From the NCBI RefSeq assembly GCF_964199755.1, contig NC_133897.1, forward strand, positions 167,536,678-167,600,677: 64,000 nucleotides of DNA. The letters run 5' to 3'. The position numbers were made by a program, and so were the translations under genes. Source of the stretch: Larus michahellis. Its lineage: Eukaryota > Chordata > Aves > Charadriiformes > Laridae. Shown piece after piece: positions 1 through 64,000 of the stretch. How positions within the stretch are numbered: position 1 is the first letter of the stretch; each line of letters begins with the position of its first letter. The notes beneath the pieces are model-generated. The model did not search any database. It was not told the DNA's origin and worked only from the letters and a program-made list of their open reading frames with translations.

Positions 1-3000
1 AAATGGCTTATAGAAGTGCAAGAGTCTACTACTGTGTGTAAAGTTTGAGACTGACGAATGAATCTTCTAAAGAGAGAGGCCAGACCTCAGTTCTCTACTC
101 AGTCAGTACAGACAGACACCCCATGGTAAACAATTTGAACGCGGTCCTTACTGTTCCCCATGGTTGTATAGTGCAGAGAAGAGAATTCAAGTTTGCCAGC
201 GCTCTCCTGGACAGCTTTTGCAGCTGTTAAAACCATGTTTCACTGAAAGACATTGGTTTATTGAAGCCAAAATGCTTCTTATACATCCTTTTTGATAGGA
301 AGGTGCTTAAGTAGATTGTCTGATTAGGTTGACAGAGAAACACCTGAATCAAAAGTCAGCTGTTCATCACTCCAGTTTCTGAAAATAAAGGAGATTTTTG
401 GAATTTCAAAATTCTGCTGATTATGATTCCAGAGGTAATAACCAATCATCTGTGCAGGAGAAAGAGGAGAACTGGCAGGACAGAGCAGTGTCATATGCCA
501 AAGACAGCCACAAGTTTGGTGTTGCTGGCTTTTTGTATTTAATCTTGTCTTGTAAATTTTCCATTTCTTTTTAAAGCCTGACTTACAGCTTGGGAATTTA
601 GAAAAGGAAAGGAAAAAAAACCAAAAAAAAAAAAAGGGGAAGTTTCTGATCCTTTTCTCACCAAAAGCAAATAAACAAAACAAGCTGGAGTACAAGCAAG
701 TGATTTTGTTGAAGATATGAGAGAGCAGAGGTGAAGCTTTTCAGGTCTCAGTGCAGAAATGCAAGATCTACCATCTTTCACTTGGTTCCAAACCTAATTT
801 CCAGTTGGACAGGTGTTCGGATAGCTGGTCTTTACGCTGTGTCATCCAAGGCAGGTGATGCAGCACTGTCTGAGTCCTTTCCTAGCACGCCATTGCCCAT
901 AGTCAGTGACTGATACCATTTCGAGAGGGCTCTCTAAACTTGGGGTACAGGCTTTGCTTTGAATCTTCCAGTCTTAACAAATGAAAGGTAGAGTCAATAT
1001 TTCTTTAATTTGTTTTCAGATCCTATCATTTGTGGGTGTAGGGGGTTAGCAGACATTGATGACTGAGCCCAGCCGTACTGCAGCCCAATGCTTATCACTT
1101 CATTTCATTGCAGACTACTGCCGTGTCCCTTGCTGCACTGTTTATATTTTGGAGTGTTACTGCTGTGATGGATAGGATGCACCAGGCACCTTATTATTCA
1201 TCGCTTTTGTAAGGAGAGTAATATTAAGCCTGAAATATTGTTGCTGGCAATGATAAGTGAAATCCCTCTTTAAGACTGAAAAATCAGAAACATCCTAACT
1301 TGTGAGTGAGGGTTGTTCTGACACAACCCTGACTATAGTCACAGACGAAGGCTGGAATCCGTCTCAGCAGCAGCTGCTGACTGGCACTGCAGTCTTGCTT
1401 TATAGTTTGTGAGCAGTCGCTGAACATATGCATATTCATAAGCAGTGCATTGGGAGCAGCGATAAGAGGTTCAGAGAGATTCATTCAATAAAGTCCAGGC
1501 CACAGAGCCACCAGCCAAAGTGCATGGGTCTGATCTTGAGCGAAAGAATCACAATGGGGGAGTAGAGGGAGAGGTGAAGTGAGATAACTTGGCATAGAGA
1601 ACAATGGAGTAAAAGACTGTTTTACTTCATGCCACAGAGCAAATCCCAGGGCACAGAAGAGGTAATCATTTAATCATTCAAAATTGAGAGGAAAAGAGTC
1701 GCCCACTTCTAACTTGGCTCCTCTTCAGCAGTGAGTAGTGAATCCTATTTGTTACCCATGGGTAAGATCCTTGTATCCAGAAATACGTTGTCTGCTGATA
1801 TCTGCTATGGACAAAAACCTTTGGAGAAAGTGTGGTGGTGTCCACCTGCCCTGGAGAAGTCCTGCAAAGCCCTAATGATTTTTTCTTCAATGCAGGCTCT
1901 AAACCATGCCCGTATTTTGTGTGCAGTTCACGTTGCACACTCTCCCAGGCTTTCTATGAAGACTGCTTCGTTGGTAAACAAGGAGAGTGCAAACAGGAAC
2001 AACCCCAGCACTGAGATATCAGTCTACCACACAGGAAAGCCAAATACACAGCTTGCACCCAGCAGCAGCTTCTCTTTATTATTATAGATATTACAGTAAC
2101 ATTTAGCTCTGACTGGGGGCCTGTTGTGCTGGGCTCTGCGTACACATGTAATGAGGCAGTTTAGGAGAGATTCGTCAGATAAATGGAGCCATCTGTGACA
2201 GTCACCCTGAACTCCCTTTGCAATCAACAGGCGCTTCCAGAGGGTAATTCCTCTTGTCCTAAAGTAGCCAGCTAAACAAGGAGAGATGAATCGTATTTTA
2301 AAATGCCTGGTTTTCTCCCTCTATTAAGGGGTGGTAGAGTGGTAGGGGTCTAAAATACTTTTCTTTACATGTATTAGAGATGAATCACATATTCTTCTCC
2401 TTTCCCAAGTGCTGAAGTAAGTGGCAGATGACTGTTTTGCTGCCTGTTCCCAAGGTTTTAAATTCATCCAACACTGTCTTTCTTCTTCCCAGGAAACATT
2501 TTCCATCTAGAAAACTCAAAGCAGTCTGCAAACACACAAAAAAATTATTCTCTGTTCCTCTGGGGTAGGCACTTGGCACAGACCCACAAGGACATTTTGG
2601 CTCTGTCCACGCTTGGAGACACCAGGCAGAAATGGTCGTTTCTTAGAGTCCATCTCTCTGTGTTAGCACTAGAAAAAGCGAACAGTGCAAGTCTGGGTGT
2701 CTCTGCACCCTCAGGTGTCTAAAATGCTGCAAGATCCTGACTTACTGGTGCATCAACAGTGCAGTTAGATGTTGTTCTGAAAGGAGTTTATTGGAGGACA
2801 AGAATTTAAGCGTAGTGTCCTTGAACACAAAGACAGAGAAACAGCTCTGAGTATTGGCTTCCCAATGGGCAAATTGGGAATAACAAACAAGCACTGGACT
2901 TGGACAGGATGGCTGGGAGAGAGAATTGAAAAATGCATGCTGGAGCTTTGAGCAAAAGCTTGGCATGGGCAATAAGTACTGTTAACACCTGGGCAATCCC

Positions 3001-4385
3001 CTTGGCTTGCTGGTAGGGTTGAGGCTCCCTCTTATTGCATTCAAGTGGCACATTTTAATGAGAAGTAGCTATGTTAATTACTTGGGATGTTCCTTCCTGA
3101 TAAGTCTTTCGGAGCTGGTTGGTAAACGCGTCCCTTTTCAGGCCACACGGGCACTTTAAAATATCCCCAGACATCTACTTGCTGCCTAAGAAATCCCCTA
3201 CCCCAGCTGCATGCTAAAGAAAGGCTGCACACTCTCCATGTCTAACACCATTGCATCCCAGAGCCCTGTTATACAGCAAAACAGTCACAAAAGTATCTAC
3301 AGTAGTCCAAGGGAATCTCACCTGGGGATAAGTGTCCAAGGACCCTGTGATGTGATGTGGGCCTACCGAAGTAGAGAAGAACTTTAATATTTAGCATGAC
3401 TTTATTTATTGGGTTGACCTGATTAGCCTGGCTACTTTTGGATCCTTATCTCTCCAGAGCAGGAGAGGTTCCCTTGAAACTGCCCAATACATAAGTTTAG
3501 AGAATACATCATTATCGACAGGATCTCTTAGATCATATACACATATAATTTTCTCTTTCCTTATCGCTTCTTAATAGCATCTCAGGCTATTTGCACTCAG
3601 ACTTGGCTATAACCGGAAAGATAAGTACCTCCTCCAGAAGCTGACTGTCTCTTTCTGTCCTTTTCAAAAATATGCTTTCAGTTTGGAGAATCCAGAGGAA
3701 TGTCAAAGCATGGCGCTCTCAGCTGCCGAGTTCCTACCTCTTTGCAAACCAGCAAGTAAGTTACAACTTTCGTCTTCATTTCAGAGCCTATGGAAGGTTC
3801 TATGCTATGCTTAGAGCCTAAGACTTACTGTAATGAGGAAAAAAAAAAATGACATCAAAGCTGTCATTACCTTTGGCAAGCAATTTTATTATAGGTGCAT
3901 GAGGTGTGCTCTGAAGTCTCTCCCCATTTACTTCTCTATCTTCTGCCTGCTGTGCCTCCAGCCCTCATTCATAATGAATTCTGATGTTTCATGGAAGTGA
4001 CCCATACTGGGCTGCATCAGTATGGTGGTGTCTGCTTGGATTACCTTTGGGAAGGTGCTAATGAGAGGTGGCAGGGCTATTACAGAGTAGAGCAGCTCTG
4101 GGAAAGAGCCATGTTTCAGCTGAGCACACCTGGGATGCCCAGAGCTGACAGTGATCACATTATGCAATTAAAAAACAAAGTTCAGGAAGTGTCAAGCCAT
4201 GCAGCACTTGGTTTGTGAATCATCCAAGAAAGCCTCCTTCACATCCCATTTATTGTGGGAGGGACACAGCTCAGAAGTGACATCCCTTTTTACTCATCTG
4301 CATTCCCCCATTAGAAACAGGATGCACAAACTGAAGCTGCTCTGACTAAATACAACTCCTGCTAAATACTTTCAATGAGAATTTA
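1..4385. other. No gene seen; unique-looking noncoding DNA
   Basis: I see no convincing exon, RNA gene or recognisable repeat here. Reading frames are short and lack family motifs or paired splice signals. An A-rich stretch lies at about 596-640 and a short A run at about 3838-3849. The block may be intergenic or intronic DNA of a neighbouring gene whose exons lie outside the window. Confidence 0.5.
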
Positions 4386-5010
4386 GAATCATAGAAAGTG
4401 TAGAGTTGGAAAGGACCTTAAAGATCATCTCGTTCCAATGCCCCTGTCATGGGCAGGGACACCTCCCACTAGACCAGGTTGCTCAAAGCCCCATCCAACC
4501 TGGCCTTGAACACCTCCAGGCATGGGGCAGCCACAGCTTCTCTGGACAACCTGTTCCAGTCCCTCACCACCCTCACAATAAAGAATTTCTTCTTGATATC
4601 TAATCTAAATCTCCCCTCTTTCAGTTGAAAACCATTACCCCTCGTCCTATCACTACACTGCCTGATAAAGAGTCCCTCTCCATCTTTCTGGTAGACCACC
4701 TTTATGTACTGGAAGAGGCTCTAAGGTCTCCCCAGAGCCTTCTTTTCTCCAGGCTGAACAATCCCATCTCTCGCAGCCTGTCTTCAGAGGAGAGGTGCTC
4801 CAGCCTTCTGATCATCTTTGTGACCTCCTCTGGACTTGCTCCAACAGGTCTATGTCTTTTTGTGTTGGGGGCCCCAGAACTGGAAGTAGTACTGCAGGTG
4901 GGGTCTCACAAGAGTGGAATAGAGGGACAGAATCACCTTGTGCACCCAAGCCCAGAAAGCAACCACATCCTGGGCTGCATCAAAATAAGTGCAGCCAGCA
5001 GGTTGCCCTC
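4386..5010 (-). mobile_element. CR1 LINE, 5'-truncated, with an internal inverted block
   Basis: This is the 3' part of a CR1 non-LTR retrotransposon lying antisense. Position 4386 carries the terminal GAATCATAGAA-type repeat. The minus-strand frame 4469-4699 encodes the CR1 C-terminal tail, with recognisable words such as DRTRGNGF, RFRLDIKKKFF and LEVFKARLDGAL. The match to CR1 continues antisense to about 4938. From about 4939 to 5010 the next consensus segment is present but in the opposite orientation. It is followed by a small hairpin (CCCAAC/GTTGGG) at about 5013-5029. Truncation and inversion mean it cannot be active. Confidence 0.9.
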
Positions 5011-5040
5011 AACCCAACTCTCTGTTGGGTAGATGTAGGA

Positions 5041-6998
5041 ATTCTTGAGAGAATTTAATAACATGTATCACAAACTAGGTCAGGCCAAAATTTGCAAAAG
5101 TTAGGAGAGGCTGTTATGAAGTCAGCAAGTCTTTTCTACCTTTGCACTTTCCTTGGGCTGGATAAAAACAGTTCATATATGAAGCCCATGATCTGTAACG
5201 GTCTTCTGAATGAATCATTTCAAAATGACCCTGCGCTTTGCCAAGATGTCTGCTAGTGCAGATGAGTCAAATCTAGCTCTTCATTCATAAAATTAAAATC
5301 CACCTTTCCTTTTGTTTTTCTTGTTTGTTCTCTTTTTGTTGCTGTTTGTTGTTGTAGTATTACATCAACACCCTGATTCAGCCCTACAGAGAATGAATTT
5401 ACCTTTATTGAATTTCACAGCCGAGGTGAGCTTCGCCTGTATATTTTCATAAATGTTCTGTTACAGTCAGTGGACAACAGTTGATTCAGATACCATATAA
5501 AATAACCAAGGTTATTGTGCTGTCCTGCATTTACCAGTCAAGAAGGTTATGGATGGCAACTAATTTGATTCCCTAGAGTCAGTACAGAATATTTTTTGCA
5601 AGGAAAGCCAGGGATCAGGGAACTCTTTTGTGTAATTGCAAGCTGAACTCACATTCATTCTTCCATTTGGAGTCAAAAATATTGTGTGAAGAGCTAGTGA
5701 CAATGACATACCATCACCTAATATAAAATCAAATGCAGTTTTATTGCTGACTTTCTAGAAAGCTCACTAGTTAAAATAGGCATAAAATGATGGAGTATTA
5801 TGTGGCAGAGAAAAATAATCAAACAATCTTTTAGGCAGGAAAATCTGAAGTTCAGGTTGGAAATAGAGTGAACATTGTTTTATTAATTTTTCTTCTGAGA
5901 TCTGACAAATTTAACAAGGTTTTAATAAAAATGATTTACTTTACCAACTTTCCTTCTACCAAACAGTCCCTATCTCTCCATATGCATAAGATGCCAGCTG
6001 GAAGCGTGTGTTGGGTACTGACATACAAATTATTAGCACAACATGTATTTTTCTTTCCTTGAGAATGTCTATATCCAGCCTGGAACAGAGTGTATTATTC
6101 CTGTTCGTATTTATCTCATTAATGCACTTACATATTGACTCCGCTTCCTCCTCAAGAAAACCACACAGCAGAGAATTCCAGGGCCAGATTCTCATTCTTT
6201 CACTCCTTGAATACAAATCTTACCCTTAAGTGTATTTTTCTACAATTTACAAAAACTGAAAATGATTTCCTAAGTATGAATATCAATTGTCTTCAAAACA
6301 TTTTGGTTCAATGTTAAGCGCCTTTTCACTATGTGCTGTGAATGACTTTCCTGAAAGGAGATGAAAGAGAGTATATATATATATAAATAACATTGTGGAA
6401 AACTCAGAAAAAAACCTCCGAAAACAACAAAAGCTAGACTTAATTTTGATTTTGGATGTATTTAAAAATAGCATTCTGGCTAACAACAGATTAGTTTGCA
6501 CCTCCTGGCCACTGCTTCACTTCAGAGTTCCTGTTTCCCTCTTTTTTCCCATCCATTAGATTGAAATGTCTTTTCCAAAACAGGCTCCCTTTGATGTTAT
6601 ATTAACCATGCCTGTATCCAGATGAGCCTGGCCACCTTGGCTGAACAAGGCAAAAAAAATATATGTATAAAGTTACCTTCTGATTTAATCCAGATCTGCA
6701 TTCAGAATCAGGTACATGTAGGCTGTGGCATGCATTTGTGTTGCAATTTTATTTTCCTTCAGAGGGGTTGAGTAGGAAAGGGAAATAAGAGCTTTTTCTT
6801 AATTTTCTTCTCCTCTCCACCAAAATCATCTTAAAACCAATGAGAGCTCTTTAAGTATTGCGTACTGAGCTCTGCTTGGTTTCTGCTAGCTCACAGGCTG
6901 GCTAGTCACTGGAAAGTCACTTTGCTAGGTAACCACTGTACCCATCTCTAATGAAATCTAAGTCTATTTTTGTTGTTGGTTGCTTTGGATTTTTTTCA
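5041..6998. other. No gene seen; AT-rich noncoding DNA
   Basis: AT-rich sequence with a T-rich stretch at about 5310-5360 and a short TA dinucleotide run near 6372-6386. No exon-like or repeat-derived stretch could be supported. Confidence 0.5.
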
Positions 6999-9900
6999 CA
7001 GAATCACAGAATCACAGAATCTTAGTGGTTGGAAGGGACGTTTGAGATCATTGAGTCCAACCACATAAAAAAAAAAAAGCACCCACCAACTAAACTCCAC
7101 ACCCACAACCCCACACACAACACCCCAGCACAAACCAATAATCTTGGGCACTAGAGCATGCCCTGAAGAGCCATGTCTACACGTTTCTTAAATACCTCCA
7201 GGGATGGTGACTCCACCACCTCCCTGGGCAGGCTGTTCCAGTGCCTGACCACTCTTTCAGTAAAGTAATTTTTCCTAATATCTAATCTAAATCTCCCTTG
7301 CCGCTGCTTCATACCGTTTCCTCTGGTCCTGTCGTTATTCCCTTGGGAGAAGAGGCCAACCCCTGCCTCTCTACAGTTTCCTTTCAGGTAGCTGTAGAGG
7401 GCAATGAGGTCTCCCCTCAGCCTCCTTTTCTCAAAACTAAACATGCCCAGTTCCCTCAGCCTCTCCTCATAGGACTTGTTCTCCAGACCCCTCACCAGCT
7501 TGGTGCCTCTCCTCTGGACACGCTCCAGCACTTCAATGTCTTTCCTGTAGTGAGGGGCCCAGAACTGAACACAGTACTCGAGGTGAGGCCTCACCAATGC
7601 CGAGTACAGAGGCACGATGACTTCTCTACTCCTGCTGGCCACGCTATTCCTGATACAAGCCAGGATGCTATTGGCCTTCTTGGCCACCTGGGCACACTGC
7701 TGGCTCATGTTAAGCCGGCTGTCCACTAACACTCCCAGGCCCTTTTCTTCCAGGCAGCTTTCCAGCCACTCTTCCCCAAGCCTGTAGCGTTGCCTGGGGT
7801 TGTTGTGACCAAAATGCAGGACCTGGCACTTGGCCTTATTAAAACTCATCGCATTGGCCTTGGCCCATTGATCCAACCTGTCTAGATCCCTCTGTAGAGC
7901 CTTCCTACCCTCAAGCAGATCAACACTCCCACCTAGTTTGGTGTCATCCGCAAACTTACTGAGGGTGCATTCAATCCCCTTGTCTAGATCATCAATAAAG
8001 ATATTGAACAAGACTGGCCCCAAAACTGAGCCCTGAGGGACACCACTGATGACCGGCCGCCAACCAGATTTTGCTCCATTAATCACAACTCGCTGGGCAC
8101 GACCATCCAGCCAGTTTTTTATCCAGCGGAGGGTACACTTGTCTATGCCATGATTCTCCAGTTTCTCCAGGAGAATGCCGTGGGGGACGGTGTCGAAGGC
8201 CTTACCAAAGTCCAGGTAGACAACATCCACAGCCTTCCCCTCATCGAGAAAGCGGGTCACATGGTCATAGAAAGAGATCAAGTTGGTCAGGCAGGACCTC
8301 CCTTTCATAAACCCATGCTGTCTGGCCCTGATCCCTTGGCTGCCCTTCCCTTGCCTTGAGAGCTCACTCAGGATGATCCTCTCCATGACCTTTCCCGGTA
8401 CCGAGGTAAGGCTGACAGGCCTGTAGTTTCCGGGATCCTCCTTCTGGCCCTTCTTGCAGATGGGCGTCACATTGGCCACCCTCCAGTCATCCTGCACCTC
8501 TCCTGTTGACCAGGATTGTTGATAGATAATGGAGAGAGGCTTGGTGAGCTCTCCTGCCAGCTCCCTGAGAACCTTTGGGTGAATCCCATCCGGCCCCATA
8601 GACTTATGCGTGGCCAGGTGCATAAGTAAATCATTAACTACTTCCTCCTGGATTACAGGGGAGTTGTCCTGTTCTCTATTCTTATCTTCCAGCCCAAGAA
8701 GCTGAACACCCTGGGGGTAGCTGGTCTGACTACTAAAGACAGAGGCAAAGAAGGCATTAAGTATCTCAGCCTTCTCCTCATCCTTGGCTGCAAGGTTTCC
8801 CCCCGCATCCGGTAAGGGATGGACATTCTCTGTCACTCTCTTTTTGTTGATGTATTTATAGAAACTTTTTTTGTTGTCCCTTATGTTAATTGCCAGGTTG
8901 AGTTCCAGCTGGGCTTTTGCCTTCCTGATTTTTTCTCTGTATGACCTAACACGATCTCTGTACTCCTCCTGAGTTGCCTGTCCCCTCTTCCAAAGGTGGT
9001 AAACCTTCCTTTTTTCCTTAAGTCCCATCAAGAGCTCTTTGTTCATCCAGGCCGGCCATTTTCCCCGCCCTTCAATTGTGTGCCTCATGGGGACAGCCTG
9101 CTCCTGGGCCTTTAGGATTTCCCTCTTAAAAAGCATCCAGCCTTCCTGGGCTCCTTTGTCTCTCAGGACTACCTCCCACGGGACTCTCCCAACCAGGGTT
9201 CTGAACAGGCTAAAGTCTGCCCACCGGAAGTCCAAGATGAAGGTTTTGTTAACCCCCTTCCTTACCTCACTATGGATGGAAAACTTAACCATTTCATGGT
9301 CACTAAGCCCAAGACGGCCTCCGACCTCCATGTCCCCCACTAGCCCTTCTTTGTGAACAGTAGGTCTAGCAAGGCACCTCCCCTGGTAGGCTCACCTACC
9401 ATTTCTGTCAGGAAGTTATCCTCCATACACTCGCGGAACCTCCTAGCCTGCCTGCTCTCTGCTGTGTTATATTTCCAGCAGATGTCTGGTAAGTTGAAGT
9501 CCCCAACTAGAACAAGGGCTGGCGTTTGCGAGACTGCAGCCAGTCGCTTATAGAATACCTCATCAACCTGCTCATCCTGGTTGGGTGGTCTATAGCAGAC
9601 TCCCAGCACAAAATCACCTCTGTTAGCCTTCCCTTTCACCCTTACCCATAAACACTCAACTCCTTCATCACTGGAGTCTATCTCTATAGAGTCAAACAAC
9701 TCCCTAATGTACAGAGACACACCACCCCCCCCTCCTTCCTTGCCTATTCCTTCTGAAGAGCTTATAGCCACTCATTGCAGCATTCCAGTCATGACCGTCA
9801 TCCCACCACGTTTCCGTGATGGCGACTATGTCGTAGTTGTCCTGCCGCACAATGGCTTCTAGCTCATCCTGTTTGTTGCCCATGCTACGTGCATTAGCGT

Positions 9901-10015
9901 GGATGCACTTGACCTGGGCTACTGATTTCACCCCCAGTGATTTTTGTATTTTGGCCTTTTCATACCAACATGTTCTGTTGGTGAGAAGCACCGGAATTAA
10001 TACATGTTCAGTCAA
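6999..10015 (-). mobile_element. CR1 LINE, nearly complete ORF2 copy
   Basis: A roughly 3 kb CR1 non-LTR retrotransposon in antisense orientation. The 3' end is at about 6999, where three tandem CACAGAAT units (ATTCTGTG on the element strand) form the CR1 terminus. An A-rich patch at about 7067-7078 lies in its 3'UTR. Coding sequence runs from 7151 to about 10015 and covers the endonuclease and reverse transcriptase of ORF2. No ORF1 is visible beyond 10015, so the copy is 5'-truncated near the start of ORF2; full-length CR1 is about 4.5 kb. The relatively intact ORF suggests it is one of the younger copies in the window. Confidence 0.93.
7151..10015 (-). pseudogene. CR1 ORF2 (endonuclease-reverse transcriptase), two frameshifts
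   Basis: ORF2 is the polyprotein that nicks target DNA and copies CR1 RNA by target-primed reverse transcription. Three minus-strand frames together cover it. 10015-9704 holds the start of the APE-type endonuclease (NARSMGNK, ITETWW). 9771-9340 holds more endonuclease (LVGDFNLPDICW, LLDLLF). 9340-7151 is a 729-codon open frame beginning just before the endonuclease SDHEM motif at residues 13-17, followed by the reverse transcriptase: LDFGKAFD at 376-383, PQGSVLGP at 435-442 and the catalytic FADD at 463-466, then the CR1 C-terminal tail. The first frame break lies at a run of eight C at about 9725-9732, the second near 9345-9355. The RT part looks enzymatically plausible, but the whole ORF is broken. 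Confidence 0.9.
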
Positions 10016-10699
10016 GGACCTAACGCTTTCTCTTATGAGCCCCAGATGGCAACTATTGTTTTGAACAAGGCACTGGTGGATAAGGCTGCACTAAAAAAAG
10101 CCAGTGCTGGGTGTGAAGTTAAATGGTTCCGGGTCATACTCAAGAATGCCAAACCTACTTCTTTTTCTCACTTTTTACCACCAGGGATTTTCTTTAGTTT
10201 TCCTAATCATAAAATTCAACCATCTCTGCTGTTTGTGACTGTCCTTCCACTTATGGACAGGGATAGCATTGCTGCTATTGTTGTTGCAGGACCGCCCATC
10301 ATCCAGTACAAAATCAAGGATATGCTGGATTGGGTTATGTGCAATGAAAAGATCCTTTCTGTCCTACAGAGCCATGGAGTGGCTACACAGCCATGGAGTG
10401 ACAAGATGAAGGGAGGAAATGAAGACCTGAGGAAGAAAGCAATTTCCCCTAGGTCTCAGAGCAGCATGGCAGCAGAGATAGCAAAGGACACAACCCCTTC
10501 AGGCACTCTGTTCAACTCCTGCTGTGGTGGCCAATACGTGGCCTCATGCTCAGGGAAGATCTGCCTGTTCCCTCTGCAGTTCCATCTGCTCCTACACTGC
10601 TCTTTCTCCTGCCCAGTTGAGGGCAAGAAAAAACTGGGAGAAAAACAAGTAATGCTGGGTCTGGATCTTGGCCCACTAATGACAAAGGCTGTCAGATAA
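10004..10699 (+). other. Long open reading frame, no recognised family
   Basis: A 231-codon plus-strand ORF starting at the 5' edge of the antisense CR1 and running into adjoining DNA. I recognise no domain in it. It contains Cys- and Ser-rich stretches and a low-complexity hydrophobic segment in the second half, and has no obvious promoter or splice signals. An ORF this long is uncommon by chance in 64 kb, but codon choice and composition do not look like a conserved gene. It is most likely a chance ORF. Confidence 0.2.
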
Positions 10700-11723
10700 C
10701 GTCATTCATCACCTGTTATTGCTGCTCTGAGGCTTTTTGCTAGGGGATGCCCAACTTGAGGGCATCCATGGGGCTGTTCCTGCTTGGTTTTGGCCCCTGT
10801 TGTTTTTGGTGGACAGCAGTTATAGTTTCTAGGACTGAAGTAAGATCCTCTTTCTCCCCCTGGAAAGAACATCTTGGTCTCTTTTTCCCTTTTCTCTCCT
10901 GCTGGCCCTGTTCCACATGCACATACTCAATTTAGTCCAGAGATGCTTTTTCATTAACAGAGCTGAACTAATGTCGCCTGTTTTCCCCTTTATCATTTTG
11001 ATAAGCTCCATCTGTCCCAGGGGGAGGGAGGGAAGAGTTTCAGAGTATAAAGATGGACTGCTGGAGCCATCTGAGAAAGAAAACCAGAAAAAAGGCAATG
11101 CACACACACAAAAAAGGAAAACAGAACTCTATGTTGGTTCATCCATGGTGTTGATACAGACAAGCTGGGTAATAGATTACTGACTGGTGCTCTGTCTTTG
11201 CATGAGGCCATTAATCATGACTATTGCCTGGCTTGATTTATTTTTAAAGACTGCAGTAAGCTGGCAGTATCTGTGAGGGAAAGTATTCAAGCTTCACATA
11301 TGTCAGGCAGAGAGAGCAGAGCGCGATGGGAACAGGCAGCAGACGGTGAGCTTCAAAGGAACAGAAAAATAAAAACCCCCTGCAGCAAAGAATGCCTCAG
11401 AGACAAAACGGGAAGCCTACAGCCTGCTATGCTATTCAGGAAGATTTTATTAGTAGGCTGTAAAACCCCAAGCAGGAGAGTTGGGCTGGTCTGTTTTAAA
11501 GGGACATGGAGGAGGTTTTTAGACTTTCCTAGGTAATTCGTAATCCCTGCCAAAACTAAATATTTGTCATGTTGCAACCTCAACTGTGTTGTTTTTTGTC
11601 TGGCAGGGAACACATCCATTCACACTGGAGAAGCAATCTTACTCTGCGAGAGTGAGGTGCTTGCAGTCACTTTCCATTTCACAGTCCCACAGAGCCAGGC
11701 CTGGATATTAGGTATTTGTGGTG
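10016..11723. other. No supported gene
   Basis: Apart from the unassigned ORF at 10004-10699, this stretch holds no motif-bearing frame, RNA gene or clear repeat. Confidence 0.45.
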
Positions 11724-12246
11724 CATAGAATCATAGAATGGTTCGGGTTAGAAGGGACCTTAAAGATCGTCTAGTTCCAACCCTTCTGCCCTGGGTAGGG
11801 ACACCTCCCACGAGATCAGGTTGCTCAAAGCTCCATCCAGCCTGGTCTTGAACACCTTCAGGGATTGGGGCATTCACAGCTTCTCTGGGCAACCTGTTCC
11901 AGTGCCTCACCACCCTCACAGTAAAGAATTTCTTCCTAATATCTAATCTAAATCTCCCCTCTTTCAGTTTAAAACTGTTCCCCCTCATCCTATCATTACA
12001 CTCACTCATAAAGAGTCCCTCCCCATCTTTCCTGTAGGCCCCCTTTAGGTACTGGAAGGCTGCTATAAGGTCTCCCTGAAGCCTTCTCTTCTTCAGGTTG
12101 AATGACCCCAACTCTCTCAGCCTGTCCTCATAGCATAGGTGCTCCATCCCTCTGATCATCTTTGTGGCCCTCCGTTGGACCCATTCCAACAGGTCCATGT
12201 CCTTCTTGTGTTGAGGACTCCAGAGCTGGACGCAGTACTCCATCAT
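11724..12246 (-). mobile_element. CR1 LINE 3' fragment
   Basis: Antisense CR1 fragment. The 3' terminus at 11724 reads CATAGAATCATAGAATGG. The minus-strand frame includes the CR1 C-terminal part ([47 protein letters not shown]). Similarity stops at about 12246, where the element is 5'-truncated. The open frame extends past this edge into unrelated DNA to 12372. Confidence 0.9.
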
Positions 12247-12484
12247 GAACTCTCTTTTTGTTTTGGGTCCCCATGTGCCACCAGTTGACCTAAACTGGGA
12301 CCTCTTCACCAACAGAGCCAAAGGCTGATGAGTCAGTCCTGTAATTAGGCCCTTTACCCATTGAAAGCACATGAAGTAGGGTGTCTTTTGTTACAGGAAA
12401 ACTATAAAATGCAAGATATCTTTATGTATTTTACAACTGTGCTTGGAGGCCTGGCAGACATAGAAGCCTCCTACCAGCTGGTAT

Positions 12485-12540
12485 TGTGTGTATATGTGTG
12501 TGTGTATATATATATATATAAATATATATATATATAATCG
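12485..12540. repeat. Compound (TG)n/(TA)n microsatellite
   Basis: Alternating TG then TA dinucleotides, followed directly by a CR1 3' stub and a second short TG run at about 12574-12590. Expected to vary in length between individuals. Confidence 0.85.
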
Positions 12541-12576
12541 TCATCATAGAATCATCATAGGTTGGAAGGAACCTTG
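12541..12576 (-). mobile_element. CR1 3' terminal stub
   Basis: A roughly 35-bp piece, TCATAGAATCATCATAGG followed by TTGGAAGGAACCTT, matches the last bases of an antisense CR1. It sits between two dinucleotide runs, so the rest was either never inserted or was replaced by repeat expansion. Confidence 0.6.
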
Positions 12577-15273
12577 TGTGTGTGTGTGTATAAGCACCCC
12601 AAGAACTCACACTCTGAATAGATGAAGGTATGAGAAAATGAGAGAGAAGTTTGTTTCAGCAGGAAACAGCTCTAGGAATGGGATTTCTCTCATCCAGGTT
12701 TAGCTCCTGAAAAGCTGAGAAGTTGATGCCTTTCAAAATTCACTGCATCCTTAAGCAAAATCATGAAATGGGATGAAAACTGTTTGGGAGATGCCTTTCT
12801 CTCTCTCTGTTGTCCAGAAAGAAAACCAAGATATCTAATTTGCATCAGATGATTAACTTCTAGACAAATTTTAGCCTCTTTTTATGAGTTTTCAAGCCAC
12901 TGTTTTGTCTTTCCCCCCATGTAGGGTGAGGGGTGAGAAACCAGCGGTCATCTGGCTACATGCAGTTCCTCATGAGTTGTTCAAATGTAGGCGCAATGCA
13001 AGACCAATGATATTAGCTTTATGTTTCCACACTAACAATAGAGCTGAGTTGGTGAGTGACTAACAGGTCAACAAAGCAGCATCTCACATGAGCCAAAAGG
13101 CAGCTAAGTGATCCAGGGACTGGCGGGGAACCTGGGGTTCTTAGACAAAAATCCTTGTCTAGAATTGAGTCATCATGACAGCATTAACGATAAGGGATAA
13201 GTCAGGGAAATAATGAGAAAATGCTTTTACTACGTCATTACAGAAAAAGGGCAAAATGCAAATTAAGCCACTATTGCTGAAAATGAGAAAGAATGGATGA
13301 ATCTGATTAAAACTGGGAATCCAGAGAGGCTGAAGCTGCAGAATAATGCATCGTTTTCCCTTGAAAAATCCCAAACCAAAGAAATGATAAAAACTTATAT
13401 TAGAGTCCAAAATTCTCTCTTCCAAGAATGCCTTTGAACTCTCTTGTCAGAGACATTTTAAAATGCTCAGCATGTCACTTCAAAGAAGTGGAAAAAATCT
13501 CAGGAATAAACCTGTAACCAGGATAGGTGCTCTTCTAGAAGACTCCTGAGCTTTCCTAAAGGTTAGTAACAGCAGTAGAGTAGGAAAAGACAACCCAATG
13601 GACTCCAGGGCCAGGACTCTTTTGGGGAAACCTCTTACAGAAATAGGTTCTCCAAGGTCTTAAAGCCCCTTGGAGTTCAATTTAAGGTCTGAATTCCTAA
13701 GTAACTTCTCTGCAGTCATGTTACTTCATCTCCCCTAGCAGGCACAACCATACCTGTCCTACACCTCTACTGAGTCCTGAGCTAGTTATAGTCAGTCAAA
13801 CATCTATAGCACATGTGTAATCACCTCTTCATTAGAGGTTTGAAGAAGCAGAGCCTTGACCAAAAGCCTGTTTCACACAGTGTGAACCTTTCTATTGATG
13901 TGTGTAAGGCTCTGGAGTGGAGAGCAAATGTGTGTGGAGACCGTTATTCCTCCTTACCCCCCTGAGTAGATCAGGGCTGAGATGTCTTGCTGGGAAAGGT
14001 AGAAAAGGCATGAACTTAACCTGGATGCAGAAGGGTTCGGCTATTGACCTAAATAGTTGTTGCACACAGAAAAAAGTGGTTTAGCACCTCTCTTCACCAC
14101 CCTCACTCCACATCTTGACTCAGAGACCCCATCACATGACAACAGCACCGGTATGGAAAACCCTGCTTCATCAAGAGCATGTGAAAAGAGCTTTGGATTT
14201 GTTTGCTTGTTGGAGTCTATAAGGGTATTTTCCCTTTTAAAATCCTACTCTGTCTTTCTTTCTCCTCATCAATTAGTACCTGGGAGCCTCATTTCTAAAG
14301 TTAATGGTAGGGGAGTACTTATCATGCAGATGCCAAGGAAGCAGTCTCCTTAGCAACAGCAGCCATGGAAGCGCTCAGATCTGATTAGCTCTTCAACCCA
14401 TTCATGTCCCTTGCACTCCCAGCAGTGTCCTGCCTGAGGGATAAGTTGGCCTCTGTATTATTTTGCATGTCCTGGGTTATACACAATTTCCAGCGAACAT
14501 TTGAACTTACCTCTATCAGAAATCTTTCACCTTCACCATTCGAAATTGCACCCATTGAAAACTTGACTTCAGCATTCAGAAAAACAAGTCCCAGCAAAAA
14601 TATGGAAAGAAGAATATTCTTGAATTATGCAGAGAATAGATACAGGTGGAAGCTGGGAAATTTTCTTCAGTGGCGGTCCACTGCAGTGATATAATTCCCT
14701 CAGTGAAATTCAGACATAGAAAGGGAGAAGCTTGCTCTCTGACGTTCATTTTTCCACAAGCAGAGTGTTAGCTATTGCAACAGAGGGATTTGCCTGTAGG
14801 GTATGGACAAGTACTCTCTAAAACCATAACTGCCAGATATTCTGGGAGCAAGCTATAGTTCCACGGCAGCTGCCATCTCTGGCTAATGACCTACTGAGGA
14901 GACCTAGGGTAGGTCTCAGTGGAGTTGAGAGATTTATATAATTCAAAAGAGGACATTATTGGGTGTAAAATAAGCCTGATGAGTGGGAGGACAGACTAGA
15001 CAAGAAAGGGGTGTGCAATGAGAAAGTTTTGGTGCAGAAAGTATGTTTAATGAATTAATAAAATACATATGAAGAAAACAGATTGGATTACAGCAGCAAC
15101 AAAATTTAAAGCATGGTCCCATGGATAGTTTTATGAGTGAACAGGGAAGGAGCCAAACTGAGCCTCCTGGATCTGAAAGAGAGAGTGTAAGTTGTAGAAA
15201 GGACCATGGGAAATTTTTACACCAATTTTTGCCACACAATTTCCCATATTCTGAAACTACACCCTGGGGGTGA
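12577..15273. other. No gene seen; possible conserved noncoding block at 13.15-13.42 kb
   Basis: No exon or RNA gene was found. The AT-rich, repeat-free part at about 13150-13420 resembles conserved regulatory DNA in texture and contains a CRE-like TACGTCAT at 13231-13238. This is an impression, not an alignment result. Confidence 0.35.
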
Positions 15274-15679
15274 CATAGAATCGTAGAATCAATCATAGAA
15301 TCATAGAACAGTTTGGGTTGGAAGGTAGCTTTAAAGGTCATCTAGTCCAACCTCCCTGCCATGAGCAGGGACATCTTCTACCAGGTCAGGTGGCTCAGAG
15401 CCCTGTCCGAGCTGACCTTGAATGTTTCCAGGGATGAGGCATCTACCACCTCTCTGGGCAACCTCAGCCAGTGTTTCAGCACTCTCATTGTAAAATATTT
15501 CTTCCTTATATTTAGTCTAAATCTATCCTCTTTTAGTTTAAAACCATCACCTCTTGCCCTATTGCAACATGCCCTGCTAAAAACTTTGTCTCCATCTTTC
15601 CTGTAGGCGGCCTTTAAGTACTGGAAGGCCGCTATAAGGTCTCCCTGGAGCCTTCTCCAGGCTGAACAACCCCAACTTT
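15274..15679 (-). mobile_element. CR1 LINE 3' fragment
   Basis: Antisense CR1 fragment with its 3' end at about 15274 (CATAGAATCGTAGAATC, then CATAGAATCATAGAAC). The body matches CR1 3' consensus in order, including the CATCTAGTCCAACC and TTCTCCAGGCTGAACAACC segments, and then ends. Frames are broken by several stops, so it is an older copy. Confidence 0.88.
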
Positions 15680-16617
15680 CAACACCATGAGCTTTTCAGT
15701 ATGGAAAAGGCTTCTCCAAGCAGGAAGGGGCAGTCTTGTTCTCTCTAGCCATTGGTAAAGAAGCCTTGAGATAAATTGGTTGGAGAAAGTGCAAGGTCTC
15801 TATCACTAGAAGAGCTTTAAAAATGGTGAAGAATATGATCTGTGAGTTGCAGCATGGCAACAAATAACATTCTCCTGAAGCTGGTGGGAAATATGACCCT
15901 ACAACTCTTTGTGGTTGTGTGATCCCCCAGCAAGTGAAGCAGTATTTCCCAGATTTCCATCTGCAATGCTACTGAATATGCTAGCACAAAACATCTGTCA
16001 CTCTTGCAGCAGACGACACAGGAAATGGGTAGGTGGTCAATTCCCTTCGCATAGCATGGGATGAGCTACAGGAAAGTCTTCACGGAGTTTTAGCGGGGGA
16101 CGGGTTATGACTCATTGTGTTGCAGGAACAAAGAGCAGCAGGATTCACAGTCGACACCATTATCAACATTTCCTGCAGGTACACTTATTAAACCACTACC
16201 CCAGGAGTGGCAGCTCCTGCTTGACTTGCAATCGGTTTTGTCAGAGACTCACTCAGTCTGTGAGAAGCAGCGCCAAGGTCCTAGTGGACAGTCGTCTTCA
16301 CTATCACTGCACGGTAGTCATAGCCATGTCATATTGCTCTTTATACCTAGCAAGCTTGTTAAGTCTGACACTTGGTCAGGCACTATCTCCCCTTCGTGCT
16401 CTCTTGGCACTCCACAGTCCTGCCCTCAACATATTTACTGTGTGGGAGCTTTTTAATTTGAAGATTTGTCTCTAATCTTTCAACTTTGCACATGGCCAAC
16501 TCCATCCCAGACTCCACAATGGCAGACATAGAACAACTCACGAACCTTTTGCAGTAGCGAATTCAATCCTCAAATCCAGTCAGGATGTTGAATAACCCAC
16601 CTATTTCTCTTCTCTAG
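15680..16617. other. No gene seen
   Basis: Overlapping plus-strand frames at 16107-16475 show no family motif and look like chance. A pyrimidine-rich tract ends at 16617, just before the exon-like stretch described next. Confidence 0.45.
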
Positions 16618-16803
16618 CCCAAGAACAAGCAACTAAGCAACAAAAGAGAAACCATCCACCCACGGATCAGCTCTGATGGCTTTGTTTTCTGGATGCCTTA
16701 TGGCAAGAAAGCAAAGCAGCAGCAAAGGAACCGTGAGACAGATGTTCTTCTGCGGCATGCTCAAGAGAAGATACTGCAGGGTCCCAAGGTCACTTGTCTA
16801 ACA
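16618..16803 (+). other. Exon-like open stretch of unknown gene
   Basis: A plus-strand stretch with the hallmarks of an internal exon. A strong acceptor (TTTCTCTTCTCTAG ending at 16617) is followed by an open frame beginning PKNKQLSNKRETIHPRISSD and then GFVFWMPYGKKAKQQQRNRE, rich in charged residues. Candidate donors are AAG|GTCACT near 16790 and a GC-type AACAG|GCAAGT near 16803. An in-frame TAG forms the acceptor itself, and the frame closes after about 16840. I do not recognise the protein. It could be one exon of an unidentified gene, an exon remnant or chance; no partner exon was found. Confidence 0.3.
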
Positions 16804-19800
16804 GGCAAGTTTGGGGCTTTGTTTCAGAGAAGTCAGAGCTGAATGCAGTCATGATATGATATTCTTTGTACTGGCAAGACTTCTCTACAATGTTGCCCCA
16901 CAAATATGCACGCTGCACTGGAGGACCCTGTCTAGTCTCAAAGCATCCCCTCTCCTTGTATCTCTGTGTTTAAATCCATGCTGGGAGGCTGCAAAACCTC
17001 ATTATATCCTGACATCCTCTATGGAGGGAAACTCATTAGATTGGTTTTTTCGCCTGCATCAATAATTTAATCATTCATAATACGGTCGTAAATAAGTAAA
17101 ACCAGACAAAAGGTACAGTTCTTTGATTGAGGCTGGAGGGGAGAGGGGACAACACCGTCAGGATTTGCAGTCCAGGGAAGTTAAAGCATTTTTTATCTTT
17201 TTGAGAGCCACAGTGTTATTAATATCTTCAGCAAATGTAAACTGTCAGGATGGGAATCTATGCAGAAAGCCTCTCCGTAGGCACTGTCACCTCCGTCTCG
17301 TTTCCATAGAGACATGGGTCCCTTCTTCCAGCAGCGAAAATCCTGATTGACACTTTGTACCTTCTGAGAGGTAGAGCCTCAGCGTCATAGAAACAAGCTC
17401 TGAATGTTTATTGAAGTCCCTCATGGCAGGGGGCTGAGCTTTTCAGGGTTTCCTTATTCTATTTTCTTTTTTTAATTTTTTTTTTTTTTTAAGTTTCTCT
17501 CATGCCATGGCAAAGGTGCTGGCTTGACAGCTTTGGAGTCTGTGATGACATCTTGATTTCAGCGACCAGGTAAAACTGCAGACAAATGGCTAGTTTGCAC
17601 TCTGATTGTTAGAGAAAAGGCTGAGTAGGAGGGAAAACGAAAAGTGTTTGATTGCTTCTGATAATTAGAATTGTGAGGGAATGAGCTGTGGGTAGTTTTG
17701 GAAGGCTCTTTCACACAAGCAGAAAAAGGTGGTCACCTAAAGCCACAACAATGTGGAAAGGGCCAGACAATTTGATTTTTTTAGTGTATCCCTGAATGCA
17801 TTGCATGGTTTCGGATGAACTGGGCCCATTGAGTGGATCCATTTCTTTCTTGGATGGTGAATGGGCCTGATGTCTGGTCTGGGTGATTACACCCCTGTGT
17901 GATGCTGGTTTTGGACATTAGGCATTAAGTAAGTCCAATCCCTGAAGAGATTAAAGTGAGTGGATTAAAAGGAAAAAAAAATAATATTACCAAGTAGAGT
18001 CTTCCTGTTTGTTTTTGTTGTTTCTAGGCCCTATTTTATACTGCATGTTTTTAGCCAGCGCAGCTCCACTCTCTTGCTAGAAGGGTTGCCAGACAGTGAT
18101 TTCTCGAGATACAGGTGACAAACATCCCAGTTTTCTTGTGGGTGGTTCCAGGAGAAATCATCCCTACCATTGTACGTGATTCTATGGTTCTATGATTGTC
18201 CTCCTCTTTTGCATTGACTCTTTGTGGTTTCCTCTGGGGTCATCTAGCTTGGTCCCAGGAGGTAATATTTCAACAACCCAGGGATGCTGAAAAGGCCTAG
18301 TCTCTTTATCTAGTCTAATTTAAGGTAAAAGCAACAAAAATAGTGAAATTTGTCAGGAAAAAATGTGGATTTTGCATGATCTTGGGAGATTACTTGTGAC
18401 ATACTCTAAAAATTACATTAACCAGCTGTTCAAATCTCATGTACGAAAAGCCTGCAGGAAACAAAATTTCCTGTGCTTTCATGACATTTGGCTGCAATTC
18501 CAAATGCTTGGGTTGTACCTACAACATGTAGTGTTGCATCACTCTGTGCGTGCTTGCTGATTTAAGGTTGAGTCTGTATTTCATTTGTAATGACCGTGAT
18601 GCAGTAGATGCCCTGTGCAGAGCAGAACCTGGAAGATTTGAGTGATCTTGTCATGGAGAGGCACCCATGGGTCTGACCTTCAGTGGAAAAGAGGAAGAGA
18701 AGGTGCCTACTCTCTCAGCATCATAGTGTGGTTCCCAGGAGAGTGTCCATCATGTCAGCAAGCAGAATTTGCTGGTGGTAGGTTTTAGCAAAAATATTGG
18801 CTGGGCTCGGATGCCTTTTTTTCCAGCAGTTTCTCCACAAATGCATAGCCTTCCTGTCCCCTCAGCACTTTCTGTGACAGAGAAGGAAGAAGCCGCCATC
18901 TATGTAGGAAGGAAACTTCTATAGTGTCTCCTGTCCCACAGAAGGAGGTTTAAATGCTTCCACTTTATAGCTTGTTAGGATAGACTAGGGTTGTCTGCAC
19001 CTCCCCATGTGACCATCACTTCTGGATGGACTATCATTGATGGCCTGAATGCCACTGTCTGTGACTGAGACCTGTGGCCCATTTCATGATGCTGGAGGCA
19101 GCTTCCTGCAATTGCCACAGTGCCTGTCAGCCTGAGCGAGGACTATGGGATGTGAACAGCCTCAGAAACCATGCCCTCCTGCTGGGTCTGAGAGGCAGAG
19201 AAGTGCTAGACCCATTGTAGCATTTGCCTATACTGAGATGTGCAGGAAAGCTCACGGCACTGACTTTTATGGTGGATAGCATAGGCTGGCCTGAATGTTT
19301 GGTGTGTACAAACCTAATGAGGATCAAAGGAGGCATTAATTCAGCTAAGCTTAGCTCATTTCCAGACATGCCTGTCTGATCAAGCCAAAGGGAAGTGAGC
19401 CACATTGCATTAAGGTCACCTTAATTCTGAAGTAGATTGAAGATACAAGTCTTAAAGTCTGCCGAGTAGTTTCCTATACAGCCGTGTTTTGACTGAGTTT
19501 GGATTTGCTTTTCCAAAAGTCTGTGTAGAGGAGGCCTCCAAGATGAGGGTCTTTGGAACAGGTTAAATAAGGGTTCAGTTTCTACTTGATTGCAAGATTT
19601 AGGAACCTTAAAAGGCCATGAGAAACAAGTGACAGTGATTGCAGAGGAAACCGAAGCTGAGTAAGTGAAAGCACAGAGTGCTGATGGAGATGCTGTCCTG
19701 GGAAATCCCACACTGTCCTCTGCTTCTAACACTTGCAAATGGTTCAGCTGTGTGCCTCATTTTCCACACCTATGAAGTGAGAATGATCTGCGCTAGGTGG

Positions 19801-22149
19801 ATGTGTACTATGGAAGCAGTATATCAGTAGGGGTCCTACACGGGACAGAGGTGTCTGCAGCCAGTTTTCCTTCCTGCCTTCACCCTCAGACATTTAGGAA
19901 ATCCTTCTCTTCAACATCTGCCTGCTCTGGGAAAACCAGGACACCCACATCCCAGATGTTCCCAGAGACACTAGGGCTGCAAGCCATGCAGGTTGTAACA
20001 AAGAGCTGTTGGCCTTTCACTGACTGGAGAAGTCACTCAACGTCTAAGCTCAAACTGAATATGCACAGCTACTCAGCAGTTGTTCATGTCACCATAAGAA
20101 GAAGATCAATCGCAGGGATTATGGTGGTTAGGTCTTGCTCCAGGTTTGTGTCAAAGTCAAACCTTATTCTGTAACGAGGAAGAGGATTATTTACTTGGAA
20201 AATTTAGGCAGCTACCATGTCAGATGGATGTGTTAATGTCCATGACGTCCTTTGGGTGCCTTTGGCCACTGTTACAGAGGCACTTTAACTATGCTAGCCC
20301 CAAAAGCTGACTAGTAACAGGGCAGTCCTTGGCGTAAACTTGTCTCTGGTTTCCTAATAGAGCATGGTAGGTCAGGACTGGGTCTGGAATGTGTGTTTTT
20401 GGATGGGACACTGACTGCAAGTGAGCCAGTTTTTCTTCAGTTTTGGGTACTGTCAGGTTGCTGAGAGGTCTGCTAAGCTATGGGGACCAGGGCATAAGGG
20501 TGACCACTGCAGGTTGTAACAAGCCCAGCTAACTACTTGAATGGTGACAGAGTGACCCCAGGATTTTCTCTCCTGCCCTGGGTATGGTTAGTGCTTAAAG
20601 TCCCTCCCAGGCCTTTCTCCACCAGGAGAATGCTAAAGGTACCCCTGTACTATCTAGAAATTCTGCTTTGGTATTGTCGTCTCATCACCAGGTTTCCAGG
20701 ATCAATTAACCCATATAGCATGAAAAAATCCCCATAGTGTTTGTGAGTCTCTAAAGAGAATTTCTGGGCAAGGCAAGGGTAGCCAAGGGGAGCCAAGGTG
20801 GGGAAGAAGTGCTTTGCTCGGTATCTACGGGATCTGCTTTCATTCAAGGCTCTTTCACACTATTGTCATCTTCCCTTTAACCGTGGTTGTGATGCAGGGG
20901 CACAACACGGCCCACTGGACAGAGGGCTAGATGAGTGGGTGGGGTGGATCCTGAGCTGGTGGGAGATGACAATACAAACCACAATCTTCCCTTCTTCTCC
21001 ATTAGTCTACATCTGCCTCCACAACACAATGTGCATCTTGTGTCTTTGCCATCCACAGACTCTTGCAAATTCCAATTGTTCGTGTTCCCTTTGTTTCTAC
21101 TTCGAGATGGAGCAAGAACAAATGGACCCTGAACTCCAGGGCAGGCTATAACTAAACATCAACATAGACTACCTGAAGCACTGCAGTAATATCACTGCCT
21201 AAACTGAGGACAGCCTTTAAGGTAACAACTTGAAGTTTGGCTTCCGATGATGTCAAAATTTGCAGTGAATTTGGGAACTCCAGTTTGTGGGCTTGTAATT
21301 TTTCAAGTGTGTAACAGGGTCTGTAATCCTGGTTACAAAGAGGGATTGTTCCTCAACGCTGCTGGGAAAATAACTTTGTTTGGGTTAAGGAAGGTTTTCA
21401 TGGTATTCTAATAACACCCAGAAAATTCTGCATCAGTGAAGTGTGCAGCATGGTAGCACAGATGGTGGATTTTTTGCAACAAGGGAAATAATGGAGTTTT
21501 TTAATTGACTGGTCAAATCAGGAAAGGGCAAAATGGGGCAAGGTCAAGTCAGATGAGAAATTCTTCTAATACTTCGGTTGAATAAATCAAAGATGAAAAA
21601 AGATTTTTTTCTTGCACCAACTCAGCACATGCCTCTTAGTCCCAAAACAGATCATTCCAATGTTTTTTCTAGTTTTCTATCCTTCTTCTTCCCTCTTGTT
21701 TCCCCCCTTCTTCCTTTTGTGTTTTTTCAACTTGAAGTCAGTTTTTTTTTTTAAGTGATGATTTTTTAGAAAGAAAAAGTCAAAAAGGTTCATTTTGAAA
21801 ATGTCAAGATTCTATTCCTTTAGAAAAAAAGAAACATTTTATGCCAGCAAGTGGTTCTGTAAGCTTCAGGACTAAATGAAATATGATTTTCTAGGGACTA
21901 ATGGCATACGTTTCAGTTCTTTTATGTAATATTGGCTGAGGACATTCAGTTAGTGGTATGTGGAAGCAACGGAACTACAGTCCTCTTTAGCTTTAAGAAA
22001 TGGGATACTAAAAGTTCCCAAAAGTAGCCTAAAAAGTAATGAAATTGCCTGCCCCTTCGATAAGTATCATATGCATTTTTTTTTCACCTAAAACTGTTTG
22101 CTGAATTGAGCCCGCTTCTGCACATGGCAATCCTCCTTTCCATTTTTAA
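16804..22149. other. No gene seen
   Basis: No reading frame here carries recognisable motifs. A T-rich tract lies at about 17460-17500. At about 18178-18201 the words GATTCTATGGTTCTATGATT resemble a CR1 plus-strand terminus, but the preceding sequence does not match CR1 clearly. Confidence 0.45.
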
Positions 22150-22640
22150 TGGTTAGATATTAGTTGAAAAAAGCGTGTCACCTGCCTGCAATTCGTACTT
22201 AGTACGAACTAGTATCTGTGGGAACAGATCTAAGATAACATCCTGCTCCCTGATCAGAGTGAGCACCCAGAGCTCACCGGAGCACCATATTGATGTGATA
22301 AGTGGAGCCATTACAGCCGATTGTGTCAGTAATGAAAGTTTCACAACCTCCCTAATTACACATTGCTTTGCTGGAAAAAAGTGGCTCCAGGGGAGCAGTT
22401 AGGCCCTTCACAAACACAACCTGCCTGAAAAGCCAATAAATATGATTTACATGACTGACCGGTGCCATCACTTTGATTAAAAAAGAAGGAGATAAAAGGG
22501 GGAAAAAAAAAATAACAAAAATTTCATATATGAATGCAATACTCTGAGAAGGTCCCTCTTATTACTTTATTTAAGCTGTACTGAATAAACAAATTAAGGA
22601 GCTCATCAGTGTAGCCTCAATAGAGAAGAATAAGAAGAAG
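22150..22640. other. Possible conserved noncoding element
   Basis: An AT-rich, repeat-free block with homeodomain-like words (CCTAATTACA, CAATAAATATGATTTA) and a perfect 7-bp inverted repeat at 22192-22208 (TTCGTAC-TTA-GTACGAA). The frames crossing it are short and lack motifs. The texture resembles vertebrate developmental enhancers. Without an alignment this is a judgement only. Confidence 0.3.
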
Positions 22641-24307
22641 AAAAAAAAGAATTATCCAGTAAGTGTGAATTAATGACTTTTTCTTAACTCTGTAAGTGTC
22701 ACACCACTTCCCCACTAGTAGACAGAAGGATGCTTGTGAATATCTCTGCATTTTGGATCATGCCCCAGCAAACACAGAGGTGGTTCCTGCTTTGGTTTTG
22801 GAGAGGGTTTCAACTAGTTTGATGTGGTTAATCCATTGCTGGGCTATACCTATCCCAGGTGACTCCCTACAGATAGAGCCAGGAGCAGTAATAAGGCATT
22901 TCTTCGTTAAGTGAAGGTGGAGACCCAGTGACTGTTTAGGGATTTTCTTCTGGAACTGTCAGAAAGAAAGTAAATAACAATTATTAGATTCAAATCCGGA
23001 AGGCTCTGGAACAAAATTGGAAACCTTCCGAGCTTATCCAGCACAGTCAGGCGTTTCCATGTCTCATCCACCTTTCACACCTTTCTCAGCAGGGAATCCC
23101 CATCCTGTCCATCTCCCACCATAACTTGTCCATCAGTCCTTGTCATTTCGTCCCATTGACCCTTCATTGCCCCCTCTCTCCTTGCCCTCAGACCTCCTCC
23201 ACTGAAGCAACTGATCTTGTATTGCTGAAGGTGTGGGAGTGGGCTGTGTGGGGAAGGATGATGACGAGGACAGATTTTTCTTTTTATAGCATATTTTAAT
23301 TTTAATTTCCACAGTGTACAGTGGAGTTCTGCCCCCCTCTGCTGGAAGAGCTCAGCACCTCCAGATGAGTAGCTCTTGGCTTTTCTCTCTGCAAGACACT
23401 GGGTTGGTCCTTGCAGGAGACCCAGCCCTTTGGCCATGTCCATAGACCATGCAAAGTCTAACCCTGCCTTCCTGCACAGTTTCTCCTAGACTGTCCCAGG
23501 ATGGATTGACAGTGGCTGTACCGCTTTTGCTGGGGTGTCCCCTCAATGCATGTTTTTAACCTCTTTACTGATGACAGTAGTTGAGGGTACAAAGGCAGAG
23601 TTCAGCTGTGGACACAAATTGCATCTTCAAGCTTTCTTTATTACTCTTGATGAGAGTTTGTGGTTGAATGAACTGTAAAGAGATGAAGACACAAGGGTTA
23701 GCAGCTGTACATTAGGTGTCTTTGGCCATCACACCATGGTCTGCCTTTCCAACCTGAGCCCAAAAAGGGATATTTGGGAGCTGCCTTTGGCAATGAACGT
23801 TTAGTGCCTATTGTGAAAGGAATGAGTCTGTCTGTTTCTCCAGATGACTAGCACAAGTGCACATTACCAGTTCCATCACTCCCTGGACTGTTAGTCCTAA
23901 CAAGTTTCTCATTGGAGAGAGACCAGGGACGGAGCAGGGAATGGGGGGCTAAATCCATCTGAGTGCAAAACCTTTCCAGAAGAAGAGGGATTTGCAGAGG
24001 CAGAGTCGAGTCCTCTACTCTGATGGACTGAAGGTCTTTGGGGCCAGAACTTTGAGCCCAGCCTATTGCAAAAATCCTCATTTCAATTTAAAACACTCTG
24101 AGCTACTCTGCTGCTATGGTCCCTTCCTCCACGCCCAATGACACAGAGGTGTTCTATAGGTAACAAACCCAAGGAATGGAGAACTACCCTGCTGTAGGGG
24201 AATGGATCGAGTAGCAAAGTACCAGCCTGATAGTAGCTCCTGGGTCTCTGTGCTGCTGAGTGCTGGCTCTTCTGACCGCTGAAGTCTTTTTCGATATCCA
24301 GTAGAGC
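22641..24307. other. No gene seen
   Basis: Nothing beyond short uninformative frames was found, and no clear repeat. Confidence 0.45.
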
Positions 24308-24502
24308 TTATTCAGGCTTAGCTATTTCTTTACCTTTACCTTTCTTTGCCCTGATTTGCCTTAGCTCTTCCAGGCCTATTACCTCTCCAGCATGGGCGGG
24401 AATGTGATTGCCCGCTGTTTCATTAGACTTTCTTTTAACTGTATCCAACAAGAGCCTTGAAAAATCCATAGTCCCAGAAGGGACTCTTTCTCCCAGCCTC
24501 AT
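24308..24502 (-). other. Small coding-like ORF of unknown function
   Basis: A 64-codon minus-strand frame. From an internal methionine at about residue 12 it reads MDFSRLLLDTVKRKSNETAG, followed by a charged stretch (GLEELRQIRAKKGKGKE) before the stop at 24308. The composition is more protein-like than that of neighbouring frames, with Lys/Glu-rich helices and few Cys or Trp. It lies just past the predicted ARC poly(A) site. It could be a terminal exon of another minus-strand gene, a remnant of a retroelement, or chance. I recognise no family. Confidence 0.25.
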
Positions 24503-24767
24503 GGGTTATATTTGACTCAATCTGAGATGCTAAACAACCCCCTTAAACCACCTCCATATTTTCTAGATCCAAGCCCTCTTCTTCAAAGGCCCAGCATATT
24601 TCATTTTTATGTCAACCATGTGCTTTTGCCAAGAACGAAGGTTTCATAAGCCCAAATGCCTGACAAGACCAAATCTTCAGAGGGCAATAGATACTTGAGT
24701 CTCCCATGAACCAAGGAAAAAAGACCAGAAAGGCAGGCACAAAGTAATTGAAGCAGATATTTCAAAG

Positions 24768-24773
24768 TTTTAT
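24768..24773 (-). terminator. Candidate ARC poly(A) signal (AATAAA)
   Basis: On the minus strand AATAAA lies at 24773-24768, with U/GU-rich sequence (TTTGTGCCTGCC) about 20-45 bases downstream, as expected for cleavage near 24750. A second AATAAA is at 24832-24827. These are the first well-formed poly(A) signals I noticed below the candidate 3' exons of ARC. The assignment to ARC is inferred. Confidence 0.35.
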
Positions 24774-25687
24774 TGTATAAATCTACAAAAGGCTTTGCTA
24801 CAATAGCAAATAGAGTGTAGCACTATTTTATTGACAGGTTCTAGTGGCTTGGTGTGATCTTGTAACTCCAACATGACACATGAGGAATAAACTGCCTGAT
24901 ACAGTCAGATCTAGAGCAAGTGATGTCGGCTTACAAAGACCTTTTGGCTTCAGCCTCTATAACCTGTAGTGATTCAATGTGTTTGCCTTTTGTACAAGGT
25001 TTTTTGAATTTATAATATCTCTAGTAAAAATAAAAACTCTGAAGTAGTTTTGTCAGAGTCAAATGTAAAATTTCCTAAGGAAAAAAAAAATATCCAGTGG
25101 TTGAAATTCGCTAAAGTTTCATAGACACAACACATACACACTTCTTCATTCACTTGACTCTGCCCCAGGAAAATAAATTACCAGTCCTTCCTGGAGAGGC
25201 TGGTGATATAAACCAGGGTGCTACAAGTAAAGCTCCAATCCGCTAGGAGCAATAATTGAAATAAAATCAGTCCAGGAGATTCAGTTCCGCACAATCCAAA
25301 AAGTCAGCTGAAAATGTATAAACCTCAGGACCAAATGTTCAAGTAGCACAGATTGGCTAATTCATTCAAAAGACAGGAAAATCTATGGAAAAATAAAATG
25401 CCTATTGAGGCAGTCAGATCCCTTGAAAGGGATTGTGGAAATTAAGCACCTCAAAATCAAACATCATTTTGACCTTGAGATGATGCCTGTGAAATCTGCC
25501 TTTACATGGTTTTCATAATTTTCCAGTCCTGGACATTTTGGCTGAGCATTGTTGGAATGTACGTTATGTCCCATTGGCTTAGTTCAAACGCAACAAAACA
25601 CCACAGAATTTGGTTAAGTGGATTTGGTTGCTCAACACACATACACCCGCACTGACACACACACATTCATACCCGGGACAGTTGGCT
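24774..25687 (-). other. Candidate terminal 3'UTR exon of ARC
   Basis: A strong minus-strand acceptor, GGTTCCTCTCTCTTCCAG, ends at 25688. The sequence below it is AT-rich with no long coding frame, and it runs to two AATAAA signals. This would make a terminal UTR exon of about 0.9 kb. Mammalian ARC has introns in its 3'UTR, so a spliced 3' end is expected. Which acceptor is used cannot be settled here. Confidence 0.25.
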
Positions 25688-26438
25688 CTGGAAGAGAGAG
25701 GAACCAACTGGAGCTCTTCAGCGGAGATGTGAACCATAACTGTCTTGTTCAACTCACTTGAGCTTGTCTTTTGCACTTTTTGTGCTACCTGGGTCTGGAT
25801 GGAAACAGTCACACCAAAGCCAACACAAGAACTCAAGTTCTTGCAGTAACTCTGGCCCATGAAGATCCAGGAAGCACCTACTGCCTCACAAGACTCTCCT
25901 TTCTGGCAAGACAACTGGCCCGGTTGTGCAGGCTCAAGCAGTTCAGACAAGCATCTGGACCACAGGATGCTTCTCCAAACCCCCAGAGCCTTTTGAGGTT
26001 TGAAAACTGATACCCGCATGAAATGAAGCTACCCTCAACTCAGGAAAAATGAGTTACAGCATTAACAGCATGGAGGGTTCGTAGCCTAGGTAGGGTCAGT
26101 CATTTGGCAAAGTTAATGAGGAAAGTTTTTTAAACTGTTAATCTAGTGAAGATTTCTTTAGGTGAGTCCCAGTGGCCCCGAATTGCAGAGGTATAGTATC
26201 ATCTCAACAGACAGTCAGTACAAGCCCAGCATCCTTGCTGTCCCCAAAGCTCACACTTGGTTCTTCTGTTCTGTCTCTTGGTTTCTCTTTTCATTCTCAA
26301 CGCTTTCTTCTGTGCTTGGAATACCTGGACCAGCTCAGACTTCGTCCTGTTGGAAGTGGCTTCTCCGTTTCATTCTGGCTCTCAGCACCTTGAACACGAC
26401 ATTGCACTGCATGGGAGGCTCTTTGGTGCATGATTTAC

Positions 26439-26528
26439 CCTCTGTCTTCCTGCAGCACTCTCTTCTCCCCTGGGAAAGCAGAACTCTTGGACACAGAGAA
26501 GGTAACTCAGCAACAGCAACAGGGATCT
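26439..26528 (-). other. Candidate exon (ARC 3'UTR or separate gene)
   Basis: A 90-base minus-strand stretch. On its 5' side is a strong acceptor (TTTTCGTTTTCTTTTACAG, ending at 26529); on its 3' side is a donor, AGAGG|GTAAAT. It stays open in the phase left by the candidate exon at 26937-27115, so the pair could be read as coding (EIPVAVAELPSLCPRVLL). They could equally be non-coding ARC 3'UTR exons. Both splice signals are seen directly; their use is inferred. Confidence 0.33.
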
Positions 26529-26936
26529 CTGTAAAAGAAAACGAAAAGTGCAGCAGCTCTGGTTAGATATCTAAAGTGCAGGGTACAGAGGATTTCTCAG
26601 GAGATGGGGTTAAATTCAGCTGTGCCAACCAGGTGTCTACAGCCTGGAGGTCCCACTAGATATTGGGATATTGGTGTCTAAGCATTTGTCAATGGTCCAG
26701 CAGAAGGAAAGGCATGATGTGCACTGTCCCCAGAGCATTATTTATTGGGGCTGGTACTTGGGTTGTACATCAAGAAGCTGAAATCCCACCTATCTGGTGG
26801 TGCCAGCCTCTTGTAACCATTGGGGCTGAAGTCTCAAGACCAGCACAGATATTTCCACCTGGGCTATTCAATATCTTGAGTCAGGGCACTGGGAAGGCTA
26901 AGAAAGGCCCATAAGGATAAGATGAGAGGTAATTAC

Positions 26937-27115
26937 CTGTGTCAGTCTTTCCTTCAGCGGACAGTGGACAGTGGATCCAGCAGTTGGTGGCTGGGGATCC
27001 TGAGAGCAGGTCTGAGGCTAAATCCTTGGTTTTGAAGCTTTTTCTCTTTGGCTTTCCTTCCAAATCCTGAGAACTGTGAAGTGATTCCTTCTCAGAGGAG
27101 GATCTGAGTGAGTCA
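26937..27115 (-). other. Candidate exon (ARC 3'UTR or separate gene)
   Basis: A 179-base minus-strand stretch bounded by an acceptor (TTATCTTCTCTTTGTTACAG, ending at 27116) and a donor (ACACAG|GTAATT). One frame is open throughout: DSLRSSSEKESLHSSQDLEG, then KPKRKSFKTKDLASDLLSG, then a Cys/Trp patch. It starts with the third base of a codon and ends with one spare base, which the 26439-26528 stretch continues without a stop. Lying about 2.1 kb past the ARC stop codon, it may be an ARC 3'UTR exon. The shared open phase leaves a separate small gene possible. Confidence 0.35.
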
Positions 27116-29236
27116 CTGTAACAAAGAGAAGATAATGCTTGTAATGCACGGCCAGCTCATCCTCAGCAATGACACCCACTCCCCCACCACTCATCCCAGG
27201 TCATTAGTGAGAAATGCTCCCTTCTCTCTGCAGACATAGCCATTGCCAAACTAACTCACTCTAAACAAGTGAGAGGAGAGCCCCCACTGTTCCTGAGGCC
27301 GACTCACTTCTACCAAGGGTGCAGAGCAGACATGCGTCTCCTTTGGGCTGCGCATGGACCTGTGATGTATTGCCACAGCTGGGGACTCAAGCACAGGGTT
27401 TCATGTGGCAGGTCCTTGTGCTGGACTGATGAAGAAGTTTTCAATTTTCTCCCCATATTAATCAGCAAATGCAAGGTATTGTCCTGTTTGGCATCTTTTC
27501 CCACACACTGTCCTTTATTTCCCTTTGGATGTGTCTCCCTTCCCCTTTCTCCCAACCCTAATCTGTCACTTACAATCCTTCACATCCCATTTCATTTTTA
27601 TTTTTTTTTTAATCCCACTGCAAGTTTCCTACTGGGCAGGCGATGGCTAATTTAGGTCTGAGGAGTGCACAGAAGAGAATGTCAGAGAGTTGCCTTACCT
27701 TCATCCTCTTGGAAGGAGGCACGCCAAAGGTCTTCTGAGCCACCGGTGCCACATGTCACTGCTGAAGTAGTGCAAGGAGCATCTCAGGGGCATTCCTGTT
27801 GCTGCATCCCTGCCACATCTCTTGCAGAGCTGTTGCTTATTTGGTCTGGTGGTGAATGCAGATGATGCTCAAGATGTGTCAAGCCTCAAGAAGCTTTGAA
27901 GAGCCAAACTTCCTGAATATGTGTTACAGCAGTTTCATCTCAAAGTCCTATCATCAGGTGTTAGCCAAAGCAAGGTGAATGCTGAGCATTACTGTCTCAA
28001 AATGGAAAACGTCAAAGTCCAAGTCCGTCTCCATCCATGGCAAGGAAATGTTGTAGAAATTTCTTTGTGAATAGACAACACTCTGTCCTCAGGTGCTCCA
28101 GGTCAGAGGTGCCAGGCTTTCCAAGAGCATTTTGAATCTGTCTGTGTGAGTAGAAACTCTTTGCTGTGGTGCACAGGCTAACACTGTGCTGGGACACACA
28201 CAGCTCCTCTCTTCACTTCTTTTTGCTTTTACATGGCAAAAGCTTCTTTTGTCTCCACACATCAGCATGGACACAATTTGCTTCTCTGGGGATATTTTGC
28301 TCTGGATTTAGGATGTGTTTGTTTGCTTCATTCAAAGTATAAGGATTTATTTCCCTTACCTTCCCCCCACCCTCTCAAAATAAAATAGCTCTGGTGCCTC
28401 CTCTCTCCACGTTTACACCCTCTCTTCTCTGAAAGGAAGCAGACTGGCCCTTCAATAAGTAAGCTCAGAATTTAATTTGAAACTCTTGTTTCCTGCTGAA
28501 TGCACAGTATAATGTGCAGAGAAAGGGTGAAATTTGCCTCTGCACTGCAGTGGCCTTGATTACAGTAAACTAGTAAGAGCCTCTTGAGAGGAAAAACATT
28601 AAAGCAGGTATTAGGTGCAGTGAAACAAAAAACACTAAAAATAATCCAGATTTTTAAGGTTTTCAGTTTCTGAACTCTTCTAAAAAACATTTAAAAAAAA
28701 TATTTAATCCTTTGGAGCAAGTAAGAACAGGAGATTGCCAAGTGAACAGAAGCCCAGTGGTAAATCATAAATGGACAAGGGTCAAAAGAAAGATGTCTCC
28801 TCAGGACAGGGACACCTCTTCAGCAGAGGGAGGAGAGAAGGAGAGATCCAGATGGGTAGGAACCCTCAGCCAATTGCTGCACTCCTATGAAGTCCTTGAA
28901 AGCTGCCAGTGTAAGCGGCTGCTTCTGAAGTTGGGAATTGTCTCTAGTTTCTTGTCAGGGATCTCATAAAATTGTCCGTTCCCCACAGTGGTGCAAACAG
29001 TATCTTCAGCACCACCGTATTGCATGGCTCAGGTGAGGTGGGCAACCACATCCTAAGGTGCCTCTCCCCTATCGCCTCCCTCCCCCCACAAGCAAAGGTA
29101 ATTCCTCTGCTATGGGCTATTGGACTGAGCACTTCATGTCTTGTCTCAACTGGAACCTCTCTCCAAGGAGAAGCTTCCTAAATACGCCCCCTTCTCTCTT
29201 TCATGTAACCCAGACTGCTGCCTCCCTTGGACTAGC
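27116..29236 (-). other. ARC 3' flank: 3'UTR and probable intron
   Basis: Sequence directly downstream of the ARC stop codon on the minus strand. No coding frame continues. Candidate donors are GGGGAAG|GTAAGG at about 28361 and GATGAAG|GTAAGG at about 27702. An acceptor-like CTTCCTTTCAG lies near 28431. The simplest model is that exon 1 carries the CDS plus several hundred bases of 3'UTR and ends at about 28362. Only cDNA can show which site is used. Confidence 0.4.
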
Positions 29237-30454
29237 TCATATGACAGTAGCTGGTGGGCTAGGGGGCTGCTCAGGTTGAGTCCCATTGCTTGGCACAGGA
29301 CTAGCAGTAGTTGAGGGAGGCACGGTCTCCACAGAATCTCCTGATTGAACCTCAGGGGTCCTCTGTGGACTGGGCTCCTCAGAGTGGTCCATGTTGCCTT
29401 GCACTTCCTTCCCTCTTTGGATCAGCTGCTCTAAGGTCTTGGGCAAGGGGTAACTCAAGAAGCGCTTCAGTTTGGGCTGCAGGGTGCCTACCACATACTG
29501 GATAATTTCCTCCTCATCTGCATCAACATAGAGGGTCTGGTACAAGTCTCTCTTGCGCCAAAGGAACTGGTCCAGGGGCTCTCCCTCTTTCTGAGGCAAA
29601 TCCAGCTCCCTTTTGATAGCATCCCTAGTCAGAGTCCCCTCGCTATACTGAAGGAACTCCTTCTTGAACTCGACCCAGTTCTTGACAGAGTCCTGCTTGT
29701 ACTCCCACCACTTTTTAGCTGGCCCGTTCATGTGGTTTTGGATTTGAGACAGCCAGTACTCCTCTGTTCCACCCACCTGCTTTAAGTATTCTTCCAAGTG
29801 GCTCAAGAACTCCCGGGGATCCTCAAAGACCTGAGTCTCCACCGGAGAGGCTGGAGCATCCTCTGAAACAGAGATCCACTGGTAGGAATCATGGGCCTGG
29901 GGGATGCTGGGCACCTCCCCAGGAGGAGGGGTCAGTGCATACATTTGGCTCATATCAAGGGCATAGTCATAAATCTCACCCTCACTGGGCCTTATCTCCG
30001 GACCTCCCACCCCAACGGACACAGTCTGTTTGCCATGGTCCCCAGGGCAATATTTGCCTCCCATGGACTCCAGACGGTCCGCCCACTTCTCCAGTCGGAA
30101 AAAAACTTCCTTCCAAACATTCATCTCTCTCTTGACCCACCTCTCCAAATGGGCAATGGTTTCCTGGCACCTGGCCAGGCAGGCCTTGATGGACTTCTTC
30201 CATCTTTGGTTATCAGTTGGGACATGGTCCTCTAAGTTATTCTCTAACTTCCCCACTGATTTCTGCAAGCCTTTCAGTTCGCGCTCCACCTGCTTGGAGA
30301 CCTCAGACAGGAGGTGCCGGTGGGTCCTCCTGACATGCTCCAACATTTCTGCCCTGCATTTCCCTATCTGCAAGATCACATTGGGCTTATTGGCAACTCC
30401 ACGGTGCCCCTGGAAGGAGTGGATGCCTGCATTGGTGACATTATCCAGCTGCAT
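29237..30454 (-). CDS. ARC: ARC, activity-regulated cytoskeleton-associated protein (Gag-derived capsid protein)
   Basis: Intact single-exon CDS of 405 codons; human ARC is 396. ARC is a neuronal immediate-early protein at postsynaptic sites that drives AMPA-receptor endocytosis. It descends from a Ty3/gypsy Gag and assembles into capsid-like particles carrying RNA. From the sequence: a basic N-terminal coiled-coil domain at about 20-135 includes the oligomerisation motif MNVWKEV at 111-117. A flexible linker with TPPPGEVPSIPQ follows at about 140-205. The capsid N-lobe is at about 207-278 (EDPREFLSHLEEYL, AKKWWEYK), the C-lobe at about 279-365 (DQFLWRKRDLYQ, YVVGTLQPKLKRFL), then a Pro/Ser-rich tail. 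No CCHC zinc knuckle is present, as in other tetrapods. The ATG at 30454 is chosen because it starts the known ARC N-terminus; the frame runs 35 codons further up without another ATG. The -3 base is G. Stop TGA at 29237. No frameshift or stop inside. Confidence 0.97.
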   Translation of the reverse strand: MQLDNVTNAGIHSFQGHRGVANKPNVILQIGKCRAEMLEHVRRTHRHLLSEVSKQVERELKGLQKSVGKLENNLEDHVPTDNQRWKKSIKACLARCQETIAHLERWVKREMNVWKEVFFRLEKWADRLESMGGKYCPGDHGKQTVSVGVGGPEIRPSEGEIYDYALDMSQMYALTPPPGEVPSIPQAHDSYQWISVSEDAPASPVETQVFEDPREFLSHLEEYLKQVGGTEEYWLSQIQNHMNGPAKKWWEYKQDSVKNWVEFKKEFLQYSEGTLTRDAIKRELDLPQKEGEPLDQFLWRKRDLYQTLYVDADEEEIIQYVVGTLQPKLKRFLSYPLPKTLEQLIQRGKEVQGNMDHSEEPSPQRTPEVQSGDSVETVPPSTTASPVPSNGTQPEQPPSPPATVI

Positions 30455-30976
30455 GGCTCCAACCGCGCGAGTGTCAAACAAAGACAGAACTGGGTTGTAA
30501 GCCCTGGCACTAGAGCTTGCTCTCAAAAACCCCACCACAACACTTCCCAAAAGACACACAGAGACTTCTAAACCCCCCTCAAAGGACTTTTCAACACAAA
30601 CACAACCAAATCAGATATCACCGCAGAGCGAGCTGTTCGGTCCCCGTGGATCCCAGAGAGAGTTGTAGGCAAATTTCTCCCGGTGCCCAACTGGAAATGC
30701 CGATCTCACGTGTTCTAGGTGTCCCAGAGAGAGCCAAGATCCTCCAGGAACAAGGAGAGGAGTTGTCTAAGATGTCCAGCCCCACACACTTGCCTGCTAC
30801 CTGCTCATCCGAAGCTGAGAATCTTGAACAGCAGAGAGCCGAAAAACACACAGAGATGTACACAGAAGCTGGAAGCTGCTGCAAAAATCCCGGTGATTTC
30901 TCCTCCGGTAAAGTTGGCGAGTCAAAAGCGCTTTCACTAGAGATGCAAAGAGCTGCTTCTCTTCCCTGTCTGAACT
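30455..30976 (-). other. Predicted ARC 5'UTR
   Basis: Leader of about 520 bases between an initiator-like start (GGCAGTT, A at 30976, 32 bases below the TATA box) and the ARC ATG. It holds one upstream ATG, at 30808, and an E-box CACGTG at about 30708-30713. The exact start, and whether any 5'UTR splicing occurs, are not known from sequence; GAGCAG|GTAGCA at about 30800 is a possible donor. Confidence 0.55.
30797..30808 (-). CDS. Minimal upstream ORF (Met-Ser-Arg-stop) in ARC leader
   Basis: The only ATG I find in the predicted leader opens a three-codon frame, ATGAGCAGGTAG, ending at 30797, about 340 bases before the ARC start. Such minimal upstream ORFs can lower initiation at the main start codon and make it stress-sensitive. 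Whether it is translated is unknown. It overlaps a donor-like GCAG|GTAGCA, which is another reading of the same bases. Confidence 0.35.
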   Translation of the reverse strand: MSR

Positions 30977-31000
30977 GCCACTAGTCCAGGCTCTTCCATC

Positions 31001-31008
31001 TACTTATA
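31001..31008 (-). promoter_or_regulatory. TATA box of ARC
   Basis: TATAAGTA on the minus strand within GGGGTATAAGTAGATGG, placed 32 bases before an initiator-like A. TATA-driven initiation is usual for immediate-early genes, including ARC. Confidence 0.75.
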
Positions 31009-31070
31009 CCCCACACAGCTCAACATGTGGGTGGTGCCCTGCCTCCTCTCACACTCTCAGCACAGCGTTC

Positions 31071-31075
31071 ATTGG
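31071..31075 (-). promoter_or_regulatory. CCAAT box
   Basis: CCTCCAATGAAC on the minus strand puts a CCAAT pentamer about 95 bases above the predicted start, the usual position for NF-Y binding. GC-rich SP/KLF-like sequence follows at about 31132-31150. Confidence 0.5.
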
Positions 31076-31390
31076 AGGAAAAGCGAGGCCGGTGTCTGTG
31101 GCAACCCAGATCTTGGCAGCCTCCCCTCGCTTCCCACCCCCTCGCGCACGCCCCCAGACTCGACGCGAGAAGCACTTGAAAGGTGCTGGAGACAGTTGGA
31201 TAGATGGATGAGTAATCGCACCTTCCGCCTTTCAGATTGCAGGAAAAACACTTATTCATTCCACAACTATTTACTCAGCAAGGTCATCATTAGCATGCTT
31301 CCCCTGGCAGGACTCGCAGAGGGGGAGATGAGGAGGAATTCAGTGTGTCACACCAAGACAGACACCCACGGGCCCCCGCACACCCTCCCA

Positions 31391-31412
31391 TGCGTGCATA
31401 TACACACACACA
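31391..31412. repeat. Short AC-rich tandem repeat
   Basis: TACACACACACACACAGTG-type dinucleotide run upstream of ARC, next to the purine tract below. Confidence 0.6.
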
Positions 31413-31458
31413 CAGTGTGCTCACTCCGAATGCAAATGCTTTGGAAATGGTGGTAAAG

Positions 31459-31527
31459 CAGCAGGGGGGGGAAGAAATAAAAGAGAGAGAAAAAAAGAAA
31501 AGAGGAGGGGGGAAAGAGAGGGGGAAA
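31459..31527. repeat. Purine-only tract upstream of ARC
   Basis: Roughly 70 bases almost entirely G and A on the plus strand, with runs of 8 G and 6 G, about 0.5 kb above the ARC start. Mirror-like purine tracts can form triplex or G-quadruplex structures. On the ARC sense strand it reads as a pyrimidine tract. Confidence 0.7.
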
Positions 31528-31811
31528 CACTAAAAGGAACCAATTCAGTGCACACTGGAGCACTCTGGACTTTGTAAAGCATTGGTAGGTGGGAGTCATC
31601 CCCACTGCTTAATTGCACCAGACCAACCGCTATCTTGGGAATATTCGGTAAGGGGGGGGGACAGCATCCTGGTTTTTACACCAAATTAAATCCGCCCATC
31701 AAAAGCCTGTTCCGTACTTAGCTTGAATCAGATGCTTAATCAGTTAGCCAACCCACAAGCGCAGATGAAGCTACATTTGTTCTTTGCTCTTGACAAAGCA
31801 GGAAAAGACAA

Positions 31812-31821
31812 CCATAAAAGG
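31812..31821 (-). promoter_or_regulatory. CArG box (candidate serum response element)
   Basis: CCATAAAAGG fits the SRF consensus CC(A/T)6GG exactly. It lies about 0.84 kb above the predicted ARC start, with a palindromic CArG-like CTTATATAAG 12 bases away at 31833-31842. SRF sites are known to drive activity-dependent ARC transcription in mammals. Use here is inferred. Confidence 0.5.
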
Positions 31822-31964
31822 AGTCCCCGGGTCTTATATAAGCCAGAGATAAAGGATTCCCTAATCCGAGAGAGTTCCCCGCCGGAACACCCTCAGAGTG
31901 GTTCTGAGGACATCCGGGGCTTCTCATCCCCTCGCAGTGACAGTGGCTGGAGGCAGTGGGATGC

Positions 31965-31971
31965 TGACTCA
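31965..31971 (-). promoter_or_regulatory. AP-1 site
   Basis: TGACTCA, inside TGCTGACTCA, which also fits half of a MAF-type site. It lies about 0.99 kb above the predicted ARC start and 144 bases from the CArG box, which fits an upstream activity-response cluster. Confidence 0.45.
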
Positions 31972-31975
31972 TGAA

Positions 31976-33089
31976 TATCACCTAAAATGGGGTTTCAAGC
32001 CTGTTGCCAGCAGGGAGGTGCTTTGCCTCCACTCAAGGTAGTGGGCAGTGTGCCAGGGAGGCTTAGGATGGGTCCCTGCTCCTGTGGCTCATGGCCACGT
32101 GTTTCCTGGTGGGACTGCAGTCAGCCTGGTACAAATAAAATGCGGAGGAGACGAATGGTCTTTCAGTAAAGTCCTGCTGAAAGGAGGTCTCAGTGACCCC
32201 ATGCGTTTGGTTAAAGCAGAGTCCCCTTGGAGCAAATCAGTAGTGACTAAGCTGAAGGGCATGAGAGACAGGTTTCAGGACTCTCTTTGCCCCTCATATC
32301 TATGTTCTGCAGGAAGGTACGTGTCTATTCCTTACCAAGTGATGGCATATGGACAAATGCTTCTGCTGTATGGCTCTCGGGAAATAGGAGTGTTATTTAG
32401 GGCAGCAGCAAGCTGACATAGAAGGGCTGCATGTTGTGGTTGAAGGTTGGGAGTGCCAGCGAGTGAGGAACGGGACAAAAGCCTGAGGGTGTAAGTCAGG
32501 GTTCCTAACCTAGCGGACGCTCCCGATGCTGCTTTATCCCCCACACATATCATGACAGTGATATGACTTGCTTACTTTTCCAGTTTCACCCACCTTTCCT
32601 TAGCATGAGATTTTTGCACATCTGTCTTAGTGTTTAGAGAGGGTCAAATGTCAATCATATGAGGGTTTGGGACAAATCTGGAGACTTTTATGCTGTGGTC
32701 TCTGTACCCCAGAAAGTCCACCTTAAACCTGCCTTGCCAGTAAAAAATCACACAAACTGGGAGAGATTGTGCTATCTATGTATCTCTGAATTAATGCAAA
32801 GTTATTCTTTGGAAAGGTTCTCACCCAAGACCCCCAGCAATGGCACTTAGGAAATTGCCAGTAGATGGGGAAAAGATGGGGACTGGATTTAAATTCACAA
32901 GGTGACCTGATTTCAACCTCACTTTGTCCATCAGATGCCAGAGTCTGGGATGAACTGGCTGTAAAATCTACTCCATCAAATCTGCATTTCCAGCCCTTGC
33001 TACCTCTCTTTCCTTTTCCCTTAGTTTTCAGTATGCAGGGATTCATCAGAATCTGAATGACCTTTTATGGTGCTTAGGTCTGGCCATAA
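31976..33089. other. ARC upstream DNA, no gene seen
   Basis: No exon-like frame. The stretch belongs to the upstream flank of ARC and may hold further regulatory DNA. I could not point to specific sites beyond those listed. Confidence 0.4.
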
Positions 33090-33845
33090 GATCTCAGGAT
33101 TATTAAGATGGGAAAGGACCTCGGGAGGTTTCTAGCTCAACCTCCTACTCTAAGTTGGGTCAACTACTCAGTCAGATGAGGTGGTTCAGGTTTCAGATAC
33201 TGAAAACCCCAGGGATGGGGATTGCAGAACCCTCTTTGGGCATCATGGTCCACTGTGTGACTGTCCTTAAAGGGAAAACCTTTTCCCTTATACCCAGGCT
33301 GAGTGTTATGTTTCAAGTTATGCCTGATATCCCTTGTCCTCTCACCAGGCACCTCTGTGAAGAGTCTGTCTTTATCTCCTTGATAACCTGCCCACAGGTA
33401 GGGGAGACAAGCCCTGGTCCCACACCAGGCACCAGGCAAGTGCTGTAGCCCTCTCCATGTCAATGATCTGTGCTGAACTCATTCCAGTTGGTGAATGTCT
33501 TGTACTAAGGAGCCTAAACCTGGTTGCAGCAGCTAGATATGGTCTAATAAGTCCTGAGTAGAGGGGGATAATCACTTCCATTGATCTCCTGGCTGTGCTC
33601 ATGCTTCCACAGTCCAGGATACCTTTTTTGCTGCCAGGACACACTGCTGGATCATGCTCAGTCTGCTGTACCCCAGCAGTCCCAGGTCCATTTCTGAGCC
33701 CCAGCCAGTCAATTACTGCCAGGGACTCTTTCTTCCCAGGCACAGCATTTATCCTTGTAGAATATCGTAAGGTTTCTGTTGTCCCTTTCTTCCGGCTCGT
33801 CCAGGTTTCAAGATACATCTCATTCAGCAACCTTTCCATAGAGCT
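33090..33845 (-). mobile_element. Old, diverged CR1 LINE fragment
   Basis: Antisense and much decayed. The 3' part reads GATGGGAAAGGACCTCGGGAGG, then CTCAACCTCCTACTCTAAG, which is diverged CR1 3' sequence. Further in, the minus-strand frame contains EVIIPLYSGLIRPYL, the CR1 tail word usually written EVI(L/V)[14 protein letters not shown]. Divergence is well above that of the other copies, so this is an early insertion. Confidence 0.7.
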
Positions 33846-36754
33846 CTCCTCCTAATCTGTGTGCTTTTCTTCTGCGGAGGTGGTGGGGGAGACAGGAGAG
33901 GCGAAGAGGAATGGGGGTTTTCCTTCTGGACCAGCTGGGGAATGACTTGCTGATTAAGACATAGTGATGAGCATTTTCATTGTATTTCTAATTAAAGCAA
34001 AGTACGTAGGTAGAGGAGGAGGAGAGAGGGGAGCCGGAAGCAAAGGGAGGAGGGAGACAGAGTGCTGCCAGTTGACAGAAAGAGGCAATTTGAGGCAGAC
34101 AGACATTTTCCGGGCACAGAGAGACAGGTGGGCATGGAAGTACAGGAGCCATAGACTGGGGCTGACTGGGAAGGAAGCTCTCATTGACACAGCAGCTTTA
34201 TCCCAGGGAATTACAAAGAGGCAGGCAGAGTCCTGTTGAAATTAGTTGCCTGGCCTCAGCAGAACTGGCAATAGGATGGACGGAGGAGACTGCAGGGTGT
34301 GTGGTGCTCTGGGTGGCCACAGGAGGTCCAAGACAAGAGCTGGGCAAGAAGAGCAAAAGGGAGGGAGGAAGTGAGTATGAGGGAGGAAGAAGGGTGAGCA
34401 GTGAGCAGGGGTAGTTTCCTCCAAAACAGATGAGCAGGAGCAGAGAGAGTAGATAGAACAGCAAAATCTACATCTTATAGCTCTGTGGGGATGGTGTCAA
34501 CATGGGTTATCTCCCTAGAGCTTCCTGAACAGTTTTAAACAGCAGATTAGGATCAGACCCCCAAAAAATGAGGGGAGAGAAAAAAAAAGCCTACAGACTA
34601 ATTACTGGCAGAGAAAAGGAACGCATGTCAGCAAGCAGCAACAGAAAACCCCTCTGGGGGGATGAGGACCAAATGAAAGGGGCACTGAGTCGCAGCCAGA
34701 ACTGGCACCCTCCCCAGTGCTGTCACAACAGTGCTTTGCCGAGGACACAAAGTACCCAGAGCCCAGTGGCACTCATCCTTTGCAGCCATTCAGGCTGCAG
34801 GCTTTCTCTGCACCTTGCCTTAGAGCAAACTTGATGGAGCTTGTTTTTTTTTTTTTTTTTTGTAGTTGACATCCCTTTGCCACTTCATCTGGATGAGCGT
34901 TTTGCTCAGAACTACCTTATGGCAAGGCATGCCACTTCTTGGAGATAAGCCTGAGCTGTGAGCCAGATGAACCTAGTGGGTGAGTGAGAAGGGGGAGATC
35001 CCAGGGCTTGGGAAAGTTTATGGTGCAGCTGAATTGTGCTGTCTTTTAGTGTCTTGTGCTCATAAGAGCTCTGCTAGATGCTATATTACCCTACTGTGAT
35101 GCCAGGGCCCCTCCACAATTAGGCAATGTGATGTGCATTGTGTTTCTTCTCTGAGCCACTGTCTGGAGGACCCTGTCTTTCACCAAAGACTCTATGAAGT
35201 GCCTAAAGTTAGAATTCTGAAGGCCAGTGTGCAATTAATCCCGTGCTCTTGCAGGAACCAAATTTTTCTACTGGTGAACAAGGGAGTTTCTGTGTTATCC
35301 TATATCTGTTGTGCTAGAATTTTCTCTTTTACTTCCAGAATAGCTTCCTCCCTATACAAGAAAAAAGAAAAGAAAGAAAAAAAAAAAAGAAGAAACCACA
35401 ATCACTCCCTTCCACCTCCATGCCCTTTCAATCCCTATCAATTCTCCTGTAAATTAGTAGACAAAGCTGGCCAGTCATTTATTTGGTAACAAAACCCTCA
35501 AGAAGGCAATAAAATTAAGAGAAACCAAGGTGCCAGGCTTTTTAATTAAAAAAGAAAAACAAAAAGAGGAAAAAGAATAACATGTTTAATTTACACCATA
35601 CATTCTTATTCATCCATCTCCAGCCCTGGAACACTTTATTGCATTGAAGCTGGCACTCCTGGCACTCACAAAGCAGAGTTTCACATTCAAAACATGGTTC
35701 ACGTCAGCGGCTGTATTGTTCCTGGCCACCCATTGTCCTCCACGGCGGGGGCCCACATATCACGTGCTGGGAAGGTGGGGAAGCAAGAAAGACACTGAGG
35801 GCAACCTTCTATCAATATTAAGAATAATCATAATAATTATTATTATTGCCACTCCTTCTAGCGCGGAGGAGCCTGCAAGTTCTCTCTTTTTTTTCTTTTC
35901 ATCTGAAAGCCCTACTTTGTGGGGAAGATAGAGTGTTTTGTTTTCAGACTAAAAATATCTTCTGTATTTTACAGGGTTTTTTTCTCCATGTATTTAATGG
36001 GATGTTTGTGATTTTCGTTTCCTCACTGGGCAGAGAAAATGTTAATGAGTGCCTCCTTGTGCTGCGTTTCCCTCCTCAAGCCTGCCTGAGGCTAAATCAA
36101 GAAAGTCAAAGGAGGTGTCAGTATTTTTCATGGCAATAAACTGAACTCTGGTGTTGGCTGTTATGACCCTCATGAGGTCAACACAAATAGAAAGACATCT
36201 ATAAAATGAACTTCATTTTCCTCCCATGCACATCACTGACAAGCTGGTAGAGTATATTTGTTGCTAGCAAAACAAGCAAGCCCCCTGTTGAAGGGCCTGA
36301 TTCATGTGTGGTTTATTAAATCTCATCTGCCTTTATGCCACAAGGCTGAGAGCTGAGTCTGGCCCACGTTTGACTGCACGCTTGACACTTCCCCCATTTG
36401 CCCCCATTTAGGGTGCCCCTCTAAGTGTTCTAGTAAAAGTTTCTGAATTTAGTGATTTTTTTTTCCTCCTCCTTGGCAGCAAACACTGAAAATCACAGGT
36501 CTGCTAAATAAGGAAAAGCAGTGGGGTGGCTGTGAAGTGCACAGCCCTGGTTGTGGCTTGGCTGACAGAGTCCCACTGGTCCAGGAGAGCTGTGCTCCTC
36601 GCCTTCTGCCAGGATCATGTGCCCATGTTGATTTAAGGACTTTCTGTGACCCACGGAGCCCGTCCCACCCTCCCCTGCAGTCCTGGCCCTGCTTTGCCAT
36701 TTCTATCTGGTTTCATGTTAATATGTCCATGGCACTGCAAGGTGATGGTAGAGG
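33846..36754. other. No gene seen; low-complexity patches
   Basis: Purine-rich DNA at 34010-34110, a run of about 19 T near 34843-34861, an A-rich patch at 35360-35392 and an ATT-rich patch at 35810-35848. A CRE half-site CACGTCAG near 35699 and a MEF2-like CTAAAAATAT near 35949 lie 4.7-5 kb above ARC. No exon is supported. Confidence 0.4.
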
Positions 36755-36915
36755 AGCACTGGGAGAAGAGAAGGCTCCAGAAAGACCTTATAGCAGCCTT
36801 CCAGTACCTAAAGGGGGCTTACAGGAAAGATGGGGAGAGACTCTTTATGAGGCAGTGTAGTGATAGGACGAGGTGTAATGGTTTTAAACTGAAAGAGGGG
36901 AGATTTAGATTAGAT

Positions 36916-38298
36916 CGGAAGGTCAGAAGAAGGATCTGGGGAACTACAGGCCTGTCAGCCTGACCTCGGTACCAGGAAAGATCATGGAGAGGATCATCTT
37001 GAGTGAGCTCTCATGGCAAGTGCAGGGCAGCCAAGGGATCAGGGCCAGCCAACATGGGTTTAGGAAGGGGAGGTCCTGCTTAACCAACCTGATCTCTTTC
37101 TCTGACCATGTGACCCACCTTCTGGATGCGGGGAAGGCTGTGGACGTTGTCTATCTGGACTTTGGGAAGGCCTTTGACACCGTCCCCCACAGCATTCTCC
37201 TCGAGAAGCTGGCGAATCATGGCATAGACAAGTGTACTCTTCGCTGGGTTAAAAACTGGCTGGATGGCCGTGCCCAGAGAGTTGTGATTAATGGGGTGAA
37301 ATCCTCTTGGTGGCCGGTAACCAGTGGTGTCCCTCAGGGCTCAGTTTTGGGGCTGGTTTTGTTTAACATCTTGATTGATGATCTGGATGAGGGGATTGAG
37401 TGCACCCTCAGTAAGTTTCCAGATGACACCAAACTAGGTGGGAGTGTTGATCTGCTTGAGGGTAGGAAGGCTTTCCAGAGGGACCTGGACAGGCTGGATC
37501 GATGGGCCAAGGCCAACTGTATGAGGTTTAATAAGGCCAAGGGACGGGTCCTGCATTTTGGTCACAACAACCCCAAGCAACGCTACAGGCTTGGGGTAGA
37601 GTGGCTGGAAAGCTGCCCAGCAGAAAAGGAGCTGGGGGTGCTGGTGGACGGCCAGCTTAACATGAGCCAGCAGTGTGCCCAGGTGGCCAAGAAGGCCAAC
37701 AGCATTCTGGCCTGTATCAGGAATAGCGTGGCCAGCAGGAGTAGGGAAGTGATTATGCCTCTGTACTTGGCACTGGTGAGGCCTCACCTCCAGTACTGTG
37801 TTCAGTTCTGGGCCCCGCTGTACAAGAGGGACATTGGAGTGCTGGAGTGTGTCCAGAGGAGAGCTACCAGGCTGGTGAGGGGTCTGGAGACCAGGGCATA
37901 TGAGGAGAGGCTGAGGGAGCTGGGCACGTTTAGCTTGGAGAAGAGGAGGCTGAGGGGAGACCTCATTGCCCTCTACAACTCCCTGAAAGGAGGTTGGAGA
38001 GAGGTGGGTGTTGGCCTCTTCTCCCAGGTGAATAATGACAGGACCAGAGGAAATGGTCTGAAGTTGCAGCAGGGGAGGTTTAGATTAGATATTAGGAAGA
38101 ATGACTTTACTGAAAGAGTGGTCAGGCACTGGAACAGCCTGCCCAGGGAGGTGGTTGAGTCACCATCCCTGGAGGTATTTAAGAAACGTGTAGATGTGGC
38201 ACTTCAGGGCATGCTTTGAAGGGCAGAGATTGTAGGTTGTTTGGTTGGACTTGATCATCTCAAAGGTCCTTTACAACCATGAAGATTCTATGATTCTA
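36916..38298 (+). mobile_element. Inner CR1 LINE nested in the outer CR1
   Basis: A plus-strand, 5'-truncated CR1 of about 1.4 kb inserted into another CR1 of the same orientation. It begins within the reverse transcriptase region (GGGGAACTACAGGCCTGTC) and ends at ATTCTATGATTCTA at 38285-38298. A TAGAT pentamer is present at both edges (36911-36915 and 38297-38301), possibly a short target-site duplication. Its family matches the 7-10 kb copy rather than the outer element. Confidence 0.88.
36984..38219 (+). pseudogene. CR1 reverse transcriptase fragment, altered catalytic box
   Basis: Open frame of 411 codons covering most of the CR1 reverse transcriptase and the C-terminal tail. Visible motifs are LDFGKAFD at 59-66, PQGS at 118-121 and a catalytic box reading FPDD at 145-148 instead of FADD. 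Both aspartates remain, but proline replaces the alanine before them. The endonuclease and fingers are missing because of 5' truncation, so it is a dead copy despite the long frame. Confidence 0.9.
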
Positions 38299-38528
38299 GA
38301 TATCAGGAAGAAATTCTTTACTGTGAGGGTGATGAGACACTAGAACAGGTTGCCCAGAGAAGTTGTGGTTGCCCCATCCCTGGAAGTGTTCAAGGCCAGG
38401 TTGGATGGGGCTTTGAGCAACCTGGTCTAGTGGGAGGTGTCCCTGCCTATGGCAGGGGGGGTTGGAACTAGATGATCTTTAAGGTCCCCTCCAACTCTAA
38501 TTGTTCTATGATTTTATGAGTCTATGAG

Positions 38529-41500
38529 ATCACAGCCACACAGGGAAAAAGAAACATTGTCCTTTTTGGTGGCAGATTGCCAGGCCATCAGACCATACCC
38601 TTGATCATGTGGTGAGCCAGGGGAAGCTGTGCAGCCACATATCTTTGCAGTACCAGCTACTCACATGACAATGAGAGAGTGGCTCAGACTGCCCCGTAGC
38701 TTACCCACTTCTGCTCCTCATCATGCTGTTCCCATGGGTGAGACTGTGTTAAGCCCCTCCTTCACTTTCTCATCACCTACATGGATTTTTTCTCCTGGAC
38801 TAGGGAACGTGGGAAGGGGCATTAGGGGTGGTGGGAGCCTGCTTTTCCATCAGTGATACTGGACTGGCTCATGGGAACATTTTTTAGCTGCAGACTCCCA
38901 GCTACAGGCTGTGGAGAGGAGGAAGCAATGGGAGATTCCTGTGGTAAGCTTGACTTCATGTGCTGCTGACGTCTCTCCTCCACACAAACCCATCACTCAT
39001 CCATTGCATCCTCCTGGGTGCCTTTCAGAGGAGGAGAGGCCATAACAGAAATACTGCCTTGTTGCAATTGTTAGTAGCCAGTCACAGTCCCATGGAAATC
39101 CACCACAGCCCCTTTTCCCCACCAGATTACATAGTCCTACCCTTCCTGTGAATGCCAACAGCTCTGTTCCTTTGAGGGGAAATATCAGAGAAAATGCTGA
39201 GAGAAAGCAGGTCCAGATCTGGGGGGGGGGGGGGACGCAGAATCCCCTTTGCACACAATATTGTAGGTATCTTCCAAGACATGACACAGCAAGAAAAGCC
39301 ATGTTTGTTTGGGCACCTCCATGCTAACCTCATTCTCAAATTCCTTATAAACTTCCTTCTGGCTGATGTCCCTAAACCTAGCTTAGAGAACTCCACATTC
39401 ATAATGGGGACATGCTAAACAGGATTATTTTTATGTATTCAGGTCCAGATCCCTTCACTTTCAAATGTGTATAGTCTAGTTTTCTGCTTATCCAAAAATA
39501 CTCTTCTCTGCCTGAACCATGGATCAGTTGTTGCCTCATTGAATAGATGGGTACTTGTTTGGTTTTGTTTTTTTCTCTTTAGGCACAAATAAATCCCCTC
39601 TAAATGCTTTATTTACTCTCATTCATACTGAAATCCCCAAACATGTTCAAACCTGCCTATACCAGCCCAACTAGGATTTGGCCTCATAGGTGCCTTCAGA
39701 CAACACCCCTGGCAGGTTCAAAGTCATCTTCTGTCTAATTTAGCACTAGAGTTTCTACCCAGGTGTCCTTGGTGCTGGGACATTCCTAAAGATAAAGGAA
39801 ACACTGCATTATTACAACTAATTTTGTGGACATGGTTTACTTGCTTGTTTCTTGTAATGTCTGGATGGTGATTCCCTTGCCCATGGACCATGAACATCCT
39901 GAGATGGTGGGGTATAGGTTGCTCTGCCTCTCTTTTAATAGGAATGTGTGTCTGGCTTTTTGCAGTGGACTCCATTAAGGCATCACAAAGGGCACCAAAG
40001 GGACACAGGGCCTTTCTATAGGGCACAAGATTGCTGCTCCCAGACAAACCCATGTCTCCAGAGCTCCATATGCTGATGTATGTCAGTTCTTACCTAGCTG
40101 CTCTGACAGCCATCATCACCGTGAAGCCATAAACTAGGCCACAGCTCACCCATTTTTAGAAATTGTATTACTCAGTGGTTGCTCAATTTACCTTTTTTCA
40201 AACTTTTCCTTTTACTTCTCCTTCTTCTAAGCTATTTTTCCTATTTTCTTCTCCCCTGCGCATCATTGTTAACAAAGGATTTCCCCTAAGCATCCTTGCT
40301 TTCTGTTGCTAATCTCTCCTAGCCACTGGGAGACACAGTTTGAGTCAGTGCAGGAGTTGTGTCCCCTCGGCTCAAGATAACAACAGAGCAGCTGCCTCGT
40401 GTGGTAATGGGGAGCCTGCATCACTAATAAAAGAAAGGGTAACATTAAGTCACTTTTGAAGGGGAGGAAGCCTCATTCAGAGCATCCTCATCCTCCTCTA
40501 ATTCAACTGCTTTTTCCATTTCCATTATTTAAGTCTCTGTAAATGAGAGATGGATAATTAGGGGCAGTGGGGAAGCTCAGGGGAAACAGAAATGTGAGAA
40601 GCAAGCAGCAGACTGTACTAATTTCTTCTTTCCAAATGTATGAGGCCCCAAAGATCACTAAAAGACATATTAGATCAGGGCTAGCAGGAGCTGGGGAGTG
40701 AGCTGCTGTGTAAACCTCTACAGGAGCTTTCCCTTCCCCGCAAAAAAGTTCGGCACAGTGCCACAGCTCCCCAGTACATCACTACCCCCACACTGAACAC
40801 AACTGCTTGGTGGTCTCAGGCTGGGAATATCCATGGGAGAAACGCACTGCAGAGGCTTCACATCTCTACACTGAGAAAGGTGTGTATTTGGGAGCATGGA
40901 AAAAAATGGGAGTGTTAGGTGGAGATGTATGTGTGGGTCCTATTTAGAGCTTGAGACCTGGAAGGTCCATGGGTCAGGGGCTGCAGGTCCCATATGAGGT
41001 GCAATCTGCTCTGAGACAGCATGAGGAGGACAAGGACAAGGAGTCACTTTTTAAGGACAGAGGATTAAGAAGCATCCATCTGGGACAGAAGCGATCCTGA
41101 CACCGCTCTTTTCCTTGCTAGTGCCTCCCCATACGATCATGGGAAATTACTCAATTTCCATTCTCCTTATGGATGTTGTCTCTCAGGAGGGGTGGTCCCA
41201 CCTGGACAGAAGACTGCTGAGAAGGGAAGATTTTTCCCCACAGATCGGTTCAACCTCAGCAAGGCCAAAAATGGGGGAAAAAGAAAAGGAAAAAAGAAAA
41301 AAAGGGGGAAAAATAATCAGAGGCTGCAATTACAGTCAGGGTTATTTACGCCCGATTTTAATGAAAGGCCCCTAAGGACTGAGGAATGATATTTTAATGT
41401 CCTTCAGACATGACCTGAGGGGAGATGGTCCTGCTGTAGGGCTATGGGGATGGGACAGGCAGTGCTGCCCTGTTCCACAGCTCCTGATTGCAGACCAGTG

Positions 41501-44500
41501 GATGCTGGGGAGGCAGCGTCAGCTCACTCACAGTACAATAGGATTTAGCTCTCCATGGGTCCTTGCAGGAATGTTGCAACAGGAAAGAGGGAAGGATCTG
41601 GGGGGAGATACAGGAGTGTCCAGCCAACCAAACCAATGTTTCTCTGCCTATCTCATCTATTTCTCCCAGCTTGACACAGATGGTGGCTGCGCCACTGACC
41701 TTCTCAAAGAAACTCCAGCCCACGCTGTGGGGGAGGATGCGGTGTCCTGGATTTCCCACCTCACACCCCCATTTTCTGTTTTTCAGCAGTCGGGGTTGGC
41801 TGCGAGGAGGAAGGGGAGGGAAAGACAGCAGCTCTGTATTAATGAGTTCATTCCTTACGAGAAGCCTGGTAGAGGTTAGTATCCATCCCTGCGGCTACCT
41901 GAAGCCTCCCAAGCCGCCCCTGAATGAGACACAGAGATGGGTGGGCGCACGGAGGAGAAGAGGTGAGTGGGAGCAGGGAGAGGAGCAGACAAAAAGGATG
42001 AGCAGTGTGTGTGTCAGAGAGATCGGATCTGCGGCACGCTCCTGCCTTTCCCCCACCTGCCTGCAAACAGGGAAGGGAGACAGCCTGCCGGATGAGCTTT
42101 GCAGGGAGTGAAAATGGAACAGGACAGCCCCCCTGGGGCATTGCTAAAAAAGGGATGTTGTGGGCATGGCTCCCTAAATGTGGTGCCTGCTCGGGGTGGG
42201 TTATAGCCATTTTTCCTCCTCCCCAGGCTCTTCACTGTGGAGGGAGAGTGGTATACCTGCAGTGCTCCTTTGGTCAGAGCCTGGAAGGCTCTCTGAAGTT
42301 ATGCTAGTGATAAGGGAGTTTGTGAAGGAGGGAGGAAACCCTAAGATTTGGAGTTTTATGACCCCCACGATGAACACATGCAGACTCCTCCTTTCCGTCC
42401 ATTGCTTGGTCTCCAAAATCCTTCAACTCCCTCCCCAGGTTTTGCATGTAATTGATGTGCACTATTTGTCTGCTATGTCAAGTCTTGTGAGGGCAATGCC
42501 ATCTCATCAGGGTCCGTTGTGTTTCTGACAGCAGTCATGCAGGAAGCTGACTGAACATCAATCTCTACCTAAAGCTTTTGGTGCGGACACAAAGGTTCTT
42601 AAAATCACATTTCTCACTTACACTATTAACAAGGAAGCTGTCATTTTCCAGAATAGTCATGGGGTAGGGTGTCCTTCCCAGGAGTTGTGGGAAGCCATGT
42701 TCAAAACACCTTTCTTTTAATTAGGATATGAATTATGATTTCTTCACAACTGAAGAGCTCCAACCTCCACATAGAACCATCTTCTGCAAGAGCATTACCA
42801 TTTTGGATGACTCATCAAATATCCATCAGGCCAGACCAAGGTACAGACCTGCCAGTGTTAAATCTTGGAGTACATACCCTAGGACATGCGTCCCATATCT
42901 TGCAGGAAAGTTAAAACCATCTCCCTGCTTGTGCCTATTCAGTCACACACAAAGCGTAGGGATCGCACAAGGAGTGACCAAGTCTTGTCCTGACCCAGAA
43001 GTGCCTCACCAGGTGTTCACCTAAGACAGAAGGCTCCAGATCAAGAAGGGATCTGAATTCACATCATCCCGGCTGGCCACCCCTGTTCACCCACCCTGAG
43101 AGTGCCTTATTTCTTCACTCAGCCCCATAAACAGAGGGTTTCCACATCAGGCCCTGTTAGCTGTGCTTGAGTTTGCATTGTCATCTGGTAGAGTGCAGAG
43201 AAGACCATGGAGGCTCAAAAGGCAATTATCTAAGAGCAGCCAGGTAGGGTCTTGCTCCATCTCTGAAAACACACTTTCTTCACCTTAATTTGGGGACTGA
43301 AAAAGCAGTAAGGACCTTTTTCTTCTCTTTCCTCATCTTCTCTCTCTAAATATTTGTTTGGATTGCCTGTGGCATTTAGAACAGCTAAAATTATCTCAAT
43401 TAAATATCTCCACTCTTTTTCTTTGTTCTCTTTTTCTTTCTGGCTCTTTCCTTCCAGGCAGCTGGAACACATTCTTTAGACATTCTTTAAAAACAAAAGA
43501 AAAAAAACACGCTACCCCAGACACCCAACAGCTAAGATTCATGTAGCTTCAGTTAGGCTTTATTTAGAAACATGGATGAAATAGATGATGTGAAAAAAAT
43601 GAAAAGATCCATGCCCTAGTCCTCATCACAGGAAACAGGGGAGTAGTCTTACCTAGTCCACCAAAGTCATCACTTTGTGGATTACAGGTCTACTGGAACT
43701 GTGGGAGAAAGGGCTAAAGGGTTGCACACTGATTTTTGGGGTGTACTTCGTGCCACGAGGTAGGAACATGATAGTGCTGTTGTGCTCCAGGATGTTCCCC
43801 CTGCCTGTCCATGTGTTCATCATAACAATATCTGGCCCTTTTTATTGACCCTTCAGGTCTGCAAATTCCCTGCCAGTCTGTTTTGGGAGAGAAAATTCGT
43901 TCCCAACATCAAATTTGGCAGCTGCCTCATCCCTGTGCCTGACAGCATGAATCACCAGAGTTAAGTAACAAACCCATTTATACATCAAGATACCATCACT
44001 GTCCAAGCAATCATTCTTATGTTTTTCAATGTGAAGCCGATTACTGTGGATTCTGCCTGTACTTATTTTATTCCCCCTCCTTTGTTCCCTAATTTTCCTC
44101 CCAATAACTTCTGGATTTTTTGCAAAACAGAGAAAAACTTCAGAAGGGGGCTGGGATGCTAGGCAGAGTCAGAAAATATTTTCCAACCCCCAAGAAAAGT
44201 TGTTTACTACTAATTTTGTGAGTTTCTGGGAAACCTCTCAGGGAATCTCACCAAAGCCTTTTTGGCAAGAAAAAATGGTTTGCTAATGAGGTGGTACACC
44301 ACCTGGTTTGTGTATTATTGTCTTACAAATATATCTACATACCCCCACACGCTTTAATGCACCTGTTATTTTTACAAGGGTTTTCTTGGTGCTTTTTTTC
44401 TGGCTTCTTAGTACGTGTTTTATTGCTCTGGTCTATTGACAGTTATTAAAAAAGTGATTCCCGAATGCATTTGGTTTATCCTTCTGAAAATGAAGTTTTG

Positions 44501-47419
44501 ATGGGTTGAAATGGCGGTGGGCGATCCATCTCGAAAGAAAGATCTGGGGAAAGCACAGCGCATTGTGAGTTTGTGGAGGCAGAGCGGGATCTGCAAATGT
44601 TATTAAGCCTGGCAAAAGCAACAGGACTTGCAAGCTGAGAATAACTGCAGAATTGCAAGATTCAATAATTGGCACAAAATAAATTTAGGCCGAGACTTGT
44701 GTCTCTCAGTGCTTAGCTCCAAGTCAGAAGTCTCAGACTAGGTGTTCTCCTGTTGTCTGGTCAGCCTCGGTCCATCCAGAACACAACCAAGGAGATGGTC
44801 ATTGCCTTCTCTTTTCTGCACAGCAGCTGAGGTACCCCTATAAAACTCAGAAAGTTCTGCCTCAAATACCTTCCTTTAACTGGAAACAAGAATTTTACGA
44901 GCACAGATCTCTGCTTTTCCAAATTGCCCCATCACTCTGAGTGAAATCCATCCAAGATCTCTCAGGCCTCTCTCTTCGTATAACAAACTCACTAGTGCAA
45001 ACACAAAACCATAGTTTTCTCAGAAAAGAATGATTCAGACCCAGGGAGAACTTAAATGGTAAGTCTGGGGTTTGTTCTTGCCTTGTCTCCCTAGCAGTGA
45101 GTGTGGGGGTATTTCACTACAAGGAAGACTGCAAATATTCACGCAGATCCAGATAATTTTTTCTTAGATAGCGGTAGGACCTCAGTCTGCATCTGTCCAT
45201 CCAAGGTACATGTATCAAAGATGTGGATACTGCACATAAAGACAGCAGTGCTATTATTCATATCCTGGATTCCTAAAAGACAAATCTTAAATGAAAACTT
45301 TAAAGAATGACTAGTGACCCCCCCCGACAACGGACGGGCTACCAATCTCAACATCTTTTAGACATCAGGTTTAAGGAGGAAGAAGGAAAGGGCTATGTGA
45401 CAAGCATAGTTTGGCAGTCGGGATTCATTAATTCTGTTTTTCAAAGATGCATTTATCTCTCCAGAATAACAACTGAGTTACCTCAGGCCCCGTATTCCAT
45501 CCTCTTTAGTATGTCCCCCCACAGCTATTGCAGTAGGTAGCAAGCACCCACAGTCCCCTTTGTGCCATTATCTCATTCTTTCCCTAGCATATTAAACTGC
45601 CATCAAAGATGAGGTTTGCAAACATAGTTTGTTGCCTACTGGAGCCTTACATTTCAGAGCTATTGCTGCTGCTGTTGCATATTTTGTACAACTTTTTCCA
45701 AGCAGACCATTTTTGCTAATGGGCTCACTTGGGGGTCTGCTGAACTGCAGGGAAAATGGAGACAAGCAACCTTCCTGCTGGGAGACCTTTGCAAACCTCA
45801 AGGAACCTTTTTCAGAAACAGGATTTCCATGTTCTTAATGAGATCATTTTCAGAAAAGTCTGGAAAAAGAGAAAGAAGAGAAAATAGCGACAGCAAAATA
45901 GAGATAATCACTAAAAATGTTTTTCAAGTAAACCAGGAGCCCACTCAGTGTAATGAGACAGAAAAATTCAAGAAAACTAAAGGAGGAGCATGTGCTTTAT
46001 TTGATACATCAGAGCAAAGTCAGTATGTGAAAAGCAATAGCGTCTTGACCCTGCAGTTGTCTGTCACTCCCCTGGTGCAGATAGCTGTGTTAAGAGTAGA
46101 GAAATAGGACAAAATCCCATCAGTGGCATAGTTTGGTGCCCGGAAGTCTGCAATAAAAACTAAGATTTATGACAAATCTGGTGAGCTGAATTGGATAAAA
46201 AAGTTCAACTCTCTGCGCCTCCATCTGATTGATGCATTGATCCCCATTAAAAAAAACCCTGTGCACTCAGCAAGGGGTGATGTACCCACACTGTCCCACG
46301 AAGGCCAGCTTAATGCCTCTTGACACGGACAGGCACGTCAGCTGTTGGGATAAGCTTTCAGTGGTAGCTTTCTACACGGATGTAATGCAATATCTTTCAA
46401 AAGGCTGCATCTGGCTGCCAGATGCGTATTTTAAAAAGCACAGGCAGATCAGTCTTCAGTGATGGGAAAACTGGAAGAATGGGAGGAGGGAAAATAGGGA
46501 CAGAGGGATCTCCTGTCATCTGACATGGCCAAAGCTTCAAACACCTGAGTGGGAGTGGTAGATCAGTTGGTTGATGGCATGAAATGACACCTCCAGAATG
46601 TCTCTGCCCACCATGCCAACATGATTTAGCAGGCTGACACTTTTCTGATGTTTCAAGAAGTATAGGGAGGGAGGTGCCAGTGAAGATGTACACAAGAACA
46701 TTTAGCTCAAAACCCAGTCTGCAACATTTTCCATGAGTTATAGAAGACTATAAGAACAGAAAAAAGAATGTAATGTTATATCACCAGATGCTCTCCTAAT
46801 CTCCAGAGATTTGTGGCTTAGGCACTACACGAACAAAAGTAGGTAGTTTCATATTTGTGTGCTCTTCATGGAATTTTTTTACTTCCATTAATCTGCTCAG
46901 TCACCTTTTGAGTGTCTGAGATCTATAATATCTTATGGCTGGGACTTGCCCAGCTAACCAGACATTATGTGAAGAAACTCCTCCTTTTTCTTTGTTCTGA
47001 TCTTGGCACTTGCTCATTCCAGCTGATAACCCTTTCAACTGATAACCCTTCATCAGAAGACACAGTAGCCAATCAATTGCTAATCTAACTCACTAGATCC
47101 TATCCTTCCTTTTACCCTTTCTTTTTCCAGACTGAATAAACAAGGTTTACACAACCACTTCCTGTGTGGAAGTGACTTTATCACCCCTTTCCACTGGTTA
47201 GGTTTTTTTCATATCCTTTCTGGGATGGGGACACCAAAACAAAACAGACAGTATTCAAGATGTGAATGAAATGGGAGTTTTGACAGGGAGAATTAGGATA
47301 GGTGAGATAGGACAACAAGGCAGCCCACACTCTACAGATGCCCTGGGCTGTAGGACACACAAGTGACCTGAGGAGAGCACCAGAAGGAAATCACCCGTCT
47401 GGATGGAGTCCTGAGTAAT
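38529..47419. other. No gene or clear CR1 found
   Basis: About 8.9 kb without supported genes or recognisable CR1. Features: a run of 14 G at 39221-39234, a near-CRE TGACGTCT at 38967-38974, an A/G-rich tract at 41272-41318, and two AT-rich stretches (about 40430-40640 and 44440-44700) whose texture resembles conserved regulatory DNA. Short frames carry no motifs. Confidence 0.45.
39221..39234. repeat. Poly-G run
   Basis: Fourteen consecutive G. Long G runs are hard to sequence, so the length is uncertain. Confidence 0.85.
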
Positions 47420-47517
47420 GTGCTCTAGGCAATCCTGCTTTAGCAGGGGAGTTGGACTAGATGATCTCTGGAGGTCCTTTCCAGCTCTGAAATTCTGTGA
47501 TTCCATGATTCTGTGAA
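47420..47517 (+). mobile_element. CR1 3' end fragment
   Basis: GGAGTTGGACTAGATGATC followed by TCTGTGATTCCATGATTCTG is the last hundred bases or so of a plus-strand CR1. The rest of the element is absent. Confidence 0.85.
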
Positions 47518-48779
47518 AAGTGAAGTACAAGGCTACATATCAGAAAGTTTCTGGCACAGGGGGTCAACGTGGGGACAGAGATAGAACCAGGAACAGTCTC
47601 ACTGGGGGAAATAAGTGTCATATGGACAGGGTATTTTTCCAGCAGGAGATCACAGTGGCTATCCGTCCCTCTTTCATGACAATGGAAAGGCTGTCAAAGC
47701 AGTTTTCCCAAATCTCTGCATTTGCACGGTGCAACATGTGTGTGGTAGGGAGAGGTGTCCACAGCTCTGGCTCAAAAAAGCAGCATCTTCTAAAAGCTGT
47801 GATTTTGACCTGCCCACAAGGCAGCCAGAACAGTCATCCCAACTTCACTCCTCCTTCCACTTCATTCACTCCCCATAGCAGAGCTGTCTATGGAGCTCCA
47901 ACTCTTAGATCTGAATTGAGCCAGAAGGACAGGTTTAATTTCTTTCTCTTCAATGAGGGAAAGTCTAAGCTTCCAACTTCTTCCATATGACTTGTTAAGT
48001 CTTCCTTCTGACGACTTTGCTCATAGACTTTCAGTTATGATATTTCACCATCTGAATAAGCCAACTTCCCAGCAAGACAGTTCCCAAAGTTCTAATTTAA
48101 CCACGATGTAGCACTTCCTTCAAGGCTTGTTCTTTTTCAGATCCTTCACTTCATCGTTTCCACTAGCACTGCTAACATTTGCAAAGTGGTAGCGTAGCTC
48201 ATCTTTCAGTAAGAATTTTGTACCCGGCTGAAGCTTGAATATTTCCAGCAAGGCAGAGTGGGTTGTCAAATACCGCAGTTCCTGTGTTGGGATCATTTCT
48301 TCCTGTCTGAGGAAAGCTGGTGAGAAACAGAACTGCTTTGGTTTCTGCAGCCACATTTCTTGACAAGAAGAAAGCTGGTGAAGCAAAAATGGATATCTAG
48401 AAGGGCAGAGCCAAGTCACAGATGAGCCAGGCTTCCACACAAGCTGACCTGTCAGGTCTCCCTTACCAAGGGAGAAACGCGCAGATGGCTCCTTGTCATT
48501 CGCTCGGAGACAACAGGGCTTGGATGATGTGGGCTCTATGAAGTGATAGCTTAGCCAAGCCTCTGAGAAAACATGTTTGGAGAGGTGTTACCAGTGAAAA
48601 TGTGGCTGTAAGAATTATTCCTATCTTGTGTATTTATCCACACAGACATTCTCAATTGAAGATCTTTGATAATTGTTGACCTGATTGGTCTCTTCTAGTT
48701 GATGTTTGGGCCAGGTGTTTGTTTAAACATAGGCTTAAGCATTGGTGATAGATCCAGAGACAGCTATTGAATAAGCAGG
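47518..48779. other. No gene seen
   Basis: Frames at 47520-47990 and 48120-48440 show no recognisable motif. No clear repeat was found. Confidence 0.45.
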
Positions 48780-48940
48780 TCTAGATGTTCCTTCCAACTT
48801 CTTGAATATGGCACAAGGGGAATGGACTGCAGCCATATTATATGAACTCCTGTGGAGCATCTCCCTGTGCCATTTTCAGAGAGAGAGAACTGGACTAGAT
48901 GGACCATTGATCTGACCTAGGAGGGTGCATTTTATTTTTC
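48780..48940 (+). mobile_element. Old CR1 3' end fragment
   Basis: The words AACTGGACTAGATGGACC and ATTGATCTGACCTAGG match the 3' end of an ancient CR1 subfamily shared widely among reptiles and birds. It is strongly diverged and lacks clear terminal repeats. Confidence 0.55.
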
Positions 48941-49436
48941 TGGATGCCTGGTGTTTTTCAAGAAGCCCAAGAGCATTCAAGCCATCATCACAGGGCAGAA
49001 AGATGTGAGATGGGTCATGAAGAAAATCTACAGTCCTCTGGAGTAGGAGCTATGGGACAGCTGGTATAGCCTAAGGTATCACAAATAGTACTGAATGTGT
49101 ATATTTAGGCAACCTGAATGGAGTTCTTGTGGTGGGACTGTATTTGAGATGAAAGGAATGGTTCAATTACCTGCAGGACAATAGGCAGGTCAAACTGCAC
49201 CCCAATCCCAAAGATTTAGGGGTTTTCCTACCCTGGGTGTCACTAGTCCCTGGCTGCTTTATTTGTACGGGCTTTGCTTCTGCACAGCAGACTAAGAAGG
49301 GAGCCTGGGACAGTAGTGAACTCAGGGGAAAAAAATACAATGTCAAGAAGAAAATCACAGAATATTCTCTCTGCTGTATTCTCCCAGTTCCTAGCAATCT
49401 GTAGATTAAAGACTTCTCAAACTGGGGAAGAAGAAA

Positions 49437-49697
49437 GGTTTTAGGTTTCAAACTGAAAGAGGGTAGATTTAGATTGGATATCAGGAAGAAATTCTTTACT
49501 ATGAGGGTAGTGAGGCACTGGAACAGGTTGCCTAGGGACGTTGTGGCTGCCCCATGCCTGGAGGTGTTCAGGGCCAGGCTGGACGGGGCTTTGAGCAGCC
49601 TGGTCTAGTGGAGAGGTGTCCCTGTCCATGGCAGGGGGGTTGGAACTAGATGGTCTTTAAGGTCTGACCTGAACCATTCTATGATTCTATGATTCTA
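49437..49697 (+). mobile_element. CR1 LINE 3' fragment
   Basis: Plus-strand CR1 tail starting in the [14 protein letters not shown] region and ending at ATTCTATGATTCTATGATTC near 49697, with the consensus words in order. It is one of four CR1-derived pieces within about 1.2 kb around the tRNA gene. Confidence 0.88.
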
Positions 49698-49814
49698 ACC
49701 TGTGTGTAATGCTTTCCGATGAAACTCACTTTCTGTGTTTCTCTCATTGCTTCCAAACCGCATTGTAGTTCAGCCATGTACAAAGTCCCATGAAACATCT
49801 AGAGAAGATTCAGC

Positions 49815-49912
49815 ATGATCTTGATGATGTATATAAGTATCTGAAAGGAAGGTGTAAAGAAGATGGAGTCAGGCTCTTTTCAGGGGTCCCCAGGGACAGG
49901 ACAAGAGTCAAG
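49815..49912 (+). mobile_element. CR1 internal fragment
   Basis: A roughly 100-bp piece reading TATAAGTATCTGAAAGGAAG, then AGATGGAGTCAGGCTCTTTT, then CAGGGACAGGACAAGAG. It corresponds to the coding region just before the CR1 tail. Both ends are lost, so it is a relic. Confidence 0.65.
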
Positions 49913-49996
49913 TGTCCCGAAAGCCAGAATGAACAGTAAAAGTCAGAAAGATAATTGTATTCCAACAGGTTTTGTGAAAACCAGGCCTACAGCAGA

Positions 49997-50069
49997 GCTG
50001 AAGTAGCTCAGCTGGGAGAGCGTTAGACTGAAGATCTAAAGGTCCCTGGTTCAAGCCCGGGCTTCAGCA
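49997..50069 (+). tRNA. tRNA-Phe (anticodon GAA)
   Basis: A 73-base sequence that folds as a complete cloverleaf. The acceptor stem is GCTGAAG/CTTCAGC, the D stem GCTC/GAGC, and the anticodon stem TTAGA/TCTAA around loop CTGAAGA, with GAA at 50030-50032. The T stem CCTGG/CCGGG has one G-U pair, and the discriminator base is A. The internal promoter A box (TAGCTCAGCTGG) and B box (GGTTCAAGCCC) are present, and a Pol III terminator TTTT follows at 50073-50076. The genome does not encode a CCA tail here, which argues against a reverse-transcribed tRNA copy. Two acceptor pairs differ from the usual vertebrate tRNA-Phe, but both remain paired. No intron. Confidence 0.95.
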
Positions 50070-50072
50070 GTG

Positions 50073-50076
50073 TTTT
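50073..50076 (+). terminator. RNA polymerase III terminator
   Basis: TTTT beginning four bases past the last tRNA base, the usual distance for Pol III release. Confidence 0.8.
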
Positions 50077-50159
50077 CTTGTAGTTTTCTATGGCCAGTGC
50101 TGGGCTCCCCAGTACAAGAGAAACACATACATACAGAAGAGTCCAGCAAGGGGCCGTGA

Positions 50160-50597
50160 TGGTCATGATGATGATGAAGCAACTGGAGTATCTCTGTTAT
50201 GAGGAAAGGCTGAGAGTGCTGGGACTGGTCCGCCTGGAGAAGAGAAGGCTCACGAGGTGTCCTATCAATGTATACCAATACCTGAAGGAAGGGTGCAAAA
50301 AGCATGGAGGCAGTCAGTTTTCAGTTGTCTCCAGGGTCAGGACGATAGGCAATGGGCACAAACTGAAACACAGGAGGTTCCCTCTGAACATCAGGAAACA
50401 CTTTTTACTGTGAGGGTGACTGAACACTGGCATAGGTTGCACAGAGACGTTGTGGAGTCTCCATCCTTGCAGATATTCAAAAGCTGCCCAGATAAGGTCT
50501 TGGGCAACTGGCTCTGGGTGGCCCTGCTTGAGCAGTGGGTTGTACCAGATGACCTCCAGACCTCTCTTCCAACCTTGACCATTCTGAGTCTATGAAA
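50160..50597 (+). mobile_element. CR1 LINE 3' fragment
   Basis: Plus-strand CR1 tail. The frame starting at 50090 enters it with YLCYEERLRVLGLVRLEKRR and ends near the FPLNIRKHFLL tail word; a +1 frame carries on with VRVTEHWHRLHRDVVESPSL. The 3' end at about 50597 (GACCATTCTGAGTCTATG) is degraded. Moderately old and frameshifted. Confidence 0.85.
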
Positions 50598-51419
50598 CAG
50601 GGACATAGTTTTACAATTCAAGGGCCTCAGCAAAAATAGTGATATAAAGGGGTTTTTTGTTCCCTCAACCTTGAGCTGCCTGTTCCTAGTCCTGTGTCAT
50701 GGACTGGCCCCATAAAAAGGTACTAATGTTGACCCACTGGTGTATGGGACCATGCAGGAAATCAAAACTGTGATTTAGGAAAAGGAAAAATGCCCTATCA
50801 AAAAAGAACTGATTTTAGTCTGCATCACAACCGACACTGAAGCAAGTCCTCTCCCTAAAATTTGTCTTTTTCCAGGCTGAAGAGTTTCTGGTGTGTCTAC
50901 CTGTTGCTTATAGGGAAACAGCTCCAGATCTTTGATGAAGTTTTCTACTCTTTCCTGAACCTTTTATTCTCTTACACTGACCTTTATAAAATGATAATAT
51001 TCAATGTGTGGGCACCCCAAAGAGTTCTACAATGGAGTAGCTGTGTTTTGTGTTTTGCTCTCCATCCCTTTCTGACTAATTCCCGATCTGTGGAGTCATT
51101 CAGGCAAACAGCAGAGACAAGACCTGAATTGCCAATTGTCCAAAAAAAAGAAGTAAGAAGCAGTGAACATTTGACTATTGATTTCTCAAAAAACAACTCC
51201 AATAGTCATCTGTCTTCCCCTCCATAGCAGGGCAGAGACCTCTTCTTTCTGCCTTTCATTCTGATGGTGCTCTTTGATCTCTGGATGTAACCGTTATCAG
51301 ATCCTGCAGAACTTCCAGGACATGACTTCCCTATCAGGATTTGGATAATGACTTATGTGTAAGTCAATGACATCATCACCTTTTTAAGCCTTGAAGAGAT
51401 ACCACGGGGCCGCTGAGCA
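50598..51419. other. No gene seen
   Basis: Between two CR1 elements. The overlapping frames at 50862-51227 have no recognisable motif. Confidence 0.45.
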
Positions 51420-53150
51420 AATCACGGAATCACGGAATCATGGAATCTTCAGAGTTGGAAGGGACCTCTAGAGATCATCTAGTCCAACTCCCCTGCTAAA
51501 GCAGGATTGCCTACAGCACATCCCTCAGGGCTGCATCCAGGCGGGTCTTGAAAATCTCCAGAGAAGGGGACTCCACAACCTCCCTGGGCAGCCTGTTCCA
51601 GTGCTCTGTCACCCTCACCGTAAAGAAGTTTTTCCGTGTATTTGAACGGAACTTCCTGTGTTCTAGAGTGTGCCCATTGCCCCTTGTCCTGTCACTGGGA
51701 ACCATTGAAAAGAGCCTGGCTCCGTCCTCCTTAAACCCACCCTTTAGATACTTGTAAACATTAATCAGGTCCCCCCTCAACCTTCTCTTCTCCAGGCTAA
51801 AGACTCCCAGCTCTTTCAGCCTTTCCTCATACGGGAGATGCTCCAGTCCCATAATCATCTTGGTTGCCCTACGCTGGACTCGCTCCAGTAGTTTCCTGTC
51901 CCTCTTGAACTGGGGAGCCCAAAACTGGACACAGTACTCCAGTTGTGGCCTCACCAGTGCAGAGTAGAGGGGGAGAATGACCTCCCTCGACCTACTGGCC
52001 ACAGTCTTCCCTATGCAGCCCAGGATGCCATTGGCCTTCTTGGCGACAAGGGCACACTGCTGGCTCATGGATAATTTGCTGTCTACCAGGACCCCCAGGT
52101 CCTTCTCCTCAGAGCTGCTTCCCAGCATGTCTGCCCCTAACCTATACTGGTGTTTGGCATTCTTCCTTCCCAGGTGCAGGACCCTACACTTGCTTTTGTT
52201 GAACCTCATTAGGTTCTTCTCTGCCCAGCTCTCCAGCCTGTCCAGGTCACGCTGGATGGCAGCATGGCCCTCTGGAGTGTCGGCCACCCCTCCCAGCTTG
52301 GTAGCATCAGCAAACTTGCTGAGGATACACTCTGTCCCCTCATCTAGGTCATTAATGAATATATTGAACAAAATTGGTCCAAGTATTGACCCCTGGGGGA
52401 CACCACTGGTTACAGGCCTCCAACTGGACTCTGTGCTGCTGATCACAACCCTCTGAGTTCTGTCACTCAGCCAGCTCTCGATCCACCTCACTGTCACCTC
52501 ATCTAGCCCATACTTCCTCAGCTTCCTAATGAGGATGTTATGGGAGACAGTGTCAAAAGCCTTGCTAAGGTCAAGGTAGATGACATCTACGGCTCTCCCC
52601 TCATCCAGCCAACCCGTTATAACATCATAGAAAGCTATCAGATTGGTCAGGCATGATTTGCCCTTGGTAAATCCATGCTGACCACTTCCAATAACTTCCT
52701 GTTCCTCTACGTGTTTGGAGACGACATCCAGAATGAGTCGCTCCATTACCTTCCCAGGGACAGAGGTGAGACTAACCGGTCTGTAGTTCCCTGGATCCTC
52801 CTTCTTGCCTTTTTTGAAGATTGGAGTGATGTCAGCCTTCCTCCAGTCCTCAGGCACCTCTCCTGTTCCCCATGACTTTTCAAAGACGATGGAGAGCGGT
52901 CTAGCGATAACATCTGCCAGCTCTCTCAGCACTCGCGGGTGCATCCCGTCAGGGCCCATGGATTTATGAATGTCCATCTTGGCCAAGTGGTCTCTGACCC
53001 GGTCCTCCTCAACTAAGGGAAAGTCTTCCTCTCTCCCGACCTTCCCCCTTGCCTCCAGGGTATGGGATTCGTGAGGGACGGCTTTATCAGTGAAGACCGA
53101 AGAAAAGAAGGCATTCAGTAACTCTGCCTTCTCTGTGTCTTCCAAATACC
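51420..53150 (-). mobile_element. CR1 LINE, 5'-truncated, long open frame
   Basis: Antisense CR1 of about 1.7 kb. The 3' end at 51420 reads ATCACGGAATCACGGAATC, the terminal repeat. Coding starts in the reverse transcriptase N-terminal part and ends with the CR1 tail. Similarity stops at about 53150, the 5' truncation point. It belongs to a different CR1 subfamily from the 7-10 kb copy, judging by its tail words ([32 protein letters not shown]). Confidence 0.92.
51511..53145 (-). pseudogene. CR1 reverse transcriptase, catalytic aspartate lost
   Basis: An uninterrupted frame of 544 codons covering the reverse transcriptase and C-terminal domain of CR1 ORF2. The N-terminal linker includes [17 protein letters not shown] at about 60-76, then [10 protein letters not shown] at 191-200 and PQGSILGP at 250-257. 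The catalytic box reads FADA at 278-281, so the second aspartate of FADD is alanine. That residue binds catalytic metal in reverse transcriptases, so this copy should be inactive even though the frame is open. The endonuclease is missing by 5' truncation. Confidence 0.92.
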
Positions 53151-53204
53151 TCTATCAACAGTTACCACCCACTAGCAGGTAGGACCAGAACATCCATTGC
53201 CCTC

Positions 53205-53335
53205 CTGCATACTTCAGGAAACCCAAGCAACCTGATATAGTCGAAGATGTCTCTGCTGACTGCAGGGGGCGTTGGACTAAATGACCTTTAAAGGTCCCTT
53301 CCAACCCAAACTATTCTATGATTCTATGACTCTAT
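53205..53335 (+). mobile_element. CR1 3' end fragment
   Basis: Plus-strand CR1 tail: CAACCTGATATAGTCGAAGA, then GGTCCCTTCCAACCCAAAC, ending CTATGATTCTATGACTC. It lies close to the 5' end of the antisense CR1 at 51420-53150, in opposite orientation. Confidence 0.85.
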
Positions 53336-54334
53336 ATAACAGCCAGTCACCCATGACTGTCCTTTGCAGACTTGATGTACTCAGGCAGGATCCTCTGGCT
53401 CAAGGATGCACCAAGTAGAAAATGCCTTATCTTTGACCTTTTACTCCTACTGTCTGTCTGCATCTAAATTGGAAATGAGCTTCCTGGTCCCAAAACTGAG
53501 TGAGAGTAGGTCAGAACCCTCTGTATGGCCCATGTGCAGGATTAAATTATATCAAAATTGGTATATGCCTAGACCTCATTTTGTTATGAAAACAGACCTC
53601 AGGCAGTTGTGTATGTACATCCCAGGCATTGCCCTCAGGTTTAAGAACAGCTTACACACCGTGGCTATGCTGAACTGCTCTGACTTCATCTACCACATGG
53701 GAGAAATGCAGCCTTAGGCACTAAGGGCAGAAGCAAATCAGATAGCAGATGTGCAGATCGTGAGTCAGGGAGCAGTGGAATGGCACGGGCTTAGCTTTCA
53801 AGCAGTCCTGGTAAGTAATATTTTGACCTAGAGCTAGAGTCATGGTTTAACAAGTGCACTGGAAATCTAAATAAGGCCAGTGCTTGTGCTTGGGCACTGC
53901 CCAGTGCTCCTCCATGCTGCTTAAATCTGCCAACACGTGCCCTCCCAGGCAATGTCCAGACACAGTTCAGGGATAGCAGGGGGCAGGAACCATTCCTAAG
54001 GGGTGGTTTGAACATAATGAATCTACTTCTGTTGAGGCAGTGGGTGGAAAAGGTTTTAGCACCATGACAGATGTGCCCTACCAGATGGCATTAGTTCCAT
54101 CAAGCAGGACAGATCAGTTGTATTTTCTTCTGGCACTATAACTCTCCCTGTAGAGGACACTTGGTGTTTCCTACCACCTCTCACTTGGTGGCTGGCCACT
54201 GGCACCCTTACCTCAGGCATCCTAGAAAAGCCTGCCACAGTGAAGATAAGCATTTGGAGCAAAGCTTTGTTATGGGTTGTTGAACATATAAACCACAGCT
54301 AGCTGAGGAAATCCCTTGAACTTGAAACAGTCAT
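53336..54334. other. No gene seen
   Basis: The 103-codon plus-strand frame at 53406-53717 has no recognisable motif. Nothing else is supported. Confidence 0.45.
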
Positions 54335-54501
54335 TGTCCAGAAAAGTTGTGTCTATCCCATCCTTGGAAGTGTTCAAGGCCAGGTTGGATGGGGCTTTGA
54401 GCAACCTGGTCTAGTGGGAGGTGTCCCTGCCCATGGCAAGGGGGTTGGAACTAGATGATCTTTAAGGTCCCTTCCAACCCAAACCATTCTATGATTCTAT
54501 A
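54335..54501 (+). mobile_element. CR1 3' end fragment
   Basis: Plus-strand CR1 tail with GTTCAAGGCCAGGTTGGATG and a 3' end of CCATTCTATGATTCTAT near 54501. It closely resembles the 60.0 kb copy. Confidence 0.88.
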
Positions 54502-54764
54502 AAAGGTAAGAGAGATTTTTAGGGCTGGAAGTGTTTTGCGGGGGGAGATACCATGTGCATTTGCCCTGTTCTTACTCCTTCCCACGTACCTGTTCATGGA
54601 CAGTACTGGAGGATGTGTGGTCTAAGCCAGCACTGTTGTTCACATGGAGGTGCTACTGACTGGTGGGCTTGCTCACCTCTCACATGGCTGCAGTCTGGCA
54701 CAAGGAGGTAGCTGCAATCAAATTGTTTTGAAGCCTAATCCAGGCAAAGGAAAGACTCCCACTG

Positions 54765-55314
54765 ATCACAGAATCACAGAATGGTAGGGGTTGGAATGGA
54801 ACTTCAGAGATCATCTGGCCCAACACCCCTGCCAAAGCAAAGTCACCTAGAGTAGGTTGGGCAGGAACACATCCAACTGGGTTTGGAAGATCTCCAGAGA
54901 AGGAGACTCCACCACCTCCCTGGGCAGCCTGTTCCAGTGCTCTGCCACCCTCAAAGTAAAGAAGTCTTTCCTCATGCTGAGACAGAATTTCCTGTGCTCC
55001 AGTTTGTGCACCACTGAGAAGAGTCTGGCCCCATCCTCTTGACACCCGTCCCTTAGATATTTCTTAGCACTGGCAAGATCCCCTCTCAGTCTTCTCTTCT
55101 CCAGGCTGAACAGACCCAGGTCTCTCAGCCTTTCCACATCAGAGAGATGGTCCAGTCCCTCATCATCTTCATAGCCCTCCGCTGGACTCTCTCCAGTAGT
55201 TCCTTGTCTTTCTTGAACTGGGGAGCCCAGAACTGGACCCAGTGCTCCAGCTGTGGCCTCACCAGGGCAGAGTAAAGGGGGAGGATAACCTCCCTCGACC
55301 TGCTGGCCACGTTT
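54765..55314 (-). mobile_element. CR1 LINE 3' fragment, frameshifted
   Basis: Antisense CR1 tail. The 3' end near 54765 reads GATCACAGAATCACAGAATG. The frames 55310-55125 ([20 protein letters not shown]) and 55329-54847 ([18 protein letters not shown]) split the coding sequence by a frameshift near 55140-55160. Truncated at about 55314. Confidence 0.9.
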
Positions 55315-56516
55315 CTTTAATACATTCACGATCTTTTTAATGCACTGATGCTAGTAATAAGGCCCCATGCTGACATTACAGGACATAAAGAAATCCCCAG
55401 AGACCATAATGCTGCTAGAAGTGATGAGAGCAGCATACTTGTCTGCTCCTTCTCCCTAGGACCTCGTCTCATCCTGGCTGAAGCAGGTTTGACTCAAGCT
55501 TCAGTGTCAAAATTTGCCACATTTCCCTGTTTTTGTCTCAAAGAAGGGTTAAAAGCCACCCCTTGCTCTGTGGTTCTTGCTCACTGTGAGGCAGCGAGTA
55601 CAGGATGAATAACGGTGGTGGGCGGCAGGCAGAGTGGGGGTGGCTGCCCTGCCAGCACCTTCCCCCAGCCCACACACATACAGCTCCCTCCTCTCACTGC
55701 CGTTCAGGTCCCTTTGGCATCAGGGCCCCCACACTGATCAATCAGCACATGTTGGACTCCGATAACCACCTCTTCCCGAGCACAGCGCTGCTCCAGCCCT
55801 CAGCTCTCCCCCACAAAGACTCACAGTTCAATCTTCAGCTCTGATTTTCTGCTTTTCATAGTGATTTCGGCCTCTTTCTCTTAATGCTTTCAGTCCTGAT
55901 TAGCTGCTGCTGTCCTTCTCCCCCATCCTTGTGACACCTTTCTCCACCTTTCCCATGAAGAGCTGCTGGCACGGATCACTCCGCACGCATCCACTCTGAC
56001 CGCACAGCACCAGAGCTATATCTCAGCCTGCAGTGAAAGATCAGCCAGCTAAGTAAATGGGAAATCTTCAGCAGGAGATTAAAACCCTTTCCTCCAAGAA
56101 AAAAAAAAAAAAAAAATAATCAAACCCAGCTGAAAAAGGGTAAACAGGAAAAAGAATTCCACAAGGCATGTGGTCACTGTAGGAGCCTGACTAGGTCTGT
56201 TAGTACACCTGGGAAAGTTCCCACTGAAAATACTGAATACAGATCACACCCAGCATTACTGCATACGCAGTGCTTGCTTGGTTGTGTTTTATGGGGTCAG
56301 ACAGAAGACCCCCAGACCTCTGATTTGCAGTCACTGTGAATCACTGCTGCAGTGTCAATATAGCTGCTCTGATGAAAAGGGCATGGAGTAAGCCATGCAT
56401 TCTCCCAGCATCGCCTTCTCTATTTTGCTGATTGTTTTTGTGATGGTTGGCATTCCCATGCAGTGCTTCTGCTATTGCTTTCTTTTTAGGTTCTTGTAGG
56501 ACCCACTGTAATATAT
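55315..56516. other. No gene seen; poly-A run
   Basis: A run of about 19 A at 56099-56117. No exon-like frame. Confidence 0.45.
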
Positions 56517-56937
56517 CATACAATCATAGGATGGTTTGCGTTGGAAGGGACCTTAAAATCATTTAGTTCCAACCTCCCTGCCATGGGCAAGGACACCTCC
56601 CACTAGACCAGGTTGCTCAAAGACCCTTCCAGCCTGGCCTTGAACACCTCCAGGGATGGGACCTCCACAGCTTCTCTGGGCAACCTGTTCCAGTGCCTCA
56701 CCACCCTCATAGTGATAAATTTCTTCCTAATATCTAATCTAAATCTGCCATCTGCCAGTTTGAAGCCATTACCCCTCATCCCATCACTACATGCTCTTGT
56801 AAAAAGTCCCTCTCCAGCTTTCTTGTAGGCCCCCTTCAAATGCTGGAAGGCTGCTGTAAGGTCTCCCCAGAGCCTTCTCTTCTCCAGGCTGAACAACCCT
56901 AGCGCTCTCATCCTGTTGTCAGAGAGGTACTCCAGCC
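56517..56937 (-). mobile_element. CR1 LINE 3' fragment
   Basis: Antisense CR1 with its 3' end at about 56517 (ATACAATCATAGGATGG). The minus-strand frame 56911-56603 reads the CR1 tail cleanly ([40 protein letters not shown]). Truncated at about 56937. Confidence 0.9.
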
Positions 56938-59900
56938 CTAATTGGGCTAATTCGACTGTATGTCTGCTTTGTCCCTTACTCTGTCAATGACTAGCTTGAA
57001 GAGAAGACGATTCTTCTATTCATGCCTCAGTTTCACCCATCAGAAAATTGGACAAAGTACTCCAGAGTTGCCTTTGAAAATGCTCTGAGATCTGACAGAG
57101 AGAGCTAGCCGTGACAGAGATAGTGGCAGACAGCACACACAGACAATAAAAGACATTGCCAGCCCTGAAGATTAATTTTCTAAATTACATGGCAGCTACA
57201 AGATGAGGAAAAGAAAGGATTATTATTTGCGTACCATGGGAGCAATAATCCTGCGATTACTACTCCAGGCATAAAGACATTAAGGCTTGGTTTGTGCTGC
57301 AGTGCAGAGCTCTTGGAGGTGTAGCAGTGCTGTGCCATGAACAGACAGCTTGCGTGTGTTCATAAAAGTAACACACGCTTTTGCGCACCTGTGTAGAGTC
57401 CAGACTGCGATGAAGACCACCCACGCTTGCATTAAGAGCAGTCCTTGCATCAGTGGGTGTGCAGGAGCTGCCGTCCATACCCTCTGAGAACAGATTAGGT
57501 CTGTGCATGTTCAGCCCTGCCCTTTCTCAGCCCATCCAAGCTGCTGCGGTTGGCATCTAACATCTTGGCAGATGAAATATGAATCATGTTCTAAGGCACT
57601 GACTGTCCTCATTGACTTCTGAGGGAACCCAGGGTAATCAAGGTCTTTCCTGCATTAAATGCCTAAAGTTGAAGAGAAGTTCTGCCCCAAAGAGCCTCAG
57701 GCAGTTGCCCATGACCTGGGAGTCAGTCCTCGGCCACCCATAGGGGAGTCCAGCTGTTCCTAAGACCTCAGCTGAACAGTCAGCTTTTCCAAAAACTGAG
57801 TTTAGAGCTGCAAATCCAACCCTGCTTCTTTGTCCAGTGGGAGCTGCTTGGATTTTAAAAGGCACAGGGTCCTAGTTCTCCTGGTGAACATGATGTTGTG
57901 CATGACACATACAGTGTTGGTCTTTAGGCAGCAGAGATGAGGATCAGGGCAGTTCTTCCATTCAGGCCATCCAGCAAGCCCCTGGAAAATGTAGAGTTAG
58001 GATTTCTTCTCTTTGTCTATACAGCATCCTAAAATTGGGTTTGTGTTATGCCAAAAAAAAAAAGGAAAAAACCAAAATATTCTCTTTCAGATTTTCAGAT
58101 GCAGAAACTGTCCAAGACCTGCTCTGAACACTGAATGCTAAAGCTGGAGAATAACAAAATACTTTTTGGATCCATGTCAGTTCCTCAGAGATACTAAACT
58201 AAATAGACAGTCGAAATACCTTTGAAGGGTCTTGGCTTTAGTATCTATGTCTGATTAATTAATTGTAATTTAGACTGTTATTTGGGCTGTTAAGTATTTG
58301 GACTGTTAACTTTTAGGGCAACAGGCTATTCTTTATTTTTGGTTTGAATAGCGAAACCTAATTTTATTTGTGACTGCAGGGTGCTGGTGGAGGAAAAGGA
58401 AAGAACATGAAGCTCTGCTCATTGCAAGTGGAAGTAGGCTATTTAAATATGCAAATTGCATTCCAAAAAGCCCAGAGAAGGAGGATTGTGGAGCTCCTGC
58501 TGTTGCTTATGAGATACGGAGATTTTTTTCATTTCCTTGCCCAGGGTGGGAATCATTTCTAGGGCAAGAGTGAATACTCTTCTGACAGCCTTTGGGAGCA
58601 CACAGGAGGTGACAGACTGGGGAGAGTTCGGTAGTCCATGTAGAAGGGTGGGTGGATTTCAGTTTGGTTCCCAACAAGCATCTGCAGCACAGGAAACATC
58701 CTTGGCAAAGCTCTGCAAATTCAGGAGAATAGTTAATGTAAAAAGTACAAGATTCCAGTGCAGGTCTGATTTTAATTACTAGATAGCTTGTAATGCTTTA
58801 AACTACACTTAGATCGCCTTTTTAAGCTGCTTGTCTTGTGCCACATGGGTTGGAACCTTCTGCTTTGCTTCAGTCTGTGGAAATTCAACTATGTTCTATA
58901 ATCCCTCATTACAAGCAACTGGAAATGTCTAGAAGACAGCCTGTCCTGCTGAGTTTTTTTCAGGAAAAAAAAAAAAAAGCTCACAGCTGGAAGCTTAGCA
59001 AGTCCCAGCCAAGCAGAAACCAGATAAAATTAAAAAATGGACAGCAGAAACAAATGCAAAAGTGTCTTCCTTACGAGCAGGTTCACCAGCCATGATCAGA
59101 AGATGCTGGCCAGGTCTCTCATCCCCCAGGGATTTTGGTGGAGTCGATTCCAGGCCCAGGCTCCATTTCTTTCACCCTGCTGACACGGGGAAACTCCTCA
59201 AGTCAGTTTGAGTCAGTGTCTCTGCCTCCGATATTTTCATGCCAGCCTGGTTACGTGGGTGATTCTCTGCTCTAGTTTTCAAGCAGAAGTTCTCACAAAT
59301 TGACGGAGGAGGCTTTGGCACCTCCGCAGGAGGAGCGAGAGAGAGGGAGAGAGAGAGAAGTATATGGAGGAGGAGAAGAAATGAAATGGGCTTTTTGAAA
59401 ACCATAAAATTAGCATAGAAAACGGCGGCGGCTTTTCTTTACTCGGACTGAGTGAGAGGCAGTACAGTTGCTTGCTGATTTTAAAGCCACGCCATTAAAG
59501 ATCTTAGTGGTTGGCCACAGATGTGCAGGATTGCCTGTTGCTTGAGGGAAGCTAGTTTTGCAGTTGCAGCTCCAACCTGAAAGCTTGCAAAAGCAGAGTT
59601 CAGAGTTTACCTTGGCTACGGATTTGCCATACAAGCTGCCTCGTGCTGGAGCCAATAAGAAAAAATAAAAAAGCCTATATAAATAAAACCAGGACTAGAA
59701 GGCTTGCAAAGCCTCTAAGGATGTGGACTTTTTTCATCAAAAGCATTTTTAGGCCTTAAGGTCTCAGATCATCACCTCTAGTTTTAAACATTTAACTGAA
59801 GTTTCTAAGTTAAGAGCTCTGTTTTTTTTTTTCCCCGCAACCTCTTGGTATAATCAGTGGAGATAAAAATCATCTCCTTTGCAATTCCAGTACTTCCCTG

Positions 59901-60028
59901 GGGAAAGACCATTTACCTCAGGGTTTGGAGAGGCAGTCGGCTTTCCCCACTGAATAAATTAGCACCTCACAGCTACCTGATATTTCTGGAGCAAATGTGA
60001 GGTACCCGCACACAACCTTCACTCCATC
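56938..60028. other. No gene seen; GA-rich repeat
   Basis: A GA-type simple repeat at about 59332-59361 (GAGCGAGAGAGAGGGAGAG) sits beside GC-richer DNA at 59300-59430. A-rich runs at 58054-58065 and 58963-58978. No exon is supported. Confidence 0.45.
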
Positions 60029-60356
60029 ATGTGCTCAGGCAACAGGGCAGATGGGGAGGGACTCTTTATCAGGGAGTGGAATGGCAGGATGAGGCGTCAT
60101 GGTTTTAAACTGAAAGAGAGGAGATTTAGGCTAGCTATTAGGAAGAAACTCTTTACTGTGAGGGTGGTGAGACACTGGAACAGGTTGCCCAGGGAAGTTA
60201 TAGATGCCCCATCCCTGGAAGTGTTCAAGGCCAGGTTGGATGGGACTTTGAGCAACCTGGTCTAGTGGGAGGTGTCCCTGCCCATGGCAAGGGGGTTGAA
60301 ACTAGATGATCTATAAGGTCCCTTCCAACCCTAACCATTCTATGATTCTATGAACA
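60029..60356 (+). mobile_element. CR1 LINE 3' fragment
   Basis: Plus-strand CR1 tail. The frame 60029-60265 reads RADGEGLFIREWNGRMRRHG and [20 protein letters not shown]. The 3' terminus is CCATTCTATGATTCTATGAA near 60352. Little decayed apart from 5' truncation. Confidence 0.92.
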
Positions 60357-63300
60357 CAATTTATCTTGGGTTTGTTACAGACCGCATGCGCAGGTTTGTA
60401 ATCTTTCCATAACAGTATCTACCCAACCTTTAGGAAAGGTTCTTGGCACCTAGGACATATAGATCCTGAGCTTCTGATAACTCTCTGGAACTGAAATCAC
60501 TCCCAGAGATGAGCTTCTAAAATCAGACTTTCAGTTCTCTCAGTCCTGGCCAGCACCAGACATCAAGTCTGGAACAGGACAGAGAAAGCGTTTGCTTCTA
60601 GCTCAGGACCAAGTCGTTACCAAATTCATGGACAGCATGTGGTCACCCACCAAGATGAGGGAGTTTTTCTTTCCTTGAGTCTTCTCAGTTGTGACTGAGA
60701 AGTGGCAATATAGAAAATCTTTTTCCTGCCAGCCCTGTAAATGTTCCTGCGTTGGTGCATGACAGGGGAAACAGAGTGACACAAGCACGGTAGGGCTGCT
60801 GGAGCCTGGAGCTACACACTAGGACCTTCCCAAAGATCATTTTCCAGGGGAACGGGATCTGATATCAAGGTGCCATATCTCTAAAAACTTGATTTGCCAG
60901 CTTGCGCATGTGCTGATAAGGAATCCAAGAACCACATGAGGGAATCAGGTGTCAGCATCCCTGGCATGACCTCAGAGCCTCAGCTATGAATGGTGGTGTG
61001 GGAAGTGAGCTTTGTCTTCCCCAGGTGGTTCAAACTTGTCCTCTTGGAGCAGATTGAACGTAACAAAGCAAAAAAAAGAGACAGGAGATATCAGGAGAAG
61101 GAGGTAAAATACCACAAACATCTCAACACCTGCAAATATACCTATAGTCATTTGCAGCATTAATTCTCCAGCAGTGTTGGGGGATTTTGTCCCCTTCCAG
61201 GGCTGGCTACTGTCTAGATAAATAGTTAAAAGACAGTCTTACACCCCGTAGACAAGTCAAGCAGTGTTTGCAAATGTGGAAGAGAGATTTCCTGAGGAAT
61301 GTGCAATAGATTCATTAGTCTAAATGTGCTAAACTTTCTGGATAATCTGTTCCTCTCTATACCGCATTGGTAAGGATACTAACACACCTATTTGAGCCCC
61401 CCTTGCCTCCCCCTTCTCCCATTTTACATAGTCACAGATCAGGTTCAGTCCAGAATGTCCCTCTCAAAATGACATTTCACAGGATCCCCCCCATCCTCCT
61501 CTCACCTCCTCCGGGAAGAGCTCGTTTTCCCCTCCAGGTGAACTTTTCCCTCACCGCCGTACAGGCTGGCTCCCTCTCGCAGGTGGGTGTACTCAGCCTG
61601 GAGCTGGCGGGCCAGCCGAGCTGAGGGGGTGGGTGCCACAGACAGCGAGCAAGTCAGTGCTCTGCAAACGTGTTACTAGTTATTCCTGTTCCCTTCTGGA
61701 GGGTTCCTGCTGTCACTCGCAGGGACCATGACTCCCCTACCTTGTCCACCCTGCCATGGCAGCCTTCTTTGCTAGTAGAAGGGCACCATAAGTACCAGCA
61801 ACCAGTAACGCACCCCATCAGCCAACAATTATCAAAATTATCAAGGCAGAGTTTTAACTGCTTTGGACAAAATCCTCATGATCAGATGCATCAGGGCTAT
61901 TAAACATGGCACCACTGAGGCAACTGGCAGCTGAACAAGTCCCAGCACCTCTAGCATTGGGAGCTGGGATAACCAAAGGAAAGGTTGTTCCACAGCTCCC
62001 TGTATCAGAGCTTTTCTCAAACCACCCTCTGCTGACCAACCCAAGGCGTGATTGACCTGTGGCCTTATCCAGTACTGCCATTCTTCTGTTCTGGCGACAT
62101 AGCTTAAATCATCTCTGGACCCAGGCTGTAAAGTCAAGGTTGTCTCTTTCAATGTTTTGTTATCAGTTTGAGAGCTGGAATGGCTGGAGAATAAAATGAT
62201 ATTGTTCCCTAGTGAATAATGCCACCAAGGTGGGAACAAGTGCTGTTTCTCACTTTGCCCTCCCTAGAGATAACTAGCTAGAGGTGAACGGCAAAGTCAG
62301 AGCTATGTCCTTCCCTGTTTCACTTGCTCATGGGATCTGACATCCTCCTGACAGCTGGCTTTAGCCAGAATTATACCTATTCTGTAGGGATGGAGATCCC
62401 TGGATGTGAACCAGACTTACACCCCATGTCACTGCCTGCCATGGTCATGATCATGCCAGTGAGTCAGGCACGAAAGCTTCTTCTAAGCAAGACCAAAAAT
62501 TTATAGATAAGAACACCCCATGTTGGTCTTACCTTCCCATACCCTCTAGCCTGCTGTTGTTTTCCATATCCTTCATCCTTGCCAGGGAGGATTGATGACA
62601 TGACAGTCTTCACATGACATTAATTAGTTTATGGAAGCTAGCACCAGTTTAAAGGTAAGCAGGCAGTGCCTAAAGACAGTTCTGGTTTACAATCTCAAAA
62701 GTAAAGAGGAATAAAACAACTCCAAAAGCAGGTTAAAACATAGGTGCTTACCTGGTTTGTGTGACTTGTACAATAACTCTGTTTTCTTAAAAAAAAAAAT
62801 AATTATTAAGGGCAATAAGGGGAAGTAGGATGAAGAAAAGAAGGTTTTGATTCATCATTGATTCACTCATCAAGAGGGTAGTGGAGCAAAATGAAAATTA
62901 AGGATGGGAATAAGGTTCCCAGCCACCACACATGGTACAACTCCTTTCCTAGGAGATCCTACACTATTTTTTGGCAGCTGTTGCCCTTCCTGAAGGGCAG
63001 CAAAGAGTTTACTGGGAGATGCTCTATTCTGGCTGGTAGAAACATTTGAATTTATGGCTTGCATATGTCCTTAACCAGTTTAGACCCATTCCGCTAATGC
63101 TACCTTCCATCTCAACCACATATTCTTTATCCTTGGTATTTATCTCCTACACATATATGCAGACAACACTCAACCTCTCCTAGCCTTTGCTAGGAAAAAA
63201 CATTGGCAAAATGTTCCAAGTTTTTCTCCTCTCTGTTTATGTGATAAGCTCTCCCTTTTCAGATGAATCCCAAAGTCCTTCTCAGACACTTAAAATGGTC

Positions 63301-64000
63301 TGTATCAATGGTGATCCAGGCTTCTGTACTCTCTTACATCATCTCTAGTCTGTCGTCCTCATTCTTGTACTGTTTCCTCATTATTTACCTCATTTATCAC
63401 TGTTCTTCTGAGGTGAGCTGTCCTCTTCTTCTCTGTCTTTCCTGCTCCTCATTTCCGATAAAGTTTGAGGTAAATTCACCTGGAAGTCAGAGGAGTTCCT
63501 AAGAAACAGTCTCCTGAGCACAGCTTAGTGACGCTGATGCCAGCATTATGAAGGCTGTGTTTTCCTGGATAGAATGACTGTTCGTTGCTCTTGCAAATAA
63601 AAGGAATTAGAGAAAAAGAGGACTTGAGAGGTGTGTGAGTAATACAGCATCATCTGTGGGGACACGTGCAGGGATAACACGTAAAAACAAGCAGAGAACA
63701 CACAGTACTTTCACCTGCAAGTTAACTCTCAGCACACTTGGGGAAGGTACAGGAAGGCAGGTGTCACTGCTACAGCTAGGGAAACTGAGGCACAGCAATG
63801 CAATTTGCACAGATCATCCAGCTGGCTTGATAGAGAGCCTACACTAAGGGTGTTTATGCTTTTTTTGTGGGTTGCAGTTATCTGAATTGTTCAATAAAGC
63901 TCAATTTAATTGCAGAATAGGAAGGCAAGACTATGAACTCCATCAATTACTGAGTAAAAGGAACCACAGCAATTGGGCGTTCCAGTGTGTTTGGACTTGT
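60357..64000. other. No gene seen
   Basis: No RNA gene, clear repeat or motif-bearing frame could be supported in the last 3.6 kb. Confidence 0.45.

Follow-up and report, generated by a model that had tools for sequence, protein, structure and literature searches.

An uninterrupted frame on the minus strand of the 64 kb stretch of DNA analysed here (the window) almost certainly encodes the bird ortholog of ARC (Arg3.1), a descendant of a Ty3/gypsy-type (Metaviridae) Gag whose expression, partner binding, assembly and RNA carriage are ascribed to it by homology. The frame runs from 30454 down to 29237 (1218 bases, ATG to TGA) and encodes 405 residues without an internal stop. Measured from stop to stop it spans 457 codons, whereas in 60 simulated versions of the 64 kb window (first-order Markov) the longest frame was 233 codons (mean, 184), so its length is far beyond chance. 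An earlier note on this DNA had described, with no strand given, a complete 405-codon frame at these positions, and both its coordinates and the sequence features it named proved correct. The features are collected in Table 1.

Table 1. Positions of the ARC coding sequence, its domains, candidate regulatory elements and retroelement frames in the window
Feature	Position	Strand	Basis or details
ARC coding sequence	29237..30454	-	Single open frame of 405 codons, then TGA
Arc_MA domain (two N-terminal helices), residues 45-151	30002..30322	-	Pfam PF19284; model helices 27-75 and 82-130
Oligomerisation motif MNVWKEV, residues 111-117	30104..30124	-	Counterpart of rat MHVWREV 113-119 (excerpts of PMC11880080)
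Capsid N-lobe, residues 210-271	29642..29827	-	Pfam PF21395; fold match to human ARC N-lobe structures
Capsid C-lobe, residues 274-356	29387..29635	-	Pfam PF18162; ARC C-lobe structures matched by fold
Tail rich in Pro and Ser, residues 357-405, predicted disordered	29240..29386	-	pLDDT <50 at all residues but one
Candidate TATA box TATAAG	31003..31008	-	Motif scan; about 550 bases upstream of the ATG
Candidate activity-responsive cluster	31812..31990	.	CArG boxes at 31812 and 31981; AP-1 site at 31965
Candidate 3'UTR intron 1	27116..27698	-	Donor AAG/GTAAGG, joint first of 361; acceptor TTTGTTACAG, eighth of 579
Candidate 3'UTR intron 2	26529..26936	-	Donor CAG/GTAATT, fourth of 361; acceptor TTCTTTTACAG, third of 579
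Reverse-transcriptase frame	7154-9391	-	Pfam; beside endonuclease frames
Reverse-transcriptase frame	36909-38216	+	Pfam; nearest reverse-transcriptase frame to ARC
Reverse-transcriptase frame	51514-53151	-	Pfam
Endonuclease frame	9343-9771		Pfam
Endonuclease frame	9707-10090		Pfam, below cut-off

Homologues and orthology of the frame

A protein search, which the earlier note had named as a check, returned a bird ARC as its best match. This protein, named ARC by NCBI, comes from an eagle, Morphnus guianensis, belongs to a cluster of 394 members and is 98% identical to the translated frame. The two proteins share the same domains and agree in length within one residue. They differ by eight substitutions and one single-residue gap, an extra Gln at 396, and seven of these nine differences lie in the linker or the tail. 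Identity was 87-88% to two turtles and 67-73% to the named mammals (coverage at least 87%). At least one ARC-specific Pfam domain was borne by all 48 matches listed in the single-sequence search and by all 51 listed in a 27-row profile search. Among the source-named matches listed, none carried the name of an LTR element (0 of 38 and 0 of 40, respectively), and 10 and 11 matches had no source name. Both results apply to relatives that share exact words with the query and have 0.55-1.75 times its length. No crocodilian was named among the matches listed in either search, and the assignment to a bird as opposed to a crocodilian relies on the 98% identity.

In a sequence search of the PDB, the best match was rat ARC 7r24 over residues 1-395 (E 6.6e-178), a chain in which seven Ala replace the oligomerisation motif. 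Fourteen of the 15 matches listed up to E 1 were ARC or Drosophila Arc, and the fifteenth (E 0.62) was unrelated.

We then placed the protein in a tree of 27 rows, consisting of the window and 26 of the 48 single-sequence-search matches. The window was sister to the sole other bird row, with support of 100/99. The bird pair stood beside lizards, snakes and tuatara (82/86) and away from turtles, which we take as weak tree resolution. Orthology, complete domains and the tree all agree with the earlier reading of the frame as an intact avian ARC, a domesticated Gag and a known gene. This identity, as opposed to a stray LTR-element gag, is well supported, and nothing met in the analysis contradicted it.

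The neighbours proposed in the earlier note, ADGRB1 and LY6/PSCA, were sought within the window by weak tests that miss short exons, and none turned up. Patterns for the C termini of LY6 and of ADGRB1 had no six-frame match in the 64 kb. A loose LY6 N-terminal pattern matched once, at 10708-10740 (+), and the match runs straight into a stop codon. When Pfam was run on 20 further frames, out of 369 with at least 60 codons, two matches fell below cut-off and none above. These neighbours may sit outside the 64 kb.

Domains, oligomerisation motif and predicted fold

Three ARC-specific Pfam domains were matched far over cut-off and along their full profiles: Arc_MA (E 8.5e-61, profile 1-108 of 108), Arc_capsid_dom (E 4.5e-45, 1-62 of 62) and Arc_C (E 5.6e-49, 1-83 of 83). 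These bear out the N-terminal coil domain and the two capsid lobes that the earlier note had recognised. Its Pro/Ser-rich tail was likewise present, with 12 Pro and 8 Ser among the 49 residues 357-405, and its MNVWKEV motif was found where Table 1 places it. A pattern check of the whole protein found no zinc knuckle (CX2CX4HX4C), again as had been claimed, and the protein contains four Cys in total. This absence is a weak mark of domestication, because the ARC-like metaviruses compared in the available passages of PMC11011659 also have no nucleocapsid domain next to the capsid.

In rat ARC, MHVWREV is the coil-2 oligomerisation motif, in which M113 and W116 are critical according to excerpts of PMC11880080. 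The Trp was identical in all 27 aligned proteins, and the first residue was Met in 24 of them and Ile in three. Six aligned mammals have MHVWREV, MNVWREV or IHVWREV, in contrast to MNVWKEV here. The 10 amphibian rows, with MNSW or MNAW and varied last residues, differ from amniotes at the third and mostly also at the sixth position.

A structural model built on the protein alignment predicted two long N-terminal helices, a disordered linker, a helical capsid domain at residues 213-356 (block pLDDT mostly 79-88) and a disordered tail. Confidence in the full-length model was modest (mean pLDDT 60, pTM 0.34). When the capsid part was compared with the PDB using Foldseek, human and rat ARC capsid domains came out on top (E 3e-16 to 4e-16), and the fold matches included 7r23, 6gse and 7r24. 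Drosophila Arc followed (best E 4.9e-4); weaker matches were the Ty3 capsid (E about 0.05) and the HIV capsid (E at least 0.1). In a library of viral-structure models, nothing matched the ARC model at E <=0.001. As modelled, this pattern is the picture expected of a domesticated metaviral capsid.

The protein shares its architecture and capsid fold with mammalian ARC, and it is 86-92% identical to the top matches of the fold search, four bilobar capsid chains from solved human and rat structures. Its Pro/Ser-rich tail differs in being longer than in the rodent and gorilla rows and ends in PPSPPATVI. Drosophila dArc1 and dArc2 also have a two-lobe capsid domain of metaviral origin and gave weak sequence and fold matches, but their identity in the fold alignments was 22-27%. 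They are not known to carry the N-terminal ARC domain. Domestication of dArc1 was independent, according to the available text of PMC11011659.

Retroelements and other repeats in the window

The capsid domain truly descends from a Ty3/gypsy-type element. Together with the Ty3 fold match and a Retrotrans_gag match (E 1.3e-4; 22.5 bits, under the cut-off of 24.1), this ancestry could point to the gag of a Ty3/gypsy-type LTR retrotransposon, either stray or recently inserted, with a mere resemblance to ARC, a misreading of which the earlier note had warned. We regard such an origin as barely conceivable, given the 98% identity to a named bird ARC, the relatives with ARC domains across tetrapods and the presence of the ARC-specific N-terminal domain. 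The surroundings of the frame argue the same way. Although the fold ancestry is shared with Ty3/gypsy Gag, neither an LTR pair nor a Ty3/gypsy pol was detected near the ARC frame. Between 20 and 42 kb, no direct or inverted repeats of at least 40 bases (14-base exact seed) were found, a search that very old, diverged LTRs would escape. Self-comparison of the window with blastn gave 90 repeat-copy pairs, none touching 15675-36754 (from 13.5 kb before the frame to 6.3 kb after it), and diverged LTRs would escape this search as well. In the 30 frames scanned besides ARC, there was no Ty3/gypsy-type protease, reverse transcriptase, RNase H or integrase; the only pol-like domains were RVT_1 and endonuclease.

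The nearest reverse-transcriptase frame, at 36909, resembles LINE, R2 and group II enzymes. Its 11 PDB matches were group II intron, LINE-1, R2 or otherwise named reverse transcriptases, and none was named retroviral. It is 85% identical to the reverse-transcriptase frame at 7154-9391. From their sequences, we read the reverse-transcriptase frames in the window as probable LINE pieces, presumably of the CR1 type, that are unrelated to ARC. The LTR-element reading was therefore rejected on the ARC domains and homologues, the absence of repeats nearby and the LINE-like reverse-transcriptase frames. We searched for the outcome that the earlier note had set against its own reading, best matches to LTR elements accompanied by LTRs and pol, and obtained ARC instead.

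Several other elements of the window were recorded. Three reverse-transcriptase frames of 436-746 codons remain open. The window has many interspersed repeat copies, LINE (CR1-like) judging from the reverse-transcriptase and endonuclease frames. Repeat copies lie near 4384-4938, 11716-12242, 15291-15674, 49444-49694, 54334-55311, 56516-56939 and 60042-60353, and two interspersed repeat copies are 89% identical across 1300 bases. A tRNA-Phe (GAA) gene or copy (67.7 bits) lies between repeat copies at 49997-50069 (+); Rfam, run on the whole window at gathering thresholds, detected one tRNA and nothing else. For a 122-codon frame at 50859-51224 (+), Pfam gave a probable chance match to HDA2-3 (E 0.0022), below cut-off.

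Candidate regulatory regions

Based on the candidate TATA box, we guessed the transcription start to lie near 30975. One upstream ATG, at 30808 and opening a 3-codon frame, falls between this predicted start and the ARC ATG. The observed/expected CpG ratio was 0.50 over 30455-31300 compared with 0.19 across the window.

The candidate cluster of CArG and AP-1 sites lies about 0.85-1.0 kb upstream of the predicted start, and a TTGAGTG motif joins it (31812-32036). Two CArG boxes within 250 bases plus an AP-1 site occurred in 2 of 1000 Markov simulations, for a motif set that was picked after the sites had been seen. On their own, four CArG boxes in the region turned up in 31 of the 1000 simulations, and a CArG pair in 26. 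AP-1 sites were not enriched in the region (3, versus a simulated mean of 2.5). Exact-consensus CREB, MEF2 and EGR sites were absent from 30455-42000, so a SARE of the mammalian type is not shown. Even the mammalian Arc SARE, as described in excerpts of PMC3561385, contains no more than half of a CREB site, and its MEF2 site has a mismatch. Serum response elements of mammalian Arc have been reported about 6.5 and 1.4 kb upstream, and their role is called not definitely confirmed in the available part of PMC8486535.

Downstream of the coding sequence, splice sites were scored with approximate splice tables, which yielded the two candidate 3'UTR introns of Table 1. Rival sites exist: a donor at 28359 scores equally, and acceptors at 25075 and 25688 score more strongly. 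Candidate intron 1 is preceded by, or contains, AATAAA signals (28351, 27602, 27519), so the transcript may end ahead of it. In mammalian Arc, two conserved 3'UTR introns target the mRNA to nonsense-mediated decay (passages of PMC5934489). It is possible, although we think it unlikely, that bird ARC matches mammalian Arc in having two such introns, and hence shares the switch that couples expression to decay, and that a compact proximal enhancer of CArG and AP-1 sites, responding to activity, accompanies them.

Because the coding sequence is intron-free, as in a retrocopy, we also weighed a retrocopy or pseudogene of ARC in place of a functional locus. We consider this very improbable. The coding sequence of mammalian ARC is itself a single exon, the frame here is intact and 98% conserved, and the candidate TATA box and introns of the 3'UTR sit where expected. 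Mammalian ARC is, moreover, noted for its 3'UTR introns (excerpts of PMC5934489).

Significance

Bird ARC is the preferred reading of the frame. By homology, the gene would be transcribed in activated neurons as a neuronal immediate-early gene. In the zebra finch, singing induces ARC, according to the available text of PMC6099458. The protein would self-associate via its N-terminal helical coil and two-lobed capsid domain, would bind synaptic partners in an N-lobe pocket, and might assemble capsid-like particles that carry mRNA. Such particles have been reported for mammalian ARC (passages of PMC11880080 and PMC11011659), and we infer from the mammalian protein that bird ARC may form capsids, as the earlier note had proposed, and transfer RNA. 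Among the papers listed in literature searches, none dealt with bird ARC capsids by title, an absence that is not proof.

The age of ARC is put at about 350 My or more, and the gene occurs across tetrapods, birds included (passages of PMC11011659). The copy described here is an already known gene and adds no new kind of system. Only two features offer mildly useful leads, namely the upstream cluster of CArG and AP-1 sites and the candidate introns of the 3'UTR; if these were true, the whole regulatory package, beyond the capsid protein alone, would date from the amniote ancestor. ARC is a textbook case of a retrotransposon Gag turned memory gene. Here it is confirmed as a bird ortholog that is intact and strongly conserved, and the misreading as a stray gag is removed.
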